A stretch of 64,000 bases of DNA from positions 620,001 through 684,000 of the forward strand of contig NZ_RCST01000001.1 of the NCBI RefSeq assembly GCF_013141865.1. The letters are read 5' to 3'. The position numbers and the translations under genes were made by a program. The notes beneath the pieces are model-generated. The model had not been told where the DNA came from. It made no database searches and saw only the letters and a program-made list of their open reading frames with translations. The DNA comes from Methylomonas sp. ZR1 (GTDB lineage Bacteria; Pseudomonadota; Gammaproteobacteria; Methylococcales; Methylomonadaceae). Of the stretch, positions 1 to 64,000 are shown piece after piece. The first letter of the stretch is position 1; the number at the start of each line of letters is the position of its first letter.

Positions 1-467
1 GTTCCAGACAGTAATGAAGTTAATGAAAACTTTATGCCACTTATTATTTTCGGAGATAATATCTTCCATATAACAAATAATCTGGAAAATCTATACTGGA
101 AAGATAATTGAATGGTGCCTGGTGTGTAAAGAAGTTGGTGTAAAAAAAAGTAGGTAGTAACTAGCGTGGTTGATATTAAGCAGCAGCTTAAGCCTGTGAT
201 GAAATTAAATTCTATCAATGCAGTAAGCTTTGATAGTGAATAAGCTGCAATAGAACCGGGTAAGGATGTCAGAAAAAATATGACAAATAACCAAGCGGCT
301 AACCTGGTTAGGGCGAAAACTACATAATACCCAAATTTTTTTTCTATTTCTTTTTGGATGCCGGGTCCGGTACGAGAATAGTTGTGTAAGGTAAGTATTA
401 TTAATGTAATAGTAAACAGCAGTGCGGCAGCAGATGAGCAGTAGAGGGACACCAGTATTTTTTCCAT
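1..467 (-). CDS. Multi-pass membrane protein, 3' end cut by window edge
   Basis: The minus-strand frame is open from an ATG at 467 to the window edge, about 155 codons in AT-rich DNA. The product starts MEKILVSLYC and has three clear hydrophobic segments (about residues 5-27, 48-70 and 82-114), followed by a basic, aromatic stretch (QYRFSRLFVIWKIL). It lies 36 bases downstream of the O-ligase on the same strand, so it probably belongs to the same polysaccharide operon. The layout (three membrane spans, then a soluble part beyond the edge) would fit a membrane-anchored transferase or sulfatase-like enzyme, but I do not recognise the family. No strong Shine-Dalgarno precedes the ATG; a GTG at codon 6 has GGA about 10 bases upstream and is a possible alternative start. 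Confidence 0.6.
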   Translation of the reverse strand, partial: MEKILVSLYCSSAAALLFTITLIILTLHNYSRTGPGIQKEIEKKFGYYVVFALTRLAAWLFVIFFLTSLPGSIAAYSLSKLTALIEFNFITGLSCCLISTTLVTTYFFLHQLLYTPGTIQLSFQYRFSRLFVIWKILSPKIISGIKFSLTSLLSG

Positions 468-503
468 CTCTATTTTATTCGATTGGATGAGTATGATTGG
501 TGG

Positions 504-1766
504 CTAAATTATTATATTTCGATTTTTTTTGTACTGCTGTTCATTTATGCGTGCTTTTTCCGAAAACTCTTGCAATGCGAATTTTTTAATTAACATCGAT
601 ATAAATACTAAATGATAAATCAAATCCCAGTAGGATAAGCCGAGGAAAGCGGTGCCAACCATATAGCAAATGATCGAGGTTCTGACCATTAGGCTGTAAT
701 GGCGTACCCATTCCATGCCATCTACTCGTTTCGCTTGACTTGATAAACGGGTTAAGCCAAGAACGCTACCCAGTATCAGCGAAATCCATAATCCGAATGC
801 AATAAAGCCATGCTCAGCAAGCATTTCTACGTAAGAACTGTGCCAATCACGCATCGTGACATGTATCCACCCATCGAATCCCGCCCCGGTAAACGGGTGG
901 CTCAGTGCATGATTCCAGCCATCTGTCCATGCTTCGATACGTGACATGGCGGATGCGTCCTCCTCATAGGTTTCCAGAGTGTGCATGCGTCCGAACCATT
1001 CTTCAGGCAAATAGGGGATTACAAAAAATGTACCGCCGATTACCAGGGGTATCATCAAGTATTTACGTTTGCTGTTTGAGATCAGCGTAAACGTCAGAGC
1101 GATCATGGTAAGTAATGCCCCTCGCGACCATGATGATAATGAAGCGGCATAAATGATAGGAATGGATAGCAATATTCCTTTTTTAAGCCAGCTCTTCCGT
1201 ACTTCTTTTTCCCATACTAGTAGCAATGGCACTGCAATCAACATCGCAACGGCAAATAAATTGTTGTCTTCGAATTGCGTATTGGGGGGGCCGTATACGC
1301 GGTGACCAAAGCCGGTTAGGATGGCAAATATACCACCTTTAACTGCAACAAGGCCGATAGAGGCGCCTATGGTGGAAATCAAATAATAGAGTTTTTCTCT
1401 GGTATTGATGAGTACCCATGTGAAATAGAATGGCACAAATACCTTAGAGACGAACAAAAATTTTTCCCAGGCAATATCCTGTAAAGGCGATTGGGTTGTG
1501 GTAAATATAAAATAGAACCAAAGTGTTATAAAAACTGAAATTCGCCAATCTTTAGGGATGGGCTGTTTATCTTTGGTGTTGAACGTGCTGACAACAACTA
1601 CCAAAAATAACACATAGTATACCGGTAGCGAACGTACCGCTCCCCAGGCATAGGCGTGCGGATTCAAGTAGCTGAATATTGCTAATGATAGCACCCCCCA
1701 CCATGGTTTTTTTAATGCGGCAACTATGCAGCATATCAGAAAAATAAGAACAACTATGTCGCGCAC
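504..1766 (-). CDS. Exosortase A-associated O-glycosylation ligase-like protein (Wzy_C type)
   Basis: This 420-residue polytopic membrane protein starts (GTG) with MRDIVVLIFL and continues through KPWWGVLSLAIFSYLNPHAYAWG. That opening is characteristic of the putative O-glycosylation ligase family of exosortase-A (PEP-CTERM) systems, which belongs to the O-antigen ligase/Wzy superfamily. About ten hydrophobic segments are visible. A large loop near residues 255-310 (GRMHTLETYEEDASAMSRIEAWTDG...HPFTGAGFDGW) corresponds to the periplasmic Wzy_C loop. The family is thought to transfer or polymerise lipid-linked glycans at the outer face of the inner membrane. Neighbours (GT2 enzyme, polysaccharide deacetylase) fit exopolysaccharide or surface glycan production. 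The function is inferred from family; the substrate is unknown. Confidence 0.75.
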   Translation of the reverse strand: MRDIVVLIFLICCIVAALKKPWWGVLSLAIFSYLNPHAYAWGAVRSLPVYYVLFLVVVVSTFNTKDKQPIPKDWRISVFITLWFYFIFTTTQSPLQDIAWEKFLFVSKVFVPFYFTWVLINTREKLYYLISTIGASIGLVAVKGGIFAILTGFGHRVYGPPNTQFEDNNLFAVAMLIAVPLLLVWEKEVRKSWLKKGILLSIPIIYAASLSSWSRGALLTMIALTFTLISNSKRKYLMIPLVIGGTFFVIPYLPEEWFGRMHTLETYEEDASAMSRIEAWTDGWNHALSHPFTGAGFDGWIHVTMRDWHSSYVEMLAEHGFIAFGLWISLILGSVLGLTRLSSQAKRVDGMEWVRHYSLMVRTSIICYMVGTAFLGLSYWDLIYHLVFISMLIKKFALQEFSEKARINEQQYKKNRNIII

Positions 1767-1824
1767 GGAGTTTAATTTAGTAGGTTTTAATGCATTTAAC
1801 TAAGCTTTTAATGGACAGATTAAT

Positions 1825-2784
1825 TTAATTATTTATTAATAATTTGTTTTTCCAACGTGAAAAACAGCCACATATTTGTCCGAGAGAGTAGCTGACATTC
1901 ATTGCCTGGCGCAGGCTATGTTTTGCGGTAAATGCCAAGGCAAGCCATTGCCAAGTTTGGCGGACAATTTGCGAGATTAAGAATGGCGGTATGCCCAGGT
2001 AGGTGCGATGGTAGACCGGAAAGTCATTAATCGCTCCGCGATAGCCGGCCAGAAAATGAACATCTAAAAAGTAGCGCCGCCGCAGTCGCCAGGGTTCGAC
2101 GGCGTGAAGTATTGCCATGTCCGGGCGGTAACGTATTCGGCGCTTTTGCTGGAGCAGCACATTAAACATCATCACATCTTCGCCTCCTCCTATGGTTTTA
2201 CCTTTGCGGTCATACCTGCTATCAAAGCGCAATGCCGGATCGTTTCGGAATATCGCCATGTCGTATGCAATGTTGCCGGCCCAAACCGGTGTGGTGCTGT
2301 CTTCTATCCAGAAAGCTTGTTTGCCGTGATCTAGCGCACCTAGAAATCCCAACAATTCGTCGTCAAGCCATTCCGGACGCTTATGGTGCGTAAAGTCTAT
2401 ATCGATTCGTCCGCCAACACATTCGGCGCCTTCGCTGAGGTATGCGTGTGTAACGGTTTCTAAAAGTCCGGTTAAAGGTAGTTCATCGTCGTCGATAAAC
2501 ACCAGAATGTCGGAATTGATTGCCTCTTGTATGGCTCTGTTGCGCGCTGCGACTATGCCTTGGTTGGGCTCGTGCACCCAGCGGAGCGTCGGGCCGGGTA
2601 GTTGCTGAAGTTGTTTCAATACCTCGCTTGTCGCGTCGCTACTGTTATTGTTGACAGCAAGAATTTCAAATGGAATCGGACAAGATTGTGCGCGCATGGC
2701 AAAGACCAGGTTCTCCAGTCTTTCCGCTCGGTTGTAAGTGCAAAAAGCGAATGTGAGCTTTTTAGAGGCTTTTTCCAGGCTCAT
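1825..2784 (-). CDS. Family 2 glycosyltransferase
   Basis: This 319-residue GT-A fold enzyme opens with KLTFAFCTYNRAERLENLV. It has the nucleotide-sugar region EILAVNNNSSDAT, an NQGIVAARNRAI segment and the metal-binding motif VFIDDDE near residue 97. A later acidic GGGEDVMM segment fits the ED acceptor/catalytic motif of GT2 enzymes. No membrane span is evident, so it probably works at the cytoplasmic face, adding a sugar to a lipid-linked glycan. It lies between the deacetylase and the O-ligase, all on the minus strand, which suggests one surface polysaccharide operon. The sugar donor cannot be read from sequence. The ribosome binding site is weak, so the ATG is chosen because the fold begins about ten residues later. 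Confidence 0.85.
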   Translation of the reverse strand: MSLEKASKKLTFAFCTYNRAERLENLVFAMRAQSCPIPFEILAVNNNSSDATSEVLKQLQQLPGPTLRWVHEPNQGIVAARNRAIQEAINSDILVFIDDDELPLTGLLETVTHAYLSEGAECVGGRIDIDFTHHKRPEWLDDELLGFLGALDHGKQAFWIEDSTTPVWAGNIAYDMAIFRNDPALRFDSRYDRKGKTIGGGEDVMMFNVLLQQKRRIRYRPDMAILHAVEPWRLRRRYFLDVHFLAGYRGAINDFPVYHRTYLGIPPFLISQIVRQTWQWLALAFTAKHSLRQAMNVSYSLGQICGCFSRWKNKLLINN

Positions 2785-2956
2785 TTTCGATATCTAAATG
2801 CAGGGAGTGGTAAAGAGTTGCCGGGCAAAGTCATGTTCTTAGGGTTTTAGGTTTTCGGCTCGGCGTAAAAGTATTGAATTCTGGTGGGGACGAATTTCGG
2901 CGCTGTTTATCGCTGTTGGTTCATAGCGACGCTAAACGCTGCATTGGTATTAGCCA

Positions 2957-3724
2957 TCAACTCGTATGACGCAGTTTATCCCAAACACGGTTCGCATAGT
3001 AGCGAGTCATCTTTTTCCACGATACGTCGTTGTCCGCAAAGCTTAATTTGCGAGCTAGTGTACTGGCACTGTCGCCGGAGAATATGGCAATACGCCTAAC
3101 TAGGTAAGGGTTTGGTTCGCTATCGAACCAGCCGGGACGGGTGGTGCAAGCCATGCTATAGCCTGTTTGTTCGGCTAGGGTGATTGAATCAGAGTTGAAT
3201 CTGCCAAAAGGATAAGCCAGGCTGCTTACTTGGGTTGACAATAAATCTTCAAGAACGGTTTTGGCTTTTGAAAGTTCGAATTGTTGTTGGTCAGTGCTGA
3301 GCACGGATAGGTCTGGATGCGAGCAGGTGTGCGAGGCAATTTCCATTCCGGCTGTATGCATTTCAAGCAAGCGTTCCGCCGTTAGCATCCGTGTCTGAGT
3401 AGATGGTTTGCCTAGCCAATGGGCATGACCGCCGATGCAATCGGTAGCGATAAACCATGTGGCCTTCATCCCAAGCGCCATCAGAGGCAAAAAAGCCCCC
3501 GAATAGTTGTCTTCGTAGCCATCATCAAAAGTAATGACCACACTTTTTTCAGGTAGCGATTTGGCACTTTGCAAGTCTTTGAACAAAACCGTTGTCCAAC
3601 CTTCTTGCTGTAGATACCGCAAATGCTTCGCAAACAAGTCCGCGCTTATCGAGTAATGCGACTCGGGTTGAGCGTCGGGCGTACCGTGATACATCAAAAC
3701 AATAGGGCTGCGAGTTTGGGACAT
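2957..3724 (-). CDS. Polysaccharide deacetylase (NodB homology domain)
   Basis: A carbohydrate esterase family 4 enzyme of about 255 residues, predicted to remove N- or O-acetyl groups from a surface polysaccharide. Visible motifs are VLMYHG near the start, the metal/catalytic TFDDG motif (VVITFDDGYEDN), the zinc-binding SHTCSHPDLS motif, and SLAYPFGRFN. The frame extends 20 codons further upstream to a TTG, but the ATG at 3724 (MSQTRSPIVLMYHG) puts the start just before the conserved core and is preferred. No signal peptide is obvious with that start. It is the first gene of the minus-strand group that continues with the GT2 enzyme after a 172-base gap. Confidence 0.85.
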   Translation of the reverse strand: MSQTRSPIVLMYHGTPDAQPESHYSISADLFAKHLRYLQQEGWTTVLFKDLQSAKSLPEKSVVITFDDGYEDNYSGAFLPLMALGMKATWFIATDCIGGHAHWLGKPSTQTRMLTAERLLEMHTAGMEIASHTCSHPDLSVLSTDQQQFELSKAKTVLEDLLSTQVSSLAYPFGRFNSDSITLAEQTGYSMACTTRPGWFDSEPNPYLVRRIAIFSGDSASTLARKLSFADNDVSWKKMTRYYANRVWDKLRHTS

Positions 3725-3903
3725 GGCTTTTATCAAATGGCTTATGTTTCGTTCCTTAAAAATAAGTGTATTGCAAAAAACCAAGATTTTCAGGGAAAAG
3801 TTATCTCAGGCTGTTTTTCCGGGATGCTAAGCCAGATAGCGCAGTGCACGAAAACCCAAAATAAGGTGTCCATGCGAAAGTAAGATTTTTAATAACCAAG
3901 CTA

Positions 3904-3932
3904 TTTACTCAGGATTTAAATAAGACTAAAAT
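3904..3932 (+). promoter_or_regulatory. Predicted sigma70 promoter of the suf regulator
   Basis: TTTACT (3904-3909) and TAAAAT (3927-3932) are separated by exactly 17 bases, which would place the transcription start about 20 bases before the regulator ATG at 3957. The -10 hexamer is a 5/6 match and the -35 a 4/6 match. The palindromic operator lies directly over the -10 element, so a bound regulator would block polymerase. Prediction only. Confidence 0.5.
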
Positions 3933-3936
3933 AGTC
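3924..3936. promoter_or_regulatory. IscR type 1-like operator
   Basis: GACTAAAATAGTC is a palindrome with GACTA/TAGTC arms. It fits the core of the E. coli IscR type 1 site, GACT-R-WWW-Y-AGTC, at every position, with AT-rich flanks. It overlaps the predicted -10 element of the Rrf2-family regulator just downstream. The simplest reading is autorepression of the regulator and the suf operon by the Fe-S-loaded protein. Confidence 0.6.
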
Positions 3937-3956
3937 CTAAATGAAAAGAGAGTGTA

Positions 3957-4406
3957 ATGTTAAGGCTGAGTAAGTTGACGGACTATGCCACGGTTATCTT
4001 GAGCTATATGGCCAGAGATACGAGTCGCGTGCACGGTGCCCTGGAGATCGCAGAAGCGACGGGCATCGCGCAGCCTACAGTCAGCAAAATATTAAAAATA
4101 TTGCTCAAGGCCGGCGTGTTGAGTTCCATGCGGGGTGCCAAGGGCGGTTATGCGTTGGCTAGAGAGCCGAGCCGAATTACGGTGGCAACCGTGATTAGTG
4201 CTTTGGAAGGGCCGATTGCGCTGACCGAGTGCACGGCATCGCACAAGGGTTGCGATCAAGCCAGCGGTTGCCGGATACAAGGCAATTGGCATTTGATCAA
4301 CCAAAAAATAGCCAACGCGCTCGAGTCGGTCACTTTAGCCGACCTGATTATGCCGTTTAAACAGCCGGACGAAGTCTTGATTCCGGTTAACCAGTTGTTT
4401 CGCTAA
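3957..4406 (+). CDS. Rrf2-family SUF system Fe-S assembly regulator
   Basis: This 149-residue winged-helix regulator of the IscR/Rrf2 family matches the SUF-operon regulators found in Xanthomonas-like genomes. The N-terminal helix-turn-helix region ([13 protein letters not shown]..., then [43 protein letters not shown]) is typical. Three cysteines in [18 protein letters not shown] correspond to the Fe-S cluster ligands of IscR, so cluster sensing is likely. It sits 14 bases before sufB and has its own operator-containing promoter. An AGAGAG ribosome binding site lies 4-10 bases before the ATG. A role as Fe-S-responsive repressor of the downstream suf genes follows from family and position. 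Confidence 0.9.
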
Positions 4407-4420
4407 TTACCAAAAAGATT

Positions 4421-5869
4421 ATGTCTACCAGCGCACAAGAAATTGAACATCTCATCAGTCAGGAATACAAACAAGGTTTTGTGACCGAACTGGAAGTCGA
4501 TACCTTTCCGCCGGGCTTGGACGAAGACGTGATTCGCCGGCTGTCCCAGGTCAAAAACGAGCCGGAGTTCATGTTGGAATATCGGCTGAAAGCCTTTCGA
4601 CATTGGCAGACCATGCCGTCGCCAGACTGGGCGCAACTCAAGATCGATCCTATCGATTATCAAGCAATCAGCTATTACTCCGCGCCCAAATCAAAAAAAG
4701 CCGGCCCTAAAAGCCTGGATGAGGTCGATCCGGAGTTGCTGGATACTTATAAAAAACTCGGCATCCCGCTCGACGAGCAAGAGCGACTGGCTGGGATTGC
4801 AGTGGATGCAGTATTCGACAGTGTGTCGGTAGCTACTACCTTCAAAGGCAAATTGAAAGACGCCGGTGTGATTTTCTGCCCGATTTCCGAAGCCCTGCAC
4901 GAACATCCGGATTTGGTGAAGCAATATCTCGGTAGCGTAGTGCCGACCGGCGACAATTTTTTCGCCGCCTTGAATTCAGCGGTATTTACCGACGGTTCCT
5001 TCGTTTATATCCCCAAAGGCGTACGTTGCCCGATGGAATTGTCCACTTACTTCAGAATCAACGCCGCCAACACCGGCCAGTTCGAACGGACCTTGATCAT
5101 CGCCGACGAAGGTTCGCACGTTTCTTATCTGGAAGGCTGCACGGCACCGATGCGCGACGAAAACCAGTTGCATGCCGCAGTGGTTGAGTTGGTGGCTTTG
5201 GACAACGCCCAGATCAAATATTCCACCGTGCAAAACTGGTATCCGGGCGACAAAGACGGCAAAGGCGGTATCTACAACTTCGTCACCAAGCGCGCCGAAT
5301 GTCGCGGGCATAACTCCAAAGTGTCCTGGACCCAAGTGGAAACCGGCTCGGCGATTACCTGGAAGTATCCAAGCTGCGTGTTGCTGGGCGACGATTCGGT
5401 TGGCGAGTTTTACTCGGTGGCCTTGACCAACAACCTGCAACAGGCCGATACCGGTACCAAGATGATCCATATCGGCAAAAACACCCGCAGCACCATCGTC
5501 TCGAAAGGTATTTCCGCTGGCAAGGCCCAAAACACCTATCGCGGTTTGGTTAAAGTTGCCAAGTCCGCCGAAAACGCCCGCAACCATACCCAATGTGACT
5601 CCTTGCTCGTTGGTGATAAATGCGGCGCGCATACGTTTCCTTATGTGGAAGTGAAACAACCGACTGCGCAGGTCGAGCATGAGGCGACCACTTCCAAAAT
5701 CAGCGAAGACCAGTTGTTCTTCTGCCAGCAGCGCGGTTTGTCTGCGGAAGATGCCGTATCAATGATTGTGAATGGGTTTTGTAAGGAAGTGTTTAAGGAA
5801 TTGCCGATGGAGTTTGCGGTGGAGGCGCAGGCGTTGTTGGGGATTAGTTTGGAAGGGGCGGTAGGTTAG
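4421..5869 (+). CDS. sufB: Fe-S cluster assembly scaffold SufB
   Basis: SufB (482 residues) is the main scaffold subunit of the SufBC2D complex, on which [Fe-S] clusters are built in the cytoplasm. The sequence shows the standard SufB opening ([28 protein letters not shown]), the beta-helix core ([21 protein letters not shown]) and conserved late motifs ([43 protein letters not shown]). Length is normal for the family. It follows the Rrf2 regulator closely and should share its promoter. Unusually, sufC does not follow directly: 1.8 kb of repeats and one foreign-looking gene lie between them. Confidence 0.97.
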
Positions 5870-5881
5870 AGGTGTCTCGTT

Positions 5882-5922
5882 GATTCCGTTCGTGGTGAGC
5901 TTGTCGAACCATAAACGGAATC
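5882..5922. repeat. Extragenic palindromic repeat, family 1
   Basis: GATTCCGTT (5882-5890) and AACGGAATC (5914-5922) are perfect 9-base arms of a hairpin. The loop holds a shorter nested palindrome built on GTTCG/CGAAC with GTGGTGAGCTTGTCGAAC. This core is one I recognise as a widespread dispersed palindrome in many bacterial genomes. It begins 12 bases after the sufB stop and could act as a transcript end or stabiliser. Confidence 0.6.
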
Positions 5923-5931
5923 AGCATTAAA

Positions 5932-6194
5932 GTGTCGCTGTCGCGACGGGTTGTTTTGAAGTCGGGTCTCGGCCCGACAGCCGAGATACTTTCTTTTGCT
6001 TGGCCAAAAGAAAGTATCCAAAGAAAAGGCCACCCGGAATTCCGCCTTAATCCTGCGCTTCTCGCTTTTGGCGAGGGTTTTCGGAAGGGCCATCCCTGGC
6101 CCTCCGAAAACGAGCGACATCCCTGCCGCTCCCCTGCGGGCTGATCTCGCCAAAAGCTGCGATGCTCGGGGCGGAATAACGGGAACAACCCCGT
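5932..6194 (+). repeat. Long structured repeat, copy A (family 2)
   Basis: A roughly 260-base non-coding element starting GTGTCGCTGTCGCGACGG. It contains AAGTCGGGTCTCGGCCCGAC, a stem AGATACTTTCTTTTG/CCAAAAGAAAGTAT, then GCGCTTCTCGCTTTTGGCGAG and a second arm CTCGCCAAAAGC. The same order of blocks recurs in inverted orientation at 7205-7540. Short open frames across it are by-products of the repeat. No transposase is associated in this window. Confidence 0.75.
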
Positions 6195-6239
6195 CGTGGA
6201 TTTAAAGCAGTTGGATGTTTTTGATGTTGAAAGAATTTT

Positions 6240-6308
6240 TAGGATGTGCCGACGATAGGAGGTGCATCGTTCGCGACAGATGCGCTTCACTGCGTTCAGC
6301 ACATCCTA
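6240..6308. repeat. Extragenic palindromic repeat, family 3
   Basis: TAGGATGTGC (6240-6249) and GCACATCCTA (6299-6308) are perfect 10-base inverted arms. The inside contains GCATCGTTCGCGACAGATGC, a nested palindrome, and CACTGCGTTCAGC. It resembles a widespread dispersed repeat built on GTGCTGAACGCAGTGAAGCGC. It ends about 70 bases before the start of the AT-rich accessory gene. Confidence 0.6.
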
Positions 6309-6378
6309 CGAGTTGCTCAATTCATCCTATAAACACTATTTGAAATAAATATTGGGCCTAATAGGTGAAGAGTTAAAG

Positions 6379-7029
6379 ATGCGAAAATCGGAAGCGAATG
6401 TATTTAAAACGAAAGAAATGATTGTTATATACGCAATTTTTTTCTTTGTTTTTGCTAGCTATTTTATCAACTTTAATGATCAAGTTTCGAAAGATACTCA
6501 AGTTTGGGGAGCATTTGGGAGCTATATAGGTGGTATCCTCAGTCCTATCGTGGCTGTATTTGCTTTTTACTTGATTTGTAAGACTTATGAGTTGCAGAAA
6601 GATGAGCTTGAAAAGACAAGACAGTTGCTACAACAATCAACTGATGCGCAAGAAAAGAATATAAAACTAGCTGCACTAACTCAATTTATCAATATTAATT
6701 TAGAACGTATCAGCGTTTTACAAGTTGAATATGATCGAATGTTCGATATCCTTATTTCTGGGGTTAATAATACGCAGATTGTGCATAGGTTAATGTTTCT
6801 CGAAAAGTATGGAGGACTTGGAAATATTTCTCCAGATGACCCTCAATTTGAAAAAGAGATAGAAGAGTCTGAACAACGAGCTGCTGAGTGTGATTCGCTC
6901 CTAAATGAACTTAGGGAAATTGGTGAAGAGTTTTCAATGATGTTTTTTAGGTTACGGAATATAGAAATAGAGATTTCTGAATATAATATGGATATCGATA
7001 GGTTAAAAACAAAAATCATAAACATTTAA
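6379..7029 (+). CDS. Two-TM coiled-coil protein, PutAbiC-like (possible phage abortive infection)
   Basis: This 216-residue protein has two membrane segments (about residues 14-32 and 45-68) and then a long coiled coil (QKDELEKTRQLLQQSTDAQEKN... and a second one near the C-terminus). The signature WGAFGSYIGGILSPIVAVFAFYL followed by YELQKDELEKTRQLL resembles the N-terminus of the putative phage abortive infection family (PutAbiC), though this protein looks shorter than typical members. The ATG at 6379 has GAAGAG seven bases upstream and is preferred over a TTG at 6352. The gene is clearly more AT-rich than its suf neighbours and is flanked on both sides by palindromic repeats, which suggests acquisition. 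A defence role is inferred only. Confidence 0.6.
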   Translation: MRKSEANVFKTKEMIVIYAIFFFVFASYFINFNDQVSKDTQVWGAFGSYIGGILSPIVAVFAFYLICKTYELQKDELEKTRQLLQQSTDAQEKNIKLAALTQFININLERISVLQVEYDRMFDILISGVNNTQIVHRLMFLEKYGGLGNISPDDPQFEKEIEESEQRAAECDSLLNELREIGEEFSMMFFRLRNIEIEISEYNMDIDRLKTKIINI

Positions 7030-7035
7030 GCCCGC

Positions 7036-7180
7036 GTAGGTCCGATTAGCGAAGCGTAATCGGACGAATGAATTCTAATAAAGGGTTGGTTTTTCTGTTT
7101 TGGCAAGAATTATTTAGGTATTTAACTAATAGATCCAATTTTAAACATACGTCCGATTACGCTTCGCTAATCGAACCTAC
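7036..7180. repeat. MITE-like element with 30-base inverted ends (family 4)
   Basis: GTAGGTCCGATTAGCGAAGC... (from 7036) and its near-exact reverse complement ending ...AATCGAACCTAC (7180) form arms of about 30 bases. Each arm is itself palindromic around TCCGATTA/TAATCGGA. The 84 bases between them are AT-rich with no credible gene. The structure (long imperfect terminal inverted repeats, about 145 bases in total, no coding capacity) is what a miniature inverted-repeat element looks like. No target duplication was verified. Confidence 0.6.
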
Positions 7181-7204
7181 TATTTCGATTTATAGCTTTA
7201 ATTT

Positions 7205-7540
7205 GCGGGATGGTTTTATTCCCGCATGCCGCGCCGAGCACCGGAGCTTTTGAGCGGATTAGCCCGTAGGGGCGCCGCATGGATGCGGCGCGTTGCCGAA
7301 GGGGCAGGAAGCCCCTTTCGGCAACCCCGTTCAAAAGCTTCGGAGCGCAGGGAACAAGCGGTATTCGGGTCGCCTTTTCTTTGGATACTTTCTTTTGGCG
7401 ATGCACAAATTCGTCTGGAACGAATTTGAACAGCCGATAGGCTGGCCCGCAGGGCGAAAACCAAGGATGGTTTTCGTAGCGAAAGTATCTCGGCTGTCGG
7501 GCCGAGACCCGACTTTAAAACACCGTCGCGATAGCGACAC
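7205..7540 (-). repeat. Long structured repeat, copy B (family 2, inverted)
   Basis: Read on the minus strand this gives GTGTCGCTATCGCGACGG, AAGTCGGGTCTCGGCCCGAC, GCCAAAAGAAAGTATCC, GAAAAGGCGACCCG and GCTCAAAAGC in the same order as copy A at 5932-6194. It carries extra sequence (about 80 bases, roughly 7404-7480) inside the stem where copy A has only a short loop. It ends in a hairpin GCGGGA/TCCCGC (7205-7225). The two copies face each other around the PutAbiC-like gene. Confidence 0.75.
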
Positions 7541-7590
7541 AAAAACAAAGATTTAAGTGCTGGGTTTAAAAGCCTAGCCAAGCCAATGGT

Positions 7591-7638
7591 GACGCTGGAG
7601 CGTCGACGGCTGCGTTCCCACGCCGGAGCGTGGGAACG
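7591..7638. repeat. Double hairpin repeat in the sufC leader (family 5)
   Basis: GACGCTGGAGCGTC (7591-7604) is a compact hairpin. It is followed by CGTTCCCACGC (7613-7623) and GCGTGGGAACG (7628-7638), a perfect 11-base stem with a four-base CGGA loop. This second motif is a widespread dispersed repeat. It ends 42 bases before the sufC ATG, so it would be in the sufC leader or separate sufB and sufC transcription. It has no U tract and is not a classic terminator. Confidence 0.65.
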
Positions 7639-7680
7639 ATAAGGTTCGGAAATATTTAAAAAACTTAGGTGACTAAACGT

Positions 7681-8430
7681 ATGCTCAGCATCAAAAATCT
7701 CCACGTAACCATTAACGATAAACCCATATTAAAAGGCCTAACCCTGGACATAAACCCAGGCGAAGTCCACGCCATCATGGGCCCCAACGGTGCCGGTAAA
7801 AGCACCTTGTCGCACGTATTGTCCGGCAAGCCCGGTTACGAAGTCACCGAAGGCAGCGTGACCTACAACGGCAAAGATTTGCTGGAGATGGCCCCTGAAA
7901 TCCGCGCCCGCGAAGGCGTGTTTCTAGCGTTTCAATACCCGGTGGAAATCCCCGGCGTCAGCAACATTTATCTGTTGAAGGCCGCGCTGAATGCGATGCG
8001 CAAGCATCACGGTCTGCCGGAAGTGGACGCAATGGATTTTCTGACTATCGTCAAAAGCAAGGTCAAGCTATTGCAGATGGACGAAAAATTCTTGTACCGC
8101 GCGGTTAACGAAGGTTTTTCCGGCGGCGAGAAGAAGCGCAATGAGATTTTGCAGGCGGCAGTGCTTGAACCGAAGCTGTGCATCCTCGACGAGACCGATT
8201 CGGGCTTGGACATCGACGCGCTGCGTATCGTCGCCGAGGGCGTTAACTCCCTACGTTCGGCCGAGCGTTCGTTTTTGATGATTACCCATTACCAACGCTT
8301 GTTGGATTACATCAAGCCCGATGTGGTTCATGTATTGGCAGATGGTAAGATCGTTAAATCCGGTGGCCCAGAACTGGCGCTGGAATTGGAAGAGCGCGGT
8401 TACAGTTGGCTGGAAGGGCAAGCGGCATGA
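7681..8430 (+). CDS. sufC: SUF complex ATPase SufC
   Basis: SufC (249 residues) is the ABC-type ATPase of the SufBC2D scaffold complex. It shows Walker A GPNGAGKST, the signature FSGGEKKRNEI, Walker B CILDETDSGLDID, and the switch histidine in MITHYQR. The frame begins at a GTG (7669), but AGGTGA just inside it is an ideal ribosome binding site for the ATG at 7681, which also gives the usual family length. It overlaps sufD by four bases (ATGA). Because repeats and an accessory gene separate it from sufB, it may depend on readthrough or on a local promoter. Confidence 0.97.
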   Translation: MLSIKNLHVTINDKPILKGLTLDINPGEVHAIMGPNGAGKSTLSHVLSGKPGYEVTEGSVTYNGKDLLEMAPEIRAREGVFLAFQYPVEIPGVSNIYLLKAALNAMRKHHGLPEVDAMDFLTIVKSKVKLLQMDEKFLYRAVNEGFSGGEKKRNEILQAAVLEPKLCILDETDSGLDIDALRIVAEGVNSLRSAERSFLMITHYQRLLDYIKPDVVHVLADGKIVKSGGPELALELEERGYSWLEGQAA

Positions 8431-9716
8431 GCGGCGCGGCGTACTTAGCAGAATATTCCGGCTTGGCGGCGAGTTTGCCGGGACTGGATTTGCCTTGGTT
8501 GCAAGGTTTCAGAAATCAGGCCTTGCAGACTTTCGCGGTCAATGGTTTTCCCGGCAATCGCGAGGAAGAGTGGCGTTATACCAATCTGTCGGCGCTGAAT
8601 AAAACCGTGTTTGTACCCAGTGCCAATCAGCTGGTCGATGAAGATTGGTTGAACCAATACCGTTTGGAGGATGCCGCCAGTGTGGTGTTGGTTAATGGCC
8701 AATTTTCCGCGTCCTTGTCTCGGCTGCGAGATTTGTCAGGCCAAGTGTCTGTTTCCAGTTTTAAACAAGCCCTGCAAGACCGCCCGGCATGGCTGGAAAG
8801 CCGATTGGGTCAAGCTGTGACCAGCGCCGAACACAATTTGGTGGCCTTCAATAATGCCTGGTTTACCGACGGCGTGGTAATCGAAGTGGAGGCCAAGCAG
8901 CAGTTGGACAAGCCCTTGCAGATTCTGCACGTGGTGACCCACGCCGATGCGCTGGCGGCGACCCGTAATTTACTGGTGATCAACGAGCAAGCCGAAGCGG
9001 AAGTGATCGAAACCTATGTGGGCAGCATCGATAGTTATTTCACCGCCTCGGTAAACGAATGTCTGTTGGGCAGCAATGCGGGGTTGGTGCTGTACAAAGT
9101 GCAGCTTGAAGCGGAAAAGGCTCAGCATTTTGGTGGCACCTATGTGAAGCAGGCGCGGGATAGTCGCTTCAATCATCACAATTTTGCCTTGGGAAGTGCT
9201 TTGGCGCGCAGCGATATTCATAGTGATCTGGATACCGCAGCGGAGTGTTCATTGAACGGGCTATTTGTGGCCGGCAAGCGCCAGCATATCGATAACCACA
9301 CTCGAATTAATCACCTAAAACCGCACGGCATTAGCCGGGAGTTTTATAAAGGCGTGTTGGATGACCGCGCGCGGGGGGTATTTCAAGGCCGGGTGATCGT
9401 GGCCGAAGATGCGCAGCGTACCGATTCGGAAATGAACAACCGCAACCTGCTGTTATCGGCGGATGCCGAAGTGGACACCAAGCCGCAGTTGGAGATTTAT
9501 GCCGACGATGTGAAATGTTCGCACGGCGTGACGGTAGGGCAGTTGGAAGAAAAGTCGGTGTTTTATCTGCAATCGCGTGGCTTGGATGAAGAGGCGGCCC
9601 GTAACATTCTGACCTTTGCGTTTGCCAACGAGATGGTGGATAAGGTCGACAACGCCGAGTTGAAAGCCTTGCTGTTGGAGCAACTGTTGGTGCGGTTTCC
9701 GGCGATCAGCTTATAA
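8427..9716 (+). CDS. sufD: SUF scaffold subunit SufD
   Basis: SufD (429 residues) pairs with SufB to form the scaffold heterodimer and is needed for iron acquisition. The beta-helix core and late motifs typical of SufD are visible (FNHHNFALGSALARSDIHSDL, HIDNHTRINHLKPHGISREFYKGVLDDRARGVFQGRVIV, DDVKCSHGVTVGQLEEKSVFYLQSRGL). Start at the ATG overlapping the sufC stop (ATGA), with GGAAGGG upstream; a frame extension seven codons further up is not needed. The stop codon overlaps the convergent Uma2-like gene. Confidence 0.96.
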   Translation: MSGAAYLAEYSGLAASLPGLDLPWLQGFRNQALQTFAVNGFPGNREEEWRYTNLSALNKTVFVPSANQLVDEDWLNQYRLEDAASVVLVNGQFSASLSRLRDLSGQVSVSSFKQALQDRPAWLESRLGQAVTSAEHNLVAFNNAWFTDGVVIEVEAKQQLDKPLQILHVVTHADALAATRNLLVINEQAEAEVIETYVGSIDSYFTASVNECLLGSNAGLVLYKVQLEAEKAQHFGGTYVKQARDSRFNHHNFALGSALARSDIHSDLDTAAECSLNGLFVAGKRQHIDNHTRINHLKPHGISREFYKGVLDDRARGVFQGRVIVAEDAQRTDSEMNNRNLLLSADAEVDTKPQLEIYADDVKCSHGVTVGQLEEKSVFYLQSRGLDEEAARNILTFAFANEMVDKVDNAELKALLLEQLLVRFPAISL

Positions 9717-10271
9717 GATAGCCGCGACCGAAACCTGAAGCGCCGGTAACGCCACGAGATTGAAACTATCGGCTTTTGTCAGTAGCGATTTATCCAAATA
9801 GTCACCGTCTTGCGGTTGCCGATACACTTCCAGGCACTCGTCGACCAGATTGACGATCCAGTATTCGGTAATGCCGTGGGTGGCATACAGGCGCAGTTTT
9901 TGGGTGCGGTCGAAGCGTAAGGTACTGTCGGAGACTTCAACCAGTAGCAAGACGTCGGCAGCGCTAGGGTGGCGGGTTGTGTAGTCGTCGGTATCCGGCT
10001 TTACCAAAACTAAATCAGGTTCGGGTTCGGATAGATCGCCAAGTTGGATGGGGTTTTGAGACCGAATCGAAACGGTGTCATCCAACAAACGGAAGAAGTA
10101 ACGAGTTAACCGGGTAACATGTCCTGCATGATTAAATCCTATCGGCGCCATGTGTAAGATTTCTCCTTCGATGAGTTCCATACGAGCTTCCGGCGGGAAA
10201 ATCCCGGCTTCCCCCATGCGGTGCCACTCGGCGATGTCAGTAAGGTGTTTTTGCGGAAAGACGGCGACCAT
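9711..10271 (-). CDS. Uma2-family (DUF820) endonuclease-like protein
   Basis: This 186-residue protein of the Uma2 family has a PD-(D/E)XK nuclease-like fold. Candidate active-site residues lie in SEPEPDLVLVK (acidic) and VLLLVEVSDSTLRFDRTQK (E-x-S ... K), followed by YATHGITEYWIVNL. The biological role of the family is not established. It is abundant in cyanobacteria and scattered in proteobacteria. Here it lies on the opposite strand between sufD and sufS, its stop overlapping that of sufD, so it splits an otherwise collinear suf operon and is probably an insertion. Confidence 0.8.
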   Translation of the reverse strand: MVAVFPQKHLTDIAEWHRMGEAGIFPPEARMELIEGEILHMAPIGFNHAGHVTRLTRYFFRLLDDTVSIRSQNPIQLGDLSEPEPDLVLVKPDTDDYTTRHPSAADVLLLVEVSDSTLRFDRTQKLRLYATHGITEYWIVNLVDECLEVYRQPQDGDYLDKSLLTKADSFNLVALPALQVSVAAIL

Positions 10272-10288
10272 AGTTTTATCCCATTAGC

Positions 10289-10307
10289 GAATCGACTTAC
10301 TCGATTC
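10289..10307. promoter_or_regulatory. Inverted repeat between divergent Uma2 gene and sufS
   Basis: GAATCGA (10289-10295) and TCGATTC (10301-10307) form perfect 7-base arms around CTTAC. It lies in the 80-base gap between the divergent starts of the Uma2-like gene and sufS, a natural place for an operator serving either. No regulator can be assigned. Confidence 0.4.
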
Positions 10308-10351
10308 TAGTGTTTAGTACAGACGAAATCAATTAAACCAAACAGTTAGCG

Positions 10352-11575
10352 ATGAGCATATTTCCAATTGAACAAATCCGTGCCGATTTTCCCATCCTCG
10401 GCGAAACCATCCGTAACAAACCCTTGGTATACCTGGATAACGCTGCCAGTTGCCATAAACCGCAAGCGGTCATCGACAGCATCCTACACACCTATAGTCA
10501 TGAATACGCCAACATCCATCGCGGTGTGCACACCTTAAGCGTCCGCGCCACGGATAAGTTTGAAGGGGCTCGGGAAAAGGTCAGGGCGTTTATCAATGCC
10601 GCCAGCGTTAAGGAAATCATCTTCGTACGTGGGGCCACCGAGGCGATTAACCTGGTCGCGCAAAGCTACGGTAAATCGCAACTCAAAGCCGGCGATGAAA
10701 TCGTCATCAGCGCGATGGAACATCACGCCAACATCGTGCCTTGGCAAATGCTTTGCCAGCAGATCGGTGCGGTGCTGAAGGTCGCGCCGATGAATCAACA
10801 AGGCGAATTGCTGTTCGACGAATTCGAAAAACTGTTGAACGCCAATACCAAACTGGTAGCGATCACTCAAATGTCCAATGCGCTGGGTACGATCAATCCG
10901 GTAGAGCAGATTATCGCCGCAGCCCATGCCAAGCAGATTCCGGTATTGTTGGATGGTGCTCAGGCGATTCCGCATATGGCGGTGGATGTGCAAGCCTTGG
11001 ATTGCGATTTTTACGTGTTTTCCGGGCACAAGCTTTACGGACCGTCCGGCACCGGTGTGCTTTACGGTAAGCAAGCGCTGTTGGAAGCGATGCCTCCGTA
11101 TCAAGGCGGTGGTGACATGATTCGGCAGGTCACTTTCGAAAAAACCGAATACGCCGGTCTGCCGCATAAATTTGAAGCCGGCACGCCGGCCATCGCCGAA
11201 ATTATCGGTTTGGGTGCGGCAATCGATTACGTCAGCGGTATTGGCATGGACAACATCGCCGCCTACGAAGCCGAGTTGCTGGATTACGCCACGCAGCAAG
11301 CCGAGCAGATCAAGGGCCTGAACATCATCGGCCAGGCGGCGCACAAAGGTGGCATCTTGTCGTTTACCCTGGATCGGATTCATCCGCACGACATCGGCAC
11401 CATGCTGGATAGTTTGGGCATCGCCATCCGCGCCGGTCACCATTGCGCGATGCCGGTGATGGATTTTTACGGCGTTCCGGCCACGGCGCGGGCCTCGTTT
11501 GCCATGTACAATACCCGCCAAGAAATCGATGTGTTGATGCAAGGCATCCAATCCCTAATAGAGGTGTTCGGCTAA
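10352..11575 (+). CDS. sufS: Cysteine desulfurase SufS
   Basis: SufS (407 residues) is the PLP-dependent group II cysteine desulfurase that supplies persulfide sulfur to the SUF scaffold. Visible are the PLP-binding lysine in FSGHKLYGPSGTGVLYG, the cofactor region LLDGAQAIPH, and the catalytic cysteine in IRAGHHCAMP. In group II enzymes this cysteine sits on a short, rigid loop and needs a sulfur acceptor such as SufU or SufE. It overlaps sufU by one base (TAATG). SufU directly downstream points to SufU as the partner. Confidence 0.96.
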   Translation: MSIFPIEQIRADFPILGETIRNKPLVYLDNAASCHKPQAVIDSILHTYSHEYANIHRGVHTLSVRATDKFEGAREKVRAFINAASVKEIIFVRGATEAINLVAQSYGKSQLKAGDEIVISAMEHHANIVPWQMLCQQIGAVLKVAPMNQQGELLFDEFEKLLNANTKLVAITQMSNALGTINPVEQIIAAAHAKQIPVLLDGAQAIPHMAVDVQALDCDFYVFSGHKLYGPSGTGVLYGKQALLEAMPPYQGGGDMIRQVTFEKTEYAGLPHKFEAGTPAIAEIIGLGAAIDYVSGIGMDNIAAYEAELLDYATQQAEQIKGLNIIGQAAHKGGILSFTLDRIHPHDIGTMLDSLGIAIRAGHHCAMPVMDFYGVPATARASFAMYNTRQEIDVLMQGIQSLIEVFG

Positions 11576-12027
11576 TGTTTGAAGATTTACGCGATCTATA
11601 CCAAGAGGTCATATTCGACCACAACCGCAATCCGCGCAATTTCCGGGTGATGGCTGATGCCAATCGCCAAGTGGAAGGTTTCAATCCCTTGTGCGGCGAT
11701 AGGCTGACGCTGTTTTTGAAAATCGACGATCACGTGATTAGCGACGCCAGTTTTCAAGGTTCCGGTTGTGCGATTTCCACGGCGTCCGTATCGTTGATGA
11801 CCGAAATCGTCAAAGGTAAAACCGAAGCCGAGGCCGATGCCTTGTTCAAACAATTTCATGAAATGACCACCGGCAAAACCGAGGAAATCAATCTGGAGGC
11901 CATCGGTAAACTGGCGGTATTGGCCGGCGTGCGCGAATATCCTGCCAGGGTGAAATGCGCGACTTTGGCTTGGCATACCTTGGATGCTGCTTTGAAAAAC
12001 GAAGCGCAGTCGATCTCCACCGAATAA
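11575..12027 (+). CDS. sufU: SufU, zinc-dependent sulfurtransferase partner of SufS (NifU/IscU-like)
   Basis: This 150-residue IscU-fold protein is of the SUF type. Three cysteines occur in the expected places (NPLCGDR, GSGCAISTAS, RVKCATLAW). The spacing between the second and third is longer than in IscU, as is typical of SufU, which binds zinc and relays sulfur from SufS. No sufA or sufE was found in the window, so the operon resembles the SufCDSUB layout of Gram-positive bacteria more than the E. coli one. Its start overlaps the sufS stop by one base. Confidence 0.92.
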   Translation: MFEDLRDLYQEVIFDHNRNPRNFRVMADANRQVEGFNPLCGDRLTLFLKIDDHVISDASFQGSGCAISTASVSLMTEIVKGKTEAEADALFKQFHEMTTGKTEEINLEAIGKLAVLAGVREYPARVKCATLAWHTLDAALKNEAQSISTE

Positions 12028-12037
12028 GTTATCGCGC

Positions 12038-12808
12038 GTGAGGAGTTTGTCCGAGCAGGGGGCGGTGGTTTATGCCGATGACTCGGTGTTGTCCGCCAGT
12101 CAGGCTCTCGCCGAACGCTTGGGCTGGCCTTTGCTGGCCTTGCAAAGTTTACCCGCTGAATTGCCGCAAACGTTCTTTCTTTGTTATCGGGATGCTTGTC
12201 TGAAGTTGCTGGATAAACAAACCCTGAAAAAGGGTGGTTTGGCGGTGGATGTCGATCCGCGTCCCGGCGAGCAGCATTCCTACCCAGCTCCCAAAAAAGA
12301 CTTGTTGGCGCAGGCCATCGGCAAGAAAACCAAAACCGTCGTCGATGGCACCACAGGCTGGGCCCAAGATAGCTTGGCGCTATTTCGCATGGGTTATCAA
12401 CTGACCTGCATCGAGCGCTCGCCGGTGATGGCCGAGCTGATTGCCGATGGTTTTCAGCGTCTGGCGCGGAAGGATTGGGTGCTAAACCGGCAGTTGCAAA
12501 CGCCCGAGTTAATGGTTGGAAATGCCATCGAATTACTGGCGGGTTTATCGGAAACACCGGATTGCATTTATCTGGACCCGATGTTTCCAGCCAAGCGCAA
12601 GCAAACCGCGGCAACCCGGAAATCGATGGCCATACTGCGCGATATATTGGGGGACGACCTGGATAGGGCGGAATTGTTCGCGACGGCTTGGCAAGCTACC
12701 GGCAAGCGGGTGGTAGTGAAAAGCCCCGACTATGCGGAGCCGCTGGGCGGCAAGCCTAGCGAAACTTATCAGGGTAAATTGCTTAGATACGATGTTTATC
12801 TGAAATGA
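12038..12808 (+). CDS. rsmJ: 16S rRNA m2G1516 methyltransferase RsmJ
   Basis: This class I SAM-dependent methyltransferase of 256 residues fits RsmJ (YhiQ), which modifies G1516 in 16S rRNA. The SAM motif is TVVDGTTGWAQDSLALFRMGYQLTCIERSP, and the catalytic-loop region is CIYLDPMFPAKRKQTAATRK; the DPMFP motif is characteristic. It starts at a GTG ten bases after sufU and is followed after 36 bases by the Rieske protein, so it is co-transcribed with the suf genes although it has no known Fe-S role. Confidence 0.88.
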   Translation: MRSLSEQGAVVYADDSVLSASQALAERLGWPLLALQSLPAELPQTFFLCYRDACLKLLDKQTLKKGGLAVDVDPRPGEQHSYPAPKKDLLAQAIGKKTKTVVDGTTGWAQDSLALFRMGYQLTCIERSPVMAELIADGFQRLARKDWVLNRQLQTPELMVGNAIELLAGLSETPDCIYLDPMFPAKRKQTAATRKSMAILRDILGDDLDRAELFATAWQATGKRVVVKSPDYAEPLGGKPSETYQGKLLRYDVYLK

Positions 12809-12844
12809 CTTTGCAGACGAAACTTAAACCCAAACGAGGCAAGC

Positions 12845-13159
12845 ATGAGTGATTGGATAGATGTGGTGGCCGAATCGGCACTGGCAAACGGGGAGCATGT
12901 GCTGGTGGATGTCGATGGTACCGATGTGGCGGTTTTTAAAATCGATGGACAGTGTTATGCGATCGAAGACGTGTGCAGCCATGACGGCGCTGAAATCGCC
13001 AGTGGCGAGCTTGACGGCGACGAAATTGTTTGCCCGCGCCACGGCGCCCGGTTTTGCGTGAAAACCGGCGCGGTAAAATGTGCGCCGGCTTACGAAGATG
13101 TGGCTACTTTTGCGGTACGGATAGTTGACGGCCGGATACAAGTCGAGAATCCTAACTAA
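12845..13159 (+). CDS. Rieske-type [2Fe-2S] ferredoxin
   Basis: This 104-residue soluble Rieske protein has the cluster ligands C-S-H (DVCSHDGAE) and C-P-R-H (EIVCPRHGARF), the pattern of biphenyl-dioxygenase-type ferredoxins. Small Rieske ferredoxins of this kind are often encoded at the end of suf operons, where they are assumed to supply electrons for assembly or to be a client. An ACGAGGCAAGC ribosome binding region lies just before the ATG. Its partner reductase is not in the window. Confidence 0.88.
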   Translation: MSDWIDVVAESALANGEHVLVDVDGTDVAVFKIDGQCYAIEDVCSHDGAEIASGELDGDEIVCPRHGARFCVKTGAVKCAPAYEDVATFAVRIVDGRIQVENPN

Positions 13160-13254
13160 ACCGGCGCCAGGCAAAAGATAAACGGCGAAAAAAGCCAGTC
13201 GGCGTTAGAATTCCCGATCTTTCGCGATTCAACCGTAACAACTCCCGCATCATC

Positions 13255-14043
13255 ATGGAACACTTCATCTGGAATATAGACCCTATTCTCGTCGACTTCG
13301 GCTTCTTGAAAATCCGTTGGTACGGCTTGATGTTCGCATCCGGCTTTGTCGGCAGTTTTTTAACCATGCAATGGATTTACCAGCGTGAAGGTAAGAACAT
13401 CGAAGAGCTGGATACCTTGCTTTGGTACATGGTGATTGCCACCATCGTCGGTGCGCGCCTGGGTCATACCATGCTCTACGATCCTGCTTATTATTTGTCT
13501 CACCCTTTGAAAATCCTGGCAGTCTGGGAAGGTGGGTTGGCCAGTCACGGCGCGACGCTGGGTATCATTCTGGCTTTATATTTATACCGGCGCAAATACA
13601 GTGATAGTTATTTCTGGTTGTTGGATCGCGTCAGTATCCCGACTGCGTTGGCCGGTGCGCTGATTCGCATCGGTAATTTTTTCAACTCCGAGATTTTAGG
13701 GATTCCGTCAGAACAACCCTGGGCCGTGGTGTTTGCGCGGATCGATCCGCTGCCGCGTCATCCGGTACAGCTATACGAAGCAGTGTGTTATCTGCTGATT
13801 TATGGGATTTCGTTGGCGATTTATAAAAAACACGCAGATAAGCCCGGTTTTGTGTTTGGCTGTTTCATCAGCATGCTGTTCAGCGTGCGGTTTGTTCTGG
13901 AATACTTTAAAACCGAGCAAGCCATGTACGACACCGGGGTGATGTTCACCACCGGCCAGCTACTCAGTATGCCGTTCGTGCTGGCCGGCATTGGCTGCAT
14001 CGTTTGGTCTATGAAAAACCATCAGCCCAAGCCTGTCGCTTAA
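13255..14043 (+). CDS. lgt: Prolipoprotein diacylglyceryl transferase Lgt
   Basis: Lgt (262 residues) transfers diacylglycerol from phosphatidylglycerol to the lipobox cysteine of prolipoproteins in the inner membrane. The family signature is present (GALIRIGNFFNSEILG), together with IRWYGLMFASGF, GARLGH, GGLASHGA and PRHPVQLYEA. Seven hydrophobic segments are visible and the length is normal. It precedes prfB by 85 bases. A lipoprotein with a clear lipobox is encoded at 62499-63221. Confidence 0.96.
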   Translation: MEHFIWNIDPILVDFGFLKIRWYGLMFASGFVGSFLTMQWIYQREGKNIEELDTLLWYMVIATIVGARLGHTMLYDPAYYLSHPLKILAVWEGGLASHGATLGIILALYLYRRKYSDSYFWLLDRVSIPTALAGALIRIGNFFNSEILGIPSEQPWAVVFARIDPLPRHPVQLYEAVCYLLIYGISLAIYKKHADKPGFVFGCFISMLFSVRFVLEYFKTEQAMYDTGVMFTTGQLLSMPFVLAGIGCIVWSMKNHQPKPVA

Positions 14044-14068
14044 TCGTTTATAATCCCCGACTTTCAAT

Positions 14069-14086
14069 CGCCGGGGCTGCCCGGCG
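14069..14086. other. Hairpin in the lgt-prfB gap
   Basis: CGCCGGG (14069-14075) and CCCGGCG (14080-14086) pair perfectly around GCTG, followed closely by a second small hairpin CCCC-GTT-GGGG (14094-14104). A TATAAT lies upstream at 14049-14054 but without a good -35. The hairpins could mark the end of the lgt transcript or a structured prfB leader. There is no U tract. Confidence 0.45.
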
Positions 14087-14128
14087 TATGCTGCCCCGTT
14101 GGGGTATCTGTTTCGGTTTTGAGAGTTC

Positions 14129-15226
14129 ATGCAAGAAATTAATCCCATTAAATACAAAATAGCCGACCTGCGTGAGCGTAGCGCCGGTCTGAAAAGCTAT
14201 CTGGATTTCGATACAAAAAGTGAGCGTTTGGTGGAAGTGCTGCGCGAGCTGGAAGATCCGGCGATCTGGAATAAGCCGGAACAAGCGCAAGCCATGGGTA
14301 AGGAGAGGGCAATGTTGGAAGGCATTGTCAATACTATCCTGGAACTGGAACAAGGCCTGTCCGACGCTGAAGAATTGCTGTTGATGGCGGTGGAAGAAAA
14401 CGACGAAGATACCGTCGATACCGTGGCCGCCGATCTCGAAGAGTACGAAAAGAAAGTCGCGGCGTTGGAATTTCAACGCATGTTTGCCGGGGAAATGGAC
14501 CCAAACAATGCGTTTTTGGATATTCAGGCCGGTTCCGGTGGTACCGAGGCCCAGGATTGGGCATCCATGATCGAACGGATGTATTTACGCTGGGGCGAGG
14601 CCAAGGGCTTTAAAACCGAGCTCATTGAAGAATCGCCTGGCGACGTGGCCGGCATCAAGAGCGCGACTATCAAGTTCGAAGGGCCGTATGCCTTTGGCTG
14701 GCTGCGCACCGAAACCGGCGTACATCGTTTGGTGAGAAAATCGCCGTTCGATTCCGGCAACCGCCGCCACACGTCGTTTGCCTCGGTATTTGTCTCACCT
14801 GAAATCGACGATGACGTCGAAATTGATATTAATCCCGCCGATTTGCGTATTGACGTGTACCGGGCCAGCGGTGCCGGTGGCCAGCACGTCAACCGGACCG
14901 AATCGGCGGTGCGGATTACCCATGGCCCCAGCGGTATCGTCACCCAATGCCAAAGCGATCGCTCGCAGCACAAAAATAAAGACACTGCGATGAAGCAGCT
15001 AAAAGCCAAACTGTACGAGATGGAAATGCTGAAACGTAGCGAAGGCTTGCAGGCGATTGAAGATTCCAAGTCCGACATCGGCTGGGGCAGCCAGATTCGC
15101 TCCTACGTATTGGATCAATCCCGCATCAAGGACCTACGTACCAATGTCGAAACCGGCAATACCCAGGCGGTTTTGGATGGCTCGCTGGATCAGTTTATTG
15201 AGGCTAGTTTGAAGAGCGGGTTGTAA
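14129..15226 (+). CDS. prfB: Peptide chain release factor 2, without programmed frameshift
   Basis: RF2 (365 residues) terminates translation at UGA and UAA. The GGQ motif ([14 protein letters not shown]) and the SPF recognition tripeptide (RKSPFDSG) are both intact. E. coli RF2 is made by a +1 frameshift at codon 26, but here the equivalent segment ([15 protein letters not shown]) is read straight through with no in-frame UGA, so that autoregulation is absent. The residue corresponding to E. coli K-12 Thr246 is alanine (YRASGAGGQ), the form regarded as more active. lysS, the usual E. coli operon partner, lies about 1 kb downstream, after an insertion. Confidence 0.97.
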
Positions 15227-15277
15227 GTTTGATAATCATTAATTACGTCGTCGCCAAAGCATGAGTGGTGTGTTTGA

Positions 15278-15511
15278 ATGACACAAAATAACAACGAATT
15301 TTCATCTTTATCTGATCATGAACTCGTGGATGCGTATGGGCATTCTGGAGACCCTTGGGTTCATGAAATGATTAGAGCAGAAGAACGTCGGCGCATGGCC
15401 GAGCGTGCTTTAGCTCAAGCGACAATATCCAACAAAATCGCAATCGCTTCTTTGGTGATAGCATTTGCAAGCCTAATTGTTGCGATTCTAGCATTACTTA
15501 AAACTGATTGA
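15278..15511 (+). CDS. Small single-TM protein of unknown function
   Basis: A 77-residue protein: a polar, acidic N-terminal half (SLSDHELVDAYGHSGDPWVHEMIRAEERRRMAERALAQ) that is probably helical, then one strongly hydrophobic segment (about residues 51-73) and a two-residue charged tail. It looks like a C-tail-anchored inner membrane protein. GAGTGGTG lies 10-17 bases before the ATG. I do not recognise the family. It is the first of three small genes between prfB and lysS and may be part of the inserted segment. Confidence 0.55.
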   Translation: MTQNNNEFSSLSDHELVDAYGHSGDPWVHEMIRAEERRRMAERALAQATISNKIAIASLVIAFASLIVAILALLKTD

Positions 15512-15580
15512 CGCACACTGGGCATCATAGGGAAACGCTCCCGCTTTACTTCAAGCTCTGAATTTACTGTCGGAGGGACT

Positions 15581-15811
15581 ATGAAAGGTTTTTCACGGAT
15601 TACGTTTGACGCTACGGTGATGGGCGGAAAACCCTGTCTGCGAGGACTAAGGGTGACAGCGGGAATGCTTGTTGGTTTGGTGGCCAGTGGCTATTCGACC
15701 GAACAGATACTGGAGTTGTACCCTTATTTGGAAGCCGATGATGTTACGGAAGCCCTTCGTTTCGCCGCGTGGAGAGCCGAGGAGATTGAGTTACCATTGA
15801 ATGCCGCGTGA
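15581..15811 (+). CDS. DUF433 antitoxin
   Basis: A 76-residue DUF433 protein with the typical layout: RITFDATVMGGKPCLRGLRVTAGMLVGLVASGYSTEQILELYPYLEADDVTEALRFAAW. It has a small winged-helix/VapB-like fold that normally neutralises a PIN-like partner. A strong ribosome binding site (GGAGGG) precedes the ATG. Its stop overlaps the start of the DUF5615 gene (GTGA), the usual arrangement for this toxin-antitoxin type. Confidence 0.88.
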   Translation: MKGFSRITFDATVMGGKPCLRGLRVTAGMLVGLVASGYSTEQILELYPYLEADDVTEALRFAAWRAEEIELPLNAA

Positions 15812-16176
15812 AAATATTATTGGACATGAATTTATCCCCTGCTTGGACAGGTGTGCTAAACCAAGCAGGGTTCGATTCCGTACACTGGTCCACAGTCGGC
15901 CCTGCGGATGCTCCAGACGTTCAGTTATTTAAATGGGCCAGGGAAAATGAAGCCGTGGTATTTACCCACGATTTGGATTTTGGCGCGCTGTTAGCGTTGA
16001 CCGGTGTGGAAGCACCGAGCGTGTTTCAAATTCGTACCCAAAATATTTCACCACAAGTGCTCGGACCGAGAGCTATTGAATTGTTGCACCGCTTCAAAAC
16101 GGAGCTTGATAATGGTGCTTTGATCGTTGCCGACGAATTGCGCGAAAGAGTAAGGTTGTTGCCCTTAAGTCGCTAA
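15808..16176 (+). CDS. DUF5615 PIN-like toxin
   Basis: A 122-residue PIN-like protein of the DUF5615 family. Conserved acidic residues lie in KILLDMNLSPAW (first), PDVQLFKWARENEAVVFTHDLDF (middle) and near GVEAPSVFQIR. These correspond to the metal-binding site of PIN-fold ribonucleases. It starts at a GTG overlapping the DUF433 stop, indicating translational coupling to its antitoxin. Family members are predicted RNases; the target is unknown. Confidence 0.85.
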   Translation: MKILLDMNLSPAWTGVLNQAGFDSVHWSTVGPADAPDVQLFKWARENEAVVFTHDLDFGALLALTGVEAPSVFQIRTQNISPQVLGPRAIELLHRFKTELDNGALIVADELRERVRLLPLSR

Positions 16177-16214
16177 ATTTAAGCCTAATTTATCTCTATT
16201 AATAATTTTTGAAA

Positions 16215-17711
16215 ATGTCAGAACTCGAACACGACGAACAAGAACAGATCAAACAACGCCGCGAAAAACTAAACGCCCTACGCGAAGAAGGTATTGCATT
16301 TCCCACCGATTTTCGGCGTAATGTGGTGGCTGGTGAATTGTTGGCCGAATACGGCGATAAATCTGAAGACGAATTATTAGCCGAACCGATTCGGGTGAAG
16401 ATCGCCGGGCGGATGATGACGCGGCGTATCATGGGCAAAGCCAGTTTCTGCCATTTGCAGGATATGTCCGGACAGATTCAGGTTTACGTGGCTCGAGATA
16501 ATCTGCCAGAAGGCGTTTATAACGACCAGTTCAAGAAGTGGGACATCGGTGACATTATCGGTGCCGAGGGCGTGTTGTTCAAAACTAAGGTTGGGGAGCT
16601 TAGCGTTAAGGTTGATGACATTCGACTGCTGACTAAAGCGTTGCGGCCGTTGCCGGAAAAATTCCACGGTATCGCCGATCAAGAGATCAAATATCGTCAG
16701 CGTTATCTGGATTTGATCATGAGCGACGAGACGCGCAAAACCTTCCTGATGCGTTCGAAGATCGTCAATTACATCCGCGAATTTTTGATCGCGCGCGACT
16801 TCCTGGAAGTCGAAACACCGATGATGCAAGTCATCCCAGGTGGCGCCACCGCGCGGCCATTTACGACGTTCCACAATGCGCTGGATATGGAATTGTATCT
16901 GCGCATCGCCCCGGAGCTGTATTTGAAGCGGTTGGTGGTGGGCGGCTTCGAACGGGTGTTCGAGATCAATCGTAATTTTCGTAACGAAGGCTTGTCGACC
17001 CGCCACAACCCCGAATTCACGATGATGGAGTTCTACCAAGCCTACGCCGAGTATGGCGACTTGATGGATCTGACCGAAGCGATGCTAAAAGGCATAGCCG
17101 AAGATGTGGTAGGTAATAGCGTTATTGAATATCAAGGTGATCAATACGATTTCGGCAAACCGTTCGCGCGGATGACAGTGTTGGAGTCGATTTTGCATTT
17201 CAACCCGGAGTTGACACTGGCCGATTTGACCACTCGCGAAGCGGCCGTGAAAGTCGCCGAGAATCTGAAAATTCCGGTGAAAGACAGTTATGGCTTGGGT
17301 AAGGTACAGATCGAGATTTTCGAAAAAACCGTCGAACATCGCTTGATGAATCCAACTTTCATTACCGCTTATCCGGTAGAAGTATCACCGCTGGCGCGCC
17401 GTAATGACAACGATCCGCATGTTACCGATCGCTTCGAGTTTTTCGTCGGCGGCCGCGAGATTGCCAACGGCTTTACCGAGTTGAACGACGCCGAAGACCA
17501 AGCCGAGCGCTTCCAGAAACAGGTCGAGGAAAAAGAAGCCGGCGACAACGAAGCGATGCATTTCGATGCCGACTACATTACCGCGCTGGAGCACGGCATG
17601 CCGCCGACCGCAGGCGAGGGCATTGGTATCGACCGCTTGGTAATGCTGTTTACCAACTCACCGAGTATCCGCGACGTACTGCTGTTTCCGCATATGCGCC
17701 CCAAAAACTGA
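16215..17711 (+). CDS. lysS: Lysyl-tRNA synthetase, class II
   Basis: LysRS (498 residues) charges tRNA-Lys. It has an N-terminal OB-fold anticodon-binding domain (about residues 55-165, [35 protein letters not shown] in pieces) and a class II catalytic domain. Motif 2 is [20 protein letters not shown] and motif 3 is [12 protein letters not shown]. An upstream in-frame TTG at 16209 exists, but the ATG at 16215 is the likely start. In E. coli lysS directly follows prfB; here three small genes intervene. Confidence 0.97.
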
Positions 17712-17765
17712 TGACGCAATCAGACGTCTATTTCGTGTTATCGCTATTGGATCTAAGAGAAAATT

Positions 17766-18254
17766 ATGAGCGTTGAAGCCAAAGAATTTAAAAATGCCCT
17801 CAAGTTGTGGGCTAGCGGCGTGACAGTGGTTACGACTCAGGGGCGTGATAGTCAGCCCAGAGGCATGACCGCGACCGCATTCAGTAGTGTGTCCCTGGAG
17901 CCCCCGCAAATTCTGGTGTGTTTGAATCAGGCTACCGATACCGGTGCTGCATTGCTGGAAAGCCGCCGCTTTGCGGTTAACATCCTGAACAGCGCACAAG
18001 AAGACGTTTCCAACCAATTTGCCGGTAGCACCACCCAAGAACAGCGTTTTGCCAGCATTGCCTGGCAAGCGGGTGAAAATGGCGCGCCTATTTTGAGCGA
18101 AGCTCTGGCGGCACTGGAGTGTCGGGTAGTGCAACAAGTTCAGGCCGGTAGCCACTGGGTGATTATCGGTGAGGTCGATAGCGTGGTTTGCCGGGAAGGC
18201 GAGCCTTTGCTTTACTATCATTCTGCTTACCGCACGGTGGCGGCGCAAGATTAA
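17766..18254 (+). CDS. Flavin reductase-like protein
   Basis: This 162-residue protein is of the flavin reductase (FMN-binding split-barrel) family, which reduces FMN or FAD with NAD(P)H to feed two-component monooxygenases. Typical motifs are ALKLWASGVTVVTTQG, GMTATAFSSVSLEPPQILVCLN, FAVNILN and HWVIIGEVDSV. A cognate oxygenase is not in the window. It follows lysS after 54 bases on the same strand, and a terminator-like hairpin lies about 145 bases downstream. Confidence 0.88.
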   Translation: MSVEAKEFKNALKLWASGVTVVTTQGRDSQPRGMTATAFSSVSLEPPQILVCLNQATDTGAALLESRRFAVNILNSAQEDVSNQFAGSTTQEQRFASIAWQAGENGAPILSEALAALECRVVQQVQAGSHWVIIGEVDSVVCREGEPLLYYHSAYRTVAAQD

Positions 18255-18293
18255 GCCAAATATCCTCGTTGCGAATTGTTGCTTGATAGAGCT

Positions 18294-18316
18294 GACAATT
18301 GTCGTATACCCGACAA
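18294..18316. promoter_or_regulatory. Overlapping palindromes upstream of the Nif11-like gene
   Basis: GACAATTGTC (18294-18303) is a perfect palindrome. It overlaps a second inverted repeat, TTGTCG-TATACC-CGACAA (18299-18316). The pair sits in the non-coding gap between the flavin reductase and the Nif11-like gene and could be an operator. No known site is matched. Confidence 0.3.
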
Positions 18317-18398
18317 ATTTCTCATGAATTGTGTGTGAATAGACGCGATTGTTGCCGGGTTTGTTGATTTGTAACGCCATGAACCGCATGAAAAATAA

Positions 18399-18425
18399 CG
18401 GTCATATAGATATGGCCGATTTTTT
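18399..18425 (+). terminator. Rho-independent terminator
   Basis: CGGTCATAT (18399-18407) pairs with ATATGGCCG (18410-18418) through nine pairs including one G-U, followed directly by A and six Ts. It would end transcription from the lysS/flavin reductase side. It is also only about 55 bases before the Nif11-like start, so it could attenuate that gene. Confidence 0.7.
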
Positions 18426-18478
18426 GCTTGGGAGAGATTGGATTTTATCCATCTTTCAGAGTTATCACGGAGTTATCA

Positions 18479-18697
18479 ATGTCAATCAAGGTTATCAAAG
18501 AGTTTTCTGAAAAATCCAAAAGCGATGAGGGCTTGAAAGAAAAGCTGAAAGCCTGTCTCAAAATCAAGGAGCTATTGTTATTGGGTAAGGAATACGGGTT
18601 CGAAATCGATGAAGTGGAATTGTACCCACCCAACGAGCCGCAATTTGTTGAAGAACAGCTTTCAGAAAAACTTGCCAAAGCTCTCCTCAGAGTTTAA
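18479..18697 (+). CDS. Nif11-domain small protein
   Basis: A 72-residue protein with the Nif11 pattern: an N-terminal helix (MSIKVIKEFSEKSKSDEGLKEKLKAC), then LLLGKEYGFEIDEVEL and a C-terminal helix (LSEKLAKALLRV). Nif11 domains occur as short proteins near nitrogen-fixation genes and as leader peptides of ribosomally made natural products. This one has no Gly-Gly cleavage motif and no Cys/Ser/Thr-rich core after the domain, so it is not an obvious peptide precursor. GGAG seven bases upstream supports the ATG at 18479. No nif or modification genes are nearby; its role is unknown. Confidence 0.7.
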   Translation: MSIKVIKEFSEKSKSDEGLKEKLKACLKIKELLLLGKEYGFEIDEVELYPPNEPQFVEEQLSEKLAKALLRV

Positions 18698-18704
18698 CGA
18701 TTGA

Positions 18705-18734
18705 GTGCCATCCTGCTTCCCGGCGGGGTGGCAC
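18705..18734. other. Hairpin after the Nif11-like gene
   Basis: GTGCCATCC (18705-18713) pairs with GGGTGGCAC (18726-18734), including one G-U pair. There is no U tract, so it may be a 3' stabilising structure or part of a factor-dependent terminator. folP begins about 100 bases later. Confidence 0.4.
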
Positions 18735-18830
18735 CGTTATCGGTAAGGCGTAAAACGGCAGTCCGTAAATTCTAAAAACGACTCGACAACGGTAAACTAC
18801 ACGTTTGCGGCTATCGAGGAGTTTTCAAAC

Positions 18831-19649
18831 ATGTTCAATGCTATCCACGCTCCCCAACTGATGGGGATACTCAATGTCACTCCCGATAGTTTTTCCGATG
18901 GCGGCAAATTTACCGGCGTGGCGGCAGCGATAGCTCAAGCTGAAAAAATGATCGCTGAAGGCGCCGATATTATCGATGTCGGCGGTGAGTCGACGCGGCC
19001 TGGCTCCGATCCCGTTATGGCGGATGAGCAAATTCGCCGGGTGGTGCCGGTGATTAGCGCGATCCGTGCGAACAATCCCCAAGTTCAAATCAGTATAGAT
19101 ACCACCTTAAGCCAGGTTGCTGCAGCGGCGGTGACGGCGGGGGCGAGTATCATCAACGATGTCTCCGCCGGCCAAGGCGACCCTAAGATGTTGGCTTTTG
19201 CGGCAACAGCGCAAGTTCCGATCATCCTGATGCATATGCAGGGCACACCTAAAACCATGCAAGACCGACCGCATTACGGCAATGTACTGGCCGAAGTGAT
19301 CGCTGCTTTGCAACAACGTATTACCGAAGCGTTAGCGGCAGGCGTGTTGGCGGAAAACATTGCTATAGATCCCGGCATCGGTTTCGGTAAGGGCAAGCAA
19401 GACAATATCGATTTGTTAGCACATTTGCGTAGCTTTGTTGGTTTGGGTTACCCGGTGTTGCTGGGTACCAGCCGCAAGCGCTTCATGGGCAGCATCTGCA
19501 ATGTCAGCGAACCCGCAGAGTTGGTTACCGCGACAGCCGTGACCACGGCGTTAGGGGTGATGGCGGGAGTGCAAATGTTTCGGGTTCATGATGTCAAAGC
19601 CAACCGGCAGGCAGCGGATGTGGCGTGGGCCATCAAGCAGGCACAGTGA
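18831..19649 (+). CDS. folP: Dihydropteroate synthase
   Basis: FolP (272 residues) condenses p-aminobenzoate with dihydropterin diphosphate in folate synthesis and is the sulfonamide target. Signatures visible are LMGILNVTPDSFSDGG, ADIIDVGGESTRPGS, INDVSAG, LMHMQGTPKTMQ, DPGIGFGK and the substrate loop LLGTSRKRFMG. The ATG has GAGGA upstream. The stop overlaps the next gene by GTGA. The usual neighbours ftsH and glmM are absent; instead it is coupled to a PLP enzyme. Confidence 0.96.
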   Translation: MFNAIHAPQLMGILNVTPDSFSDGGKFTGVAAAIAQAEKMIAEGADIIDVGGESTRPGSDPVMADEQIRRVVPVISAIRANNPQVQISIDTTLSQVAAAAVTAGASIINDVSAGQGDPKMLAFAATAQVPIILMHMQGTPKTMQDRPHYGNVLAEVIAALQQRITEALAAGVLAENIAIDPGIGFGKGKQDNIDLLAHLRSFVGLGYPVLLGTSRKRFMGSICNVSEPAELVTATAVTTALGVMAGVQMFRVHDVKANRQAADVAWAIKQAQ

Positions 19650-20560
19650 CCGATCTCCATCCGCTGCTACAGAAATTGCAGGCTAAATTGGCGGTATCGC
19701 CGCTGACTAAGATCAACGACCCGGAATTAGCGGACCGACAGTTGGAGTTGTGGATCAAGCGCGATGACTTGCTACATCCGATTATCTCCGGCAACAAATG
19801 GCGCAAGCTCAAATATATCCTCAATCAGGCCTTACACAATGGCGCCGACAGTATCGTCAGCATGGGCGGCGCCTATTCCAATCATTTACACGCCCTGGCT
19901 TTTACCGGTAAAGCCTTGGGGCTGAAAACCATAGGCTATATTCGCGGCGAGCGGCCCGCGCAACTTAATGCCACGCTGCATGATTTACTTGATTGGGGCA
20001 TGGAGCTGCGTTTTGTGTCGCGTAGCGACTACCGGCAATTGCGCGATTACAAAGGTCACGACAGCTTACCTGAACTGCAGGCCGGCCAATATTGGCTGCC
20101 GGAAGGTGGAGCCACCGACTTGGCTTTGCAAGGCGTTGCCGAACTGATCGATGAAATTGACGTCGGCTTTGATACGCTGGTCGTTGCCTGCGGCACGGGC
20201 ACCACTTTGGCAGGTTTGCTTACCTCGCCGCTAACTCAACAGGCTATCGGTGCGGCAGCGCTGAAGGGTGGCGACTTTCTAATCGACGATGTCGAGCAAT
20301 TGCTGAATAATCAGGGAATCATCAGTCATGCGGACCGGCGAATTCTGGTGGATTACCATTTCGGCGGTTTCGCCAAAACGACGCCGGCTTTGTTGGCGTT
20401 TATGCAGGATTTTCAACGGCAACACGGTATCGAGCTGGAACCGATCTACACCGGAAAATTGCTGTTTGCGCTCTACGATTTAATCCGGAAGGGGTATTTC
20501 CCGGCTGGGCAGCGGATAGTGGCAATCCATACCGGCGGTTTGCAAGGCAAGCGCAAGTAA
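19646..20560 (+). CDS. ACC deaminase/D-cysteine desulfhydrase family PLP enzyme
   Basis: A 304-residue fold type II PLP enzyme. The Schiff-base lysine is in ISGNKWRKLKYIL. Other family motifs are SMGGAYSNHLHALA, YWLPEGGATDLALQG, VVACGTGTTLAGLL and AIHTGGLQGKRK. Members cleave D-cysteine to pyruvate, ammonia and sulfide or deaminate 1-aminocyclopropane-1-carboxylate. Sequence alone does not separate the two here, but most bacterial housekeeping members are desulfhydrases. The GTG at 19646 overlapping the folP stop is preferred over a GTG seven codons upstream. Confidence 0.85.
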   Translation: MTDLHPLLQKLQAKLAVSPLTKINDPELADRQLELWIKRDDLLHPIISGNKWRKLKYILNQALHNGADSIVSMGGAYSNHLHALAFTGKALGLKTIGYIRGERPAQLNATLHDLLDWGMELRFVSRSDYRQLRDYKGHDSLPELQAGQYWLPEGGATDLALQGVAELIDEIDVGFDTLVVACGTGTTLAGLLTSPLTQQAIGAAALKGGDFLIDDVEQLLNNQGIISHADRRILVDYHFGGFAKTTPALLAFMQDFQRQHGIELEPIYTGKLLFALYDLIRKGYFPAGQRIVAIHTGGLQGKRK

Positions 20561-20662
20561 TATTCCCTGTCGTGTTACCAGTTAAAAATCAGATAGATAT
20601 TGAGTCATTACCCAAAATGGTGATAATAGCCGCTGCCTAAAAAATAATAACAAGGTGGCACC

Positions 20663-21712
20663 GTGGTTGCGCAGATCATTTCATTCCCCGAGCAAAAAAG
20701 TAGCAATAAACTGGCGGTGTCTTTCCGCTTTTTACTGAGTTTGTACGCCATTGTGCCGCTGTGTTTATTGGTTCTTTGGCTAGACGAATTCGGCTTCAAT
20801 TTCGCATTACGCGATATGCTGCCCAGTAGCCCGACCCATTTTTTGTTGTTTCAAATTTTGTTCGGTACTCCGCATATCGTCGCCAGTAACCTATTGTTGG
20901 TCAGTCATCAGGACTATCTGCAAGCCTTTAAAGGCAAATTAATCGCCATGACTTTGTTTATCATGGTGTTTTTCGGTATCGGCAGTCTGTTTATTCCATA
21001 CCGTGCGCTATACATCATTACCGCTTGCTGGACGGTATATCACGTTTTGAAGCAACAGCAGGGTATCGCCAAGGCAGTGTGTCGTTTGCCTAATTGGGCG
21101 TTTTATCTGCAATTGTGGCTCAGCGTTAGTGCAGGGATTTTTATCTACATGGGGATATTTTTAAAAAATAGCCTGGAGCCTGAACAAGCGGCGTTGGTGT
21201 TGCAAATTGCCAGCGTGCTGACGACGGCTTTGGTTATCAGCACGGTGTTTTGCCAACGTTACGTGCCCAGCCGCTTGGGTATCTATTTTTTGTGGGCCAA
21301 CACACTGCTGGTCGTTAGCAGTTGGTATGTTTACAGCCAGCAATACTATTTCTTGGCGATCTTGATGCCGCGCTTGGTGCACGACATCACCGCTTATAGT
21401 TTTTACGTGACTCACGATGTGAATCGCCACAGCGAACAGCCGCAGAATAATTTGTTCCGAGCTGCAACGGCGATTCGATTACCCGTTTGGCTGGTATTGC
21501 CGCTGCTGTCGTTTGTGTTGACCTACCTGTTACAGGCTTATGGCGACGATCTGGTCAATTTATTGTTGCAAACCCTGTTTTCCACGCAAATTTATAAAGC
21601 CGTAACCTTGGGTTTTCTTGGATATTTGGCCCTGATGCATTATTACACCGAGGCCTTCGTATGGGCTGCCGGCTCGCCGCTAAGGCGTTATATTCGCTTT
21701 AGCGGCGTCTAA
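20663..21712 (+). CDS. Histidine-rich polytopic membrane protein of unknown function
   Basis: A 349-residue inner membrane protein with about eight hydrophobic segments. Eight histidines are mostly in motifs at segment ends: PTHFLLF (H59), FGTPHIVASN (H71), SHQDY (H82), YHVLKQQQGIAK (H127), RLVHDITAYSFYVTHDVNRH (H240, H251, H256) and LMHYYTEAFVW (H326). This distribution suggests a metal or haem centre in the membrane, as in Brp/Blh carotenoid oxygenases or di-iron membrane enzymes, but no signature of those families is matched. It starts at GTG with AAGGTGG upstream and stands alone, convergent with dodecin. Confidence 0.75.
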   Translation: MVAQIISFPEQKSSNKLAVSFRFLLSLYAIVPLCLLVLWLDEFGFNFALRDMLPSSPTHFLLFQILFGTPHIVASNLLLVSHQDYLQAFKGKLIAMTLFIMVFFGIGSLFIPYRALYIITACWTVYHVLKQQQGIAKAVCRLPNWAFYLQLWLSVSAGIFIYMGIFLKNSLEPEQAALVLQIASVLTTALVISTVFCQRYVPSRLGIYFLWANTLLVVSSWYVYSQQYYFLAILMPRLVHDITAYSFYVTHDVNRHSEQPQNNLFRAATAIRLPVWLVLPLLSFVLTYLLQAYGDDLVNLLLQTLFSTQIYKAVTLGFLGYLALMHYYTEAFVWAAGSPLRRYIRFSGV

Positions 21713-21716
21713 TCGC

Positions 21717-21926
21717 CTAGTGTGGCAGCGTGTAACCCACTTTAATGGTGACCTGCCAATGCGCGACCTTGCCGTTATCGATATGGCCGCGGGTTTCCAC
21801 AACTTCAAACCAACGCATGTTTTGGATGGTTTCGCCGGCCTTGGCGACGGCGTTTTCGATAGCTTGCTGGATGCCCAGGCTGGATGAACCGGTCAGTTCG
21901 ACTTTTTGATAGACATGTTCTGGCAT
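21717..21926 (-). CDS. Dodecin flavoprotein
   Basis: A 69-residue dodecin, a small dodecameric flavin-storage protein. The flavin-stacking tryptophan is in [14 protein letters not shown], and the C-terminal [16 protein letters not shown] is characteristic. It follows thiE by five bases on the minus strand, so the ligA-thiD-thiE-dodecin transcript probably includes it. It is convergent with the membrane protein upstream, with only four bases between stops. Confidence 0.93.
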
Positions 21927-21931
21927 GTTAT

Positions 21932-22558
21932 TTACTCCGCTTGAGGGTTGAATAAGGCTTGGTAGGCGCGCGCGGCCGCTTCCGGTTCATGGTCAAATAT
22001 GCCGCCTATCACCGCTAATAAGTCTGCGCCTGCCGCCAATAAAGTTCCACCATTTTCCGGCAGAATGCCGCCGATGGCGACTATCGGCACATTTATCAAT
22101 TGTTTGGCGCGATGCAGGCTGATAATGTCGGCGGGGGCGGCCAACGGTTTTGAACCGGACGGGAAGAAGCGGCCGAATGCGACGTAGTCGGCGCCGGCAG
22201 CGGCCATGTTCTGTGCTTTATCCACATCGTTATAACACGATACGCCGATGATGGCGTCCTGGCCCAACAGGCGCCGCGCTGTGGCGATTTCGCCATCGTC
22301 GCGACCTAGATGCACACCGTCAGCATCAACCGCCAACGCCAACTCGACGCTGTCGTTAATCAATAGCGGAGCATCGTAAGCGTGGCAAACTTCCAACAAA
22401 AGCCTCGCTAATTGCGGCGCATCCAGCGGATTTTTGTCGCGGTATTGAATCACGCTAGCCCCGCCGCGCAAGGCCGCTTCGACGTCTTTTACAATTTGGG
22501 CAATCGTTTTGTTTTCGGGTTGGGTGATGGCGTACAAACCCTCGTGCGGAAATTTCAT
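21932..22558 (-). CDS. thiE: Thiamine phosphate synthase
   Basis: ThiE (208 residues) joins HMP diphosphate and thiazole phosphate. TIM-barrel motifs visible are [61 protein letters not shown] and [19 protein letters not shown] precedes the ATG at 22558, which overlaps the thiD stop (ATGA); a TTG four codons upstream is not needed. The pair thiD-thiE is translationally coupled. Confidence 0.95.
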
Positions 22559-23340
22559 GCTTCCACCCAAAACAGCCGGTCGGGGTTGTATTGGCCTTGT
22601 CCCGGACGATAGGCGGCGGCCAGCGACTGCCAGGTAAATTCCTGAGCTTCGCTAACGGCGGTAAACACGTCCAGACGTTGCGCCAGCAGCGCGGCGCTGG
22701 CGCTGGCCAGCGTGCAACCCGAGCCGTGATAGCTCTGCGGCAAACGCTCCCAGTTAAAGGTTTCATTGAGATCGTCGGGCATGTACAAGCGGTTATGCAC
22801 CAGCTCCGAGCTTTCGTGGGTGCCGGTGATCAGCACGTATTTAGCGCCTTTGCCTTGCAAGAAACGGCCGCAGTCGCTCAAATCGTTTTGCCCGGATAGG
22901 CGGCGGGCTTCCTCGCTATTGGGTGTCAATAAGGTGGTCAACGGCAGTAGTTGCCCGACGATGACATCAATTAATCGCTGGCCGGCCAATGCAGTGCCGC
23001 CGCCGGCTGCCAGTACCGGGTCCAGCACCACCGGAATAGCCGGATGTTGCCGCAAAATTTGCGCAATCGCTACAGCAACGCCGGCGTCGCCGATCAGGCC
23101 GATTTTGAACGCGGAGACTTTAAAGTCCGCCAACAGAGTTTGTGCCTGGCTGAGAATGTCTGCGGGCTGTTGCGGAATCAGCTTCTTGACGTTGCGGCTG
23201 TCCTGTTCGGTTAACGCCGTAATCACACTAGCCGCATGGCATTGGTGGCTAATGATGGCCTCGATGTCGGCTTGCACACCGGCGCCACCGCTGGGATCGT
23301 GACCGGAAAAACAGACTACCACCGGGCGGTTGCGGCTCAT
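22555..23340 (-). CDS. thiD: Hydroxymethylpyrimidine/phosphomethylpyrimidine kinase
   Basis: ThiD (261 residues) phosphorylates HMP twice to give HMP diphosphate for thiamine synthesis. The ribokinase-fold motifs are visible: FSGHDPSGGAGVQADIEA, ITALTEQDS, KIGLIGD, VVLDPVLAAGGG, TPNSEEARRLSG, and the anion-hole/catalytic YHGSGCTLASASAALLA. Its start overlaps the stop of the DNA ligase by ATGA, making ligA-thiD-thiE an overlapping chain. Confidence 0.95.
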   Translation of the reverse strand: MSRNRPVVVCFSGHDPSGGAGVQADIEAIISHQCHAASVITALTEQDSRNVKKLIPQQPADILSQAQTLLADFKVSAFKIGLIGDAGVAVAIAQILRQHPAIPVVLDPVLAAGGGTALAGQRLIDVIVGQLLPLTTLLTPNSEEARRLSGQNDLSDCGRFLQGKGAKYVLITGTHESSELVHNRLYMPDDLNETFNWERLPQSYHGSGCTLASASAALLAQRLDVFTAVSEAQEFTWQSLAAAYRPGQGQYNPDRLFWVEA

Positions 23341-25292
23341 AAGCCGTCTCCATTCAGCAAGGCTAGAAACTCTTGTTCGCTGATGACGCTGACGCCTTTC
23401 TCGCGAGCGGCGTTGGTTTTATTGGCGCCGACATTGTCGCCGGCTACCAGATAGTCGGTTTTCGCCGACACCGAGCTACCGACTTTAGCGCCTTTTGCTT
23501 TGGCTAGTTTGCTCAAGTCGTCGCGGCTGCCGCTGTGTAGGGTGCCGGTGAACACCAAGGTTTTGCCGGCTAGCGGATGGGCGTTGTCTGTGGCTTGGTT
23601 TTGCGTTGGGGTGAGAGTAAAACCCAGCGCCATCAGGCTGTCGAATAAAGGTTTGATTTTGCCAAAGCCTTCGGTGATTACCGCGGCGGTTTTTTCCGCA
23701 AAGCCCTCGATGGCGACGATGTCGGCTTCGCTGAGATTGAAAATCTCCGGCAACGCATAATGTGCCAGCAGCCGTTCGCAGTTGCCCAGACCCATTCGAA
23801 ATACCCCAAACGCGGACAGAAAACGCCAGTCTTCGATGGCTTCGTTGCGGCTGCGCAGCAATTGATCGACCAGGTTTTGCGATTGCTTGGGGCCGAAGCC
23901 CATGTTTTCGAATTCTGCGGCGGTTAAGGCGTAAATCTGGTCGACGCTTCGGATTTCGTTTTCGTAAAGCTTCTTGATGGTCGCAGCCCCGAAGCCGTCG
24001 TTGTTTTTCAGCACCCGGAAGAAATGTTCCATGCTGTTGCTGATTTGCGCCGGGCATTCCAGGTTGTTGGGGCAGACTAAATAGTCGTTGTCCCAAATCA
24101 ATTCGTGGCCGCAGCTGGGGCAGGCACTAGGTACTTGCGGTTCGGCCGGACGCAGAACTTCCTCGATTTTGGGTATCACTTCGCCGGAGCGGGCCAGGCG
24201 GATCAGCGCACCGGGGCCAATGCCTTTATCCAATACCATTTTGTAATGATGGGCGGTGGCTCTGGAGAGCAGGGCGCCGCTAAGGCGCACCGGTTCCAAC
24301 TCGGCGACCGGGGTGATGCGGCCGGAGCGCGAGGTTTGCGGCGTGACGCCGATGACGGTGACTTCTGCGGTTTCCAGGTTTTCTTTGTAAGCCAGCTGCC
24401 AGCGGTGATGGTGGCGGGTGGCGCCCATCGCTTGTTTGAGTTGCTCGTCGACGATTTCCAGAATCACGCCGTCCACGTCGTAATCGAGCTTATGCCAGAT
24501 GTCTTTGACGATGGTTTCGAAGTTGTCGATCAGGTCCTGCCAGACTCCCTCCCAGCAAGGCAATATAGCAAACGGATAAAACACCGCGGCATGATCGGCG
24601 ATGGCGCGTTCGGCGTGCTCGTCCAGTTCCTTTTCCTTGATCACGCTGGCTTGGAAGTTACGGGCGTTGTCGAAATATTCGGCCAGATTAGCGTCGAAAT
24701 AACTGCGGCTGACCACAATTTCACCGGCGCCCAGGCCTCGCGGGCCCTGATTGGCGACTTGCAAGCCGCGCTCGAATACGCGGGTGATGTCGGTGCCTTT
24801 GCGGCCGTCGCCGCGGGTATACAGCATCCGGCCGTCGTCATAGGCGGCGTAACCATCCAACTTGGGCGTGACTTTAAAAGTCAGTTCGGCAAAGTTTTTG
24901 TCCAGATCGACAGCGGCTTTTTCGATGCGGCCGGCCCAGCGTTCCACTTCTTCTCGGCTATAGGCTTTGTCGGTGGAGAGCATCACAGTTGGCAGATCGA
25001 CGGTTTTACCCGCGAAAGCCGGTTCCGGCTCGACTGTGTGCAACAGCGGATGCTCGGGATGACGTCTTTTCAGTTCTGCCAGATAAACGAAGTCGTAATC
25101 GGTATCGCTGATGATCGGTTCGCCGCCGCGATACAAAGCGTTGGCAATCTCCAGGAACGTCACTAATTCACTGTCCGTCACGGTATGCAGCAAATCCGCG
25201 TGTGTGCACAATTCGCAAAAACGATTCTCACCAAGATCGTTCGAACTTAGCGTGGTCTGCAAAAGAATAGCTTTTTGACTGTCGGTAAGCAT
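23337..25292 (-). CDS. Divergent NAD+-dependent DNA ligase
   Basis: A 651-residue protein with the full LigA domain order. An N-terminal NMN-binding Ia-like helix region (ISDTDYDFVYLAELKRRHPEH) comes first. The adenylation domain follows, with lysine in TPKLDGYAA and GAGEIVVS. Then come an OB region, a Cys4 zinc finger (CPSCGH...CPNNLECP), helix-hairpin-helix repeats and a C-terminal BRCT domain (LAGKTLVFTGTLHSGSRDDLSKLAKAKGAK in pieces). Several canonical positions differ, such as NARNFQASVIKEKELDE where typical LigA has NPRNAAAGSLRQLD. It is either a diverged replicative ligase or an accessory paralogue. The ATG at 25292 is chosen over an upstream extension that contains the promoter. Confidence 0.85.
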   Translation of the reverse strand: MLTDSQKAILLQTTLSSNDLGENRFCELCTHADLLHTVTDSELVTFLEIANALYRGGEPIISDTDYDFVYLAELKRRHPEHPLLHTVEPEPAFAGKTVDLPTVMLSTDKAYSREEVERWAGRIEKAAVDLDKNFAELTFKVTPKLDGYAAYDDGRMLYTRGDGRKGTDITRVFERGLQVANQGPRGLGAGEIVVSRSYFDANLAEYFDNARNFQASVIKEKELDEHAERAIADHAAVFYPFAILPCWEGVWQDLIDNFETIVKDIWHKLDYDVDGVILEIVDEQLKQAMGATRHHHRWQLAYKENLETAEVTVIGVTPQTSRSGRITPVAELEPVRLSGALLSRATAHHYKMVLDKGIGPGALIRLARSGEVIPKIEEVLRPAEPQVPSACPSCGHELIWDNDYLVCPNNLECPAQISNSMEHFFRVLKNNDGFGAATIKKLYENEIRSVDQIYALTAAEFENMGFGPKQSQNLVDQLLRSRNEAIEDWRFLSAFGVFRMGLGNCERLLAHYALPEIFNLSEADIVAIEGFAEKTAAVITEGFGKIKPLFDSLMALGFTLTPTQNQATDNAHPLAGKTLVFTGTLHSGSRDDLSKLAKAKGAKVGSSVSAKTDYLVAGDNVGANKTNAAREKGVSVISEQEFLALLNGDGL

Positions 25293-25323
25293 GCCGGGGA
25301 TAGATGTGTCGGGTAGGGCGGCG

Positions 25324-25329
25324 ATTATA
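25324..25329 (-). promoter_or_regulatory. Predicted -10 element for the ligase operon
   Basis: On the minus strand TATAAT lies 31 bases upstream of the ligase ATG, just after the terminator of the Zur-like gene. The -35 region is T-rich and weak. Position after a terminator and before the ligase-thiD-thiE-dodecin chain supports a promoter here. Confidence 0.45.
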
Positions 25330-25343
25330 GAGGATAATATCGC

Positions 25344-25375
25344 AAAAAAAAGGCGGGAGAGAGAACTCGCCCGCC
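25344..25375 (-). terminator. Rho-independent terminator after the Zur-like gene
   Basis: Read on the minus strand, GGCGGG and CCCGCC form a stem with inner GAG/CTC pairing, followed by eight Ts. It separates the Zur-like gene (ending at 25487) from the ligase operon, so the two are independent transcripts. Confidence 0.85.
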
Positions 25376-25486
25376 GAAGCATCTATCTTTCAAGAGGATC
25401 ATGTCAACGGTAGGAAATCGCGTGACATGGGCTTAATATAAAGTTTTCTAGGGAACAAGCGTTGATCTAGGTCAATATTTGGCGGG

Positions 25487-26023
25487 TTATTGAATAGCCT
25501 GTTCTTCAGCCGTGTTGGTGGCGGGGTGGCAGGTTTTACACAAGCCGTGAATTTCAATGGTTTTACGCTGCGGTACGAAGCCGGCATCGCCAAGTTCTTT
25601 GGATAATGCGCTGAGTACCGAAGGCGCGGCGCGCTCCTGAACCGTATGGCACGCGGTGCAGATTAACAGTAGTTGATCGTGTTGGGTGCCGGAGCAGTGG
25701 CAGCCGACGAACGCATTTAAACTCTCCACCCGATGAATCAGGCCTTGTTCCAACAGAAAATCCAAGGCCCGGTAGACTGTCGAGGGTTTTGCGGCGTCGT
25801 TTACCGGCCTGATTTGATCCAGCAAGTCGTAGGCTTTAACGGCCTTATGACTGTTCCAGATCAGCTCCAAAATCTTATGGCGGATGGGGGTCAGTTGTAC
25901 GCCGCGCGTCAAGCAAAGTTGTTCGGCTACACTTATCGCCCTGTGGATGCATACGTTATGGTCATGCTCTGGTGCCGGGAAAATTGCTTGGTCGGTCATT
26001 TTGCAAAGGGTGATTGGGTTCAT
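25487..26023 (-). CDS. zur: Fur-family regulator, probably Zur
   Basis: A 178-residue Fur-family protein. The winged-helix DNA-binding domain (GVQLTPIRHKILELIWNSHKAVKAYDLLDQI, STVYRALDFLLEQGLIHRVESLNAFVGC in pieces) and two CxxC pairs for structural zinc (ICTACH, LCKTCH) are clear. The opening HNVCIHRAISVAEQLCLTRG and the SHKAVKAYDLLD segment are closer to Zur than to Fur or PerR. It is expected to repress zinc uptake genes when zinc is plentiful; none lie in the window. A start eight codons later is also possible. Confidence 0.8.
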   Translation of the reverse strand: MNPITLCKMTDQAIFPAPEHDHNVCIHRAISVAEQLCLTRGVQLTPIRHKILELIWNSHKAVKAYDLLDQIRPVNDAAKPSTVYRALDFLLEQGLIHRVESLNAFVGCHCSGTQHDQLLLICTACHTVQERAAPSVLSALSKELGDAGFVPQRKTIEIHGLCKTCHPATNTAEEQAIQ

Positions 26024-26196
26024 TCATTTTGTGGATGCGGTAAGTTATAGTGCCAGCATAAACAACCCATTTCAAATCGGATTACCAAATAAATTTTGTG
26101 TGTTTTTAAGGCGCGCGGTTAAGCGCCATAGTATGGTTGTTTGGCGGTTTCTCGGCGGACTTTTGCGAGCGGCTATAAGTAATTTTGAGGCAATAA

Positions 26197-27432
26197 ATGA
26201 GAAGGATTACATTCCTGGTTTATGCAGTGCTATGGATTTTGTTGATTAGCCTGAACCTTTACCAGCAAGTCACGGATACCAAACAGTACGCGCAAAAAAT
26301 TGCCACGCGGCAGGCAGAGATGTTTTTCGATCACATCGTATTGATCAGAAAATGGAATGCGTTGCACGGCGGCGTTTACGTGCCTATCACCGAGAGTACT
26401 CAGCCCAATCCTTACCTGGAAGTTCCTCATCGCGATGTAGAGACCACCGATGGCAAGCACCTGACTTTAATTAATCCAGCTTATATGACTCGGCAGCTCT
26501 CGGAAATGGGTGACGAATCGGATATTGCCTTTCATATTACCGGTTTTAATCCGATTCGCCCGGAAAATCGGCCGGACCAATGGGAAGCAGAGGCATTGTT
26601 GGCGTTCCAGCAAGGTCAAAAAAGTGTGAGCAGTATCGGCACTATCAACGGACAGTCTTTTTATCGTTACATGGCGCCGCTGCATGTCGATCAAAGTTGC
26701 CTCGTTTGCCATCAGCGGCAAGGCTATAAAGAGGGCGATATTCGCGGCGGTATTAGTGTCAGTATTCCCAGTGCCAGTATCGATGCTTTTGTGAGCGAGC
26801 GTCTGGAGCATTTGACAATCACCCATGCAATTGTGGCAGTTATCGGTTTGATCGTATTGCTGTTGTCTTATTTGGCGCAAGCCAGACTAAGCCTGCGCCT
26901 GGATAAAGCCAAAAGCCGTATGCAACTGGCGTATCTGGATTCGTTGACCTTGCTACCCAATCGCCGTTACTACGATGCCTTTGTAAAAAGGGAGTGGAAG
27001 CGCGCCTTGCGGCATAAATATCCTATCTCGATGATCATGATAGACATCGATTTCTTCAAGCTATACAACGACAATCTCGGACATATCGAGGGCGATCATT
27101 GTTTGCGGCAAGTGGCTAAAACCTTGAAGCGTTTCTTTAGAAGGCCGGGCGATTTGATTGCACGTTACGGTGGCGAAGAGTTTTGCGTGGTCGCGGCCTG
27201 CGATGCCGAACAAATCATGGTGTTGGCCGAAATTCTGCGTAAAGCCGTCGAGAATATGCGTCTGCCGCATCCGGCTTCCAAAATTTCCGAATTTGTGACT
27301 ATCAGTCTTGGCGTTGCCAGTATCGTTCCGAGTGACGACCTGTCTTTCGAAAGCCTGCTGCACGCTGCGGATCAGGCGCTATACGATGCCAAGGCCACCG
27401 GTAGAAACCGGGTTGGCAAACGCCGGGTTTGA
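26197..27432 (+). CDS. Haem-sensor diguanylate cyclase (DUF3365 + GGDEF)
   Basis: A 411-residue membrane protein. An N-terminal TM (about residues 5-22) is followed by a periplasmic DUF3365/Tll0287-like sensor domain with a c-type haem motif (SCLVCHQRQGY, CxxCH). A second TM lies near residues 208-228. The cytoplasmic GGDEF domain has DSLTLLPNRRYYDAF, MIDIDFFKLYND and the active-site RYGGEEFCVV, so cyclic-di-GMP synthesis is expected. The periplasmic haem suggests sensing of redox, O2 or NO. GAGG before the ATG supports the start. No PDE or effector lies next to it. Confidence 0.9.
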   Translation: MRRITFLVYAVLWILLISLNLYQQVTDTKQYAQKIATRQAEMFFDHIVLIRKWNALHGGVYVPITESTQPNPYLEVPHRDVETTDGKHLTLINPAYMTRQLSEMGDESDIAFHITGFNPIRPENRPDQWEAEALLAFQQGQKSVSSIGTINGQSFYRYMAPLHVDQSCLVCHQRQGYKEGDIRGGISVSIPSASIDAFVSERLEHLTITHAIVAVIGLIVLLLSYLAQARLSLRLDKAKSRMQLAYLDSLTLLPNRRYYDAFVKREWKRALRHKYPISMIMIDIDFFKLYNDNLGHIEGDHCLRQVAKTLKRFFRRPGDLIARYGGEEFCVVAACDAEQIMVLAEILRKAVENMRLPHPASKISEFVTISLGVASIVPSDDLSFESLLHAADQALYDAKATGRNRVGKRRV

Positions 27433-27436
27433 AACG

Positions 27437-27471
27437 ATGGCCAGGGCCGGTGTTTGACCGGCCCTGGCCAT
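27437..27471. terminator. Perfect 15-bp hairpin between convergent genes
   Basis: ATGGCCAGGGCCGGT (27437-27451) pairs perfectly with ACCGGCCCTGGCCAT (27457-27471) around GTTTG. It lies four bases after the cyclase stop and five before the ppdK end, so it could terminate both strands. It lacks a U tract on either side, so efficiency is uncertain. Confidence 0.65.
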
Positions 27472-27476
27472 GTCAG

Positions 27477-30215
27477 TTACGAATATTTTTCCAATAGTTT
27501 GGCATGAGCGGCTGCCAAGCGAGCCACGGGAATGCGCGGCGCGGAACACGATACATAGTTCAAGCCTAGGTCGTGAACGAATTTAATCGAACGCGGATGG
27601 CCGCCGTGTTCGCCGCAAATGCCTATTTTCAAATCCGGGCGCTGCTGACGACCCAGTTCCACGGCCATTTTCATCAGTTTGCCCAAGCCCTCAATATCCA
27701 GCGTTTCGAAGGGGTTGTCTTCCAGCAGGCCTGATTCTTCGTACAGCGGTAAGAATTTGTTCTCGGCATCCTCGCGGGAGAACGAGAACGTGGCCTGGGT
27801 TAAATCGTTGGTGCCGAATGAAAAGAAAGCAGCCGTCGCGGCCAGACGGTCGGCACGGGTACATGCCCGCACCGTTTCAATCATTGTGCCGAACTTGAAG
27901 TTGAGCTTGAGTTTGTATTGCGCTTCCACTTCAGCTTGAATCTCGTCGACATAGGTTTTCACGGTTTTCAATTCCTGTGCGGTGATCACCTGCGGCACCA
28001 TGATTTCCGGTTCGACCGGAATCCGTTGTTTCACGCACAATGCCGCCGCTTCCAGAATTGAACGGATCTGCATTTTGTAGATTTCCGGATAGCTCATACC
28101 CAGCCTGACGCCGCGATGACCCAGCATTGGGTTAACTTCGTACAGCTCCAGCACTTTGTCCAGCATCATTTGTTTTTTGCTGATTGCTTCTAAAATCACG
28201 TCTTCGTTGAGCATATTGAACGGTGCCGGCATTTCCGCCGGGTGCGCCAGCGTATCCAGCGTGACCCGTTGGCCTTTGACGATGGTCAGGTAGTGTTTCA
28301 GCGCATCCAGCTCATCAATCAATTGGTGCTCATTGGGCAAAAACTCGTGCATAGGCGGATCCAGCAAACGCACGGTAACCGGGTGCGGCGACATGGCTTC
28401 GAACAACTGTTGGAAGTCATCGCGTTGAATCGGGAACAGTTTGGCTAAAGCCGCCTCGCGTTCTTCGGTGTTGTGCGCCAGAATCATGTCTACCACTAAG
28501 GGTAAACGGTCGGCGGCGTTAAACATGCGTTCGGTACGGCACAAACCGACACCTTTGGCGCCGTAGCTGACCGCCAGTCTCGCGGTTTCCGGCGTGTCGA
28601 CATTAGCATGCACACGCAAGCGGGCTATGCTGTCGGCCCAGCCCAGCAAGGTTTTTAATTCCTCAGAGAATGAGGGCGGAATGGTGGGGATCCGGCCCAA
28701 ATAGATATTACCGTTGCTGCCGTCTATGGTAATCAGGTCGCCTTCCTTGATATGGATGTCGCCGACGATAGCCAAGCGGGCGCGGACATCGACTTTGATG
28801 TCTTCAGCCCCAGCCACGCAGGCTTTACCCATGCCGCGCGCCACCACCGCTGCGTGCGAGGTTTTGCCGCCGCGGCTGGTCAAGATGCCTTGTGCAGCGA
28901 AAAAGCCGTGGATGTCTTCCGGTTTGGTTTCTTCGCGTAGCAAAATCAAATCTTGGCCGGTTTTACCCAAGCGAACTGCCGTGTCGGCGTCGAATACGCA
29001 ATGGCCGCACGCGGCGCCGGGCGAAGCCGGCAGGCCTTGGGCAATGGCTTTAACTTCGTGATTGGGAGCTAATTGCGGATGCAGCAATTGTTCCAGCATG
29101 TCGGGATTGATCCGCAGCAGCGCTTGTTCTTTGTTGATCAAGCCCTCCGCCACCATATCGATGGAGGTTTTCACCATCGCGGTCGCGTTCATTTTGCCGT
29201 TTCGGGTTTGCAAACAATACAGAATGCCGCGCTCTATGGTGTACTCGTAATCCTGCACTTCGTGATAATGCGCTTCCAGTTTATTGCGCAATTCCACAAG
29301 TTGCCGATATTGTTCCGGCATTTCCTTCGCCATTTCGTGAACCGGTTTGGGGGTGCGAATACCGGCGACCACGTCTTCGCCTTGCGCATTGACCAGGTAT
29401 TCGCCGTACATTTCGTTGACACCGGTGCCGGGATTACGGGTGAAACCGACGCCGGTCGCGCAGTCGTCGCCCATATTGCCGAATACCATGGTGACGATAT
29501 TGACGGCGGTGCCGTTGGCAATGTCCGGGGTGATGTGAAACTCGCGGCGGTAATCGACGGCACGTTTTCCCAGCCAGGAGTTGAATACCGCACGAATGGC
29601 AATTTCCAGTTGCTGGTAAACGTCTTCCGGAAATGGCCGGCCGGTTTCTTCATGGACCACGGTCAGAAACAGTTCACTGATTTCTTGCAGTTGGTCGGCA
29701 GTCAACGCCACGTCGGCTTTGATGCCGGCCGCACGCTTAACGTTGTTGAAATGGACGTCGAATTTTTCGTCGTCGATACCCAGCGCTACCTTGCCGAATA
29801 ATTGGATGAAGCGGCGATAGGCATCGTAAGCAAAGCGTGGGTCGTCGGTCATTTCGATCAAGCCGGCCAGGGTTTGCTTGTTCAAGCCCAAGTTCAGAAT
29901 GGTGTCCATCATGCCCGGCATCGAGATGGCCGAGCCGGAACGTACCGAAACCAGTAGCGGGTCGTTGGCGCCGCCAAACGATTTACCGCTCAGTTGCTCG
30001 ATTTCGGCAATTTGCTGACGAACTTCATCCATCAGATCGACGGGTAACTGTTTGTTTTCCAGGTAAGTCAGACAGGTTTGGGTGGTGATGACAAAGCCAG
30101 GCGGTACGTTAAAGCCCATTTGCGTCATTTCGCACAGGTTTGCGCCTTTGCCGCCCAGTAATGCCTTGTTTTTGCCGTCGCCCGTATTGAATGAATAGCT
30201 GTATTTTGGAGTCAT
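27477..30215 (-). CDS. ppdK: Pyruvate, phosphate dikinase
   Basis: PpdK (912 residues) interconverts pyruvate, ATP and Pi with phosphoenolpyruvate, AMP and PPi. The nucleotide-binding domain opens with LLGGKGANLCEMTQMGFNVPPGF. The phosphocarrier histidine is in LTSRGGKTSHAAVVARGMG. The C-terminal PEP/pyruvate domain has VGLCRTERMF, MLGHRGVRLG, GTMIETVRA, SFGTNDLTQ and the catalytic GICGEHGG. In many methanotrophs this enzyme serves a PPi-linked Embden-Meyerhof route. AAGG precedes the ATG. It is divergent from the flavoprotein at 30359. Confidence 0.97.
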   Translation of the reverse strand: MTPKYSYSFNTGDGKNKALLGGKGANLCEMTQMGFNVPPGFVITTQTCLTYLENKQLPVDLMDEVRQQIAEIEQLSGKSFGGANDPLLVSVRSGSAISMPGMMDTILNLGLNKQTLAGLIEMTDDPRFAYDAYRRFIQLFGKVALGIDDEKFDVHFNNVKRAAGIKADVALTADQLQEISELFLTVVHEETGRPFPEDVYQQLEIAIRAVFNSWLGKRAVDYRREFHITPDIANGTAVNIVTMVFGNMGDDCATGVGFTRNPGTGVNEMYGEYLVNAQGEDVVAGIRTPKPVHEMAKEMPEQYRQLVELRNKLEAHYHEVQDYEYTIERGILYCLQTRNGKMNATAMVKTSIDMVAEGLINKEQALLRINPDMLEQLLHPQLAPNHEVKAIAQGLPASPGAACGHCVFDADTAVRLGKTGQDLILLREETKPEDIHGFFAAQGILTSRGGKTSHAAVVARGMGKACVAGAEDIKVDVRARLAIVGDIHIKEGDLITIDGSNGNIYLGRIPTIPPSFSEELKTLLGWADSIARLRVHANVDTPETARLAVSYGAKGVGLCRTERMFNAADRLPLVVDMILAHNTEEREAALAKLFPIQRDDFQQLFEAMSPHPVTVRLLDPPMHEFLPNEHQLIDELDALKHYLTIVKGQRVTLDTLAHPAEMPAPFNMLNEDVILEAISKKQMMLDKVLELYEVNPMLGHRGVRLGMSYPEIYKMQIRSILEAAALCVKQRIPVEPEIMVPQVITAQELKTVKTYVDEIQAEVEAQYKLKLNFKFGTMIETVRACTRADRLAATAAFFSFGTNDLTQATFSFSREDAENKFLPLYEESGLLEDNPFETLDIEGLGKLMKMAVELGRQQRPDLKIGICGEHGGHPRSIKFVHDLGLNYVSCSAPRIPVARLAAAHAKLLEKYS

Positions 30216-30358
30216 TATGGCCTTGTCGAAGTGTTGAAGTTAAATGATGGCTGCGGGAAACGCCTTGAGTAGCTTGTCGGCGTCTCGTGATGCCGGGTAT
30301 TGCGGTTAGAATACCCCACTTTTTACCTATTTTTTTGAGTCATTACAAGTTACGCGCC

Positions 30359-31540
30359 ATGGATAAATTTGATGTCATTATCGTCGGAGCCGGCGCGTCC
30401 GGCTTAATGTGCGCTATCGAAGCCGCCAAGCGCGGCCGGCGGGTGAAGATAGTGGAACATGCCAACAAGCCGGGCAAAAAGATTCTGATGTCCGGTGGTG
30501 GCCGTTGCAATTTCACTAACTACAGCATAGCCCCGGAAAATTACATTTCCAATAATCCGCATTTCTGCAAGTCGGCGCTCAGCCGCTTCACGCAGTGGGA
30601 TTTTTTGAGTTTTGTGCAGCGCCACCAAATACCGTTTCACGAACGCCTGCACGGGCAATTGTTTTGCGATAACAGCGCCAAGGATATTCTGGATGCGCTG
30701 TTAAAAGAATGCGGCCAAGCCGGCGTGACGCTGGCGTTAAATTGTCGGGTAGAGCGATTGGAGAAACGCGGCGACGGCGATTTTTTACTGCACACTAGCA
30801 GCGGTGCGATGTCTGCATCAGCCTTGGTCATTGCCAGCGGCGGCTTATCGATACCGAAAATGGGCGCCACGCCGTTTGGTTATAAAGTCGCGGAACAATT
30901 CGGCATCAAAGTTTGGCCGACCCGAGCCGGTTTGGTGCCGTTAACGCTGCAACCAGGCGATTCAGAGCGCTTTACTCCGCTGACCGGCATCGCGGTGCCG
31001 TGTCGGGTCAGCAATCAACAGCAGTCGTTTAAAGAAAATATTTTATTCACCCATCGCGGTTTAAGCGGGCCGGCCATCCTGCAAATCTCCTCGTATTGGC
31101 ATCCCGGCGAAGCGCTGCATGTAGACTTATTGCCGGATATGGATCTGGCGGAGACATTGAAAGAAAAGCGGCGGCAAGGCAGCAAATTAAAAATCCAAAA
31201 TTTACTGGCCGACTACTTACCCAAACGCTTGTTACAAGCCTTATTGGACGAGCGGCAGTTGGATATAACCGTTGCCAATTGCGCGGACAAAGATCTGAAC
31301 GTGATCGCGGAAAATCTGCACCACTGGACGATCAAGCCGAATGCTACCGAAGGCTATCGTACCGCCGAGGTAACCGTCGGTGGCGTGGATTGCGATGCGA
31401 TTTCCTCGAAAACCATGCAGAGCTTGCAAGTGTCGGGGTTGTATTTTGTTGGGGAAGTGTTGGATGTCACGGGGTGGTTGGGGGGGTATAACTTTCAATG
31501 GGCTTGGGCTTCGGGGTGGTGTGCGGGGCAGTATGTTTGA
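30359..31540 (+). CDS. HI0933/YhiN-family flavoprotein
   Basis: A 393-residue FAD-dependent oxidoreductase-like protein of the HI0933 (YhiN, aminoacetone oxidase-like) family. The dinucleotide-binding motif is DVIIVGAGASGLMCAIEAA. The hallmark ILMSGGGRCNFTN follows, and the C-terminal family motif is GLYFVGEVLDVTGWLGGYNFQWAWASG. The function in the cell is not established. The ATG at 30359 is chosen because the FAD motif starts right after it; a 24-codon upstream extension is unlikely. It converges with the flavodoxin. Confidence 0.88.
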   Translation: MDKFDVIIVGAGASGLMCAIEAAKRGRRVKIVEHANKPGKKILMSGGGRCNFTNYSIAPENYISNNPHFCKSALSRFTQWDFLSFVQRHQIPFHERLHGQLFCDNSAKDILDALLKECGQAGVTLALNCRVERLEKRGDGDFLLHTSSGAMSASALVIASGGLSIPKMGATPFGYKVAEQFGIKVWPTRAGLVPLTLQPGDSERFTPLTGIAVPCRVSNQQQSFKENILFTHRGLSGPAILQISSYWHPGEALHVDLLPDMDLAETLKEKRRQGSKLKIQNLLADYLPKRLLQALLDERQLDITVANCADKDLNVIAENLHHWTIKPNATEGYRTAEVTVGGVDCDAISSKTMQSLQVSGLYFVGEVLDVTGWLGGYNFQWAWASGWCAGQYV

Positions 31541-31554
31541 GGGTAGCAGTACAA

Positions 31555-32100
31555 TCAATTCAGTTTTTCCAGCAAAGCCGGCTTTACCAAGTCAAGCCAA
31601 TCCAGAATTCGGGTTTTGGTCAGCTCGGGTTGGTTGTGGTGATCCAGCACCAAGCCGACAAATTTGCCATCGACTACCGAACTGGAGTGGGTAAAGTGAT
31701 AGCCATCCGTGCTCCAGGCGCCGGTCACCTCGGCACCATAAGACCGAACGTGGTGATACAAATGAATTAATGAGCTGGCAAAGCGCGCGTAGTATTTTTG
31801 TTGGTTACCCAAACCAAACAGGGCAACCCGCTTTCCGGATAAATCCGCCTCATCCAGGCGGAATAAAAACTCTTCCCAGTTGCCTTCTTCGCTGCCGGTG
31901 GTTCTGCCGGGTATTTCGCCGACGCCGTAACTGGGCATTCCCAAAATCAAGGCTTTGTAACCAAGCAGTTCCGTTACTGTTGCTTGATTAACATTCACCG
32001 GTTCGCTGGCAATTTCGTCGCCCAAAACTCGGTACATGACCTGCGCCATCATCGCTGTCATACCTTTCTCGGTGCCGTAGAAAATTCCAATCTTGTTCAT
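31555..32100 (-). CDS. Long-chain flavodoxin
   Basis: A 181-residue flavodoxin with the FMN phosphate loop GIFYGTEKGMTAMMAQ, the isoalloxazine-side loops ILGMPSYGVGE and FGLGNQQKYYARF, and the long-chain insert around SYGAEVTGAWSTDGYHFTHS. It is a low-potential electron carrier that may replace ferredoxin under iron shortage or serve another reductase. GGAG before the ATG is clear. It is divergent from gltA, with 428 bases between. Confidence 0.92.
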   Translation of the reverse strand: MNKIGIFYGTEKGMTAMMAQVMYRVLGDEIASEPVNVNQATVTELLGYKALILGMPSYGVGEIPGRTTGSEEGNWEEFLFRLDEADLSGKRVALFGLGNQQKYYARFASSLIHLYHHVRSYGAEVTGAWSTDGYHFTHSSSVVDGKFVGLVLDHHNQPELTKTRILDWLDLVKPALLEKLN

Positions 32101-32528
32101 AGTTAAATCTCCATCGAATTGTCTACAAGCAGCAAAGCAAAATTTAAACCATCAGTAATCTTGGGTTCTGAGTTCTCGCTAAGTCGGTAACTTCAACGCT
32201 TTGCGGTAGACTGCCCAGTGGAAAGGGGCGAAACAGTGACTAACGTATTTGGTTATCTTTGTAACAATGAAACAGACACTCTGTCCGTTGCTTACAAAAT
32301 CTGACAGAAATGTTGCTGTGTTTGGCTGATGCATAACGCTTTTTCTGAATTAGACGGTTTTTTATCAACCAGCCGAACAATGGCTTGAACCTTTCTAGGC
32401 ATAGGCGGTAATCATTAATGGCTTAATCTTGAGATGATTCATGGTACAAGCGGTTGGCCTAATCACATTCGCTGTGTGATAATCGAATTCAACTGCTAAG
32501 CTTCTGCTAACAGAATACTGAGGAAACC
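32101..32528. other. Long intergenic region between flavodoxin and gltA
   Basis: No gene, tRNA or repeat was seen in these 428 bases. The only clear structure is the ATCACA/TGTGAT inverted repeat listed separately. The length suggests a regulated promoter region for the divergent flavodoxin and the TCA operon. A long gltA leader or a small RNA cannot be excluded. Confidence 0.5.
32462..32480. promoter_or_regulatory. Inverted repeat upstream of gltA
   Basis: ATCACA (32462-32467) and TGTGAT (32475-32480) are perfect inverted arms around TTCGCTG, with near-matching flanks (TA on the left, AA on the right). It lies 48 bases before the gltA ATG and is a good candidate operator for the TCA operon. 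The half-sites are reversed relative to a CRP site (TGTGA-N6-TCACA), so CRP is not the natural assignment. Confidence 0.45.
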
Positions 32529-33836
32529 ATGTCAAACGATACTTTACTGGTCAGGCACAATGCCACCGGAAAAGAAGTTGAATATCCGTTGTTGAAGGGG
32601 TCTTTGGGTGCAGATACTGTCGATATTCGCTCTTTAAACAAAGATCTTGGGTGTTTTACTTACGATCCGGGCTTTATTGCCACGGCTGCTTGCAAAAGCA
32701 AAATTACATACATTGATGGTGATAACGGGATTTTGTTGTATCGCGGTTATCCTATCGAGCAATTAGCGGAAAACTGCGAATTTACTGAAGTTGCCTATTT
32801 GCTGATGAATGGCGAACTGCCCAATGCGGAGCAGTTGCGTGATTTTAATGAGGAAGTCAGCGATAGGGCTATCATCCACGAAGCTTTGCGCAAATTCTTT
32901 GATGGTTTCCATTACGATGCCCACCCTATGGCGATGCTGGTGGGGGTAGTGGGGTCCTTGTCGGCGTTTTATCACAGCGATTTGAACATTAAAGATCCTG
33001 CCAGCCGCATGATCTGTGCGACCCGGCTGATAGGCAAGATGCCCACCATTGCCGCAGCCTCATACCGGCATTCCATCGGTCGACCCTTCGTATACCCCCG
33101 CATGGATCTGAGTTATTGCGAGAACTTCCTGAATATGATGTTCTCTCGTTCCTCTCAAAACTATATCGATCAAGAACATTACATCGATCCCAATCTGGTC
33201 CAAGCGCTGAATCTGTTGTTTATTCTGCATGCCGACCACGAGCAAAATGCCAGTACCTCGACGGTGCGCATGGCGGGCAGTACCGGTGCCAATCCTTATG
33301 CCTGCGTGGCAGCGGGCATAGCGGCATTGTGGGGACCGGCTCACGGCGGCGCCAACGAAGCGGTTTTGAATATGTTGGCGCAAATCGGTAGCGTCGAAAA
33401 CGTCCCCAAATACATCGCCAAAGCCAAGGATCACGACGACCCGTTCCGCTTAATGGGCTTTGGGCACCGGGTTTATAAAAACTTCGATCCGCGCGCTACC
33501 ATCATCCGCAAAACCTGCTACGAGGTGTTGAGCAGAACCAACACCAACGATCCGCTGTTTGAACTGGCCTTGGCCTTGGAAGAATATGCGTTGAAAGACG
33601 AGTATTTCATCGAGAAAAAACTCTACCCCAATGTCGATTTCTATTCCGGCATTATCTATAAAGCCCTGCACATCCCCGTCGAAATGTTCACTGTGATGTT
33701 TGCGATAGCCCGAACCGCCGGCTGGATTTCACATTGGTTGGAGATGATGGAAGAGCCGGCGACGCCGATCAGCAGGCCGAGACAGTTATACGTAGGGCCG
33801 CCGCGCCGCGACTATACCGCTGTGAATAATCGCTAA
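32529..33836 (+). CDS. gltA: Citrate synthase, type I
   Basis: GltA (435 residues) condenses oxaloacetate and acetyl-CoA. Catalytic residues are in [11 protein letters not shown] (histidine), [14 protein letters not shown] (histidine) and VDFYSGIIY (aspartate). [12 protein letters not shown] is also present. Length and sequence fit the NADH-sensitive hexameric Gram-negative type. A good ribosome binding site (TGAGGAAACC) precedes the ATG. It leads the TCA operon that continues with succinate dehydrogenase genes. Confidence 0.97.
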
Positions 33837-33839
33837 ATT

Positions 33840-34031
33840 ATGCAGAAAATCGACATGAAGTCAGCACAAACCAATACGCAAGAACCGCCTGAGAACGCCA
33901 AGACAGAACCCGAGAAGACGCCGTCTGCGGAGCAAGATCCTGCCATTCCGACAGAAATTAATGGCCCGAAAGGGCCGGAGCCTACTCGCTTTGGCGATTG
34001 GGAACGCAAAGGCCGTTGCGTCGATTTCTAA
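33840..34031 (+). CDS. DUF1674/SDHAF4-like succinate dehydrogenase assembly factor
   Basis: A 63-residue protein, disordered and Pro/Glu-rich at first, ending in the hallmark GPKGPEPTRFGDWERKGRCVDF in pieces; the EPTRFGDWE...GRCVDF tail defines the DUF1674/SDHAF4 family. SDHAF4 binds flavinylated SdhA, protects it from self-oxidation and helps it join SdhB. It lies three bases after gltA and just before sdhC, which fits. A second ATG five codons in (33855) is an alternative start. Confidence 0.85.
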   Translation: MQKIDMKSAQTNTQEPPENAKTEPEKTPSAEQDPAIPTEINGPKGPEPTRFGDWERKGRCVDF

Positions 34032-34069
34032 CAAAAAATTATTTTTCAACTTTAAATACAGGGTAAATC

Positions 34070-34441
34070 ATGTCAGCAAACAGACCACTTTCGCCCCATC
34101 TGCAAGTTTATCGATTGCCCTTAACCGGCTTGGTGTCAATCACCCACCGCATGACCGGGGTGTTCCTTTCCATGGGCCTGGTGCTATTTGTCTATGTGCT
34201 GTTCGCCATTGCCGCTGGTGAAGGTGCGTATGGCGCCATGCAGGCCTTTATGTCCTACTGGTTGTTTAAACTGGTGTATTGGGGCTTTATTTATGCGTTA
34301 TTTTTTCATTTGGTGCACGGTATTCGCCATCTGATTTGGGATTTTTGCAAAACCTTCGAACGCATGACACTGGACAAATATGCAGTTTACGAGCTGATTG
34401 CTTCGGCGTCGTTGACATTGATTACCTTTGTGGTTTCTTAA
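34070..34441 (+). CDS. sdhC: Succinate dehydrogenase cytochrome b556 subunit
   Basis: SdhC (123 residues) is one of two membrane anchors of complex II and helps bind haem b and ubiquinone. The opening NRPLSPHLQVYRLPLTGLVSITHRMTG is standard, and the haem-ligand histidine is in HLVHGIRHLIWDF. Three membrane helices are visible. It is followed by sdhD after 13 bases. Confidence 0.95.
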   Translation: MSANRPLSPHLQVYRLPLTGLVSITHRMTGVFLSMGLVLFVYVLFAIAAGEGAYGAMQAFMSYWLFKLVYWGFIYALFFHLVHGIRHLIWDFCKTFERMTLDKYAVYELIASASLTLITFVVS

Positions 34442-34454
34442 AGGAGGGCTGGTT

Positions 34455-34835
34455 ATGGATTACAAAGCAACATTGGAAAAAGCCGCTGATTTTTTCTCGG
34501 TACATAGCGGCTCGGGTCATTTCTGGTATCAGCGCGTCACCGCTGTGGCCTTGGTGCCATTGTCTATTTGGTTGATTGTGCTACTAAACAAGGCTCTAAA
34601 TGCACCGTATGCGGATACCGTGGATTGGTTGTCTTCACCATTCAACACCCTGGCGATTATCGCCTGGACCGTGGCAGTGGTTTATCACGCCGCGTTGGGT
34701 GTGCAGGTGGTGATCGAAGATTATGTGTCGACTATTCCGGTAAGAAACTTGGCAATACGTGCCACCAATCTGATTTTTTTAGTTTTGGGTGTCGCGGCAT
34801 TACTCGCGATTATCATCATCTTTTTCGCAAGGTAA
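34455..34835 (+). CDS. sdhD: Succinate dehydrogenase membrane anchor SdhD
   Basis: SdhD (126 residues), the second complex II anchor, has three TM helices. The haem/quinone-side histidine and the aspartate-tyrosine pair are in VYHAALGVQVVIEDYV. AAGGAGG eight bases upstream selects the ATG at 34455 rather than an ATG nine codons earlier that overlaps sdhC. sdhA begins four bases after the stop. Confidence 0.93.
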   Translation: MDYKATLEKAADFFSVHSGSGHFWYQRVTAVALVPLSIWLIVLLNKALNAPYADTVDWLSSPFNTLAIIAWTVAVVYHAALGVQVVIEDYVSTIPVRNLAIRATNLIFLVLGVAALLAIIIIFFAR

Positions 34836-34838
34836 CTC

Positions 34839-36623
34839 ATGGCCTCAGCATATAACATCATCGAACACCAACATGACGTTGTGGTGGTTGGCGCCGGCGG
34901 GGCCGGTTTGCGGGCTACTTTTGGTATGGTGGAAAAAGGTCTGAAAACCGCCTGTATCAGTAAAGTGTTTCCTACCCGCAGTCACACCGTCGCAGCACAG
35001 GGTGGTATCAGCGCCGCGCTCGGCAATATGGGTGAGGATGACTGGCGTTTTCACATGTATGACACCGTAAAAGGTTCGGATTGGCTGGGCGATCAGGATG
35101 CGATCGAGTACATGTGCCGGGAAGCGATTCCTGCCATCATCGAGTTGGAACATTACGGCGTACCGTTTTCCAGAACCGCAGAAGGTAAAATTTACCAGCG
35201 GGCTTTTGGTGGTATGTCTACGCATTACGGTAAAGGCCAAGCGCAAAGAACCTGTGCAGCAGCCGACGTAACCGGTCATGCCATTTTGCATACCCTTTAC
35301 CAACAGGCTTTAAAACACAAAGCTGAATTCTTCGTCGAGTACATCGCATTGGATTTGATCATGGAAGAGGGCGAGTGCCGTGGCGTCCTGGCCTGGTGCC
35401 TGGATGACGGTTCCATTCACCTGTTTCGCGGCCATCAAACGGTAATGGCAACCGGTGGCTACGGTCGCACCTTTCTATCGTGCACATCGGCGCACACGGT
35501 TACCGGCGACGGCAATGGCATGATCTTGAGAGCGGGTTTGCCTTTACAAGATATGGAGTTCGTGCAATTCCATCCAACCGGTATTTATGGTTCCGGCTGT
35601 TTGATGACCGAAGGCGCGCGCGGTGAGGGGGGGTATTTGACCAACTCCGAAGGCGAACACTTCATGGCTCGTTACGCCCCGCATGCCAAAGACTTGGCGT
35701 CTCGCGACGTAGTGAGCCGGGCAATTACGGTTGAGATTAACGAAGGACGCGGCATCGGTCCTAAGAAAGACCATGTGCATTTGCATCTAGAGCATCTCGA
35801 TCCGGCTATCATCCATGAACGCTTACCCGGCATCACCGAAACCGCCCGAATTTTTGCCGGTGTCGATGCGACGAAACAACCGATTCCGGTTTTACCCACC
35901 GTGCATTACAACATGGGCGGTATTCCGACCAATTACAAGGCCGAAGTGGTCACACTGAAAGACGGTAATCCCGATTATGTGGTTCCTGGCTTGATGGCGA
36001 TCGGTGAAACCGCCTGTGTTTCGGTACATGGCGCCAATCGTTTAGGCTCTAACTCTTTATTGGATTTAGTGGTATTCGGTCGCGCGGCGGCGATTCGTTG
36101 CACAGAGCTGATCAAGCCGGGTATGCCGCATAAGCCGTTGGTAAAAGACGCCACGGATCAAGCATTATCGCGTTTCGATAAAATCCGCCATGCCAACGGT
36201 AGCCGTAAAACGGCGGAAATCCGCATGGATATGCAAACGACCATGCAGTCTAAAGCTGCGGTATTTAGAACTGAGGCTACTTTAAACGAAGGTATCAAGG
36301 CCATAGGCGAAATTGCCGCTTCGTTTGACGATGTCAAAGTGGGTGATAAATCGCTGATTTGGAATACCGATCTGGTGGAAACCCTGGAGCTGGATAATTT
36401 GCTCGGCCAGGCTCAGGTTACTATTACTGCCGCCGGTAATCGTCAAGAAAGTCGCGGTGGCCATGCGCGTGAGGACTTCCCGAAACGAGATGACAAGAAT
36501 TGGATGAAGCACACTCTGACTTGGCGGGAAGGCAACAAAGTCAAAATCGACTACCGCCCCGTTCACCTGTATACGCTCACCGACGAAGTCGAAGTCGTTG
36601 CGCCTAAAGAGAGGGTTTACTAA
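34839..36623 (+). CDS. sdhA: Succinate dehydrogenase flavoprotein subunit
   Basis: SdhA (594 residues) oxidises succinate to fumarate with covalently bound FAD. Motifs: dinucleotide fold [20 protein letters not shown]-linking histidine in [11 protein letters not shown]; substrate-site region [25 protein letters not shown]; the [21 protein letters not shown] block. It shares a base with sdhB (TAATG). Confidence 0.98.
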
Positions 36624-37405
36624 TGGTTGAATTTACACTGCCCAAAAACTCGGTGATTAAAAAGGGTAAAACCTATAAAGCCGAGGGCGCTACCAATATT
36701 CGTCATTTTGAAGTTTATCGCTGGGATCCGGATTCTGGGGAAAATCCGCGCATCGACACCTATGAGATCGATATGGACCAATGCGGACCGATGGTGCTGG
36801 ATGCGATTCTGAAAATTAAAAATGAAATCGACAGTAGTCTGACTTTTCGCCGCTCCTGTCGCGAAGGCGTCTGCGGCTCGTGCGCGATGAACATCAACGG
36901 TAAAAATACGCTGGCATGTACCAAAGCGATTAGCGACTACAAAGGTACCGTGAAAATATTCCCGTTGCCGCATATGTCCGTGGTCAAGGATTTGGTCGCG
37001 GATATGACGCATTTCTTCGAACAATATACGTCGATAAAACCCTGGTTAACTGCTGAATCAGAAGCGCCTGCGGAAACCGAACGCCTGCAAAGTAGGGAAG
37101 ATCGTGCCAAACTCGACGGCCTCTACGAATGCGTACTCTGCGCATGTTGTTCAACCAGTTGCCCAAGTTATTGGTGGAATAGCGATAAATATCTCGGCCC
37201 GGCAATCCTGTTGCAAGCCTATCGTTGGTTAGCCGATAGCCGCGATGAAAACGATAAAGAACGTTTGGACGAACTCGATGAGTCGTTTAAATTGTATCGT
37301 TGCCACACCATTATGAATTGCACGGATACTTGTCCAAAAGGACTTAACCCCGCCAAGGCGATTGCCGAAATCAAGAAGCTCTTGGTGGAACGCGACCATC
37401 TGTGA
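36623..37405 (+). CDS. sdhB: Succinate dehydrogenase iron-sulfur subunit
   Basis: SdhB (260 residues) carries three clusters: [2Fe-2S] by [22 protein letters not shown], [4Fe-4S] by [16 protein letters not shown], and [3Fe-4S] by [17 protein letters not shown] (ligand patterns quoted in short form). It is some 20 residues longer than E. coli SdhB, mainly at the N-terminus and in the region between the two cluster domains. The stop overlaps sdhE (GTGA). Confidence 0.97.
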
Positions 37406-37644
37406 GCGAAAACATCAATAAGCTGCGCTGGCGTTGCCGGCGCGGTACCCTTGAGCTGGATTTGATGCTGCTCAGGTACTTAGAACATCGTTACCTCTTC
37501 GCCGACACTACGGAACAGCAAACGTTTTTGCAAATGTTGGAACTTGAAGACACTGAACTGATGCGATACTTGATGGGTGAACAATTGCCGAGCGACGAGA
37601 GTATGAAAAGCTTGGTCTTGGTAATCAGAACTTTGCCGGTTTAA
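37402..37644 (+). CDS. sdhE: FAD assembly factor SdhE
   Basis: SdhE (80 residues; YgfY/SDHAF2 family) promotes covalent flavinylation of SdhA. The defining RGxxE motif is present ([12 protein letters not shown]), with the five-helix pattern ([27 protein letters not shown]). It starts at GTG overlapping the sdhB stop, so SdhE is made in step with its client. Confidence 0.92.
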
Positions 37645-37793
37645 GTTTTGCTAAAATCTGGCTGCAAAAGCGATGCTTCTCACCATACAAAATGATTTAA
37701 CGTATTAAAAAACTTCAAATAAACTCTCCTTTACGTATCTTGCGGCAGATAAAGTCCCAAGATTGTTCAAAAGTCATTTAAAACCTATTCGGA

Positions 37794-38813
37794 ATGAAAA
37801 AGAGCGACTTCAATTACCAGTTGCCGGAGCAACTTATTGCCCAGTATCCGCTGCCGGAACGGAGCGCCAGTCGATTGCTGCGTCTGGATAGACAAAGTGC
37901 GGCAATTGCAGACTGTCAGTTTGCCGATTTTGTCGACATGATAAGCAGTAACGATTTATTGGTTTTTAACAATACCAAAGTCATGCCTGCTCGCTTGTTC
38001 GCGCATAAGTCAAGCGGCGGTAAAGTCGAAATGTTGATCGAGCGAATCGAGGATACTCACACAGCGCTTGCTCATGTTAAAGCAAGTAAGTCGCCAAAGA
38101 CCGATGCCTTGTTGAGCTTGGAAAATGGCGCGGTATGCAGGGTTATGGGTAGACATAACGATTTATTCAGGCTGCGGTTTGAAACGGAAGCCGGCTTGTT
38201 GGCGCTATTGGACGAAGTAGGGCATATTCCGCTGCCGCCTTACATTAGCCGTGTTGACGAAGCAAGTGATTTGGATCGTTACCAAACGGTATTTGCCGAG
38301 CAACTGGGTGCCGTGGCTGCACCTACAGCCGGGTTACATTTCGATCAGCCAACTATGGATCGCTTAGATCAAAAAGGCGTAGCTCGCAGTTTTGTAACTT
38401 TGCATGTCGGCAGCGGCACATTTCGTCCTGTGCGGGTCGAGGATCTATCCGAACACGTGATGCACAAGGAGTTTTATAGCATCTCGCAAGATTGTGTAGA
38501 TGCAGTTAATCAGGCGAGGGCCAGGGGAGGCAGAGTTGTGGCTATAGGTACCACTGCTGTAAGAGCTTTGGAGTCAGCCTCACATAGTGGCGTATTGCAG
38601 GCTGGATGCGGCGATACTGACTTATTTATAACGCCGGGTTATTCGTTCAAATCTGTAGATGCGTTGCTGACCAACTTTCATTTGCCGGAGTCGACGTTGT
38701 TAATGTTGGTTTCGGCATTCGCCGGCTATGACGCAGTCATGAACGCTTATCGCCATGCTATTGAGCAACGCTATCGATTTTTCAGCTATGGCGATGCGAT
38801 GCTGGTTATTTAA
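37794..38813 (+). CDS. queA: tRNA preQ1(34) S-adenosylmethionine ribosyltransferase-isomerase
   Basis: QueA (339 residues) builds epoxyqueuosine on the wobble base of GUN tRNAs. Visible motifs: [29 protein letters not shown] at the start (in pieces), [43 protein letters not shown] and [20 protein letters not shown] ([15 protein letters not shown]). It has its own 149-base upstream gap and converges with pilE. The usual neighbour tgt is not present. Confidence 0.96.
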
Positions 38814-38833
38814 GGATTTTCTGAGCGAAGATT

Positions 38834-39295
38834 CTATCTGCTCCAGCATGTTGAGGCATCTAATGTTGCGCTCGCTACGGTTTTGCTGCCTGTATTGTCT
38901 ATTAATAAGGTACCGCATTTGTCACTGGCTTGGGCTCCGGTCGGAACCGCGCTCAAGGTATAGCTACTAGCACTGGCGCCACTGATAGTTACCGTGTAAA
39001 AGCCGGCGGTTTCTGTTGGGATCGTATAGATCGATGGTGTCCCGGTATCGCCGGTTGATGACCCACAACCGGTTACCGCAGTTCCTCCCGCAGCGGCGTC
39101 ACAAAAGGTATTGGCTTCCGTAAAACGTCGCTCCATGGCATTGGTTAGTCCGAGCAATACGCCTTTGACATCCGCTCTTCGCGATTTGCGTACACTCTCT
39201 TGATAGCCAGGTATCGCGACGCCTGCAAGTATGCCGATGATCGCCACTGTAACCATTAACTCTATAAGAGTTACGCCTTGCTGTGTTTTGTTCAT
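38834..39295 (-). CDS. pilE: Type IV pilin-like protein PilE
   Basis: A 153-residue type IV prepilin. The prepilin peptidase site is [27 protein letters not shown] with Glu5, followed by [19 protein letters not shown]. Two cysteines near the C-terminus (DKCGTLL...STCW) form the typical D-region. It is the last gene of the minor pilin set, separated from pilY1 by 181 bases, and may have its own promoter. PilE minor pilins of this kind help initiate pilus assembly. Confidence 0.9.
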
Positions 39296-39476
39296 TTTAA
39301 TTTTGACCGGTTTGGGTTTTATCGTTTATTGAAATATGTAAGCCTGTTATCGCATATCGGTTTAATTCAGTGAATACACGCAAGTTCACGGCTAAACCAA
39401 GATTCCCCAAAAGTCACAGGCATTAAACTCTTAGTATCAGACTAATTCCAAAATAAGTTCTCAACAACTGAGCTAT

Positions 39477-42400
39477 TTATCTCAATTGGCGCCAAGAAGT
39501 CCTTTTGCCGCCACCACCTCCTCCGCCAGGGGTAGTTGGGGCATTTTTAAAAATCATTTTGTCCAGACCATCGCTACCGGATCCGATACCAATATTCTCA
39601 ACAAGACTAAGATTTTTATGTATGCCAATGCCCATGTCAAAACCAGTAGCAGCAACTAATTTGCCATCAATTAGCATAAGATCGTTTATATCAGCTTTAC
39701 TATCATTACCGAATAAATCGAAAGAGGCTGTAGCGGGGCGTTTACCTGTAATTGCCTCCACAGTCATGACGCGGCTCACACCGCCACCCGAGCAAGGATC
39801 AGCACTCGGAATCATTGTCGAGAAAATCACTAAATCTTGATACAGAACCGCTGGACTAACGACTCTTTCACCTTGAGCGATATTCGTGGGCTTAAGGAGG
39901 TTCATAGCCCAGCCTTTTTTAAGATTGGCTGCACTGCAAGTGGCGGTGGGCGTATCGTCGTCCGTTGATGGAATGGTTGCCACCGAGTAACACACAGTAT
40001 TTCTAGAGCTTACCCGTACCACGCCTGTTTCCTCTACGCCGGCAGAGTTTTTGGGGTTACCCTCATATGTGATAGTTTGCTCTTGTAGTTTCGCTCTGTC
40101 GGTGATTGCCCCAGAGTTGTCATCCCACAGGCCGTAAAAAGACTGAACCTGTGGACTCGTCGGTATGACGTTGTCAGTAGTCTCAAAATATTTGCCTGTA
40201 CCAAAATACACCATAATGCCACCGGTTTGCTCTGAGCCAACTGCACCAACACTAGGTTTTCCGGTAATCGGCTGACGGTTTGCCGATGTGCATGACGTGC
40301 CTGTTGTGGTGCAGGCGACGAATAGTGGCGCGCCACTGTTAGCAATAGTCCAACTAGTTGCGGAGGTCGTGCCTACGTTGAATTTCCAAAGGTTTCCGTA
40401 GAGATCGCCGGCGTATATGGTGTCTACAATTGTGTCCCCGTCAGTATCAACCGCCTTTGGTGATGACAGACCATTTTTTTGCGCGGCGTCACCGACTCCG
40501 GTATCAAATTTTTTGATTAATGCGCCTGTCTTGGCATTCAATACAAACAACACTGCCTTACCCGCGTCGCTGTTATAGCCATTCGCAACGATAACGGCCC
40601 ATGTGCCGTCTTTCATTCTAGCGATAGCGGGTTGACCTATTGTATAGCCTAGGTCATTGTCATCCGTGCTAGTGAACTCCCATAAAACGCTGCTGGCGCC
40701 AAACGTATCCGGATTAGTGATGTCGAGAGCGAATGCGGCTCTGCCTCCGGCTCCTGTGACACCTGCGAGAAGGGTATGCCAGCTCGAATCGTAATACACG
40801 TCGCCAAAGCTTGACATGCCGTCAATAAAATACTGATGGGCATAAGTGAGCGATGTCAACTTGCTTAATTCCGGAAATAACGCATTCGGAACATAAGCAA
40901 AAATCTCTGTGCCGCCAGTGGTGATCGAGCCGGAGTTCTTTTTAGCGTCGAACCCATGTAGCATGCCGTCATTGGCACCTACGTAAATCATGGGTCTGCG
41001 ATTTTGGTAACTCGTACTGGCCCGAAATGAAGTGTAGTCGCTACCTTCTGCTCCGGGTAGTGAACTGTATCCGAAGTCATCGGTTCCAACATAGATGGGG
41101 TCGGAGTTTACAATGTCACCGAGCTTGTTGGTAGCAATTGTGGCATTCGCCAGATCCGTGTTGTTTTCTAAGAAAGTGCCGTCAAATTTCTTGATTCTGT
41201 TTCTAAAGTTTCCGGTACCCAAGCGCTGTTCGTTTGTGTTATCCCCGCGCAACCAATTGAGCCGTAACTCACCTTTGCCGTCAGCAGTACCCGATATTTG
41301 GTTTAAATAGTCCTGCTGCGAACTGCCTGTTGGCGCGGTGGTTAAGTTTGCCCATCGAAACTCTATACCCCGTGGAGCACTAGTTAACGTTGGGTTGAGC
41401 GTGTAAATTTTGCGGCTACTTGATGTCGGTAACTTTGTGGCAGCGTCCCAGTTGAGATTGTTTGTTTCCAATGCGCCAGTAGTGTCATTGACCGGGATTG
41501 CCAACAAATGTCCGCTCCAGTCTCTGGGATCGAATTTGGCTTGATAAACCAATGTCCCGGTATTTAATTTTGCGGTATTGGCTGCTACCGCAGAGGAAGA
41601 ACTGACGTTGCTGAGTATTTTGGCGAAAGCTTTTCCCAATTGTTCGGAAAGTTTACCGGCATTGGTTACCAGAAAATAACCGTCAGGAGTACCATTTTTA
41701 TCTTCGTCCCATTCATTTTGGTCAAGAATGTTGTCTTTGTTTTTGTCGTTTACACCCCATTTTGCCGCGTACCAAAGCGGGTCATGTTTAATAAAGCTGG
41801 CTGAGGTGGTGGTGCCCACGTTAAATGTTCTGGATGCCGTGAGCGGTAAAGAGACGCCATCGGCCCAAGTACCACCAGGAAACTGACCTGGAGGTGTATC
41901 AAGAAAATAATCTTTATCATTTTCTCCGGCATCGGGTTTGTCACGTACTTCCAGATAAACGCCGTCCTTGGTGGTACCGGAAATAACGTAACCCATGTGC
42001 TGGGTTATGCCGCCCGCGGCATAGGTTGAATTCAGATCGACCACTACTTGGTTTGATGCATTGACCGTAAACGTATATTCCACAATCGCATCCATATCGT
42101 GATCGGCAGCTTGCTCGACGTCCTCGTAATTTATACGGAATTTTCCGTACGGGCGTCCTCCGTTAATCGCGGCATCTTTATTGCCTGGAGTAACACCCGA
42201 GACTGGTTCTACCGTGTTGACAATCTTTTCTACGTAAAAGTCTACGATCTGATTGGTGGGCTGAAAGCTGGTTGAGGACTGGGAGATGCTGGAGCCCGCT
42301 ACGGATTTTGCGAAGGGTACCAAGGTTACTATCTTGCCGTTGACCGGTATTTCGATTCTGGGGAGCGGCGAAGCTAATGCCACTGCCAACGTATCAGTTT

Positions 42401-44522
42401 TCTGATCGCCGGTAGCGGCGTTTAGATCGGTTTGTCTGCCGTACAAAGCAATGCTACCGGCATAAAAGCCACCTAATTTGGTGGGTTCTTCCGGAGCGAG
42501 GCCACGGATATTTTTAAAGCTGTTTGCCGATTTTGCCGTGGGGGCACCGTCGCTGAGAATCCCCGATTGACCGATAAAAATATTGCTCGATTCGGATTCG
42601 TTACCCCAAATTGTATCGGCTAGAGTCGATACATTCAGACCAGACAAATCACCTGAGAACGACGAGTCAAAATAGCTGCCGGGTAACTGATTGGTATCGT
42701 AGGATGCGTTTATATCGCTTATAACCAGTTGCATTGGTTTCGCACAGCTCAGATATTTACCGCCTGTATTTGAATATGGATCAAGCCAAGTCGGCAAAGG
42801 CAATCCTAGTGTTGCATCCGGGGTATCCGTGGCTGTTATGGAGTAGGCTGAGGTGGGGGCTGCTTTACCAGCAAAATAGCGTAAACCCTCGTACATCATT
42901 TCCGCTATAGGGTTACCCCATTCGGCTGCTTCACCTTCAGTTATTGCGCGCGTGGTAATCCACCCAGAAGCGTAAGCGTGATCCGAGTAGTTGAAGGTGT
43001 TGATACGTAGGTTGTTGATTGTCTTGACGATACCGTTGGTTGTCGTAAATATGCCTGTAGTAGGGTCTACTTCGTTGGTGAAAGATTCTATGTTTTTCCT
43101 GAGTACGCCGCCCGAGATGTTCTTTTTATAAGAACCGGTCAGCAAGCCAAATGCCATCGAGTCATTTTCGCCATAGGTGTGTAGCAACCCTGTGGGTTTA
43201 TAGGTTGTGGTTGATCCACTTTTGTAGGCTTTGCAGTTGGCTTCCAATTTGCCGGTTTCGCAGACGTTAACATTGACACTGTAGTCGGTGATGCTAGAGG
43301 CGGTATTCGAGGTGTCCCAGCGCAATACGAAGCTGTCGTCGCCGTAAGCCTCCTCGTGGTGGTATTCAATATCGTAAGCGACACCAGCGGTGAGATGAAT
43401 AGTGCCATTATTAGTATTGCAATTGCAGACGCCATGGCCTCCGTAATATCCTGCCACTACCGTACCGTTAATCAATACTTCTACTGCATCGTCGCCATCT
43501 ACCGAAAACTTGTAATTGAGACTGGCAGGAACAGTGATTTTTCCTTTTACAACGGTTAAATAACGTTCGGTACGTTCAGGATTACCATTGGCTTCCAGTC
43601 TAGTCATATTGTCAGTGTGGCGTAAGTTACCGGTGGTGCCGTAATTAGTAACAAATGTTGCATACTCCGCAGCGCTCGATGGATGGGCGGGAGCAGTATC
43701 TCCGGTTCTATAAGTTTTTCTCACCAAATTGCTGAATACTATATCGGGAACTACCGACCAGTTAGAGCTACCCGTGGTTGCACAGGCTGTACGGCTGCCG
43801 TTATCGCAATCGCTACCGGCCACGGGCCGTTCGATGGAAAGCCATTCCCAAACGCGGTAGGAAGTATTATTTAAGACGCGCATCAATGGTTGGCCGGTGT
43901 AACTTAAGGACACATTGGCAAATAGGTGGCTTTTCCCCGTAGCGGGTTCGGCCAACGGTGTGTAGTCTGAGATAAGGTATCCCGGGTTATTGCTAGGATT
44001 GTATTCCTTACCCCATGAATGGGCATCTTGAGGGATAAATGAGCGTTTGAGTACGGTCTTCGAGGTGGTGTCGTCGCCTCGGTAACCGCCATATAGTACC
44101 TTGCGGAGAGCGTCAATACGCGCGGTTGTAATGTAGTTAAGAAAATCACCGCTCCAGTCGCCGTCCACCGATGAACAGGTTTTATCAGTAGCTGATGGTG
44201 TTTTTGCTTTCGGTGTAAAGTATCCTCCGTCGCTGTCCACGTAATCGTAACAACGATGCGAGTCGAAATACCCAAAGTAGTCGATGCTTGGTTTATAGCC
44301 AACGTCAATTAATCCATCGCCGTTGAGGTCAGAGGCATCGTTATAAGCTTCGTAATAAAGCTTGTGGTCGCGGCCCATGGTCAGCATGACGATAGGCGGA
44401 ACGCTGGAGGTTAGAAATAAAGGTTGTTGAGAAATACCTGCAGAAGCGTTGAAGCTTGCTAGCAATGTCTGAGACAGAATCAGCAAAAAAAAGGCTTTTA
44501 CTTGGCGTTGCTTAGTTTTCAT
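39477..44522 (-). CDS. pilY1: PilY1 pilus tip adhesin/assembly factor with PA14-like insert
   Basis: A 1681-residue secreted protein. A signal peptide (MKTKQRQVKAFFLLILSQTLLASFNASA) leads into a variable N-terminal half. A PA14-like region lies at about residues 316-405 (KFSVDGDDAVEVLINGTVV..., LTAGVAYDIEYHHEEAYGDD, FVLRW). Calcium-type loops include DLNGDGLID, the EF-hand-like DKNKDNILDQNE and DTDGDTIVD. The C-terminal PilY1 beta-propeller has GANDGMLHGFDA, FIDGMSSFGDVYY and AGDLYGNLWKF. It ends in a Gly-rich linker plus TSWRQL. PilY1 sits at the pilus tip for adhesion and pilus extension. The ATG at 44522 has GAGGG upstream; the frame continues upstream into pilX but that part is not the gene. 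Confidence 0.93.
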   Translation of the reverse strand: MKTKQRQVKAFFLLILSQTLLASFNASAGISQQPLFLTSSVPPIVMLTMGRDHKLYYEAYNDASDLNGDGLIDVGYKPSIDYFGYFDSHRCYDYVDSDGGYFTPKAKTPSATDKTCSSVDGDWSGDFLNYITTARIDALRKVLYGGYRGDDTTSKTVLKRSFIPQDAHSWGKEYNPSNNPGYLISDYTPLAEPATGKSHLFANVSLSYTGQPLMRVLNNTSYRVWEWLSIERPVAGSDCDNGSRTACATTGSSNWSVVPDIVFSNLVRKTYRTGDTAPAHPSSAAEYATFVTNYGTTGNLRHTDNMTRLEANGNPERTERYLTVVKGKITVPASLNYKFSVDGDDAVEVLINGTVVAGYYGGHGVCNCNTNNGTIHLTAGVAYDIEYHHEEAYGDDSFVLRWDTSNTASSITDYSVNVNVCETGKLEANCKAYKSGSTTTYKPTGLLHTYGENDSMAFGLLTGSYKKNISGGVLRKNIESFTNEVDPTTGIFTTTNGIVKTINNLRINTFNYSDHAYASGWITTRAITEGEAAEWGNPIAEMMYEGLRYFAGKAAPTSAYSITATDTPDATLGLPLPTWLDPYSNTGGKYLSCAKPMQLVISDINASYDTNQLPGSYFDSSFSGDLSGLNVSTLADTIWGNESESSNIFIGQSGILSDGAPTAKSANSFKNIRGLAPEEPTKLGGFYAGSIALYGRQTDLNAATGDQKTDTLAVALASPLPRIEIPVNGKIVTLVPFAKSVAGSSISQSSTSFQPTNQIVDFYVEKIVNTVEPVSGVTPGNKDAAINGGRPYGKFRINYEDVEQAADHDMDAIVEYTFTVNASNQVVVDLNSTYAAGGITQHMGYVISGTTKDGVYLEVRDKPDAGENDKDYFLDTPPGQFPGGTWADGVSLPLTASRTFNVGTTTSASFIKHDPLWYAAKWGVNDKNKDNILDQNEWDEDKNGTPDGYFLVTNAGKLSEQLGKAFAKILSNVSSSSAVAANTAKLNTGTLVYQAKFDPRDWSGHLLAIPVNDTTGALETNNLNWDAATKLPTSSSRKIYTLNPTLTSAPRGIEFRWANLTTAPTGSSQQDYLNQISGTADGKGELRLNWLRGDNTNEQRLGTGNFRNRIKKFDGTFLENNTDLANATIATNKLGDIVNSDPIYVGTDDFGYSSLPGAEGSDYTSFRASTSYQNRRPMIYVGANDGMLHGFDAKKNSGSITTGGTEIFAYVPNALFPELSKLTSLTYAHQYFIDGMSSFGDVYYDSSWHTLLAGVTGAGGRAAFALDITNPDTFGASSVLWEFTSTDDNDLGYTIGQPAIARMKDGTWAVIVANGYNSDAGKAVLFVLNAKTGALIKKFDTGVGDAAQKNGLSSPKAVDTDGDTIVDTIYAGDLYGNLWKFNVGTTSATSWTIANSGAPLFVACTTTGTSCTSANRQPITGKPSVGAVGSEQTGGIMVYFGTGKYFETTDNVIPTSPQVQSFYGLWDDNSGAITDRAKLQEQTITYEGNPKNSAGVEETGVVRVSSRNTVCYSVATIPSTDDDTPTATCSAANLKKGWAMNLLKPTNIAQGERVVSPAVLYQDLVIFSTMIPSADPCSGGGVSRVMTVEAITGKRPATASFDLFGNDSKADINDLMLIDGKLVAATGFDMGIGIHKNLSLVENIGIGSGSDGLDKMIFKNAPTTPGGGGGGGKRTSWRQLR

Positions 44523-44575
44523 GATTTTGCCCTCTGCGTGTTTCTGTCTGAAATCAACATAGTCAGTACGACTCA

Positions 44576-45076
44576 CTAAATTTGGTAAATAGACTGGAGC
44601 ATGACGATAGTGTCCGCTGTGCCGCCGGTTGCTCTGGCGGTAATTCGATAGTTGTGTTTTCCGGGACATGCCGCAGGTGCGGGCAAGCAGCCCAAGTCTT
44701 CGATTATGTAACGAGGATTAGCGCTGAGGTTTGACAAAACGCCCGTATAAAGCACCGAATCATTGTCGTCCCAACTTATGCTGTCCCAAACTTCCGACGT
44801 TTCCGCTGTTGCGCTATTGCAATCTTTATCGCGCGGCTTGAATCTGCCGGCAGCTTTACTGCAGGTGTAGGCATGGGTATTTAGCCAAGTTTCCCCCGCT
44901 TGCAAGGCGGACTCCGCCGCTTGAAAGGCAAGATTACGGTCACGCATATTGCCGGCCATTTTTTCTTCCAGACTGGTGACATTGGTGCCGGTCACGCCAA
45001 TGATCGTCAGAAGCATCAGCATGATTAAGGCGACGACTAGCACTGCGCCAGTTTGATTTATTTTCGACTTATTCAT
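44576..45076 (-). CDS. pilX: Minor pilin PilX
   Basis: PilX (166 residues) has the family opening QTGAVLVVALIMLMLLTIIGVTGTNVTSLEEKMAGNMRDRNLAFQAAESALQAGE (quoted in short pieces: GAVLVVALIMLML, EEKMAGNMRDR, AFQAAESALQAGE). The peptidase cleavage is at the glycine before AVLVV; as in other PilX the usual Glu5 is not conserved. It is part of the priming complex with PilV, PilW, FimT/U and PilY1. pilY1 begins 53 bases downstream. Confidence 0.9.
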   Translation of the reverse strand: MNKSKINQTGAVLVVALIMLMLLTIIGVTGTNVTSLEEKMAGNMRDRNLAFQAAESALQAGETWLNTHAYTCSKAAGRFKPRDKDCNSATAETSEVWDSISWDDNDSVLYTGVLSNLSANPRYIIEDLGCLPAPAACPGKHNYRITARATGGTADTIVMLQSIYQI

Positions 45077-45084
45077 GGTGCCAC

Positions 45085-46152
45085 CTATTGCAGCCGATTA
45101 CGTACTGCAAGCGTCGCGTTGAACACGCGGCGAATTCGCCGGTCACCTGGGTTAATGCCAGTACTGCCGTTGTAATCGTAAGTGAGGGTTTGCGAGGCCA
45201 GATTCTCGCTGGTGCGCGCCAGGATTGAGATACGCACGCTGGCGACATGGGTGATATCGGTGACGTTGGCGGCGGTTTTATATTGGTTGGCTACCCCGTC
45301 GGCATCAGTATCTTCTCCGTAGAGAATTTGCAGGTTTTCGATGCCATCGAGTATTTCAACTGGATTGCTGCTACTTGCAGCCTTGGTATTGTCGTATCGC
45401 CAAAGAGCTGGTTCCCCGCTTGCGCCTGGACGGATGAAATAGCTGTATGCGCGGTAAGCAAACACTTCCGAGCTGGTTTTGTAGCAGGGTGGGGAAGCGC
45501 AAGTTGCCGGCAAAGACACCGTATTGTGCTTTATCAGTGTCGAGGTAGTGCCCGTGGTGGCCCGGAAAAGGTCGGCGTTGCTACAGCTGGATATTAAAAC
45601 CGGATCACCATCAACTATGCCGCAAGTATTGGAACTGGAAATTTGTATATCCGAGCTTGCGCTTGCCATATCTGCTGACAAATAACCGCCGCAACTTTCA
45701 CCGAAAACTACTGTTATCACATCGGTGCCAGGGGTAATCGGCGTAGCTAAACCTGACAAGGCGCTTGGCAAGGCTGGGGACCAAGTGGTCGTTACCGGCG
45801 ATGCCTCACTGCCGTTGTAGCCGACTATGATAGTGGCTGGTGTTGGCGACGATATAGCTGGCGCAACAACGGGCGAGGTAATTGCGGTTGTGGCAGTATT
45901 GGTGGGTGTTAAATCGGTTATGGATATACAGCCTTGAAAACCGCTTAAGCGTAAGTCTTTGCTGAGTATTTCCAACGCATAACGGCTGTTTTCTTGTAAA
46001 CGGGATAAGCCTTCCTGCATCCCGTAAGTCTGCTTCGCGTTAACGAAAATCTTGATTACCCCACCTAATAGGAATGCGCCCAGAAGCAGCGCAATCATAA
46101 TTTCTATGAGAGTCATGCCTGTTTGCAGGAAATAGGTCTGATTTTTTCTCAT
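45085..46152 (-). CDS. pilW: Minor pilin PilW
   Basis: PilW (355 residues) has a prepilin site QTG|MTLIEIMIALLLGAFLLGGVIKIF with Glu5, then QTYGMQEGLSRLQENSRYALEILSKDLR in pieces, the family hallmark. Its large C-terminal globular part (with KASSEVFAYRAYSYFIR-like strands) fits other PilW. The start overlaps the pilV stop by four bases, and pilX follows after eight bases, indicating one operon. Confidence 0.92.
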   Translation of the reverse strand: MRKNQTYFLQTGMTLIEIMIALLLGAFLLGGVIKIFVNAKQTYGMQEGLSRLQENSRYALEILSKDLRLSGFQGCISITDLTPTNTATTAITSPVVAPAISSPTPATIIVGYNGSEASPVTTTWSPALPSALSGLATPITPGTDVITVVFGESCGGYLSADMASASSDIQISSSNTCGIVDGDPVLISSCSNADLFRATTGTTSTLIKHNTVSLPATCASPPCYKTSSEVFAYRAYSYFIRPGASGEPALWRYDNTKAASSSNPVEILDGIENLQILYGEDTDADGVANQYKTAANVTDITHVASVRISILARTSENLASQTLTYDYNGSTGINPGDRRIRRVFNATLAVRNRLQ

Positions 46153-46619
46153 GGCTGGAAACTCATTACAAACCGTTGCGTCGCCGCCCCATCGTGGTCG
46201 TCATCCCACCAAATTTTTACCGCATACGCATCGCCGATCCCGTCGCAGTTGTGTGCGGATTTTGAATTTCCGTCCCCCGGGGTTTTGTCCTTACAAACAA
46301 CACCTTCGCCGCTAGGTAATTGACTTCTTAGTTGGTCGTTCCATTGTTTTAAATCGTAACCAGCCATTTGTGCCGGTGTGCAAGTGTTTGCTAAGCAATC
46401 GTTATTCGTTTCTGCTTGGTTATCGTAGTTACCCACTGCGTTTGCTCGTACTCGGTCGGCTATATCGTAAGCAAGCAAAGTAGCCTGTGAGCGAAAATAT
46501 GCACTTTGATTGTTCCGCAGGCTTGTGGATTGCAAGCCCGCCAAACCCAGCAAGCCCAGGGCAAGTATCACCACGGCGATCAAGACTTCTATTAATGTGA
46601 AACCGTTGGTTGTTTTCAT
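46149..46619 (-). CDS. pilV: Minor pilin PilV
   Basis: PilV (156 residues) has the prepilin site TNG|FTLIEVLIAVVILALGLLGLAGLQ with Glu5, then the conserved SLRNNQSAYFRSQATLLAYDIADRVRAN region in pieces. It belongs to the minor-pilin priming complex. It lies six bases after fimT and overlaps pilW. Confidence 0.92.
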   Translation of the reverse strand: MKTTNGFTLIEVLIAVVILALGLLGLAGLQSTSLRNNQSAYFRSQATLLAYDIADRVRANAVGNYDNQAETNNDCLANTCTPAQMAGYDLKQWNDQLRSQLPSGEGVVCKDKTPGDGNSKSAHNCDGIGDAYAVKIWWDDDHDGAATQRFVMSFQP

Positions 46620-46625
46620 CGGTAA

Positions 46626-47258
46626 CTAAAATGGGGGTAAGCAGGAGGTGATATTCGAGGCGGTGCTTGCGACCGTGTCCTTGTTTGGTATGCCATCGTT
46701 GTTTGCATCGAGGCCCATGCGCAATCGACCGATAGGGCTAACGATTATCAGCCTAGAGGTGTTTGCTTCGGGGACGTTATTGCCGTCGCTGTTGTTGCAG
46801 ATTACAAAGCTACCTCCACCATTACTTTGTCCAGAAGAACTAAAATTAATGAAGTCTGAAAAACTATTGCCTCGCAAGGTATAAGAGGCGCTTAGTGCTC
46901 CATAAGTTTTGAGAAGCACATCGTCGCCTGTGTCGAACTCGCCATTGTCATTTGCATCCGTGAAAACATCCCAGCCTTGCTCCCAATTCGCTGAAGCCCA
47001 GGCGGTCTTGTTCTTATTAGTCGATGATTTGTCGTCAACTTTGCGCACAGTCACCGATACGCCACGTTTTACCGCTTCGCTTCGCGCTAAATTCAATGCT
47101 GTGACTAATTCGTTGGCTGATGTGGTTAAGCGGTTGTTGCTGATAATCGAAGTGAAGCTTGGAATTGCAATACCCACCAGAACGCCGGCGATAGCGATGG
47201 TCACCATCAGCTCAACCAGTGTGAATCCTTTAGATGTTTCGGTGAATAATTTTTGCAT
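46626..47258 (-). CDS. Minor pilin FimT/FimU (GspH-like)
   Basis: A 210-residue GspH/FimT-type prepilin: SKG|FTLVELMVTIAIAGVLVGIAIPSF with Glu5, then NRLTTSANELVTALNLARSEAVKRG, the GspH hallmark. It is the first gene of the minor-pilin operon fimT-pilV-pilW-pilX-pilY1(-pilE). Whether FimT or FimU is the better name cannot be decided from sequence. Confidence 0.88.
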   Translation of the reverse strand: MQKLFTETSKGFTLVELMVTIAIAGVLVGIAIPSFTSIISNNRLTTSANELVTALNLARSEAVKRGVSVTVRKVDDKSSTNKNKTAWASANWEQGWDVFTDANDNGEFDTGDDVLLKTYGALSASYTLRGNSFSDFINFSSSGQSNGGGSFVICNNSDGNNVPEANTSRLIIVSPIGRLRMGLDANNDGIPNKDTVASTASNITSCLPPF

Positions 47259-47671
47259 GATTTATTGGATTGTGACTCAGGTAGTTGGGCGCAAATGAAC
47301 TCGAACTCTGTTGCTGTTATTTGCCGCTCCGGCCTATGAAAAGTGCATTTCTACTCTGGGAATAGGGAAGCGTTGGCTCGTCAAAATCGAGTTTGAAGAT
47401 AGCACAGGATTCAACAAAGTTATGCGAGTTAAACCACAATCGCAATGTGAGTGTTTACAGATTTTCGCCAAAATGGCGGTCCCTGCAACGAAGCGTCTTA
47501 GATTTTTAAAATGAGTGTTTTTCGGCAAGATCAGCTTTCTCTAACTACAATCTTAGCTGAGCTTAGCTACAATCTGAGCAATGTAAAATGCTAATCAGCT
47601 GAACTGGCAATCGCAGTTTGTGCTGATTTAACAGTTTTAAATTATGTTCGATAAATTTTGAGGAGAAAATT
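47259..47671. other. Divergent intergenic region between minor pilin and chemosensory operons
   Basis: 413 bases without a convincing gene; two overlapping open frames of about 65 codons on opposite strands have no ribosome binding site or family. It holds a direct repeat CTACAATCT (47545-47553 and 47567-47575, starts 22 bases apart, about two helical turns) around a TTAGCTGAGCTTAGC palindrome. A possible flagellar-sigma type promoter lies near the cheY end. Confidence 0.5.
47628..47654 (+). promoter_or_regulatory. Possible sigma28-type promoter of the chemosensory operon
   Basis: TTAA (47628-47631), a 15-base spacer and TTCGATAA (47647-47654) resemble the FliA consensus TAAA-N15-GCCGATAA, with 3/4 and 6/8 matches. 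The cheY start with GAGGAG lies 18 bases downstream. Sigma28 control is common for chemotaxis genes, but this is only a motif match. Confidence 0.35.
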
Positions 47672-48034
47672 GTGGCAACAATTCTTGCTGTAGACGATTC
47701 CGCATCAATGAGGCAGATGGTGGCGTTTACCTTAAAAGGCGCTGGCTATAACGTGGTAGAAGCGGTTGATGGAGCGGATGCCTTGAATAAAGCGAAAGCG
47801 CAAGCTTTTGACTGCGTCGTTACCGATGTCAATATGCCAAACAAGGACGGAATTGAGTTGATTAGAGACTTACGCGCTTTACCAAACTACAAGTTTACGC
47901 CGATGTTGATGCTGACCACTGAAGCGGGAGCGGATAAAAAGCAGCAGGGCAAAGATGCCGGTGCAACGGGCTGGATAGTGAAGCCATTCAATCCCGACCA
48001 ACTCTTGAAAACGATCAAAAAAGTGATGGGCTAA
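47672..48034 (+). CDS. cheY: CheY-type single-domain response regulator
   Basis: A 120-residue receiver domain. It has the acidic pair in AVDDSASMRQM, the phosphoacceptor aspartate in CVVTDVNMPNKDG, the threonine in MLMLTTE and the lysine in IVKPFNPDQL. GVDGADALNKA-type (EAVDGADALNKA) is typical of CheY beside CheA in non-enteric clusters. It has no output domain, so it acts by protein binding. Start GTG with AGGAG upstream. It leads the chemosensory operon. Confidence 0.93.
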   Translation: MATILAVDDSASMRQMVAFTLKGAGYNVVEAVDGADALNKAKAQAFDCVVTDVNMPNKDGIELIRDLRALPNYKFTPMLMLTTEAGADKKQQGKDAGATGWIVKPFNPDQLLKTIKKVMG

Positions 48035-48073
48035 GTATCCGCCTCTTCAGAGACATCAGCACCGGGTAATTCT

Positions 48074-50164
48074 ATGTCAATCGATATGGCGCAATTTCAT
48101 CAGGTTTTTTTCGAAGAGAGTTTCGAAGGACTTGACGCGATGGAATCGGGATTGCTCAACCTTGATTTGGGGGATGTTAACGTCGAAGACATCAACACCA
48201 TTTTCCGCGCCGCGCATTCGATCAAAGGCGGTAGCGGAACTTTCGGTTTTACCGCTGTTTCCGACTTCACCCATGTCATGGAGACCTTGCTTGATGAAAT
48301 GCGCGACGGCCGCAGAAAGATCACGCAACCGGCGGTTGATGTGTTGTTGGGGTCAGTCGATTGTCTGAGAGATATGCTGCAATCGATACAAAACGGTAGT
48401 GAAGTGGATCAGTCTGATGTCGCTGAGCATAAATTAGCATTGGATAACGAGCTAAATAATACAGTGCCCAGTTCCCCTGCAGGGAGACACGCTCCAGACA
48501 CTTCGGCTTCAAAAAGTGCTGCGGATTTGCCGGCTGAAGAAGCTGAACAAATCGCCGGCTGGGTGATAGCCTTCAGCCCGCATTTACATTTGTTGAAGAC
48601 CGGTAACGAACCGGTACGGATGTTCAGGGAGTTGGCAGCCCTGGGCCAATTGACGACAAACGTTGATTTACAAGGTGTACCCGATCTTGACGATTTGGAT
48701 CCGGAAGAGTGTCATTTGTCCTGGAAATTGCGTGTTTTGGGCGATATTCCGGAGGCGGAAATTGACGAGATTTTCGATTGGGTCGAGGACGATTGCGATT
48801 TGGCTAAACAACCGATCTACAAAACGTCCACAGGTTCTGCGCAAGCCCAGGTCTCAGTAGACATCGCTATAACGCCCGTTACAAACAGCGTTCATAGAGA
48901 CATCAGCCCTGAGTTTGCAAGTACCGGAGAATCTGAGTCGAATACGCTGGAGCGTAAAAACGGCAAAAAAGAGGAAGCAAAAGCCGCACCGAAAGGTTCA
49001 AGTTCCATTCGCGTGGATACCAGCAAAATCGATACCTTGATTAACATGGTAGGGGAGTTGGTCATTACGCAATCCATGCTCAGCTTATTAGGCGAACATT
49101 TCGAACTGAATAAACTTGATCAATTGAAAAACGGACTTTCTCAGCTAGAGCGGCATACCCGCGAACTGCAGGAAAGCGTGATGAACATTCGCATGCTGCC
49201 TATCAGTTTCGTGTTTAGCCGTTTCCCACGGCTGGCGCATGATATCAGCAGCAAACTAGGTAAAAAAATCGAACTTAAATTGGTGGGTGAACACACCGAA
49301 GTGGATAAGACAGTCGTCGAACTGCTCAGTGATCCCTTGGTTCACTTAGTCAGAAACAGCTTGGATCATGGCATTGAAATGCCCGATGTCAGGCTCGCGG
49401 CCGGCAAACCCGAGACGGGTACGGTTACCCTGGAAGCTTATCATCGCGGCGGGAACATCGTGATTGAAGTGACTGACGATGGTAAAGGCCTCGACAAAGA
49501 TAAATTAAGGGCCAAAGCCATTGAAAAAGGTTTGATCGATCCCGATGCGATCTTAAGCGATAAGCAAACATACGAGCTGATTTTTATGCCGGGGTTTTCT
49601 ACGGCCGAAAAGCTTACCGATATTTCCGGTCGCGGCGTGGGGATGGATGTGGTGCGACGTAATATCCAGGCTTTGGGCGGCAACATAGAAATCCTTTCCG
49701 AGTTAGGCAAAGGGTCCACCATTTCCATTCATCTCCCGCTGACTCTGGCTATCCTGGATGGTCAGTCGATTGCGGTTGGCGACGAAACCTACATATTACC
49801 CTTGGGTTCTATTATCGAGTCACTCCACGTCAAGGAAGACAGGCTCAATCGAGTAGCGGGCAAAGGTGAAACTTTCCTGTTACGCGGCCAATATCTGCCG
49901 ATTATCAGAATGCATCAAATTTTTAACGTACCCACCGCGAAAACCACCAAGCTAACCGAAGGTTTAATTGTGGTTGTCGAAGGGCAAGGGTTGCGTTGCG
50001 GATTGTTCGTGGATGATCTGCTTGGACAGCAGCAAGTGGTAATCAAGTCGCTCGAGGCGAATTATCGACGGATTGACGGGGTATCCGGCGCAACTATTCT
50101 GGGCGATGGTTCGGTGGCACTGATTCTTGATATCCCCGGTCTCGTGCGTTTAGCCAATCAATAA
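48074..50164 (+). CDS. cheA: Chemotaxis histidine kinase CheA
   Basis: CheA (696 residues). The P1 Hpt domain carries the phospho-accepting His48 (FRAAHSIKGGSGTFGF). A P2-like module follows at about 155-250 (GWVIAFSPHLHLLKTGNEPVRMFRELAALG in pieces). After a linker, P3 dimerisation starts at SIRVDTSKIDTLINMVGELVITQS. P4 ATPase has HLVRNSLDHGIE (N box), VTDDGKGLD, FMPGFSTAEKLTDISGRGVGMDVV (G boxes). P5 CheW-like ends at GDGSVALILDIPGL. It phosphorylates CheY and CheB on receptor control. Confidence 0.96.
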   Translation: MSIDMAQFHQVFFEESFEGLDAMESGLLNLDLGDVNVEDINTIFRAAHSIKGGSGTFGFTAVSDFTHVMETLLDEMRDGRRKITQPAVDVLLGSVDCLRDMLQSIQNGSEVDQSDVAEHKLALDNELNNTVPSSPAGRHAPDTSASKSAADLPAEEAEQIAGWVIAFSPHLHLLKTGNEPVRMFRELAALGQLTTNVDLQGVPDLDDLDPEECHLSWKLRVLGDIPEAEIDEIFDWVEDDCDLAKQPIYKTSTGSAQAQVSVDIAITPVTNSVHRDISPEFASTGESESNTLERKNGKKEEAKAAPKGSSSIRVDTSKIDTLINMVGELVITQSMLSLLGEHFELNKLDQLKNGLSQLERHTRELQESVMNIRMLPISFVFSRFPRLAHDISSKLGKKIELKLVGEHTEVDKTVVELLSDPLVHLVRNSLDHGIEMPDVRLAAGKPETGTVTLEAYHRGGNIVIEVTDDGKGLDKDKLRAKAIEKGLIDPDAILSDKQTYELIFMPGFSTAEKLTDISGRGVGMDVVRRNIQALGGNIEILSELGKGSTISIHLPLTLAILDGQSIAVGDETYILPLGSIIESLHVKEDRLNRVAGKGETFLLRGQYLPIIRMHQIFNVPTAKTTKLTEGLIVVVEGQGLRCGLFVDDLLGQQQVVIKSLEANYRRIDGVSGATILGDGSVALILDIPGLVRLANQ

Positions 50165-50183
50165 ACCTAACCTAAAGCGTGTC

Positions 50184-50699
50184 ATGTCGGAAATAATCGA
50201 ACTCAGCAGCACTGACCAGCAAGATGCAAAGCGGTTGGATACTAGTTTGCAGTTTTTAAGCTTTACCTTGGGCCAGGAAGAATATGGGGTAGATATTCTG
50301 CGAGTTCAGGAGATTCGCAGTTGGGAGCCGGTATCGCGAATTCCCAATGTGCCGGCTTATGAAAAAGGTGTGGTCAATCTGCGCGGTGCGATAGTGCCTA
50401 TCATAGATTTACGCGAGCGATTTCAACTGGGACACAGTGATTATTCGCCTTTGACGGTCGTTGTGGTCTTGCAAGCGCACATGGCCGATAAAACCAGGAT
50501 CATCGGGGTCGTGGTGGATTCAGTTTCAGACGTTGTCGATGTCAATAAAAAAAGTATCCAAAGCGCGCCGAATTTTGGTGCAAAAGTCAGTACTGAATTT
50601 ATCAACGGCCTGGTTTCAGTAAATGGCCGAATGGTGATGCTGTTGGATGTAGATAAATTATTAAAACTTGATGGCCTGGATGGTGAAGATGAAAGTTAA
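50184..50699 (+). CDS. cheW: Coupling protein CheW, first copy
   Basis: A 171-residue CheW domain protein linking receptors to CheA: FLSFTLGQEEYGVDILRVQEIRSWEPVSRIPNVPAYEKGVVNLRGAIVPIIDLRERF (in pieces YGVDILRVQEIR, VVNLRGAIVPIIDLR). It lies 19 bases after cheA and before the PAS receptor. A closely related second CheW follows the receptor at 53133. Confidence 0.94.
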   Translation: MSEIIELSSTDQQDAKRLDTSLQFLSFTLGQEEYGVDILRVQEIRSWEPVSRIPNVPAYEKGVVNLRGAIVPIIDLRERFQLGHSDYSPLTVVVVLQAHMADKTRIIGVVVDSVSDVVDVNKKSIQSAPNFGAKVSTEFINGLVSVNGRMVMLLDVDKLLKLDGLDGEDES

Positions 50700-50741
50700 A
50701 AAAAGAGCTGTTTATGGCTGGCTTGTAATGGAGGATATGCA

Positions 50742-53087
50742 ATGAAACTCAATCACCCTGTGACTGATCGCGAAGTCTTAATGAAGCCAGGCACCATTTT
50801 GGTCACGCGCACCAATTTAAAAGGCATTATTACCTATGCAAACGACGCTTTTATTGAGATTAGCGGCTTTAGCAAGGATGAACTTGTGGGGGCGAATCAT
50901 AATATGGTTCGTCATCCTGACATGCCGCCGGCGGCATTTGAAGATTTATGGAATTGTTTGAAGGCTGGGCGCCCGTGGACCGCACCCGTCAAAAATAGGA
51001 CCAAGACCGGAGATTATTATTGGGTAGAAGCAAACGTAACGCCGGTGTTCAAGAATGGCAAAGTACAGGAATACCTGTCGGTTCGTTACGCGCCATCCCG
51101 GGAACAAATCCAACAAGCCGAATCTTTGTATGAAAAACTAAATGCCAATAAAGCCACAATACGGCCGACGGGGATTAATGCGCTCATCAAGAAATTACTG
51201 GAACTGGGCTTGTGGAAAAAAGTGGGGATTATCTACCTGATCTTTTTGTTGCCGACGATCAATTCCATTTACGATCACTATATCGAACAAAAATACCCGG
51301 AGATGTTCCTGTTTTTGGGCTTGGCCGGATTTGCCTCAATATTGGGATATTCGGTGATTCGTAGTGTTGTAAAGGCTTTAGAGAATTCGATACGTATTTC
51401 TTATCGGATGGCGGATGAGCAATTCCGGAATACTATAGATTTGGACCGTGGTGATGAGATCGGCGATTTCTATCGAGCCTTATACGGCATGCAAGTTAAA
51501 TTGAATTCCGATTTGGCTTATTCCAAACAGGTAGCGTCGGAAGCGATGCGCATCAAGCAGGCGCTCGACAACGTGCAGTCCTGTGTCATGGTGGCTAACA
51601 ACGATTTAGACATCATCTACATGAATAAGACAGTAGCCGATATGTTTCAAAATGCGGAAGCGGACATTCGCAAGCAATTGCCTGACTTCAATGCCAGCAA
51701 ACTGATGGGCGCCAACATCGATCAATTCCATAAAAAACCAGCTCACCAACGAGGCCTGTTGGCAAACCTATCCAGCACATTTAGTTCTGCGTTGGTGATT
51801 GGCGGCAGACACATGAATATCGTTGCCAACCCGGTTAAGAACGACGAAAACGAGCGTATCGGCATCGTGGTCGAGTGGTTGGATAGAACGCATGAAGTAA
51901 AAATCGAGCAGGAAATTGCCAGCATTGTGGAAGCTGTCAAAGTGGGTGAGTTGTCCAGCCGGATTGAGATGGCCGACAAACAAGGCTTTTTTGAAACGCT
52001 CAGCGAAGGCATCAACGAACTGACCGATGTGATCGAAAATGTATTCAGAGATGTTGGCAGTACCATGCAAAGTATGGCTTCTGGAGATTTGACCAATCGA
52101 ATCACCAGTGATTACCAAGGGGTTTATTTAAACTGCAAGAACGATATTAATACCACCATCGATAAACTGAACGAAATTTTCGGTCAGGTTAGCGAGTCTG
52201 CTCATTTTATTAACAACTCGTCCCAAGAAATTGCCAGCGGTAATAACAATCTATCACAACGCGCCGAGCAACAGGCTGCGAATTTGCAGCAAACTGCCGC
52301 CAGCATGGAAGAGTTGACCAGTACTGTAAAAAATAACGCCGATAACGCTCAGCAAGCTAACGCAGTGGCCAATAACGCCAGAGAATTGGCTGAAAAAGGT
52401 GGGAATGTCGTCAAGGCGGCGGTTTCCGCCATGCAGGAAATCAATGAGAGCAGTAATAAAATCGCTGACATCATCAGCGTGATTGATGAAATTGCCTTCC
52501 AAACCAATTTGTTGGCTTTGAATGCCTCAGTGGAAGCAGCCAGAGCAGGCGAGCAAGGTAGAGGCTTTTCCGTTGTTGCCACAGAGGTGAGAAATCTGGC
52601 GCAACGCAGTGCCACGGCAGCCAGGGAGAGTAAAGAGCTGATTCAAACCAGTGTGCAAAAAGTCAGAGCAGGCACCGAGTTTGTGAACGAAACCGGTAAA
52701 GCGCTGAACGAAATTGTGGCAGGTGTGCAGAAGGTGGGAGATATCGTCGCCCAGATTGCCGATGCAAGTATTGAGCAGTCTGCGGGTATAGGGCAGGTGA
52801 ATCAGGCTGTTGCGCAAATGGACGAAATCACCCAACAAAACGCGGCCTTAGCCGAAGAAGCATCTGCCGCCAGTGTTTCAATGAGCGACTTGTCGACGAA
52901 TATGGTCGAGATGTTGGCGTTTTTCAAAACAGAAAAAAAATCCGGGCAGCAAAAAGTCGTTCATCAAGCCGATAGTGCCAGTGTTGTTCGTGCAGAGGCC
53001 AATAGAATGGCATCATCGCCAGCGGTTCGTCAGCCGAGTAGTTTTAAGCAAACCTCACAAGCCGACGACGAGTGGCAGGATTTTTAG
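50742..53087 (+). CDS. Aer-like PAS chemoreceptor with C-terminal CheR-docking pentapeptide
   Basis: A 781-residue methyl-accepting protein. An N-terminal Aer-like PAS domain (about 15-125, TRTNLKGIITYANDAFIEISGF, NMVRHPDMPPAAFEDLW) lies in the cytoplasm. Two adjacent TMs (about 150-215) follow without a periplasmic domain, then a HAMP-like stretch, a second PAS-like region (about 265-390) and further HAMP-like segments. The MCP hairpin has [29 protein letters not shown]. The last residues DEWQDF fit the xWxxF CheR/CheB tether. It probably senses internal redox or energy state like Aer. Confidence 0.9.
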   Translation: MKLNHPVTDREVLMKPGTILVTRTNLKGIITYANDAFIEISGFSKDELVGANHNMVRHPDMPPAAFEDLWNCLKAGRPWTAPVKNRTKTGDYYWVEANVTPVFKNGKVQEYLSVRYAPSREQIQQAESLYEKLNANKATIRPTGINALIKKLLELGLWKKVGIIYLIFLLPTINSIYDHYIEQKYPEMFLFLGLAGFASILGYSVIRSVVKALENSIRISYRMADEQFRNTIDLDRGDEIGDFYRALYGMQVKLNSDLAYSKQVASEAMRIKQALDNVQSCVMVANNDLDIIYMNKTVADMFQNAEADIRKQLPDFNASKLMGANIDQFHKKPAHQRGLLANLSSTFSSALVIGGRHMNIVANPVKNDENERIGIVVEWLDRTHEVKIEQEIASIVEAVKVGELSSRIEMADKQGFFETLSEGINELTDVIENVFRDVGSTMQSMASGDLTNRITSDYQGVYLNCKNDINTTIDKLNEIFGQVSESAHFINNSSQEIASGNNNLSQRAEQQAANLQQTAASMEELTSTVKNNADNAQQANAVANNARELAEKGGNVVKAAVSAMQEINESSNKIADIISVIDEIAFQTNLLALNASVEAARAGEQGRGFSVVATEVRNLAQRSATAARESKELIQTSVQKVRAGTEFVNETGKALNEIVAGVQKVGDIVAQIADASIEQSAGIGQVNQAVAQMDEITQQNAALAEEASAASVSMSDLSTNMVEMLAFFKTEKKSGQQKVVHQADSASVVRAEANRMASSPAVRQPSSFKQTSQADDEWQDF

Positions 53088-53132
53088 CGGAGTTGCTTGA
53101 TTGACCAAACCATTAGATAGGGAATAGCCGCC

Positions 53133-53639
53133 ATGACAGCCGATTTAGAATCCAATCAGCACGTTGAGCAATTTCTGACTTTCGAGTTGGAAGGCGAGGC
53201 ATATGGCATCGAAATTTTGAAAGTCCAAGAAATTAGAGGCTGGGAGCCCATTAGAAAAATTCCCAATACCCCTGATTTTGTAAAAGGTGCGTTAAATTTG
53301 CGCGGTTCCATAGTGCCGATTGTCGATCTGCGCGAACGTTTTCAGATGCAAAAAGTGGAATATACCCCGGTGACAGTCGTTATTGTGATGAGTGTCAATA
53401 CTGCTTCCGGTACTTCGGTGATGGGCATCGTCGCTGATGCCGTATCCGACGTGTTGGATATTAAGCTGTCCGATATAAAAGAAGCGCCGAATTTGGGGTC
53501 GAAAATCAATACTCAATATATGCGCGGCATGTTCGTCGGCAAGAAAAATATGGTGATGTTATTGGATGTCGATAAGCTTTTAAATCCGGAAGAGTTTGTC
53601 GGTATTGCCGGGCTTGCTGCTATTGCCGAGGGTAAATGA
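53133..53639 (+). CDS. cheW: Coupling protein CheW, second copy
   Basis: A 168-residue CheW (QFLTFELEGEAYGIEILKVQEIRGWEPIRKIPNTPDFVKGALNLRGSIVPIVDLRERF in pieces AYGIEILKVQEIRGW, GALNLRGSIVPIVDLR). It closely resembles the first CheW at 50184, so the two flank the receptor as a duplicated pair. Its stop overlaps the ParA-type gene (ATGA). Confidence 0.93.
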   Translation: MTADLESNQHVEQFLTFELEGEAYGIEILKVQEIRGWEPIRKIPNTPDFVKGALNLRGSIVPIVDLRERFQMQKVEYTPVTVVIVMSVNTASGTSVMGIVADAVSDVLDIKLSDIKEAPNLGSKINTQYMRGMFVGKKNMVMLLDVDKLLNPEEFVGIAGLAAIAEGK

Positions 53640-54397
53640 GCGCGAGGATTGTAGCGGTCCTTAACCAGAAAGGCGGGGTAGGAAAAACCACCACTTCGGT
53701 CAATTTAACCCACGCTCTAGCTAAACTCGGTAAGAAAATTACAGTGATAGACTTTGATCCACAGAGTCATTTGGCCGTTTCGCTTGGTTCCGTAGATACG
53801 CAAACAAGTGGGATTGATAAGGTTTTGTTGGAAGGGGCGAGTCTCGCGGAGCAATCAATTCCGGTTAGAAAGAATCTGAATTTGGTGGTTGCCGGTCCAA
53901 GATTGCAGGAAATTGAGCAATTGACGGATGGTGGAGCCAGACGTGGCGATCTGCTTCGCAGAGCTTTGCTTGACGGCAATCGCGATGAAGATTTTATCTT
54001 TATCGATTGTCCCCCTTCTTCCGGGGTATTGGTAGCCAATGCCTTGTTTGCCGCCGATGAAATATTGGTGCCAATGACCAGTGATTATTTGGCATTGCAA
54101 GGCTTGTCGCATTTGGTGGGAACCATCAGGAAATTTGAAAGTGCTTCGAAAAGGCCCTACAAATTTTCCCTGGTCATGTCCAGGTATATTCCGGCCAGAC
54201 GCATGTCAAAGGAGGTATTGAGTGTCATACAAAAATACTTCCCTGGGCAAATTTTGGCGACCACCATTCGGGAAACGGCTTTACTCGCAGAGTGCCCTAG
54301 TTTTGGTAAAACCATTTTTGAATATCGCCCGGGCTGCCGTTCCGCACGAGATTTTATGGCACTTGCCGAAGACTTTTTAGAAGGGAGGATGATGTAA
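53636..54397 (+). CDS. ParA-family ATPase of the chemosensory array (ParC-like)
   Basis: A 253-residue MinD/ParA ATPase with the deviant Walker A KGGVGKTTTSVNL, the A' motif VIDFDPQSHLA and Walker B FIFIDCPPSSG. Because it is embedded in and overlaps chemotaxis genes on both sides, it is unlikely to serve chromosome segregation. In Vibrio and Shewanella a similar ParA (ParC) places chemotaxis arrays at the pole with the partner ParP. No parP is visible here; the next gene, a STAS protein with a long disordered N-terminus, could fill that role. Confidence 0.85.
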   Translation: MSARIVAVLNQKGGVGKTTTSVNLTHALAKLGKKITVIDFDPQSHLAVSLGSVDTQTSGIDKVLLEGASLAEQSIPVRKNLNLVVAGPRLQEIEQLTDGGARRGDLLRRALLDGNRDEDFIFIDCPPSSGVLVANALFAADEILVPMTSDYLALQGLSHLVGTIRKFESASKRPYKFSLVMSRYIPARRMSKEVLSVIQKYFPGQILATTIRETALLAECPSFGKTIFEYRPGCRSARDFMALAEDFLEGRMM

Positions 54398-54906
54398 TGG
54401 CGGAACAAAATGAAGATAGTTTGATCGGTTACGACCCTCTGGCCTGGATGCATCGATCAGATTTCAATCACGACTCACAAAAAGCCCAAGTTAGTGAAGC
54501 GGAAGCGGACAGTTCGACAGAACTTGCGAGCTCGACAGAAACAGGGTCAAACCTTGAGACAGACTTGGATCAAGTGCCGGCCGACGGCTCTGATCCATAC
54601 GCCTCTCAAAGTGAGCGAGCGGTTTTGGTATTGGATCCGGTACTGAATATTCAAAATGTCGCGGCTCTCCACCAGCGCTTAACGCAGATGCTCAGCAATT
54701 TTGAGGCTATCGATATCGACGCTTCCGGCGTGACGATGATAGATACGGCCACTCTGCAACTGTTATTGATTTTAAAGCAGACCGCAATTGGCTTGCAGAA
54801 ATCTGTTTCTATCGATTTTCCTTCCGATAAGTTTATTGAAGCCTCGGAGTTGTTGGGGATTGCCGAAATGTTGGAAGTTGATCAGGCTGCATCCGGCTTC
54901 TTTTGA
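54397..54906 (+). CDS. STAS-domain protein with short N-terminal DPLAWM motif
   Basis: A 169-residue protein. A short conserved-looking motif (GYDPLAWMHRSDF) near residue 11 is followed by an acidic, Ser/Thr-rich, probably disordered linker (about 30-70). A C-terminal STAS domain follows (about 75-165, VLVLDPVLNIQNVAALHQRL, AIDIDASGVTMIDTATLQLLL). STAS domains are anti-anti-sigma or partner-binding modules; a phosphorylatable position near DASGVTMIDT is possible. Starts one base inside the ParA stop (TAATG). The arrangement suggests an adapter between the ParA ATPase and the array, which is inference. Confidence 0.75.
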   Translation: MAEQNEDSLIGYDPLAWMHRSDFNHDSQKAQVSEAEADSSTELASSTETGSNLETDLDQVPADGSDPYASQSERAVLVLDPVLNIQNVAALHQRLTQMLSNFEAIDIDASGVTMIDTATLQLLLILKQTAIGLQKSVSIDFPSDKFIEASELLGIAEMLEVDQAASGFF

Positions 54907-54930
54907 TGGGGTACTACCCGAATATAAAAA

Positions 54931-55767
54931 ATGAAAGAAAAAGCGCGCGAGTTTGAATATACCCAAGCAGATTTTGACGTTCTAAGGAAAATATCCAACC
55001 AATATTCCGGAATCTTGGTGCCGGACGATAAATTCGATATGTTTTATTCGAGGTTGTCGAAACGGGTCCGCATGCTGGGCTTTACCAGCTTCAAACAGTA
55101 TTGTCACTATTTGAAAAACAACCCGGATACTGAGTTTACTGAATTTATTAATGCTGTCACCACTAACCTCACTTCTTTTTTTCGCGAAAATCACCACTTT
55201 GAATATTTAAGCAAGACGGTTGTACCGGGCTTGCTTAAAAAACATGCCGGGACTAAACAGATTAAAGTGTGGTCCGCAGGTTGCTCAACAGGTGAGGAGC
55301 CTTATTCTTTGGCGATGACCTTGAAGGAAAGCGTTCCGGCTGATTGGACTATAAATATTCTGGCTACCGATCTTGATACGAATGTTTTGGCCACCGCAGC
55401 AGCCGGTATTTACATGGCTGATCGCGTGACAGGAATAGCCGAGCAACGCCTTAAGCGCTGGTTTCAAAAAGGTGTGGGTGGACAAGCGAACAAGGTGCGA
55501 GTTAAACCGGAATTGAAAGAATTGATAGAGTTTAAACAATTGAATTTGATGCAGGAGTGGCCCTTGAAAGGGTATTTTGATTTTATTTTTTGCCGAAATG
55601 TTTTGATCTATTTTGATCGGGAAACCAAGGCGATGTTAGCGAATCGTTACTGCGGCTTATTGGAAGAGGGTTCATATTTATTCATTGGACATTCAGAATC
55701 CTTGCATCAGCTCGATACCGGATTCAGTTTGATAGGTAACACCATCTACAGGAAGTCGATTAAGTGA
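54931..55767 (+). CDS. cheR: Chemoreceptor glutamate methyltransferase CheR
   Basis: CheR (278 residues) methylates receptor glutamates using SAM. The N-terminal helical domain (DFDVLRKISNQYSGILV, TSFFRENHHFEYL) and the SAM fold (KVWSAGCSTGEEPYSLAM, LATDLDTNVLATAAAGIY, DFIFCRNVLIYFD, YLFIGHSESL) are intact. It can dock on the EWQDF tail of the neighbouring receptor if it keeps the beta-subdomain seen in pentapeptide-dependent CheR. Overlaps cheD (GTGA). Confidence 0.95.
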   Translation: MKEKAREFEYTQADFDVLRKISNQYSGILVPDDKFDMFYSRLSKRVRMLGFTSFKQYCHYLKNNPDTEFTEFINAVTTNLTSFFRENHHFEYLSKTVVPGLLKKHAGTKQIKVWSAGCSTGEEPYSLAMTLKESVPADWTINILATDLDTNVLATAAAGIYMADRVTGIAEQRLKRWFQKGVGGQANKVRVKPELKELIEFKQLNLMQEWPLKGYFDFIFCRNVLIYFDRETKAMLANRYCGLLEEGSYLFIGHSESLHQLDTGFSLIGNTIYRKSIK

Positions 55768-56402
55768 GTCATGTGCGACATGTGGATAGACCGCTTATCG
55801 CCGGCTTCGAAAACGTCAATCGATATTGGGATCAAGAAAATCAAATAGTGGCGGCAAAATTAATGCCCGGTGATTACTACGTCACCAAACAGGATGAAAT
55901 GATTACGACTGTGCTGGGTTCTTGCGTGGCAGCCTGTATCAGGGATGTGGTGACCGGTGTGGGGGGTATGAATCATTTCATGTTGCCGGAGACCAGTAAA
56001 AGTCGCTTGAATGCCAGAGACGAAGCTGTCGTTGGCAATGCCTCTCGCTATGGCAATTACGCGATGGAACATTTGATCAACGCTATTTTGCAAAATGGCG
56101 GTAAGCGTAAAAACCTGGAAGTTAAGCTGTTCGGCGGCGGCAAAATCATCGCTACCCTGGGTGATGTGGGGGCCAGAAACATTCAATTCGTTTTGGACTA
56201 TGTGGACACTGAAGCGTTGAATCTGGTTTCTCATGATTTGGGCGATATTTATCCGCGTAAGGTGAATTTCTTTCCGCATACCGGACGGGTCAGAATGAAA
56301 AAAATTAAAGATTTACACAACCAAACTATCTTCCTGCGCGAGAAGCAATATAGTTCCAGTATCAAGGACGCACCGGTTGAAGGTAGCGTAGAGCTATTTT
56401 AG
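55764..56402 (+). CDS. cheD: Chemoreceptor glutamine deamidase CheD
   Basis: CheD (212 residues) deamidates receptor glutamines. The catalytic cysteine is in TTVLGSCVAACIRD and the histidine in GGMNHFMLPE; the later AVVGNASRYGNYAMEHLINAIL (in pieces) and LFGGGKI blocks are typical. Its usual partner CheC is absent. The C-terminus ends in GSVELF, an acidic LF tail shared with two other proteins in the window. It overlaps cheR and is followed by cheB after nine bases. Confidence 0.95.
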   Translation: MSHVRHVDRPLIAGFENVNRYWDQENQIVAAKLMPGDYYVTKQDEMITTVLGSCVAACIRDVVTGVGGMNHFMLPETSKSRLNARDEAVVGNASRYGNYAMEHLINAILQNGGKRKNLEVKLFGGGKIIATLGDVGARNIQFVLDYVDTEALNLVSHDLGDIYPRKVNFFPHTGRVRMKKIKDLHNQTIFLREKQYSSSIKDAPVEGSVELF

Positions 56403-56411
56403 GAAACCAGG

Positions 56412-57473
56412 ATGACAAAAATTAAGCTATTGATTGTTGACGACTCGGCATTAATTCGCCAAATGTTGACGCAAATTTTTAATGAGGCAGGCGATATTGA
56501 AGTTGTCGGCACGGCCAGTGATCCGATTATTGCCCGGGAAAAAATAAAGGCCTTGAATCCCGACGTATTAACACTGGATGTAGAAATGCCGCGTATGGAT
56601 GGTCTGACATTTTTACGTAATTTGATGCGTTTACGACCGATGCCGGTGGTCATGATTTCAACGTTGACCGAAAAAGGCGCCGAAGTGACCCTTGATGCGT
56701 TAGCGCTCGGTGCGGTTGATTTCGTGGCAAAACCAAAAATCGATGTCTCCCATGGCTTACGAGCCTATGCCGATGAGATTATCGGTAAAATCAGGATGGC
56801 CGCTCAAGCAAAAGTCAAAGCTTTGGAAACCAATCGGGTTAATGTCCCAGCTCTTAATTCAGTGAATGAGAATGCAGCCAGTACGATGAAAAAGCATTTC
56901 AAAACGACTCATAAAATTGTGGCGTTGGGTTCTTCAACGGGCGGCACCGAAGCGGTCAAGGAACTGGTAAAAAGCCTGCCTAGGACGGCGCCGGCGATTG
57001 TCATTACCCAACATTTGCCGCTCGCCTTCAGCGCTTCGTTTGCCAAACATGTTAACGAGGCCACTGAGATGACTGCTTGCGTGGCTAGCGATGGGCAACT
57101 GATATTGCCCGGAAATATTTATATAGCGCCAGGTGATCAGCATTTAATGGTTGTGAGAGATGGTGCTCGTTATGCGTGCCGCCTTGATGATGGTCCACCT
57201 GTCAACAGACATAAGCCTTCCGTGGATGTCCTGTTTCGATCAGTTGCCGAGAATGTGGGTAGCAATGCGGTTGGGGTTATGTTGACGGGCATGGGGGCGG
57301 ATGGTGCCAGAGCCATGCTTGAGATGCGCGAGGCCGGGGCCGTCAACATAGTGCAGGATGAAGCATCCAGTATCGTTTGGGGCATGCCCGGCGAGGCCTA
57401 CAAACTGGGAGCCGCGCATCATGTGTTATCCTTGGGGAAAATAGCGGAAAAAATCCTGGCCTTGGTGGATTGA
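56412..57473 (+). CDS. cheB: Chemotaxis methylesterase/deamidase CheB
   Basis: CheB (353 residues): N-terminal receiver domain ([13 protein letters not shown]; phospho-Asp in [15 protein letters not shown] lysine), a linker of about 40 residues, and a C-terminal esterase with the catalytic serine in [11 protein letters not shown], histidine in ITQHLP and aspartate in [12 protein letters not shown]. It removes methyl groups from receptors under CheA control. AGGA precedes the ATG. Confidence 0.96.
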
Positions 57474-57477
57474 AAAT

Positions 57478-58680
57478 ATGTTGCAGTTCCTAAAAGATAA
57501 CGCGCTTCTGGTTTTATTCACGCTGGTAGTTTTGTTATTGCCGTTGCTTTCGTCCAACGCGCTGGTTTATTGGCTAGCCGCCCCCATCGCAACCATGTTG
57601 TGGATGGTCAAAGCATTTCGTGCGCAACGTGCGCAAGTGTCAGCCTTGACAAACAGCAAGGGTCTAAGCGAAGCCGAATTGGTGCGCGCGATTGATGACT
57701 ATTTACTGCATTTGAAAGATTGTATCGACCAAGAAGCCTCCTATTTTCGCGCGGAATTGGAACAGCTCAAATCCATGCTTGCCGATGCGGTGACTACGAT
57801 GTCCAACAGCTTCAATAGTTTGGCTAGTCTGACGTCCGGGCAGTCATCGATAGTATATTCGTTGGTAGCTGATCTGGAAGGAAGTACCGACAAAGGGCGT
57901 AGCAGTATCAATTTCACGAGTTTTGCTCAGGAAACCGATGATGTCCTGCAGTTTTTTATCGACCATATTCTGCAAATCAGTAAGCAGAGCATGGAAATGG
58001 TCGCGGTCATCAATGATGTTGGGGGCCATATGGCTCATGTCGAGAAACTATTGGGCGATGTGCAGAAGATTGCCGATCAAACCAATTTGTTGGCGCTGAA
58101 TGCCGCCATAGAAGCAGCCAGGGCGGGAGAAGCCGGTCGAGGCTTTGCAGTGGTTGCGGGAGAAGTGCGAAATCTTTCAAAAAACTCCGATAAGTTCAGC
58201 GAGGAAATTAAGCGCGTGGTGAAGGCCTCCAAGGATAATATCCGCGAAGCGCAAACCATGATCGAAATAATGGCCTCCAAAGACATGAACGTGGCGATTA
58301 GTTCCAAAGCCAGTATCGACAAGATGATGGATGATATCGCCGTCATTAATGCCAATATCTCCAACAACGTCGGCGAAATTTCCCAACTGACCAATCAAAT
58401 CGAGTTCAATGTGGGTAATGCGGTGAGAGGTCTGCAATTTGAGGATATGGCCCGGCAATTGATTGAATATTTACAATTCAATTTAGAACATTTCGGTTCG
58501 CTATCTGACGAGGTCAGTATAGGTTTGGGGGTATTTAAAACCGGTGGCGACACTGATTGGCGTGACCAATTACGGCAAGGCTCGGATCGCTTGAAAATCA
58601 TGAAGCAACAGTGGCAAGTCAGAAAATCGCACATTGTGTCGCAATCTTCCATGGAGGAAGGCGATGTGGATCTGTTTTAG
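57478..58680 (+). CDS. Receptor-like signalling protein lacking a sensor domain, with CheZ-like C-terminal helix
   Basis: A 400-residue protein. Two TMs (about 8-24 and 27-45) with almost no periplasmic loop are followed by an alpha-helical MCP-type module whose tip is [39 protein letters not shown] (in pieces). A C-terminal helix [19 protein letters not shown] (about 315-333) holds F-x-D323-x-x-x-Q327, the spacing of the CheZ active site (FQDLTGQ). The protein ends EEGDVDLF. It lies four bases after cheB. It may be a signalling partner or CheY-P phosphatase rather than a sensor; that is inference. Confidence 0.75.
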
Positions 58681-58724
58681 GCTAAAGGTAAGAGATGACA
58701 TGAAAATTTGTGAGGTTAAAGAAT

Positions 58725-59024
58725 ATGGGTATTGATGCACGTGTTGATGCGGGAGTGCTGTCGATTAAAATAAGCGGTCGGTTCGATTTCGGCGTGCACA
58801 ACGAGTTTCGCGAAGCCACCAAGCTGGTTGAAAGTGGCGTGAAGTTGATAGAAGTGGATTTGATCGGCACCGAATACTTAGATAGCTCAGCCCTTGGCAT
58901 GCTGTTAGTTCTGCGAGATAAGATGGCGGGTGATAAGTCGGCAATACGGATTAAAAATTCGCGTACCGAAGTTAAAAAAATTTTGGAAATCGCTAATTTT
59001 GATAAATTATTTACACTATCCTGA
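58725..59024 (+). CDS. STAS-domain anti-sigma factor antagonist-like protein
   Basis: A 99-residue stand-alone STAS protein (GVLSIKISGRFDFGVHNEF, LIEVDLIGTEYLDSSALGMLLVLRDK). The SSA region around DSSALGM includes the serine that SpoIIAA-type proteins have phosphorylated. GAGG before the ATG at 58725 supports this start over a GTG at 58710. It is the last gene of the chemosensory cluster and resembles STAS proteins encoded beside HptB/flagellar regulators. No cognate kinase or anti-sigma factor is in the window. Confidence 0.85.
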   Translation: MGIDARVDAGVLSIKISGRFDFGVHNEFREATKLVESGVKLIEVDLIGTEYLDSSALGMLLVLRDKMAGDKSAIRIKNSRTEVKKILEIANFDKLFTLS

Positions 59025-59096
59025 GCAATCCCGCTTTTTTATATAACCTAATGGCGCGATCAAACCGACAACGGTTTGCGTAGCCGCCAACACCTC

Positions 59097-60194
59097 ATGA
59101 ACCAGCAGACTGACTTTTCCAGTTCCGATTTCATTAGAAATTTTTTCCAGCGATTTCTACCCAATTCCCAAGTTGTTTCCCTAGCCATAGTTTTGCTGGG
59201 CGGCTTTTTATTGATATACGGCTTGCTGGATTTGCTGATGCCGGTCTTTGTAGCGATTGTGTTGGCGTATCTACTGGAAGGGCTGGTGGTTAAAGCCGAA
59301 CAGCGCCAACTCGGTCGTTTGATTTCGGTGCATCTCGTATTCTTTGCGTTTATGGCTGTGCTGGGTTTTGTGTTGTTTGTGTTGGTGCCGATAGTCTCCG
59401 AGCAAACCGTGCAACTGGTGCAACACATACCGGAGATTGTTTCCAGTACCCAAGCCGAAATCATGCGCTTCCCTGAACGCCATCCGGAACTGATTTCGGA
59501 AGTCCGGATTCGCGAAATCATGTTCTCCATTCAGCAAGACTTGCTCAAGTATGGTCAGGATTTGATCTCCGGCTCCGCCCAATCGTTTGTCGGATTGGTG
59601 GCGGTGATCATTTACTTGTTTTTGGTGCCGTTGATGGTGTTTTTCTTTCTGAAAGATAAACAGGTTTTATTGGGCTGGTTTGTACAGTTTCTGCCAAGGG
59701 ATACCAGTCTTAGCCTGCGAGTGTGGCATGAAGTCGATAGGCAAATAGCCAATTACGTTAGAGGCAAATTTCTCGAAGTGTTTATCCTGTGGGCGGTCAG
59801 TTACATAGTCTTCTGGTTGTTGGGTTTGAATTATGCGATGTTGCTTGCGGTACTGATGGGCTTGTCTGTGGTGATTCCTTATGTCGGCGCGACATTAGTC
59901 ACTTTTCCGGTATTGGCGGTGGCTTATGTGCAGTGGGGCGTGGGCGGCAGTGATCATTTTATGTACGTATTTATTGCCTATTCAGTGATTCAGGCGCTGG
60001 ATGGTGTCATATTGGTGCCGCTGCTGTTTTCTGAAGCCGTGAATTTGCATCCTATTGCAATTATTGTTGCCATCCTGTTTTTTGGCGGCTTATGGGGATT
60101 TTGGGGGGTGTTTTTTGCGATACCCTTGGCCACGCTGGTTAAAGCGGTGTTAATGGCGTGGCCAAAGGCTGAGATCAGTCAATCATCGGCTTGA
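59097..60194 (+). CDS. AI-2E family (PerM-type) transporter
   Basis: A 365-residue polytopic protein of the AI-2E/PerM exporter family. It has about eight TMs, a central soluble region (IPEIVSSTQAEIMRFPERHPELISE in pieces), and the late motifs LMGLSVVIPYVGATLVTFPV and VILVPLLFSEAVNLHPIAIIVAILFFGGLWGFWGVFFAIPLATLVKAV (in pieces). The family substrate is poorly defined. No good ribosome binding site precedes either the ATG at 59097 or an earlier TTG. It converges with the PhoH gene; the stops are six bases apart. Confidence 0.88.
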   Translation: MNQQTDFSSSDFIRNFFQRFLPNSQVVSLAIVLLGGFLLIYGLLDLLMPVFVAIVLAYLLEGLVVKAEQRQLGRLISVHLVFFAFMAVLGFVLFVLVPIVSEQTVQLVQHIPEIVSSTQAEIMRFPERHPELISEVRIREIMFSIQQDLLKYGQDLISGSAQSFVGLVAVIIYLFLVPLMVFFFLKDKQVLLGWFVQFLPRDTSLSLRVWHEVDRQIANYVRGKFLEVFILWAVSYIVFWLLGLNYAMLLAVLMGLSVVIPYVGATLVTFPVLAVAYVQWGVGGSDHFMYVFIAYSVIQALDGVILVPLLFSEAVNLHPIAIIVAILFFGGLWGFWGVFFAIPLATLVKAVLMAWPKAEISQSSA

Positions 60195-60199
60195 TGGCG

Positions 60200-61612
60200 T
60201 TACAAATTATCGGATGCAAAATCCGCCAGGCGCGAACGCTCGCCACGCCGCAAAGTAATGTGGGCGCTATTCGGCCAAGATTTGAAACGATCAACCACAT
60301 AGGTCAAACCGGAGCTGGTAGCGGTTAAATACGGCGTATCGATTTGTGCCAGATTGCCGATACAGATGATCTTAGTGCCGGGCCCCGCTCGGGTAATCAA
60401 GGTTTTCATCTGTTTGGGCGTCAGGTTTTGTGCCTCGTCGATAATCAGGTAGCGGTTCAGAAAAGTCCGTCCGCGCATAAAGTTCAGCGAACGAATTTTT
60501 ACCCGGTTCATCATGACGTTTTGCGACGCGCCTTGTTCCCATTCGGTCGTGCCCGAGCGGCTGCCCAGCAACTCCAGGTTATCCATCAACGCCCCCATCC
60601 ACGGCGCCATTTTTTCCTCTTCCGTACCCGGTAAAAAGCCAATGTCCTCGCCGACCGGCATGGTCTCCCGTGTCATGATAATTTCCAAATAGGCTTTGCT
60701 TTCCAGAGTCAAAGACAGGCCGGCTGCCAGTGCCAGCAAGGTTTTACCGGTGCCGGCAGAGCCTATTAACGTCACGAAGTCAACGTTTGGGTCGAGCAGG
60801 GCATTCAACGCAAAATTTTGCTCGCGGTTTTTGGCGGAAATCCCCCAGATGCTATTGTGTTTGGTCCGATAATCGCGGGCCAATTGCAACACAGCCGTGT
60901 CGCCTTCGCGGCTTTTCACGATGGCTTCGAAGTTATCTTCGCCTTCCATATACAGATATTGGTTGGGATACCATTCGGCCACCAGCGGACCATTCACGCG
61001 GTAGTATGTGTGGTCGTTTTCCTGCCACGATTCCATCTTGCCGCCGTGTTCCTCCCAGAAGTCGCTGTCCAGCGGCATCGTGCCGGTGTAGAGCAGGTCT
61101 ATATCTTCGATGGTTTGATCGTTATGGTAATCCTCGGCAGTAATCTGTAGCGCGGCTGCTTTGATGCGCATATTGATGTCTTTGGAGACCAGGATTACAT
61201 TCACATCCGGGTATTCCTTACCCAAGGCCAATACGATACTGAGGATAGAATTATCGGCAATCTGTCCAGGTAGGTCGGCAGGGAGTAGATGCGACAATTG
61301 CCGGGTTTGAAAATACAAACGGCCGTCGAATTCTCGCTCGCCGTTCCGAGCATAATCGATGCGCGACAGCGGTAGCCCGGCGTTGATGGTTTGTTGATCG
61401 GCATCGCGGATTAATTCGTCCAAAAACCGGCTAACTTGGCGGACGTTGCGCGATACGTCGGATAAGCCTTTTTTGGCGTGATCCAATTCCTCCAGCACCA
61501 CCATCGGAATGAAAACATTATGTTCTTGAAAGCGAAAAATGGACGTTGGGTCGTGCATCAGTACGTTGGTGTCCAACACGAACAATTTTTTGCCGGCGGA
61601 TTGAATATTCAT
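60200..61612 (-). CDS. PIN-PhoH fusion ATPase (PhoH2/YlaK-like)
   Basis: A 470-residue protein. An N-terminal PIN ribonuclease-like domain (LFVLDTNVLMHDPTSIF, VLEELDHAKKG, VILVSKDINMRIKA) is fused to a C-terminal PhoH ATPase domain (Walker A LIGSAGTGKTLLALAAGL; MTRETMPVGEDIGFLPGTEEEKM in pieces; Walker B YLIIDEAQNLTPKQMKTLITR). PhoH2-type proteins have RNA helicase/RNase activity in mycobacteria. AAGGAT just before the ATG at 61612 selects this start. Divergent from the CheZ-like gene. Confidence 0.92.
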   Translation of the reverse strand: MNIQSAGKKLFVLDTNVLMHDPTSIFRFQEHNVFIPMVVLEELDHAKKGLSDVSRNVRQVSRFLDELIRDADQQTINAGLPLSRIDYARNGEREFDGRLYFQTRQLSHLLPADLPGQIADNSILSIVLALGKEYPDVNVILVSKDINMRIKAAALQITAEDYHNDQTIEDIDLLYTGTMPLDSDFWEEHGGKMESWQENDHTYYRVNGPLVAEWYPNQYLYMEGEDNFEAIVKSREGDTAVLQLARDYRTKHNSIWGISAKNREQNFALNALLDPNVDFVTLIGSAGTGKTLLALAAGLSLTLESKAYLEIIMTRETMPVGEDIGFLPGTEEEKMAPWMGALMDNLELLGSRSGTTEWEQGASQNVMMNRVKIRSLNFMRGRTFLNRYLIIDEAQNLTPKQMKTLITRAGPGTKIICIGNLAQIDTPYLTATSSGLTYVVDRFKSWPNSAHITLRRGERSRLADFASDNL

Positions 61613-61933
61613 ATTATCCTTGTAAAAAGCGTGGAAAAGCGGTTTCAACGCAAACCCGGTGCTGCGCTAAAGGTATTTCTACTCCAAGTGTAGAGTTATC
61701 GTCAACCGAGCTATCGCTTGCCCTGTGCCCGATAAGCGTTGCTACCCTATGCAAAAGAGTAGTGCGATTTCACCGTCAATTCCGGGTTTTTTAAAAATAC
61801 CGGTGCCAATAATCGACTAATCTCCAGTTTCTCTATACTTAAGCCGTCGTCATTGCTTTTGTATAGTCGGTTACAATAGGGCGCATATGTCGCGACAACT
61901 TAATTTGTATCGGTATTTTTAGGATAGTTATTT

Positions 61934-62473
61934 ATGACACTTTCACCATCAAGCCAGCCAGACTTGGGTTGGAGCCAGATTAGGGAAACCATCAAGCTGT
62001 TGACCGTTTCGGTTGCTCAGGTTGAGGGCAGCATGAAAGCCGGCGACGAGTCGGTCTCAGCCTTGGCCGACTCGTTTACCGGTATGGTTGAAGATATGAA
62101 AAATATTCATCAGTTACTGAGTAGTTTTCAGCAGAGCGAGAGCCGCGACCAGGCTCTGGCGCATTGCGAGGCGACCCAGGATAAAATCTATTCGGCGATT
62201 GTGGCGTTCCAGTTTTATGATCGCCTGCAGCAATGCTTACAACACGTGTCCAACAATCTAAAAGGCTTGTCGGTCATCATCGATACGCCGCAGAGGTTAT
62301 ATAATCCTGCCGAATGGTATAAGTTTCAGGAAAGCATTCGCAACCAGTACACTATGGAATCTGAAAAAGTGATGTTTGATGCTATCCATCAGGGCAAAAG
62401 CGTCGATGAAGCGCTAGCCTTGTTTCAACAAGCAAATCGGCAAAGCGACGACGATGAAATCGAACTGTTTTAA
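61934..62473 (+). CDS. Helical CheZ-like protein (candidate CheY phosphatase)
   Basis: A 179-residue helical protein with no assigned family. The segment AIVAFQFYDRLQQCLQHVSNNL (about 88-109) carries F94-x-D96-x-x-x-Q100, the same spacing as the CheZ catalytic site FQDLTGQ, and resembles the C-terminal helix of the receptor-like protein at 57478. The protein ends with an acidic tail (SDDDEIELF), as CheZ ends with a CheY-binding peptide. AGGAT precedes the ATG. It is 3 kb from the chemosensory cluster, separated by the PerM and PhoH genes. A CheY-P phosphatase role is a hypothesis. Confidence 0.6.
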   Translation: MTLSPSSQPDLGWSQIRETIKLLTVSVAQVEGSMKAGDESVSALADSFTGMVEDMKNIHQLLSSFQQSESRDQALAHCEATQDKIYSAIVAFQFYDRLQQCLQHVSNNLKGLSVIIDTPQRLYNPAEWYKFQESIRNQYTMESEKVMFDAIHQGKSVDEALALFQQANRQSDDDEIELF

Positions 62474-62498
62474 TTTTACTTGGCTACTCAAATCGTAA

Positions 62499-63221
62499 AT
62501 GAAAAAAAAATCTCTGTTAATTTTGTGCCCTCTGTTACTGATATTAACGGCGTGTAGTAATCCTGGCTCAGAACCACCGGTGGCCGGCAGCGTACCGGCC
62601 AAAAAAGCCCCGGCTAAAAAATCAGCGGCAAACAAAGCCCCCGCAACTACGGCTAAAAAACCGGTGTCTAGTCCCGATACCGCCACCTATCCTATCGAAA
62701 GTGTCAGCAATAACTTTAAAGATGAACCGAATCTGCCGACCTTTCGCGCCGAGCCGTTGATGCCGCCGGCCGATATTCCGCCGCCTGCGCCAGCCAGTCC
62801 GGCTCTGACTGCACCCGCTCCGGCGGCGGTGGCTACAGCAACTGCGCCGGCACCAAGGTTTGTTATAGAAGACGCGCGCATCCCCAGCGGCACGCCGCCG
62901 GCGGTGGTGGCTTTAATTAGCGAGTCAGACCGCAGCCGTAATAGTGGCGACCTGGATGCTGCAGTGGTCGTGATGGAACGGGCGCTACGCATCGATTCAC
63001 GCAACCCCACGCTGACTTACAAGCTGGCGCAGCTCAGAATCAAACAAAATAAGCCGCAATTGGCCGAGGAATTGGCGGGCAAGGCTGCTTTACTGGCTGG
63101 CGGTGATCTGGATCTGAAACGCAAAAGCTGGTTGTTGATCGCCGAAGCCCGGCAAATGCAGCAAAATGTCCAAGGGGCAAGAGAAGCTAAAGCCAAGGCG
63201 GACAGCTTTTTCGGTCGCTAG
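62499..63221 (+). CDS. TPR-containing lipoprotein with Ala/Pro/Lys-rich linker
   Basis: A 240-residue lipoprotein. The signal peptide ends in the lipobox LTAC (cysteine at about residue 19). It is followed by a low-complexity Pro/Ala/Lys-rich spacer (about 30-120) that could cross peptidoglycan. A C-terminal TPR-like region comes last (about 130-240, ALISESDRSRNSGDLDAAVVVMERALRIDSRNPTLTYKLAQLRIKQ in pieces). Its partner is unknown. It overlaps the helicase gene by one base, so they are probably co-transcribed. Confidence 0.85.
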   Translation: MKKKSLLILCPLLLILTACSNPGSEPPVAGSVPAKKAPAKKSAANKAPATTAKKPVSSPDTATYPIESVSNNFKDEPNLPTFRAEPLMPPADIPPPAPASPALTAPAPAAVATATAPAPRFVIEDARIPSGTPPAVVALISESDRSRNSGDLDAAVVVMERALRIDSRNPTLTYKLAQLRIKQNKPQLAEELAGKAALLAGGDLDLKRKSWLLIAEARQMQQNVQGAREAKAKADSFFGR

Positions 63222-64000
63222 TGGCTGAGGGTTCCAAGACGGCGCTTGCCGGCGCCGCTAGCAAATTGGTGGATGTGTTTGGCGACGGCGGCGCCTTAGC
63301 CGAGGTTATCAGCGGTTATTCGCCGCGCGCCGCGCAGATTGAGATGGCGGAAAAAATCGCCTACGCCATCGAGTCCCAGCAAAACCTGATTGCCGAGGCC
63401 GGCACCGGCACCGGCAAAACCTTTGCCTATCTGATTCCTGCGATCCTGTCCGGTAAAAAAGTCATCGTTTCCACCGGCACCAAAAATCTACAAGATCAAT
63501 TGTTCAACAAGGATTTGCCGGTGATCCGCAAAGCCTTGAGCAGACGGCCGTTCAAAGCCAGTTTGCTGAAAGGCCGCGCCAATTATTTATGCACTTATCG
63601 GCTGGAACAGGCCTTGAATTCCGCGTTCGGTTACAGCCAGGAAGACGCGGCGGCACTGGCGCAGATCAAGGCTTGGTCGAAGCGCACCAAGGCCGGCGAC
63701 GTCTCGGAAGTGGCTGACGTGCATGACGGCGATCCGGTCTGGTTTCACGCCACTTCCACCACCGACAATTGTTTGGGTCAAAACTGTCCTGACTATGGCG
63801 ATTGCTTTCTAACCAAGGCCCGCAAGCAAGCGCAGGAAGCCGAGATCGTGGTGGTCAATCACCATTTGCTCTGCGCAGATTGGTCGATCCGTGAAACCGG
63901 CTTCGGTGAATTGCTGCCGGATGCCGAAGTCGTCGTTATCGACGAAGCCCATCAACTGGCCGACACCGCCTCCAATTTTTTGGGCGTGACGATTAGCGGC
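63221..64000 (+). CDS. DinG/YoaA-type ATP-dependent helicase, 3' end cut by window edge
   Basis: The frame is open from a GTG at 63221 (overlapping the lipoprotein stop) through the edge, 260 codons. The product is an XPD/DinG-family superfamily 2 helicase: Q-like YSPRAAQIEMA, Walker A AEAGTGTGKTFAYLIPA, motif Ia STGTKNLQDQLF, and the DEAH box VVIDEAHQLADTA. Four cysteines fit the Fe-S cluster of the family (YLCTYRL, then DNCLGQNCPDYGDC). YoaA acts in repair of replication gaps; DinG in R-loop resolution. The N-terminal layout resembles YoaA, but the C-terminal half is needed to decide. Confidence 0.88.
   Translation, partial: MAEGSKTALAGAASKLVDVFGDGGALAEVISGYSPRAAQIEMAEKIAYAIESQQNLIAEAGTGTGKTFAYLIPAILSGKKVIVSTGTKNLQDQLFNKDLPVIRKALSRRPFKASLLKGRANYLCTYRLEQALNSAFGYSQEDAAALAQIKAWSKRTKAGDVSEVADVHDGDPVWFHATSTTDNCLGQNCPDYGDCFLTKARKQAQEAEIVVVNHHLLCADWSIRETGFGELLPDAEVVVIDEAHQLADTASNFLGVTISG

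Follow-up and report, generated by a model that had tools for sequence, protein, structure and literature searches.

The analysed window, a stretch of 64,000 bp from the genome of Methylomonas sp. ZR1, carries a chemosensory operon on the forward strand, which is also the strand of all other features described here. The cheY gene (47672..48034; Pfam Response_reg, E 1e-27), whose product is the presumed substrate of the proteins under study, is followed by cheA, cheW, a PAS-MCP gene, another cheW, parA, a STAS gene, cheR, cheD, and cheB (48074..57473); cheA, parA, and the STAS gene were assigned by Pfam, and the remaining ORFs were named from their sequence. The names perM and phoH and those of several che genes were given by eye. 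The ORF of cheD (55764..56402) ends in VELF (56388-56399), a C-terminus like the tails of the two proteins on which this analysis focuses. These are a sensor-less, membrane-anchored McpA-like receptor of 400 amino acids (P0001; 57478..58680) and a stand-alone protein of 179 amino acids (P0002; 61934..62473). A second STAS protein is encoded at 58710..59024 (Pfam STAS, E 8.3e-11), and STAS genes were found close to receptor genes.

P0001 was assigned by means of Pfam, a structural model, and Foldseek. The preliminary description had called this receptor-like protein sensor-less, in agreement with the detection of an MCP signalling domain (Pfam MCPsignal, E 2.8e-28) and of no Pfam sensor domain. 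The model (pLDDT 77.1, pTM 0.39) shows a long helical hairpin (H28-135/H146-354), whose top Foldseek matches are cytoplasmic domains of receptors (e.g., 2ch7, E 3.6e-6). Residues 9-45 (57502..57612) form a hydrophobic hairpin according to the sequence and to the model helices at residues 9-24 and from residue 28; judged by eye, they probably represent two membrane helices with hardly any periplasmic loop. An N-helix motif at residues 103-115 (57784..57822), which hhalign found to be common to P0001 and residues 39-51 of P0002, contains F112 and L115, both invariant in a set of 50 rows. The tip of the signalling hairpin (residues 202-230; 58081..58167) is a mostly invariant block in the same set, and would, as in other members of the receptor family, make contact with CheA and CheW. 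Translation, alignments, and profile comparison place a CheZ-like helix at 58432..58476, with D323 encoded at 58444-58446 and Q327 at 58456-58458. The spacing between the Arg of the tip and D323 is 108 residues in 121/121 proteins of the P0001 family (the query and the best 120 of 7999); the pattern used to locate the tip missed 3/19 McpA-like receptors, two of which also give 108, the one at locus L160 being left out. The protein ends in the tail DVDLF (58663..58677). L399 and F400 as its last two residues were conserved in 121/121 sequences, and position -4 is occupied by V in 77/121 and by I in 44/121, so that the C-terminus is conserved without showing the pattern x-[HFYW]-x2-[HFYW].

P0002, identified from its ORF translation and an AlphaFold2 model (pLDDT 80.7, pTM 0.59), is a helical hairpin (H14-63, H69-117) with additional small helices and a tail of low confidence, and Pfam found no MCP signalling domain in it. 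Its N-helix motif ESVSALADSFTGM (residues 39-51; 62048..62086) was located by alignment and hhalign, and L44 and F48 are invariant in 75/75 rows. The CheZ-like helix FQFYDRLQQCLQHV (62207..62248), with D96 at 62219-62221 and Q100 at 62231-62233, was defined by alignment; F92, Q93, F94, D96, Q100, and H104 are invariant in 75/75 rows of the family. In the alignment of 121 sequences the C-terminal tail EIELF (62456..62470) retains F179 in 121/121, E177 in 120/121, and L178 in 112/121. Among the rows listed, Foldseek and VIA searches with the model yielded generic helical hairpins and no CheZ, an absence that excludes nothing. In other bacteria, homologs of P0002 occur inside this operon, directly before cheR, in 8/80 loci (several of them near-identical), and three loci (L040, L090, L096) keep P0002 but lack P0001 at the position it normally occupies. 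Each of the 34 genomes matching the P0002 profile encodes CheA (145/229 genomes overall), which gives a hypergeometric probability of 3.5e-8 if the genomes are taken as independent. A stand-alone frame is present in 29 of those 34 genomes, and for at least 10/31 stand-alone P0002-type genes a cheA match is located no more than 10 kb away.

A F-x-D-x-x-x-Q pattern had been noted in both proteins before, and QF-x-D-x-x-x-Q was indeed found within the segments that run from codon 58432 in P0001 and from codon 62207 in P0002, where the D-x3-Q part sits on a helix in both models; its occurrence in the two proteins is not due to chance. Conservation in orthologs, which if poor would have spoken against the earlier proposal, was complete for F321/D323/Q327 (121/121) and F94/D96/Q100 (121/121) in alignments that each consisted of the query and the best 120 proteins listed, of 7999 found for P0001 and 678 for P0002. 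Asp and Gln remained invariant in more diverse, hand-picked sets (P0001, 50/50; P0002, 75/75) and are kept in 120/120 Pseudomonas-type receptors (the best listed of 7827 matches). Beyond this helix, the two proteins share an N-helix motif as well as an acidic C-terminal tail whose last four residues are [IV]-[DE]-L-F. The N-terminal arms of P0002 and P0001 were aligned by hhalign with an E-value of 7.9e-4 over 17 columns (reversed, 0.1), and the N-helices of P0002 and of McpA-like receptors with 4.1e-5 over 41 columns (reversed, 0.18). Across 80 loci, several of which are near-identical so that counts over them are not independent, the [IV]-[DE]-L-F tail is restricted to three kinds of proteins, namely the receptor, P0002, and CheD, the last represented by 16 ORFs recognized as CheD and one long ORF at the place of cheD. 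Both the start of the tail, D-[DE]-[VI]-[DE], and its final F are reminiscent of CheZ tails such as DDVDDLLSSLGF. The Asp of all four families points 121-163 degrees away from the hydrophobic face of the helix that carries it; as these helix moments agree in direction and none is significant (p 0.06 to 0.56), an exposure of Asp and Gln is suggested at most.

The Methylomonas genome contains four CheA matches in four clusters. The earlier statement that the operon has no orthodox cheZ, cheC, or cheX was confirmed, as neither Pfam CheC nor Pfam CheX matched anything in the entire genome at E-values up to 0.1 and the single gene above the Pfam CheZ cut-off lies outside the operon, in the flagellar locus beside CheY. 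Owing to this orthodox cheZ, the absence of cheZ is true of the chemosensory operon only, and the notion of a Methylomonas genome without any phosphatase was discarded. The three non-flagellar clusters each contain a receptor with the D-x3-Q motif, encoded directly before cheY in two of them and in the same operon as cheY in the P0001 cluster, and in 16/17 McpA-like loci, two of them in this genome, a related cheY adjoins the receptor gene. In the three non-flagellar CheY proteins no lysine is present at the place of E. coli CheY K92, the lysine that pairs with Asp143 of CheZ. Among 16 MCP ORFs of the genome whose tip was located by its pattern, two sensor-less ones have the D-x3-Q motif and the 14 others have none at the same height; the pattern missed two very long MCPs (L015, L016) and a third sensor-less receptor (L006/L024), of which the L006 receptor also has the motif.

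P0001 and P0002 match, on the profile level, the base of the receptors adjoining cheY in the two other clusters and in other Gammaproteobacteria. A profile of this McpA-like module was built from 19 proteins chosen for QFQD, with 5/22 matches omitted as stand-alone or short frames; the motif count of 22/22 refers to matches to a query that itself holds the motif and to an ORF choice favouring it. The module aligned with P0002 at an E-value of 1.5e-15 and with the C-terminal part of P0001 at 2.7e-10 (ordinary MCPs vs. the same part, 4.3e-5), the tail being included in both cases. The P0002 profile retrieved the two other sensor-less receptors of the genome (E 1.8e-10 and 2.0e-8) and did not retrieve P0001 at an E-value of 1e-5.

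The relation to CheZ claimed in the preliminary description could be upheld for the module of the related receptors, but not by direct comparison of the two proteins. The McpA-like module and CheZ profiles aligned with an E-value of 2.1e-6 over 66 columns, the catalytic D being matched to D and Q to Q, compared with 0.22 for the reversed module, 0.11 for the 14 ordinary MCPs, and 0.046 for these MCPs reversed. The score of 45.6 exceeded those of all 300 shuffles, the best of which reached 40.8 among 150 heptad-block and 24.3 among 150 column shuffles. Of 30 CheZ loci, 21 were retained by a motif and tail pattern, so that the CheZ motif is not independent evidence in that set. With the motif masked, the two profiles still aligned in register (E 0.0025), and since the reversed first arm of the McpA-like receptors reached 0.0047 against CheZ, the likeness beyond the motif is weak; the first arm itself showed no similarity to CheZ (E 0.05 to 0.17, vs. 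the same reversed control). In direct hhalign comparisons with CheZ, P0001 scored no better than reversed controls and P0002 aligned out of register, and the case for CheZ therefore rests on the intermediates. Pfam CheZ (PF04344) gave no row for P0001 or P0002 up to an E-value of 1. It was listed for 6/10 McpA-like relatives (E 1.7e-4 to 0.73), always below the cut-off and beside unrelated coiled-coil families with like E-values. Taken through these intermediates, the profiles support a link to CheZ that would go beyond the motif.

Like CheZ, P0001 and P0002 have a D-x3-Q motif on a hairpin helix, an acidic tail ending in F, and a cheY in the same cluster, but they differ by the missing Pfam match, the dissimilar first arm, and the shorter tail, and P0001 additionally by its location in the membrane and the receptor signalling tip between its arms. 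Sensor kinases of the HisKA_3 type such as NarX also use a D-x3-Q phosphatase motif, placed in a dimeric four-helix bundle whose target is a receiver domain; judged by this description, P0001 and P0002 are set apart by the absence of a histidine beside the Asp and of a kinase domain. The CheC/CheX/FliY phosphatases, whose fold and motif are different from those of P0001 and P0002, share the presumed task.

A close counterpart of P0001 is found in the McpA-like receptors of F7 systems (P. aeruginosa McpA/CttP PA0180, V. cholerae VCA1088, S. oneidensis SO_2117). According to two reports (PMC7184735, PMC7534058), these are likewise sensor-less, membrane-anchored MCPs whose che cluster includes cheY and an anti-sigma-antagonist (STAS) gene but no cheZ, and their conserved C-terminus lacks the aromatic CheR pentapeptide. 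The MCP signalling domain, the membrane region without sensor domain, and the cluster with cheY and without cheZ, all found for P0001, define its McpA-like character, and its link to the three named receptors was drawn from gene order, description, and relatives (such as the receptors of Pseudomonas sp. HR96 and Aeromonas sp. BC14 plasmids). The receptors adjoining cheY in the other clusters also fit the published description. P0001 differs from other McpA-like receptors as a diverged branch (LQFED, tail V/I-[DE]-L-F), and its operon differs by two cheW genes, parA, and the tailed CheD. The layout that had been regarded as new is thus not confined to the Methylomonas genome, but its connection to CheZ is unreported in the literature searched: among titles and beginnings of abstracts, within an open-access scope that is no proof of novelty, no paper tied McpA-like receptors to CheZ. 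The literature consulted calls the role and the conserved C-terminus of these known receptors unclear, has them cluster with the F6 and not the F7 array (PMC7184735, PMC9855816), and reports unchanged swimming after deletion of McpA in S. oneidensis (PMC9855816).

On balance, P0001 and P0002 probably represent the same CheZ-related module in two versions, and this module would remove the phosphate from the CheY encoded in their cluster. It would be a helical hairpin whose second arm offers, as in CheZ, an Asp and a Gln four residues apart that direct the attack of water on the phospho-aspartate of CheY, and its flexible acidic tail may dock CheY in the manner of the CheZ C-terminus. In P0002, as a free cytoplasmic protein, a short turn would link the arms; P0001 would use this pair of arms as the base of a receptor anchored in the membrane, with the CheA/CheW-binding tip replacing the turn. 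What the data show is the homology of the modules, the CheZ register of Asp and Gln seen through the related receptors, the invariance of these residues, the tail, and the occurrence with cheY in che clusters, from which catalysis, binding of CheY, and a coupling of phosphatase activity to the state of the receptor or array are inferred. The earlier proposal of a stand-alone phosphatase and a receptor fusion thus gains the shared module and the CheZ register seen through the intermediates, but no match of either protein to Pfam CheZ. Counting against it are also, chiefly, the weak likeness once the motif is masked and the S. oneidensis deletion result, and further the CheY proteins without the lysine, the tail on CheD, the loci that keep P0002 without P0001, the published clustering with the F6 array, and the longer persistence of the old F7 cheY. 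Rather unlikely is a module that binds CheY or CheY-P without hydrolysis and thereby serves as a sink, anchors CheY at the membrane, or senses CheY-P and feeds back on the receptor. Such binding would accommodate a CheZ-like helix and tail next to CheY proteins lacking the lysine that meets Asp143, and with the tail also present on CheD a feedback by CheY-P fits as well as catalysis; yet the Gln, which in CheZ serves catalysis and not binding, is as invariant as the Asp in both families (121/121 each).

The module and tail might instead dock another partner, such as CheA, STAS, ParA, or CheR/CheB as a tether, the CheZ likeness then reflecting shared ancestry with a lost or changed function. 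The residues of the tail are indeed spaced as in the CheR pentapeptide, I/V standing where that peptide has its first aromatic residue, the tail recurs on CheD, and STAS genes are near the receptor genes; but this explanation, which we regard as distinctly improbable, leaves the invariant Asp and Gln unaccounted for, and a role of the tail as CheR tether is disfavoured by PMC7184735, according to which McpA of P. aeruginosa, whose residue at this position is valine, does not bind any of four CheR proteins. Convergence or chance likeness among coiled coils, with QF-x-D as a mere packing feature, would agree with the non-significant direct comparisons of P0001 and P0002 with CheZ, the heptad-block shuffle at 40.8, and the reversed control at 0.0047, but is very unlikely given that the McpA-like module surpassed 300/300 shuffles and that the 14 ordinary MCPs, which lack the motif, gave only 0.11.

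If the CheZ-related phosphatase module is accepted, a speculative and as such doubtful extension would make McpA-like receptors two-sided switches, with the tip in the CheA array and a CheZ-type phosphatase at the membrane-near base, so that the state of the array sets the removal of CheY-P at the membrane. P0002 would then be the freed base, and the tail on receptor, P0002, and CheD would let CheY-P steer receptor deamidation, similar to CheC/CheD in Bacillus. In the evolutionary scheme given in PMC7184735, the mcpA-like gene is lost in stage 3, when the F7 system recruits the F6 CheY/CheZ pair; this would fit the swap of one phosphatase for another, though the old F7 cheY persists without the mcpA-like gene through stages 3 and 4 and lasts until stage 5. 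If true, the two-sided switch would provide F7-like systems with their missing signal-termination step. A CheZ-like module in McpA-like receptors would answer both points called unclear, their role and their conserved C-terminus, and may explain how the signal is switched off in signalling systems without CheZ. It would also mean that the enzyme terminating the signal of a pathway can be part of a chemoreceptor of that very pathway.

The CheZ-like F-x-D-x3-Q helices that the preliminary description placed in P0001, the sensor-less membrane-anchored receptor (57478–58680; D323/Q327), and in P0002, the small stand-alone protein (61934–62473; D96/Q100), are present at the positions claimed, and the finding was upheld in a wider form that takes in McpA-like receptors, the sensor-less MCPs of F7 chemosensory systems. 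P0001 is a receptor-like protein of 400 residues with an MCP signalling domain (Pfam, E = 2.8e-28) and no sensor domain in Pfam; P0002 (179 residues) matched no Pfam family above the cut-off and no NCBIfam family. The che operon has the order cheY (47672–48034), cheA, cheW, PAS-MCP, cheW, parA, STAS, cheR, cheD, cheB, P0001, STAS, and P0002 starts 3.2 kb past P0001, separated from it by the STAS gene, a permease-like gene and an opposite-strand phoH-like gene (the latter two named by eye). The PAS-MCP (50742–53087) ends in EWQDF, an x-W-x-x-F end that resembles a CheR/CheB tether and differs from the end of P0001. A minus-strand cluster of ORFs resembling pilins and pilus-tip proteins (39477–47258; named by eye), among them an ORF of 1730 aa, has its end beside the operon, and a connection of type IV pili with the che system is possible. 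Because the closest P0002 relatives (L031–L034; 96–99% identity) are Methylomonas records, the window is taken as part of a Methylomonas-like chromosome.

The catalytic-type Asp and Gln were invariant in both families (121/121 each, query included). L319, Q320, F321, E322, D323, and Q327 were invariant in P0001 and the best 120 of its 7999 relatives, as were F92, Q93, F94, D96, R97, and Q100 in P0002 and the best 120 of 678. Chosen, more diverse sets likewise kept D and Q in 50 rows for P0001 (down to 34% identity) and 75 for P0002 (down to 40%). Both families also kept a C-terminal tail of the type [DE]-[IV]-[DE]-L-F, with the final F in 121/121 sequences of each and the preceding L in 121/121 (P0001) and 112/121 (P0002).

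The ZR1 genome encodes two further sensor-less receptors with a CheZ-like helix, one at locus L006 (HFQFQDRIGQILQHV; tail EITFF) and one at locus L028 (AFQFQDRVSQMLSHV; tail DEITFF), each directly upstream of cheY, a STAS gene, and cheA. Both were found by the P0002 profile (E = 1.8e-10 and 2.0e-8), which did not retrieve P0001 at E = 1e-5, and 14 other MCPs encoded in the genome lacked the motif at the equivalent position. L015 and L016 (G000:C1 3859092 and 3863516), very long MCP ORFs lying side by side, have identical signalling-domain scores (137.0), which suggests a recent duplication. A query made of the C-terminal 96 residues of the L006 receptor matched in 19/229 genomes at E = 0.01, with QF[QY]D-x3-Q in 22/22 matched frames, although this query itself holds the motif and the ORF choice favoured it. 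Among 17 such receptor genes, 16 (two from ZR1) have a like-kind cheY next to them. Such a receptor, with helix and tail as in L006 and L028, is also encoded on two plasmids, from Aeromonas sp. BC14 and Pseudomonas sp. HR96, followed by cheY, STAS, cheA, MCP, and cheW, and further along cheR, cheD, and cheB. Among the best 120 of 7827 Pseudomonas-type proteins, D and Q were invariant (120/120) and the tail was [IV]TFF. The McpA-like module matched most of P0002 (E = 1.5e-15) as well as P0001's C-terminal part (2.7e-10), in both cases including the tail; ordinary MCPs matched the latter at 4.3e-5, as expected for a receptor. The module is almost certainly common to P0001, P0002, and McpA-like receptors.

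The first arm of P0002 (ESVSALADSFTGM) matched its counterpart in the McpA-like receptors at E = 4.1e-5 (reversed 0.18) and in P0001 at 7.9e-4 over 17 columns (reversed 0.1), and P0001 matched the McpA-like first arm at 0.0091. Therefore, P0002 resembles the membrane-proximal base of the receptor without its signalling tip. Its model contains helices at residues 14–63 and 69–117, and the five-residue turn between them would stand where the tip was; in the alternative direction, the receptor would be a P0002-like protein with a tip inserted. By either route, P0002 and the receptor base would correspond, with or without the tip. The spacing from the tip Arg to the catalytic-type Asp was exactly 108 residues in 121/121 proteins of the P0001 set, 120/120 of the best Pseudomonas-type receptors listed, and all 18 McpA-like receptors measured out of 19. 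This spacing is kept even though P0001 and the L006 receptor share just 13% identity across their aligned C-terminal parts.

Kinship with CheZ was assessed by comparing profiles of 19 McpA-like modules (picked for QFQD) and 21 gammaproteobacterial CheZ (kept by motif and tail, so that their motif is not independent), which aligned over 66 columns with the catalytic D and Q of both in register (E = 2.1e-6; reversed module 0.22; 14 ordinary MCPs of ZR1 0.11, reversed 0.046). The score of 45.6 exceeded the best of 150 heptad-block shuffles (40.8) and of 150 single-column shuffles (24.3). Masking the motif left the alignment in register (E = 0.0025; reversed 0.26), but the first arm in reversed orientation, used as a control, gave 0.0047 against CheZ, so the likeness outside the motif is weak. 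Taken singly, neither protein matched CheZ significantly in the profile check (P0001 in register, E = 0.054, reversed 0.048; P0002 out of register, 0.067, reversed 0.25 to 0.3), and neither had a Pfam CheZ match, even below cut-off; such sub-threshold matches occurred in 6/10 McpA-like receptors, where unrelated coiled-coil families had similar E-values. A relationship of the module to CheZ is probable. The absence of cheZ stated initially holds for the operon, but the genome has one CheZ above the Pfam cut-off, at a flagellar locus adjoining the flagellar CheY. In the alignment, the genome's three non-flagellar CheYs lack a lysine at the place of E. coli K92 and have KK 2–3 residues later; the flagellar CheY differs.

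The tail [IV][DE][LFIM]F ends 111 of 2811 ORFs (≥100 aa) in 80 loci around P0002 homologues, several near-identical: 76 P0002 homologues, 18 P0001-kind receptors, and 17 at the cheD place (16 by pattern). CheZ tails here are mostly D-[DE]-V-D-D-L-L-S-S-L-G-F, and we read the tail as a putative short relative of CheZ's CheY-docking end. The operon CheD likewise ends in VELF (56388–56399), which recurs in other loci and is absent from three other CheDs examined (L028, L172, L173); the tail could let CheY-P act on CheD, or some other protein could read it.

Stage 1 and 2 F7 clusters are described as holding McpA-like receptors and cheY but no cheZ, and the receptor is dispensable for the array, of unassignable heptad class, and without CheR pentapeptide, its highly conserved C-terminus having a role called unclear (Ortega et al., 2020; PMC7184735). 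A Vibrio review describes such receptors as always adjacent to F7 clusters and states that there are no reported experiments on VCA1088 (PMC7534058). The Shewanella oneidensis McpA clusters with F6-type CheA3; its overproduction increased swimming and its deletion left swimming unchanged (PMC9855816). The former would fit altered CheY-P, among other readings, and the latter gives no support. The link to these named proteins rests on gene order, their published descriptions and relatives such as the two plasmid receptors.

P0002 keeps its position downstream of the operon in 10 near Methylomonas loci and lies within it, immediately before cheR, in eight of the 80 (L090, L096, L097, L101, L102, L105, L106, L107); in most of the other 62, no che genes were seen within the stretch examined. 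Three homologues (L068, L082, and L084) come from contigs assigned to Desulfobacteraceae, Synechococcaceae, and Manganitrophaceae, respectively, which transfer or mis-binning could explain. The P0002 profile matched in 34/229 gammaproteobacterial genomes (31 stand-alone and 13 receptor-sized frames; stand-alone in 29/34). CheA occurred in 34/34 of these versus 145/229 overall (hypergeometric 3.5e-8, genomes taken as independent), and, of the 31 stand-alone genes, at least 10 had a cheA match no more than 10 kb away. P0002 is part of this chemosensory system. It can persist without P0001, because three of the 18 operon-associated loci (L040, L090, L096) keep both the operon and P0002 while P0001 is missing from the site behind cheB that it normally occupies. 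The two proteins may be partial substitutes for each other, and their main function is somewhat more likely than not that of a CheY-P phosphatase.
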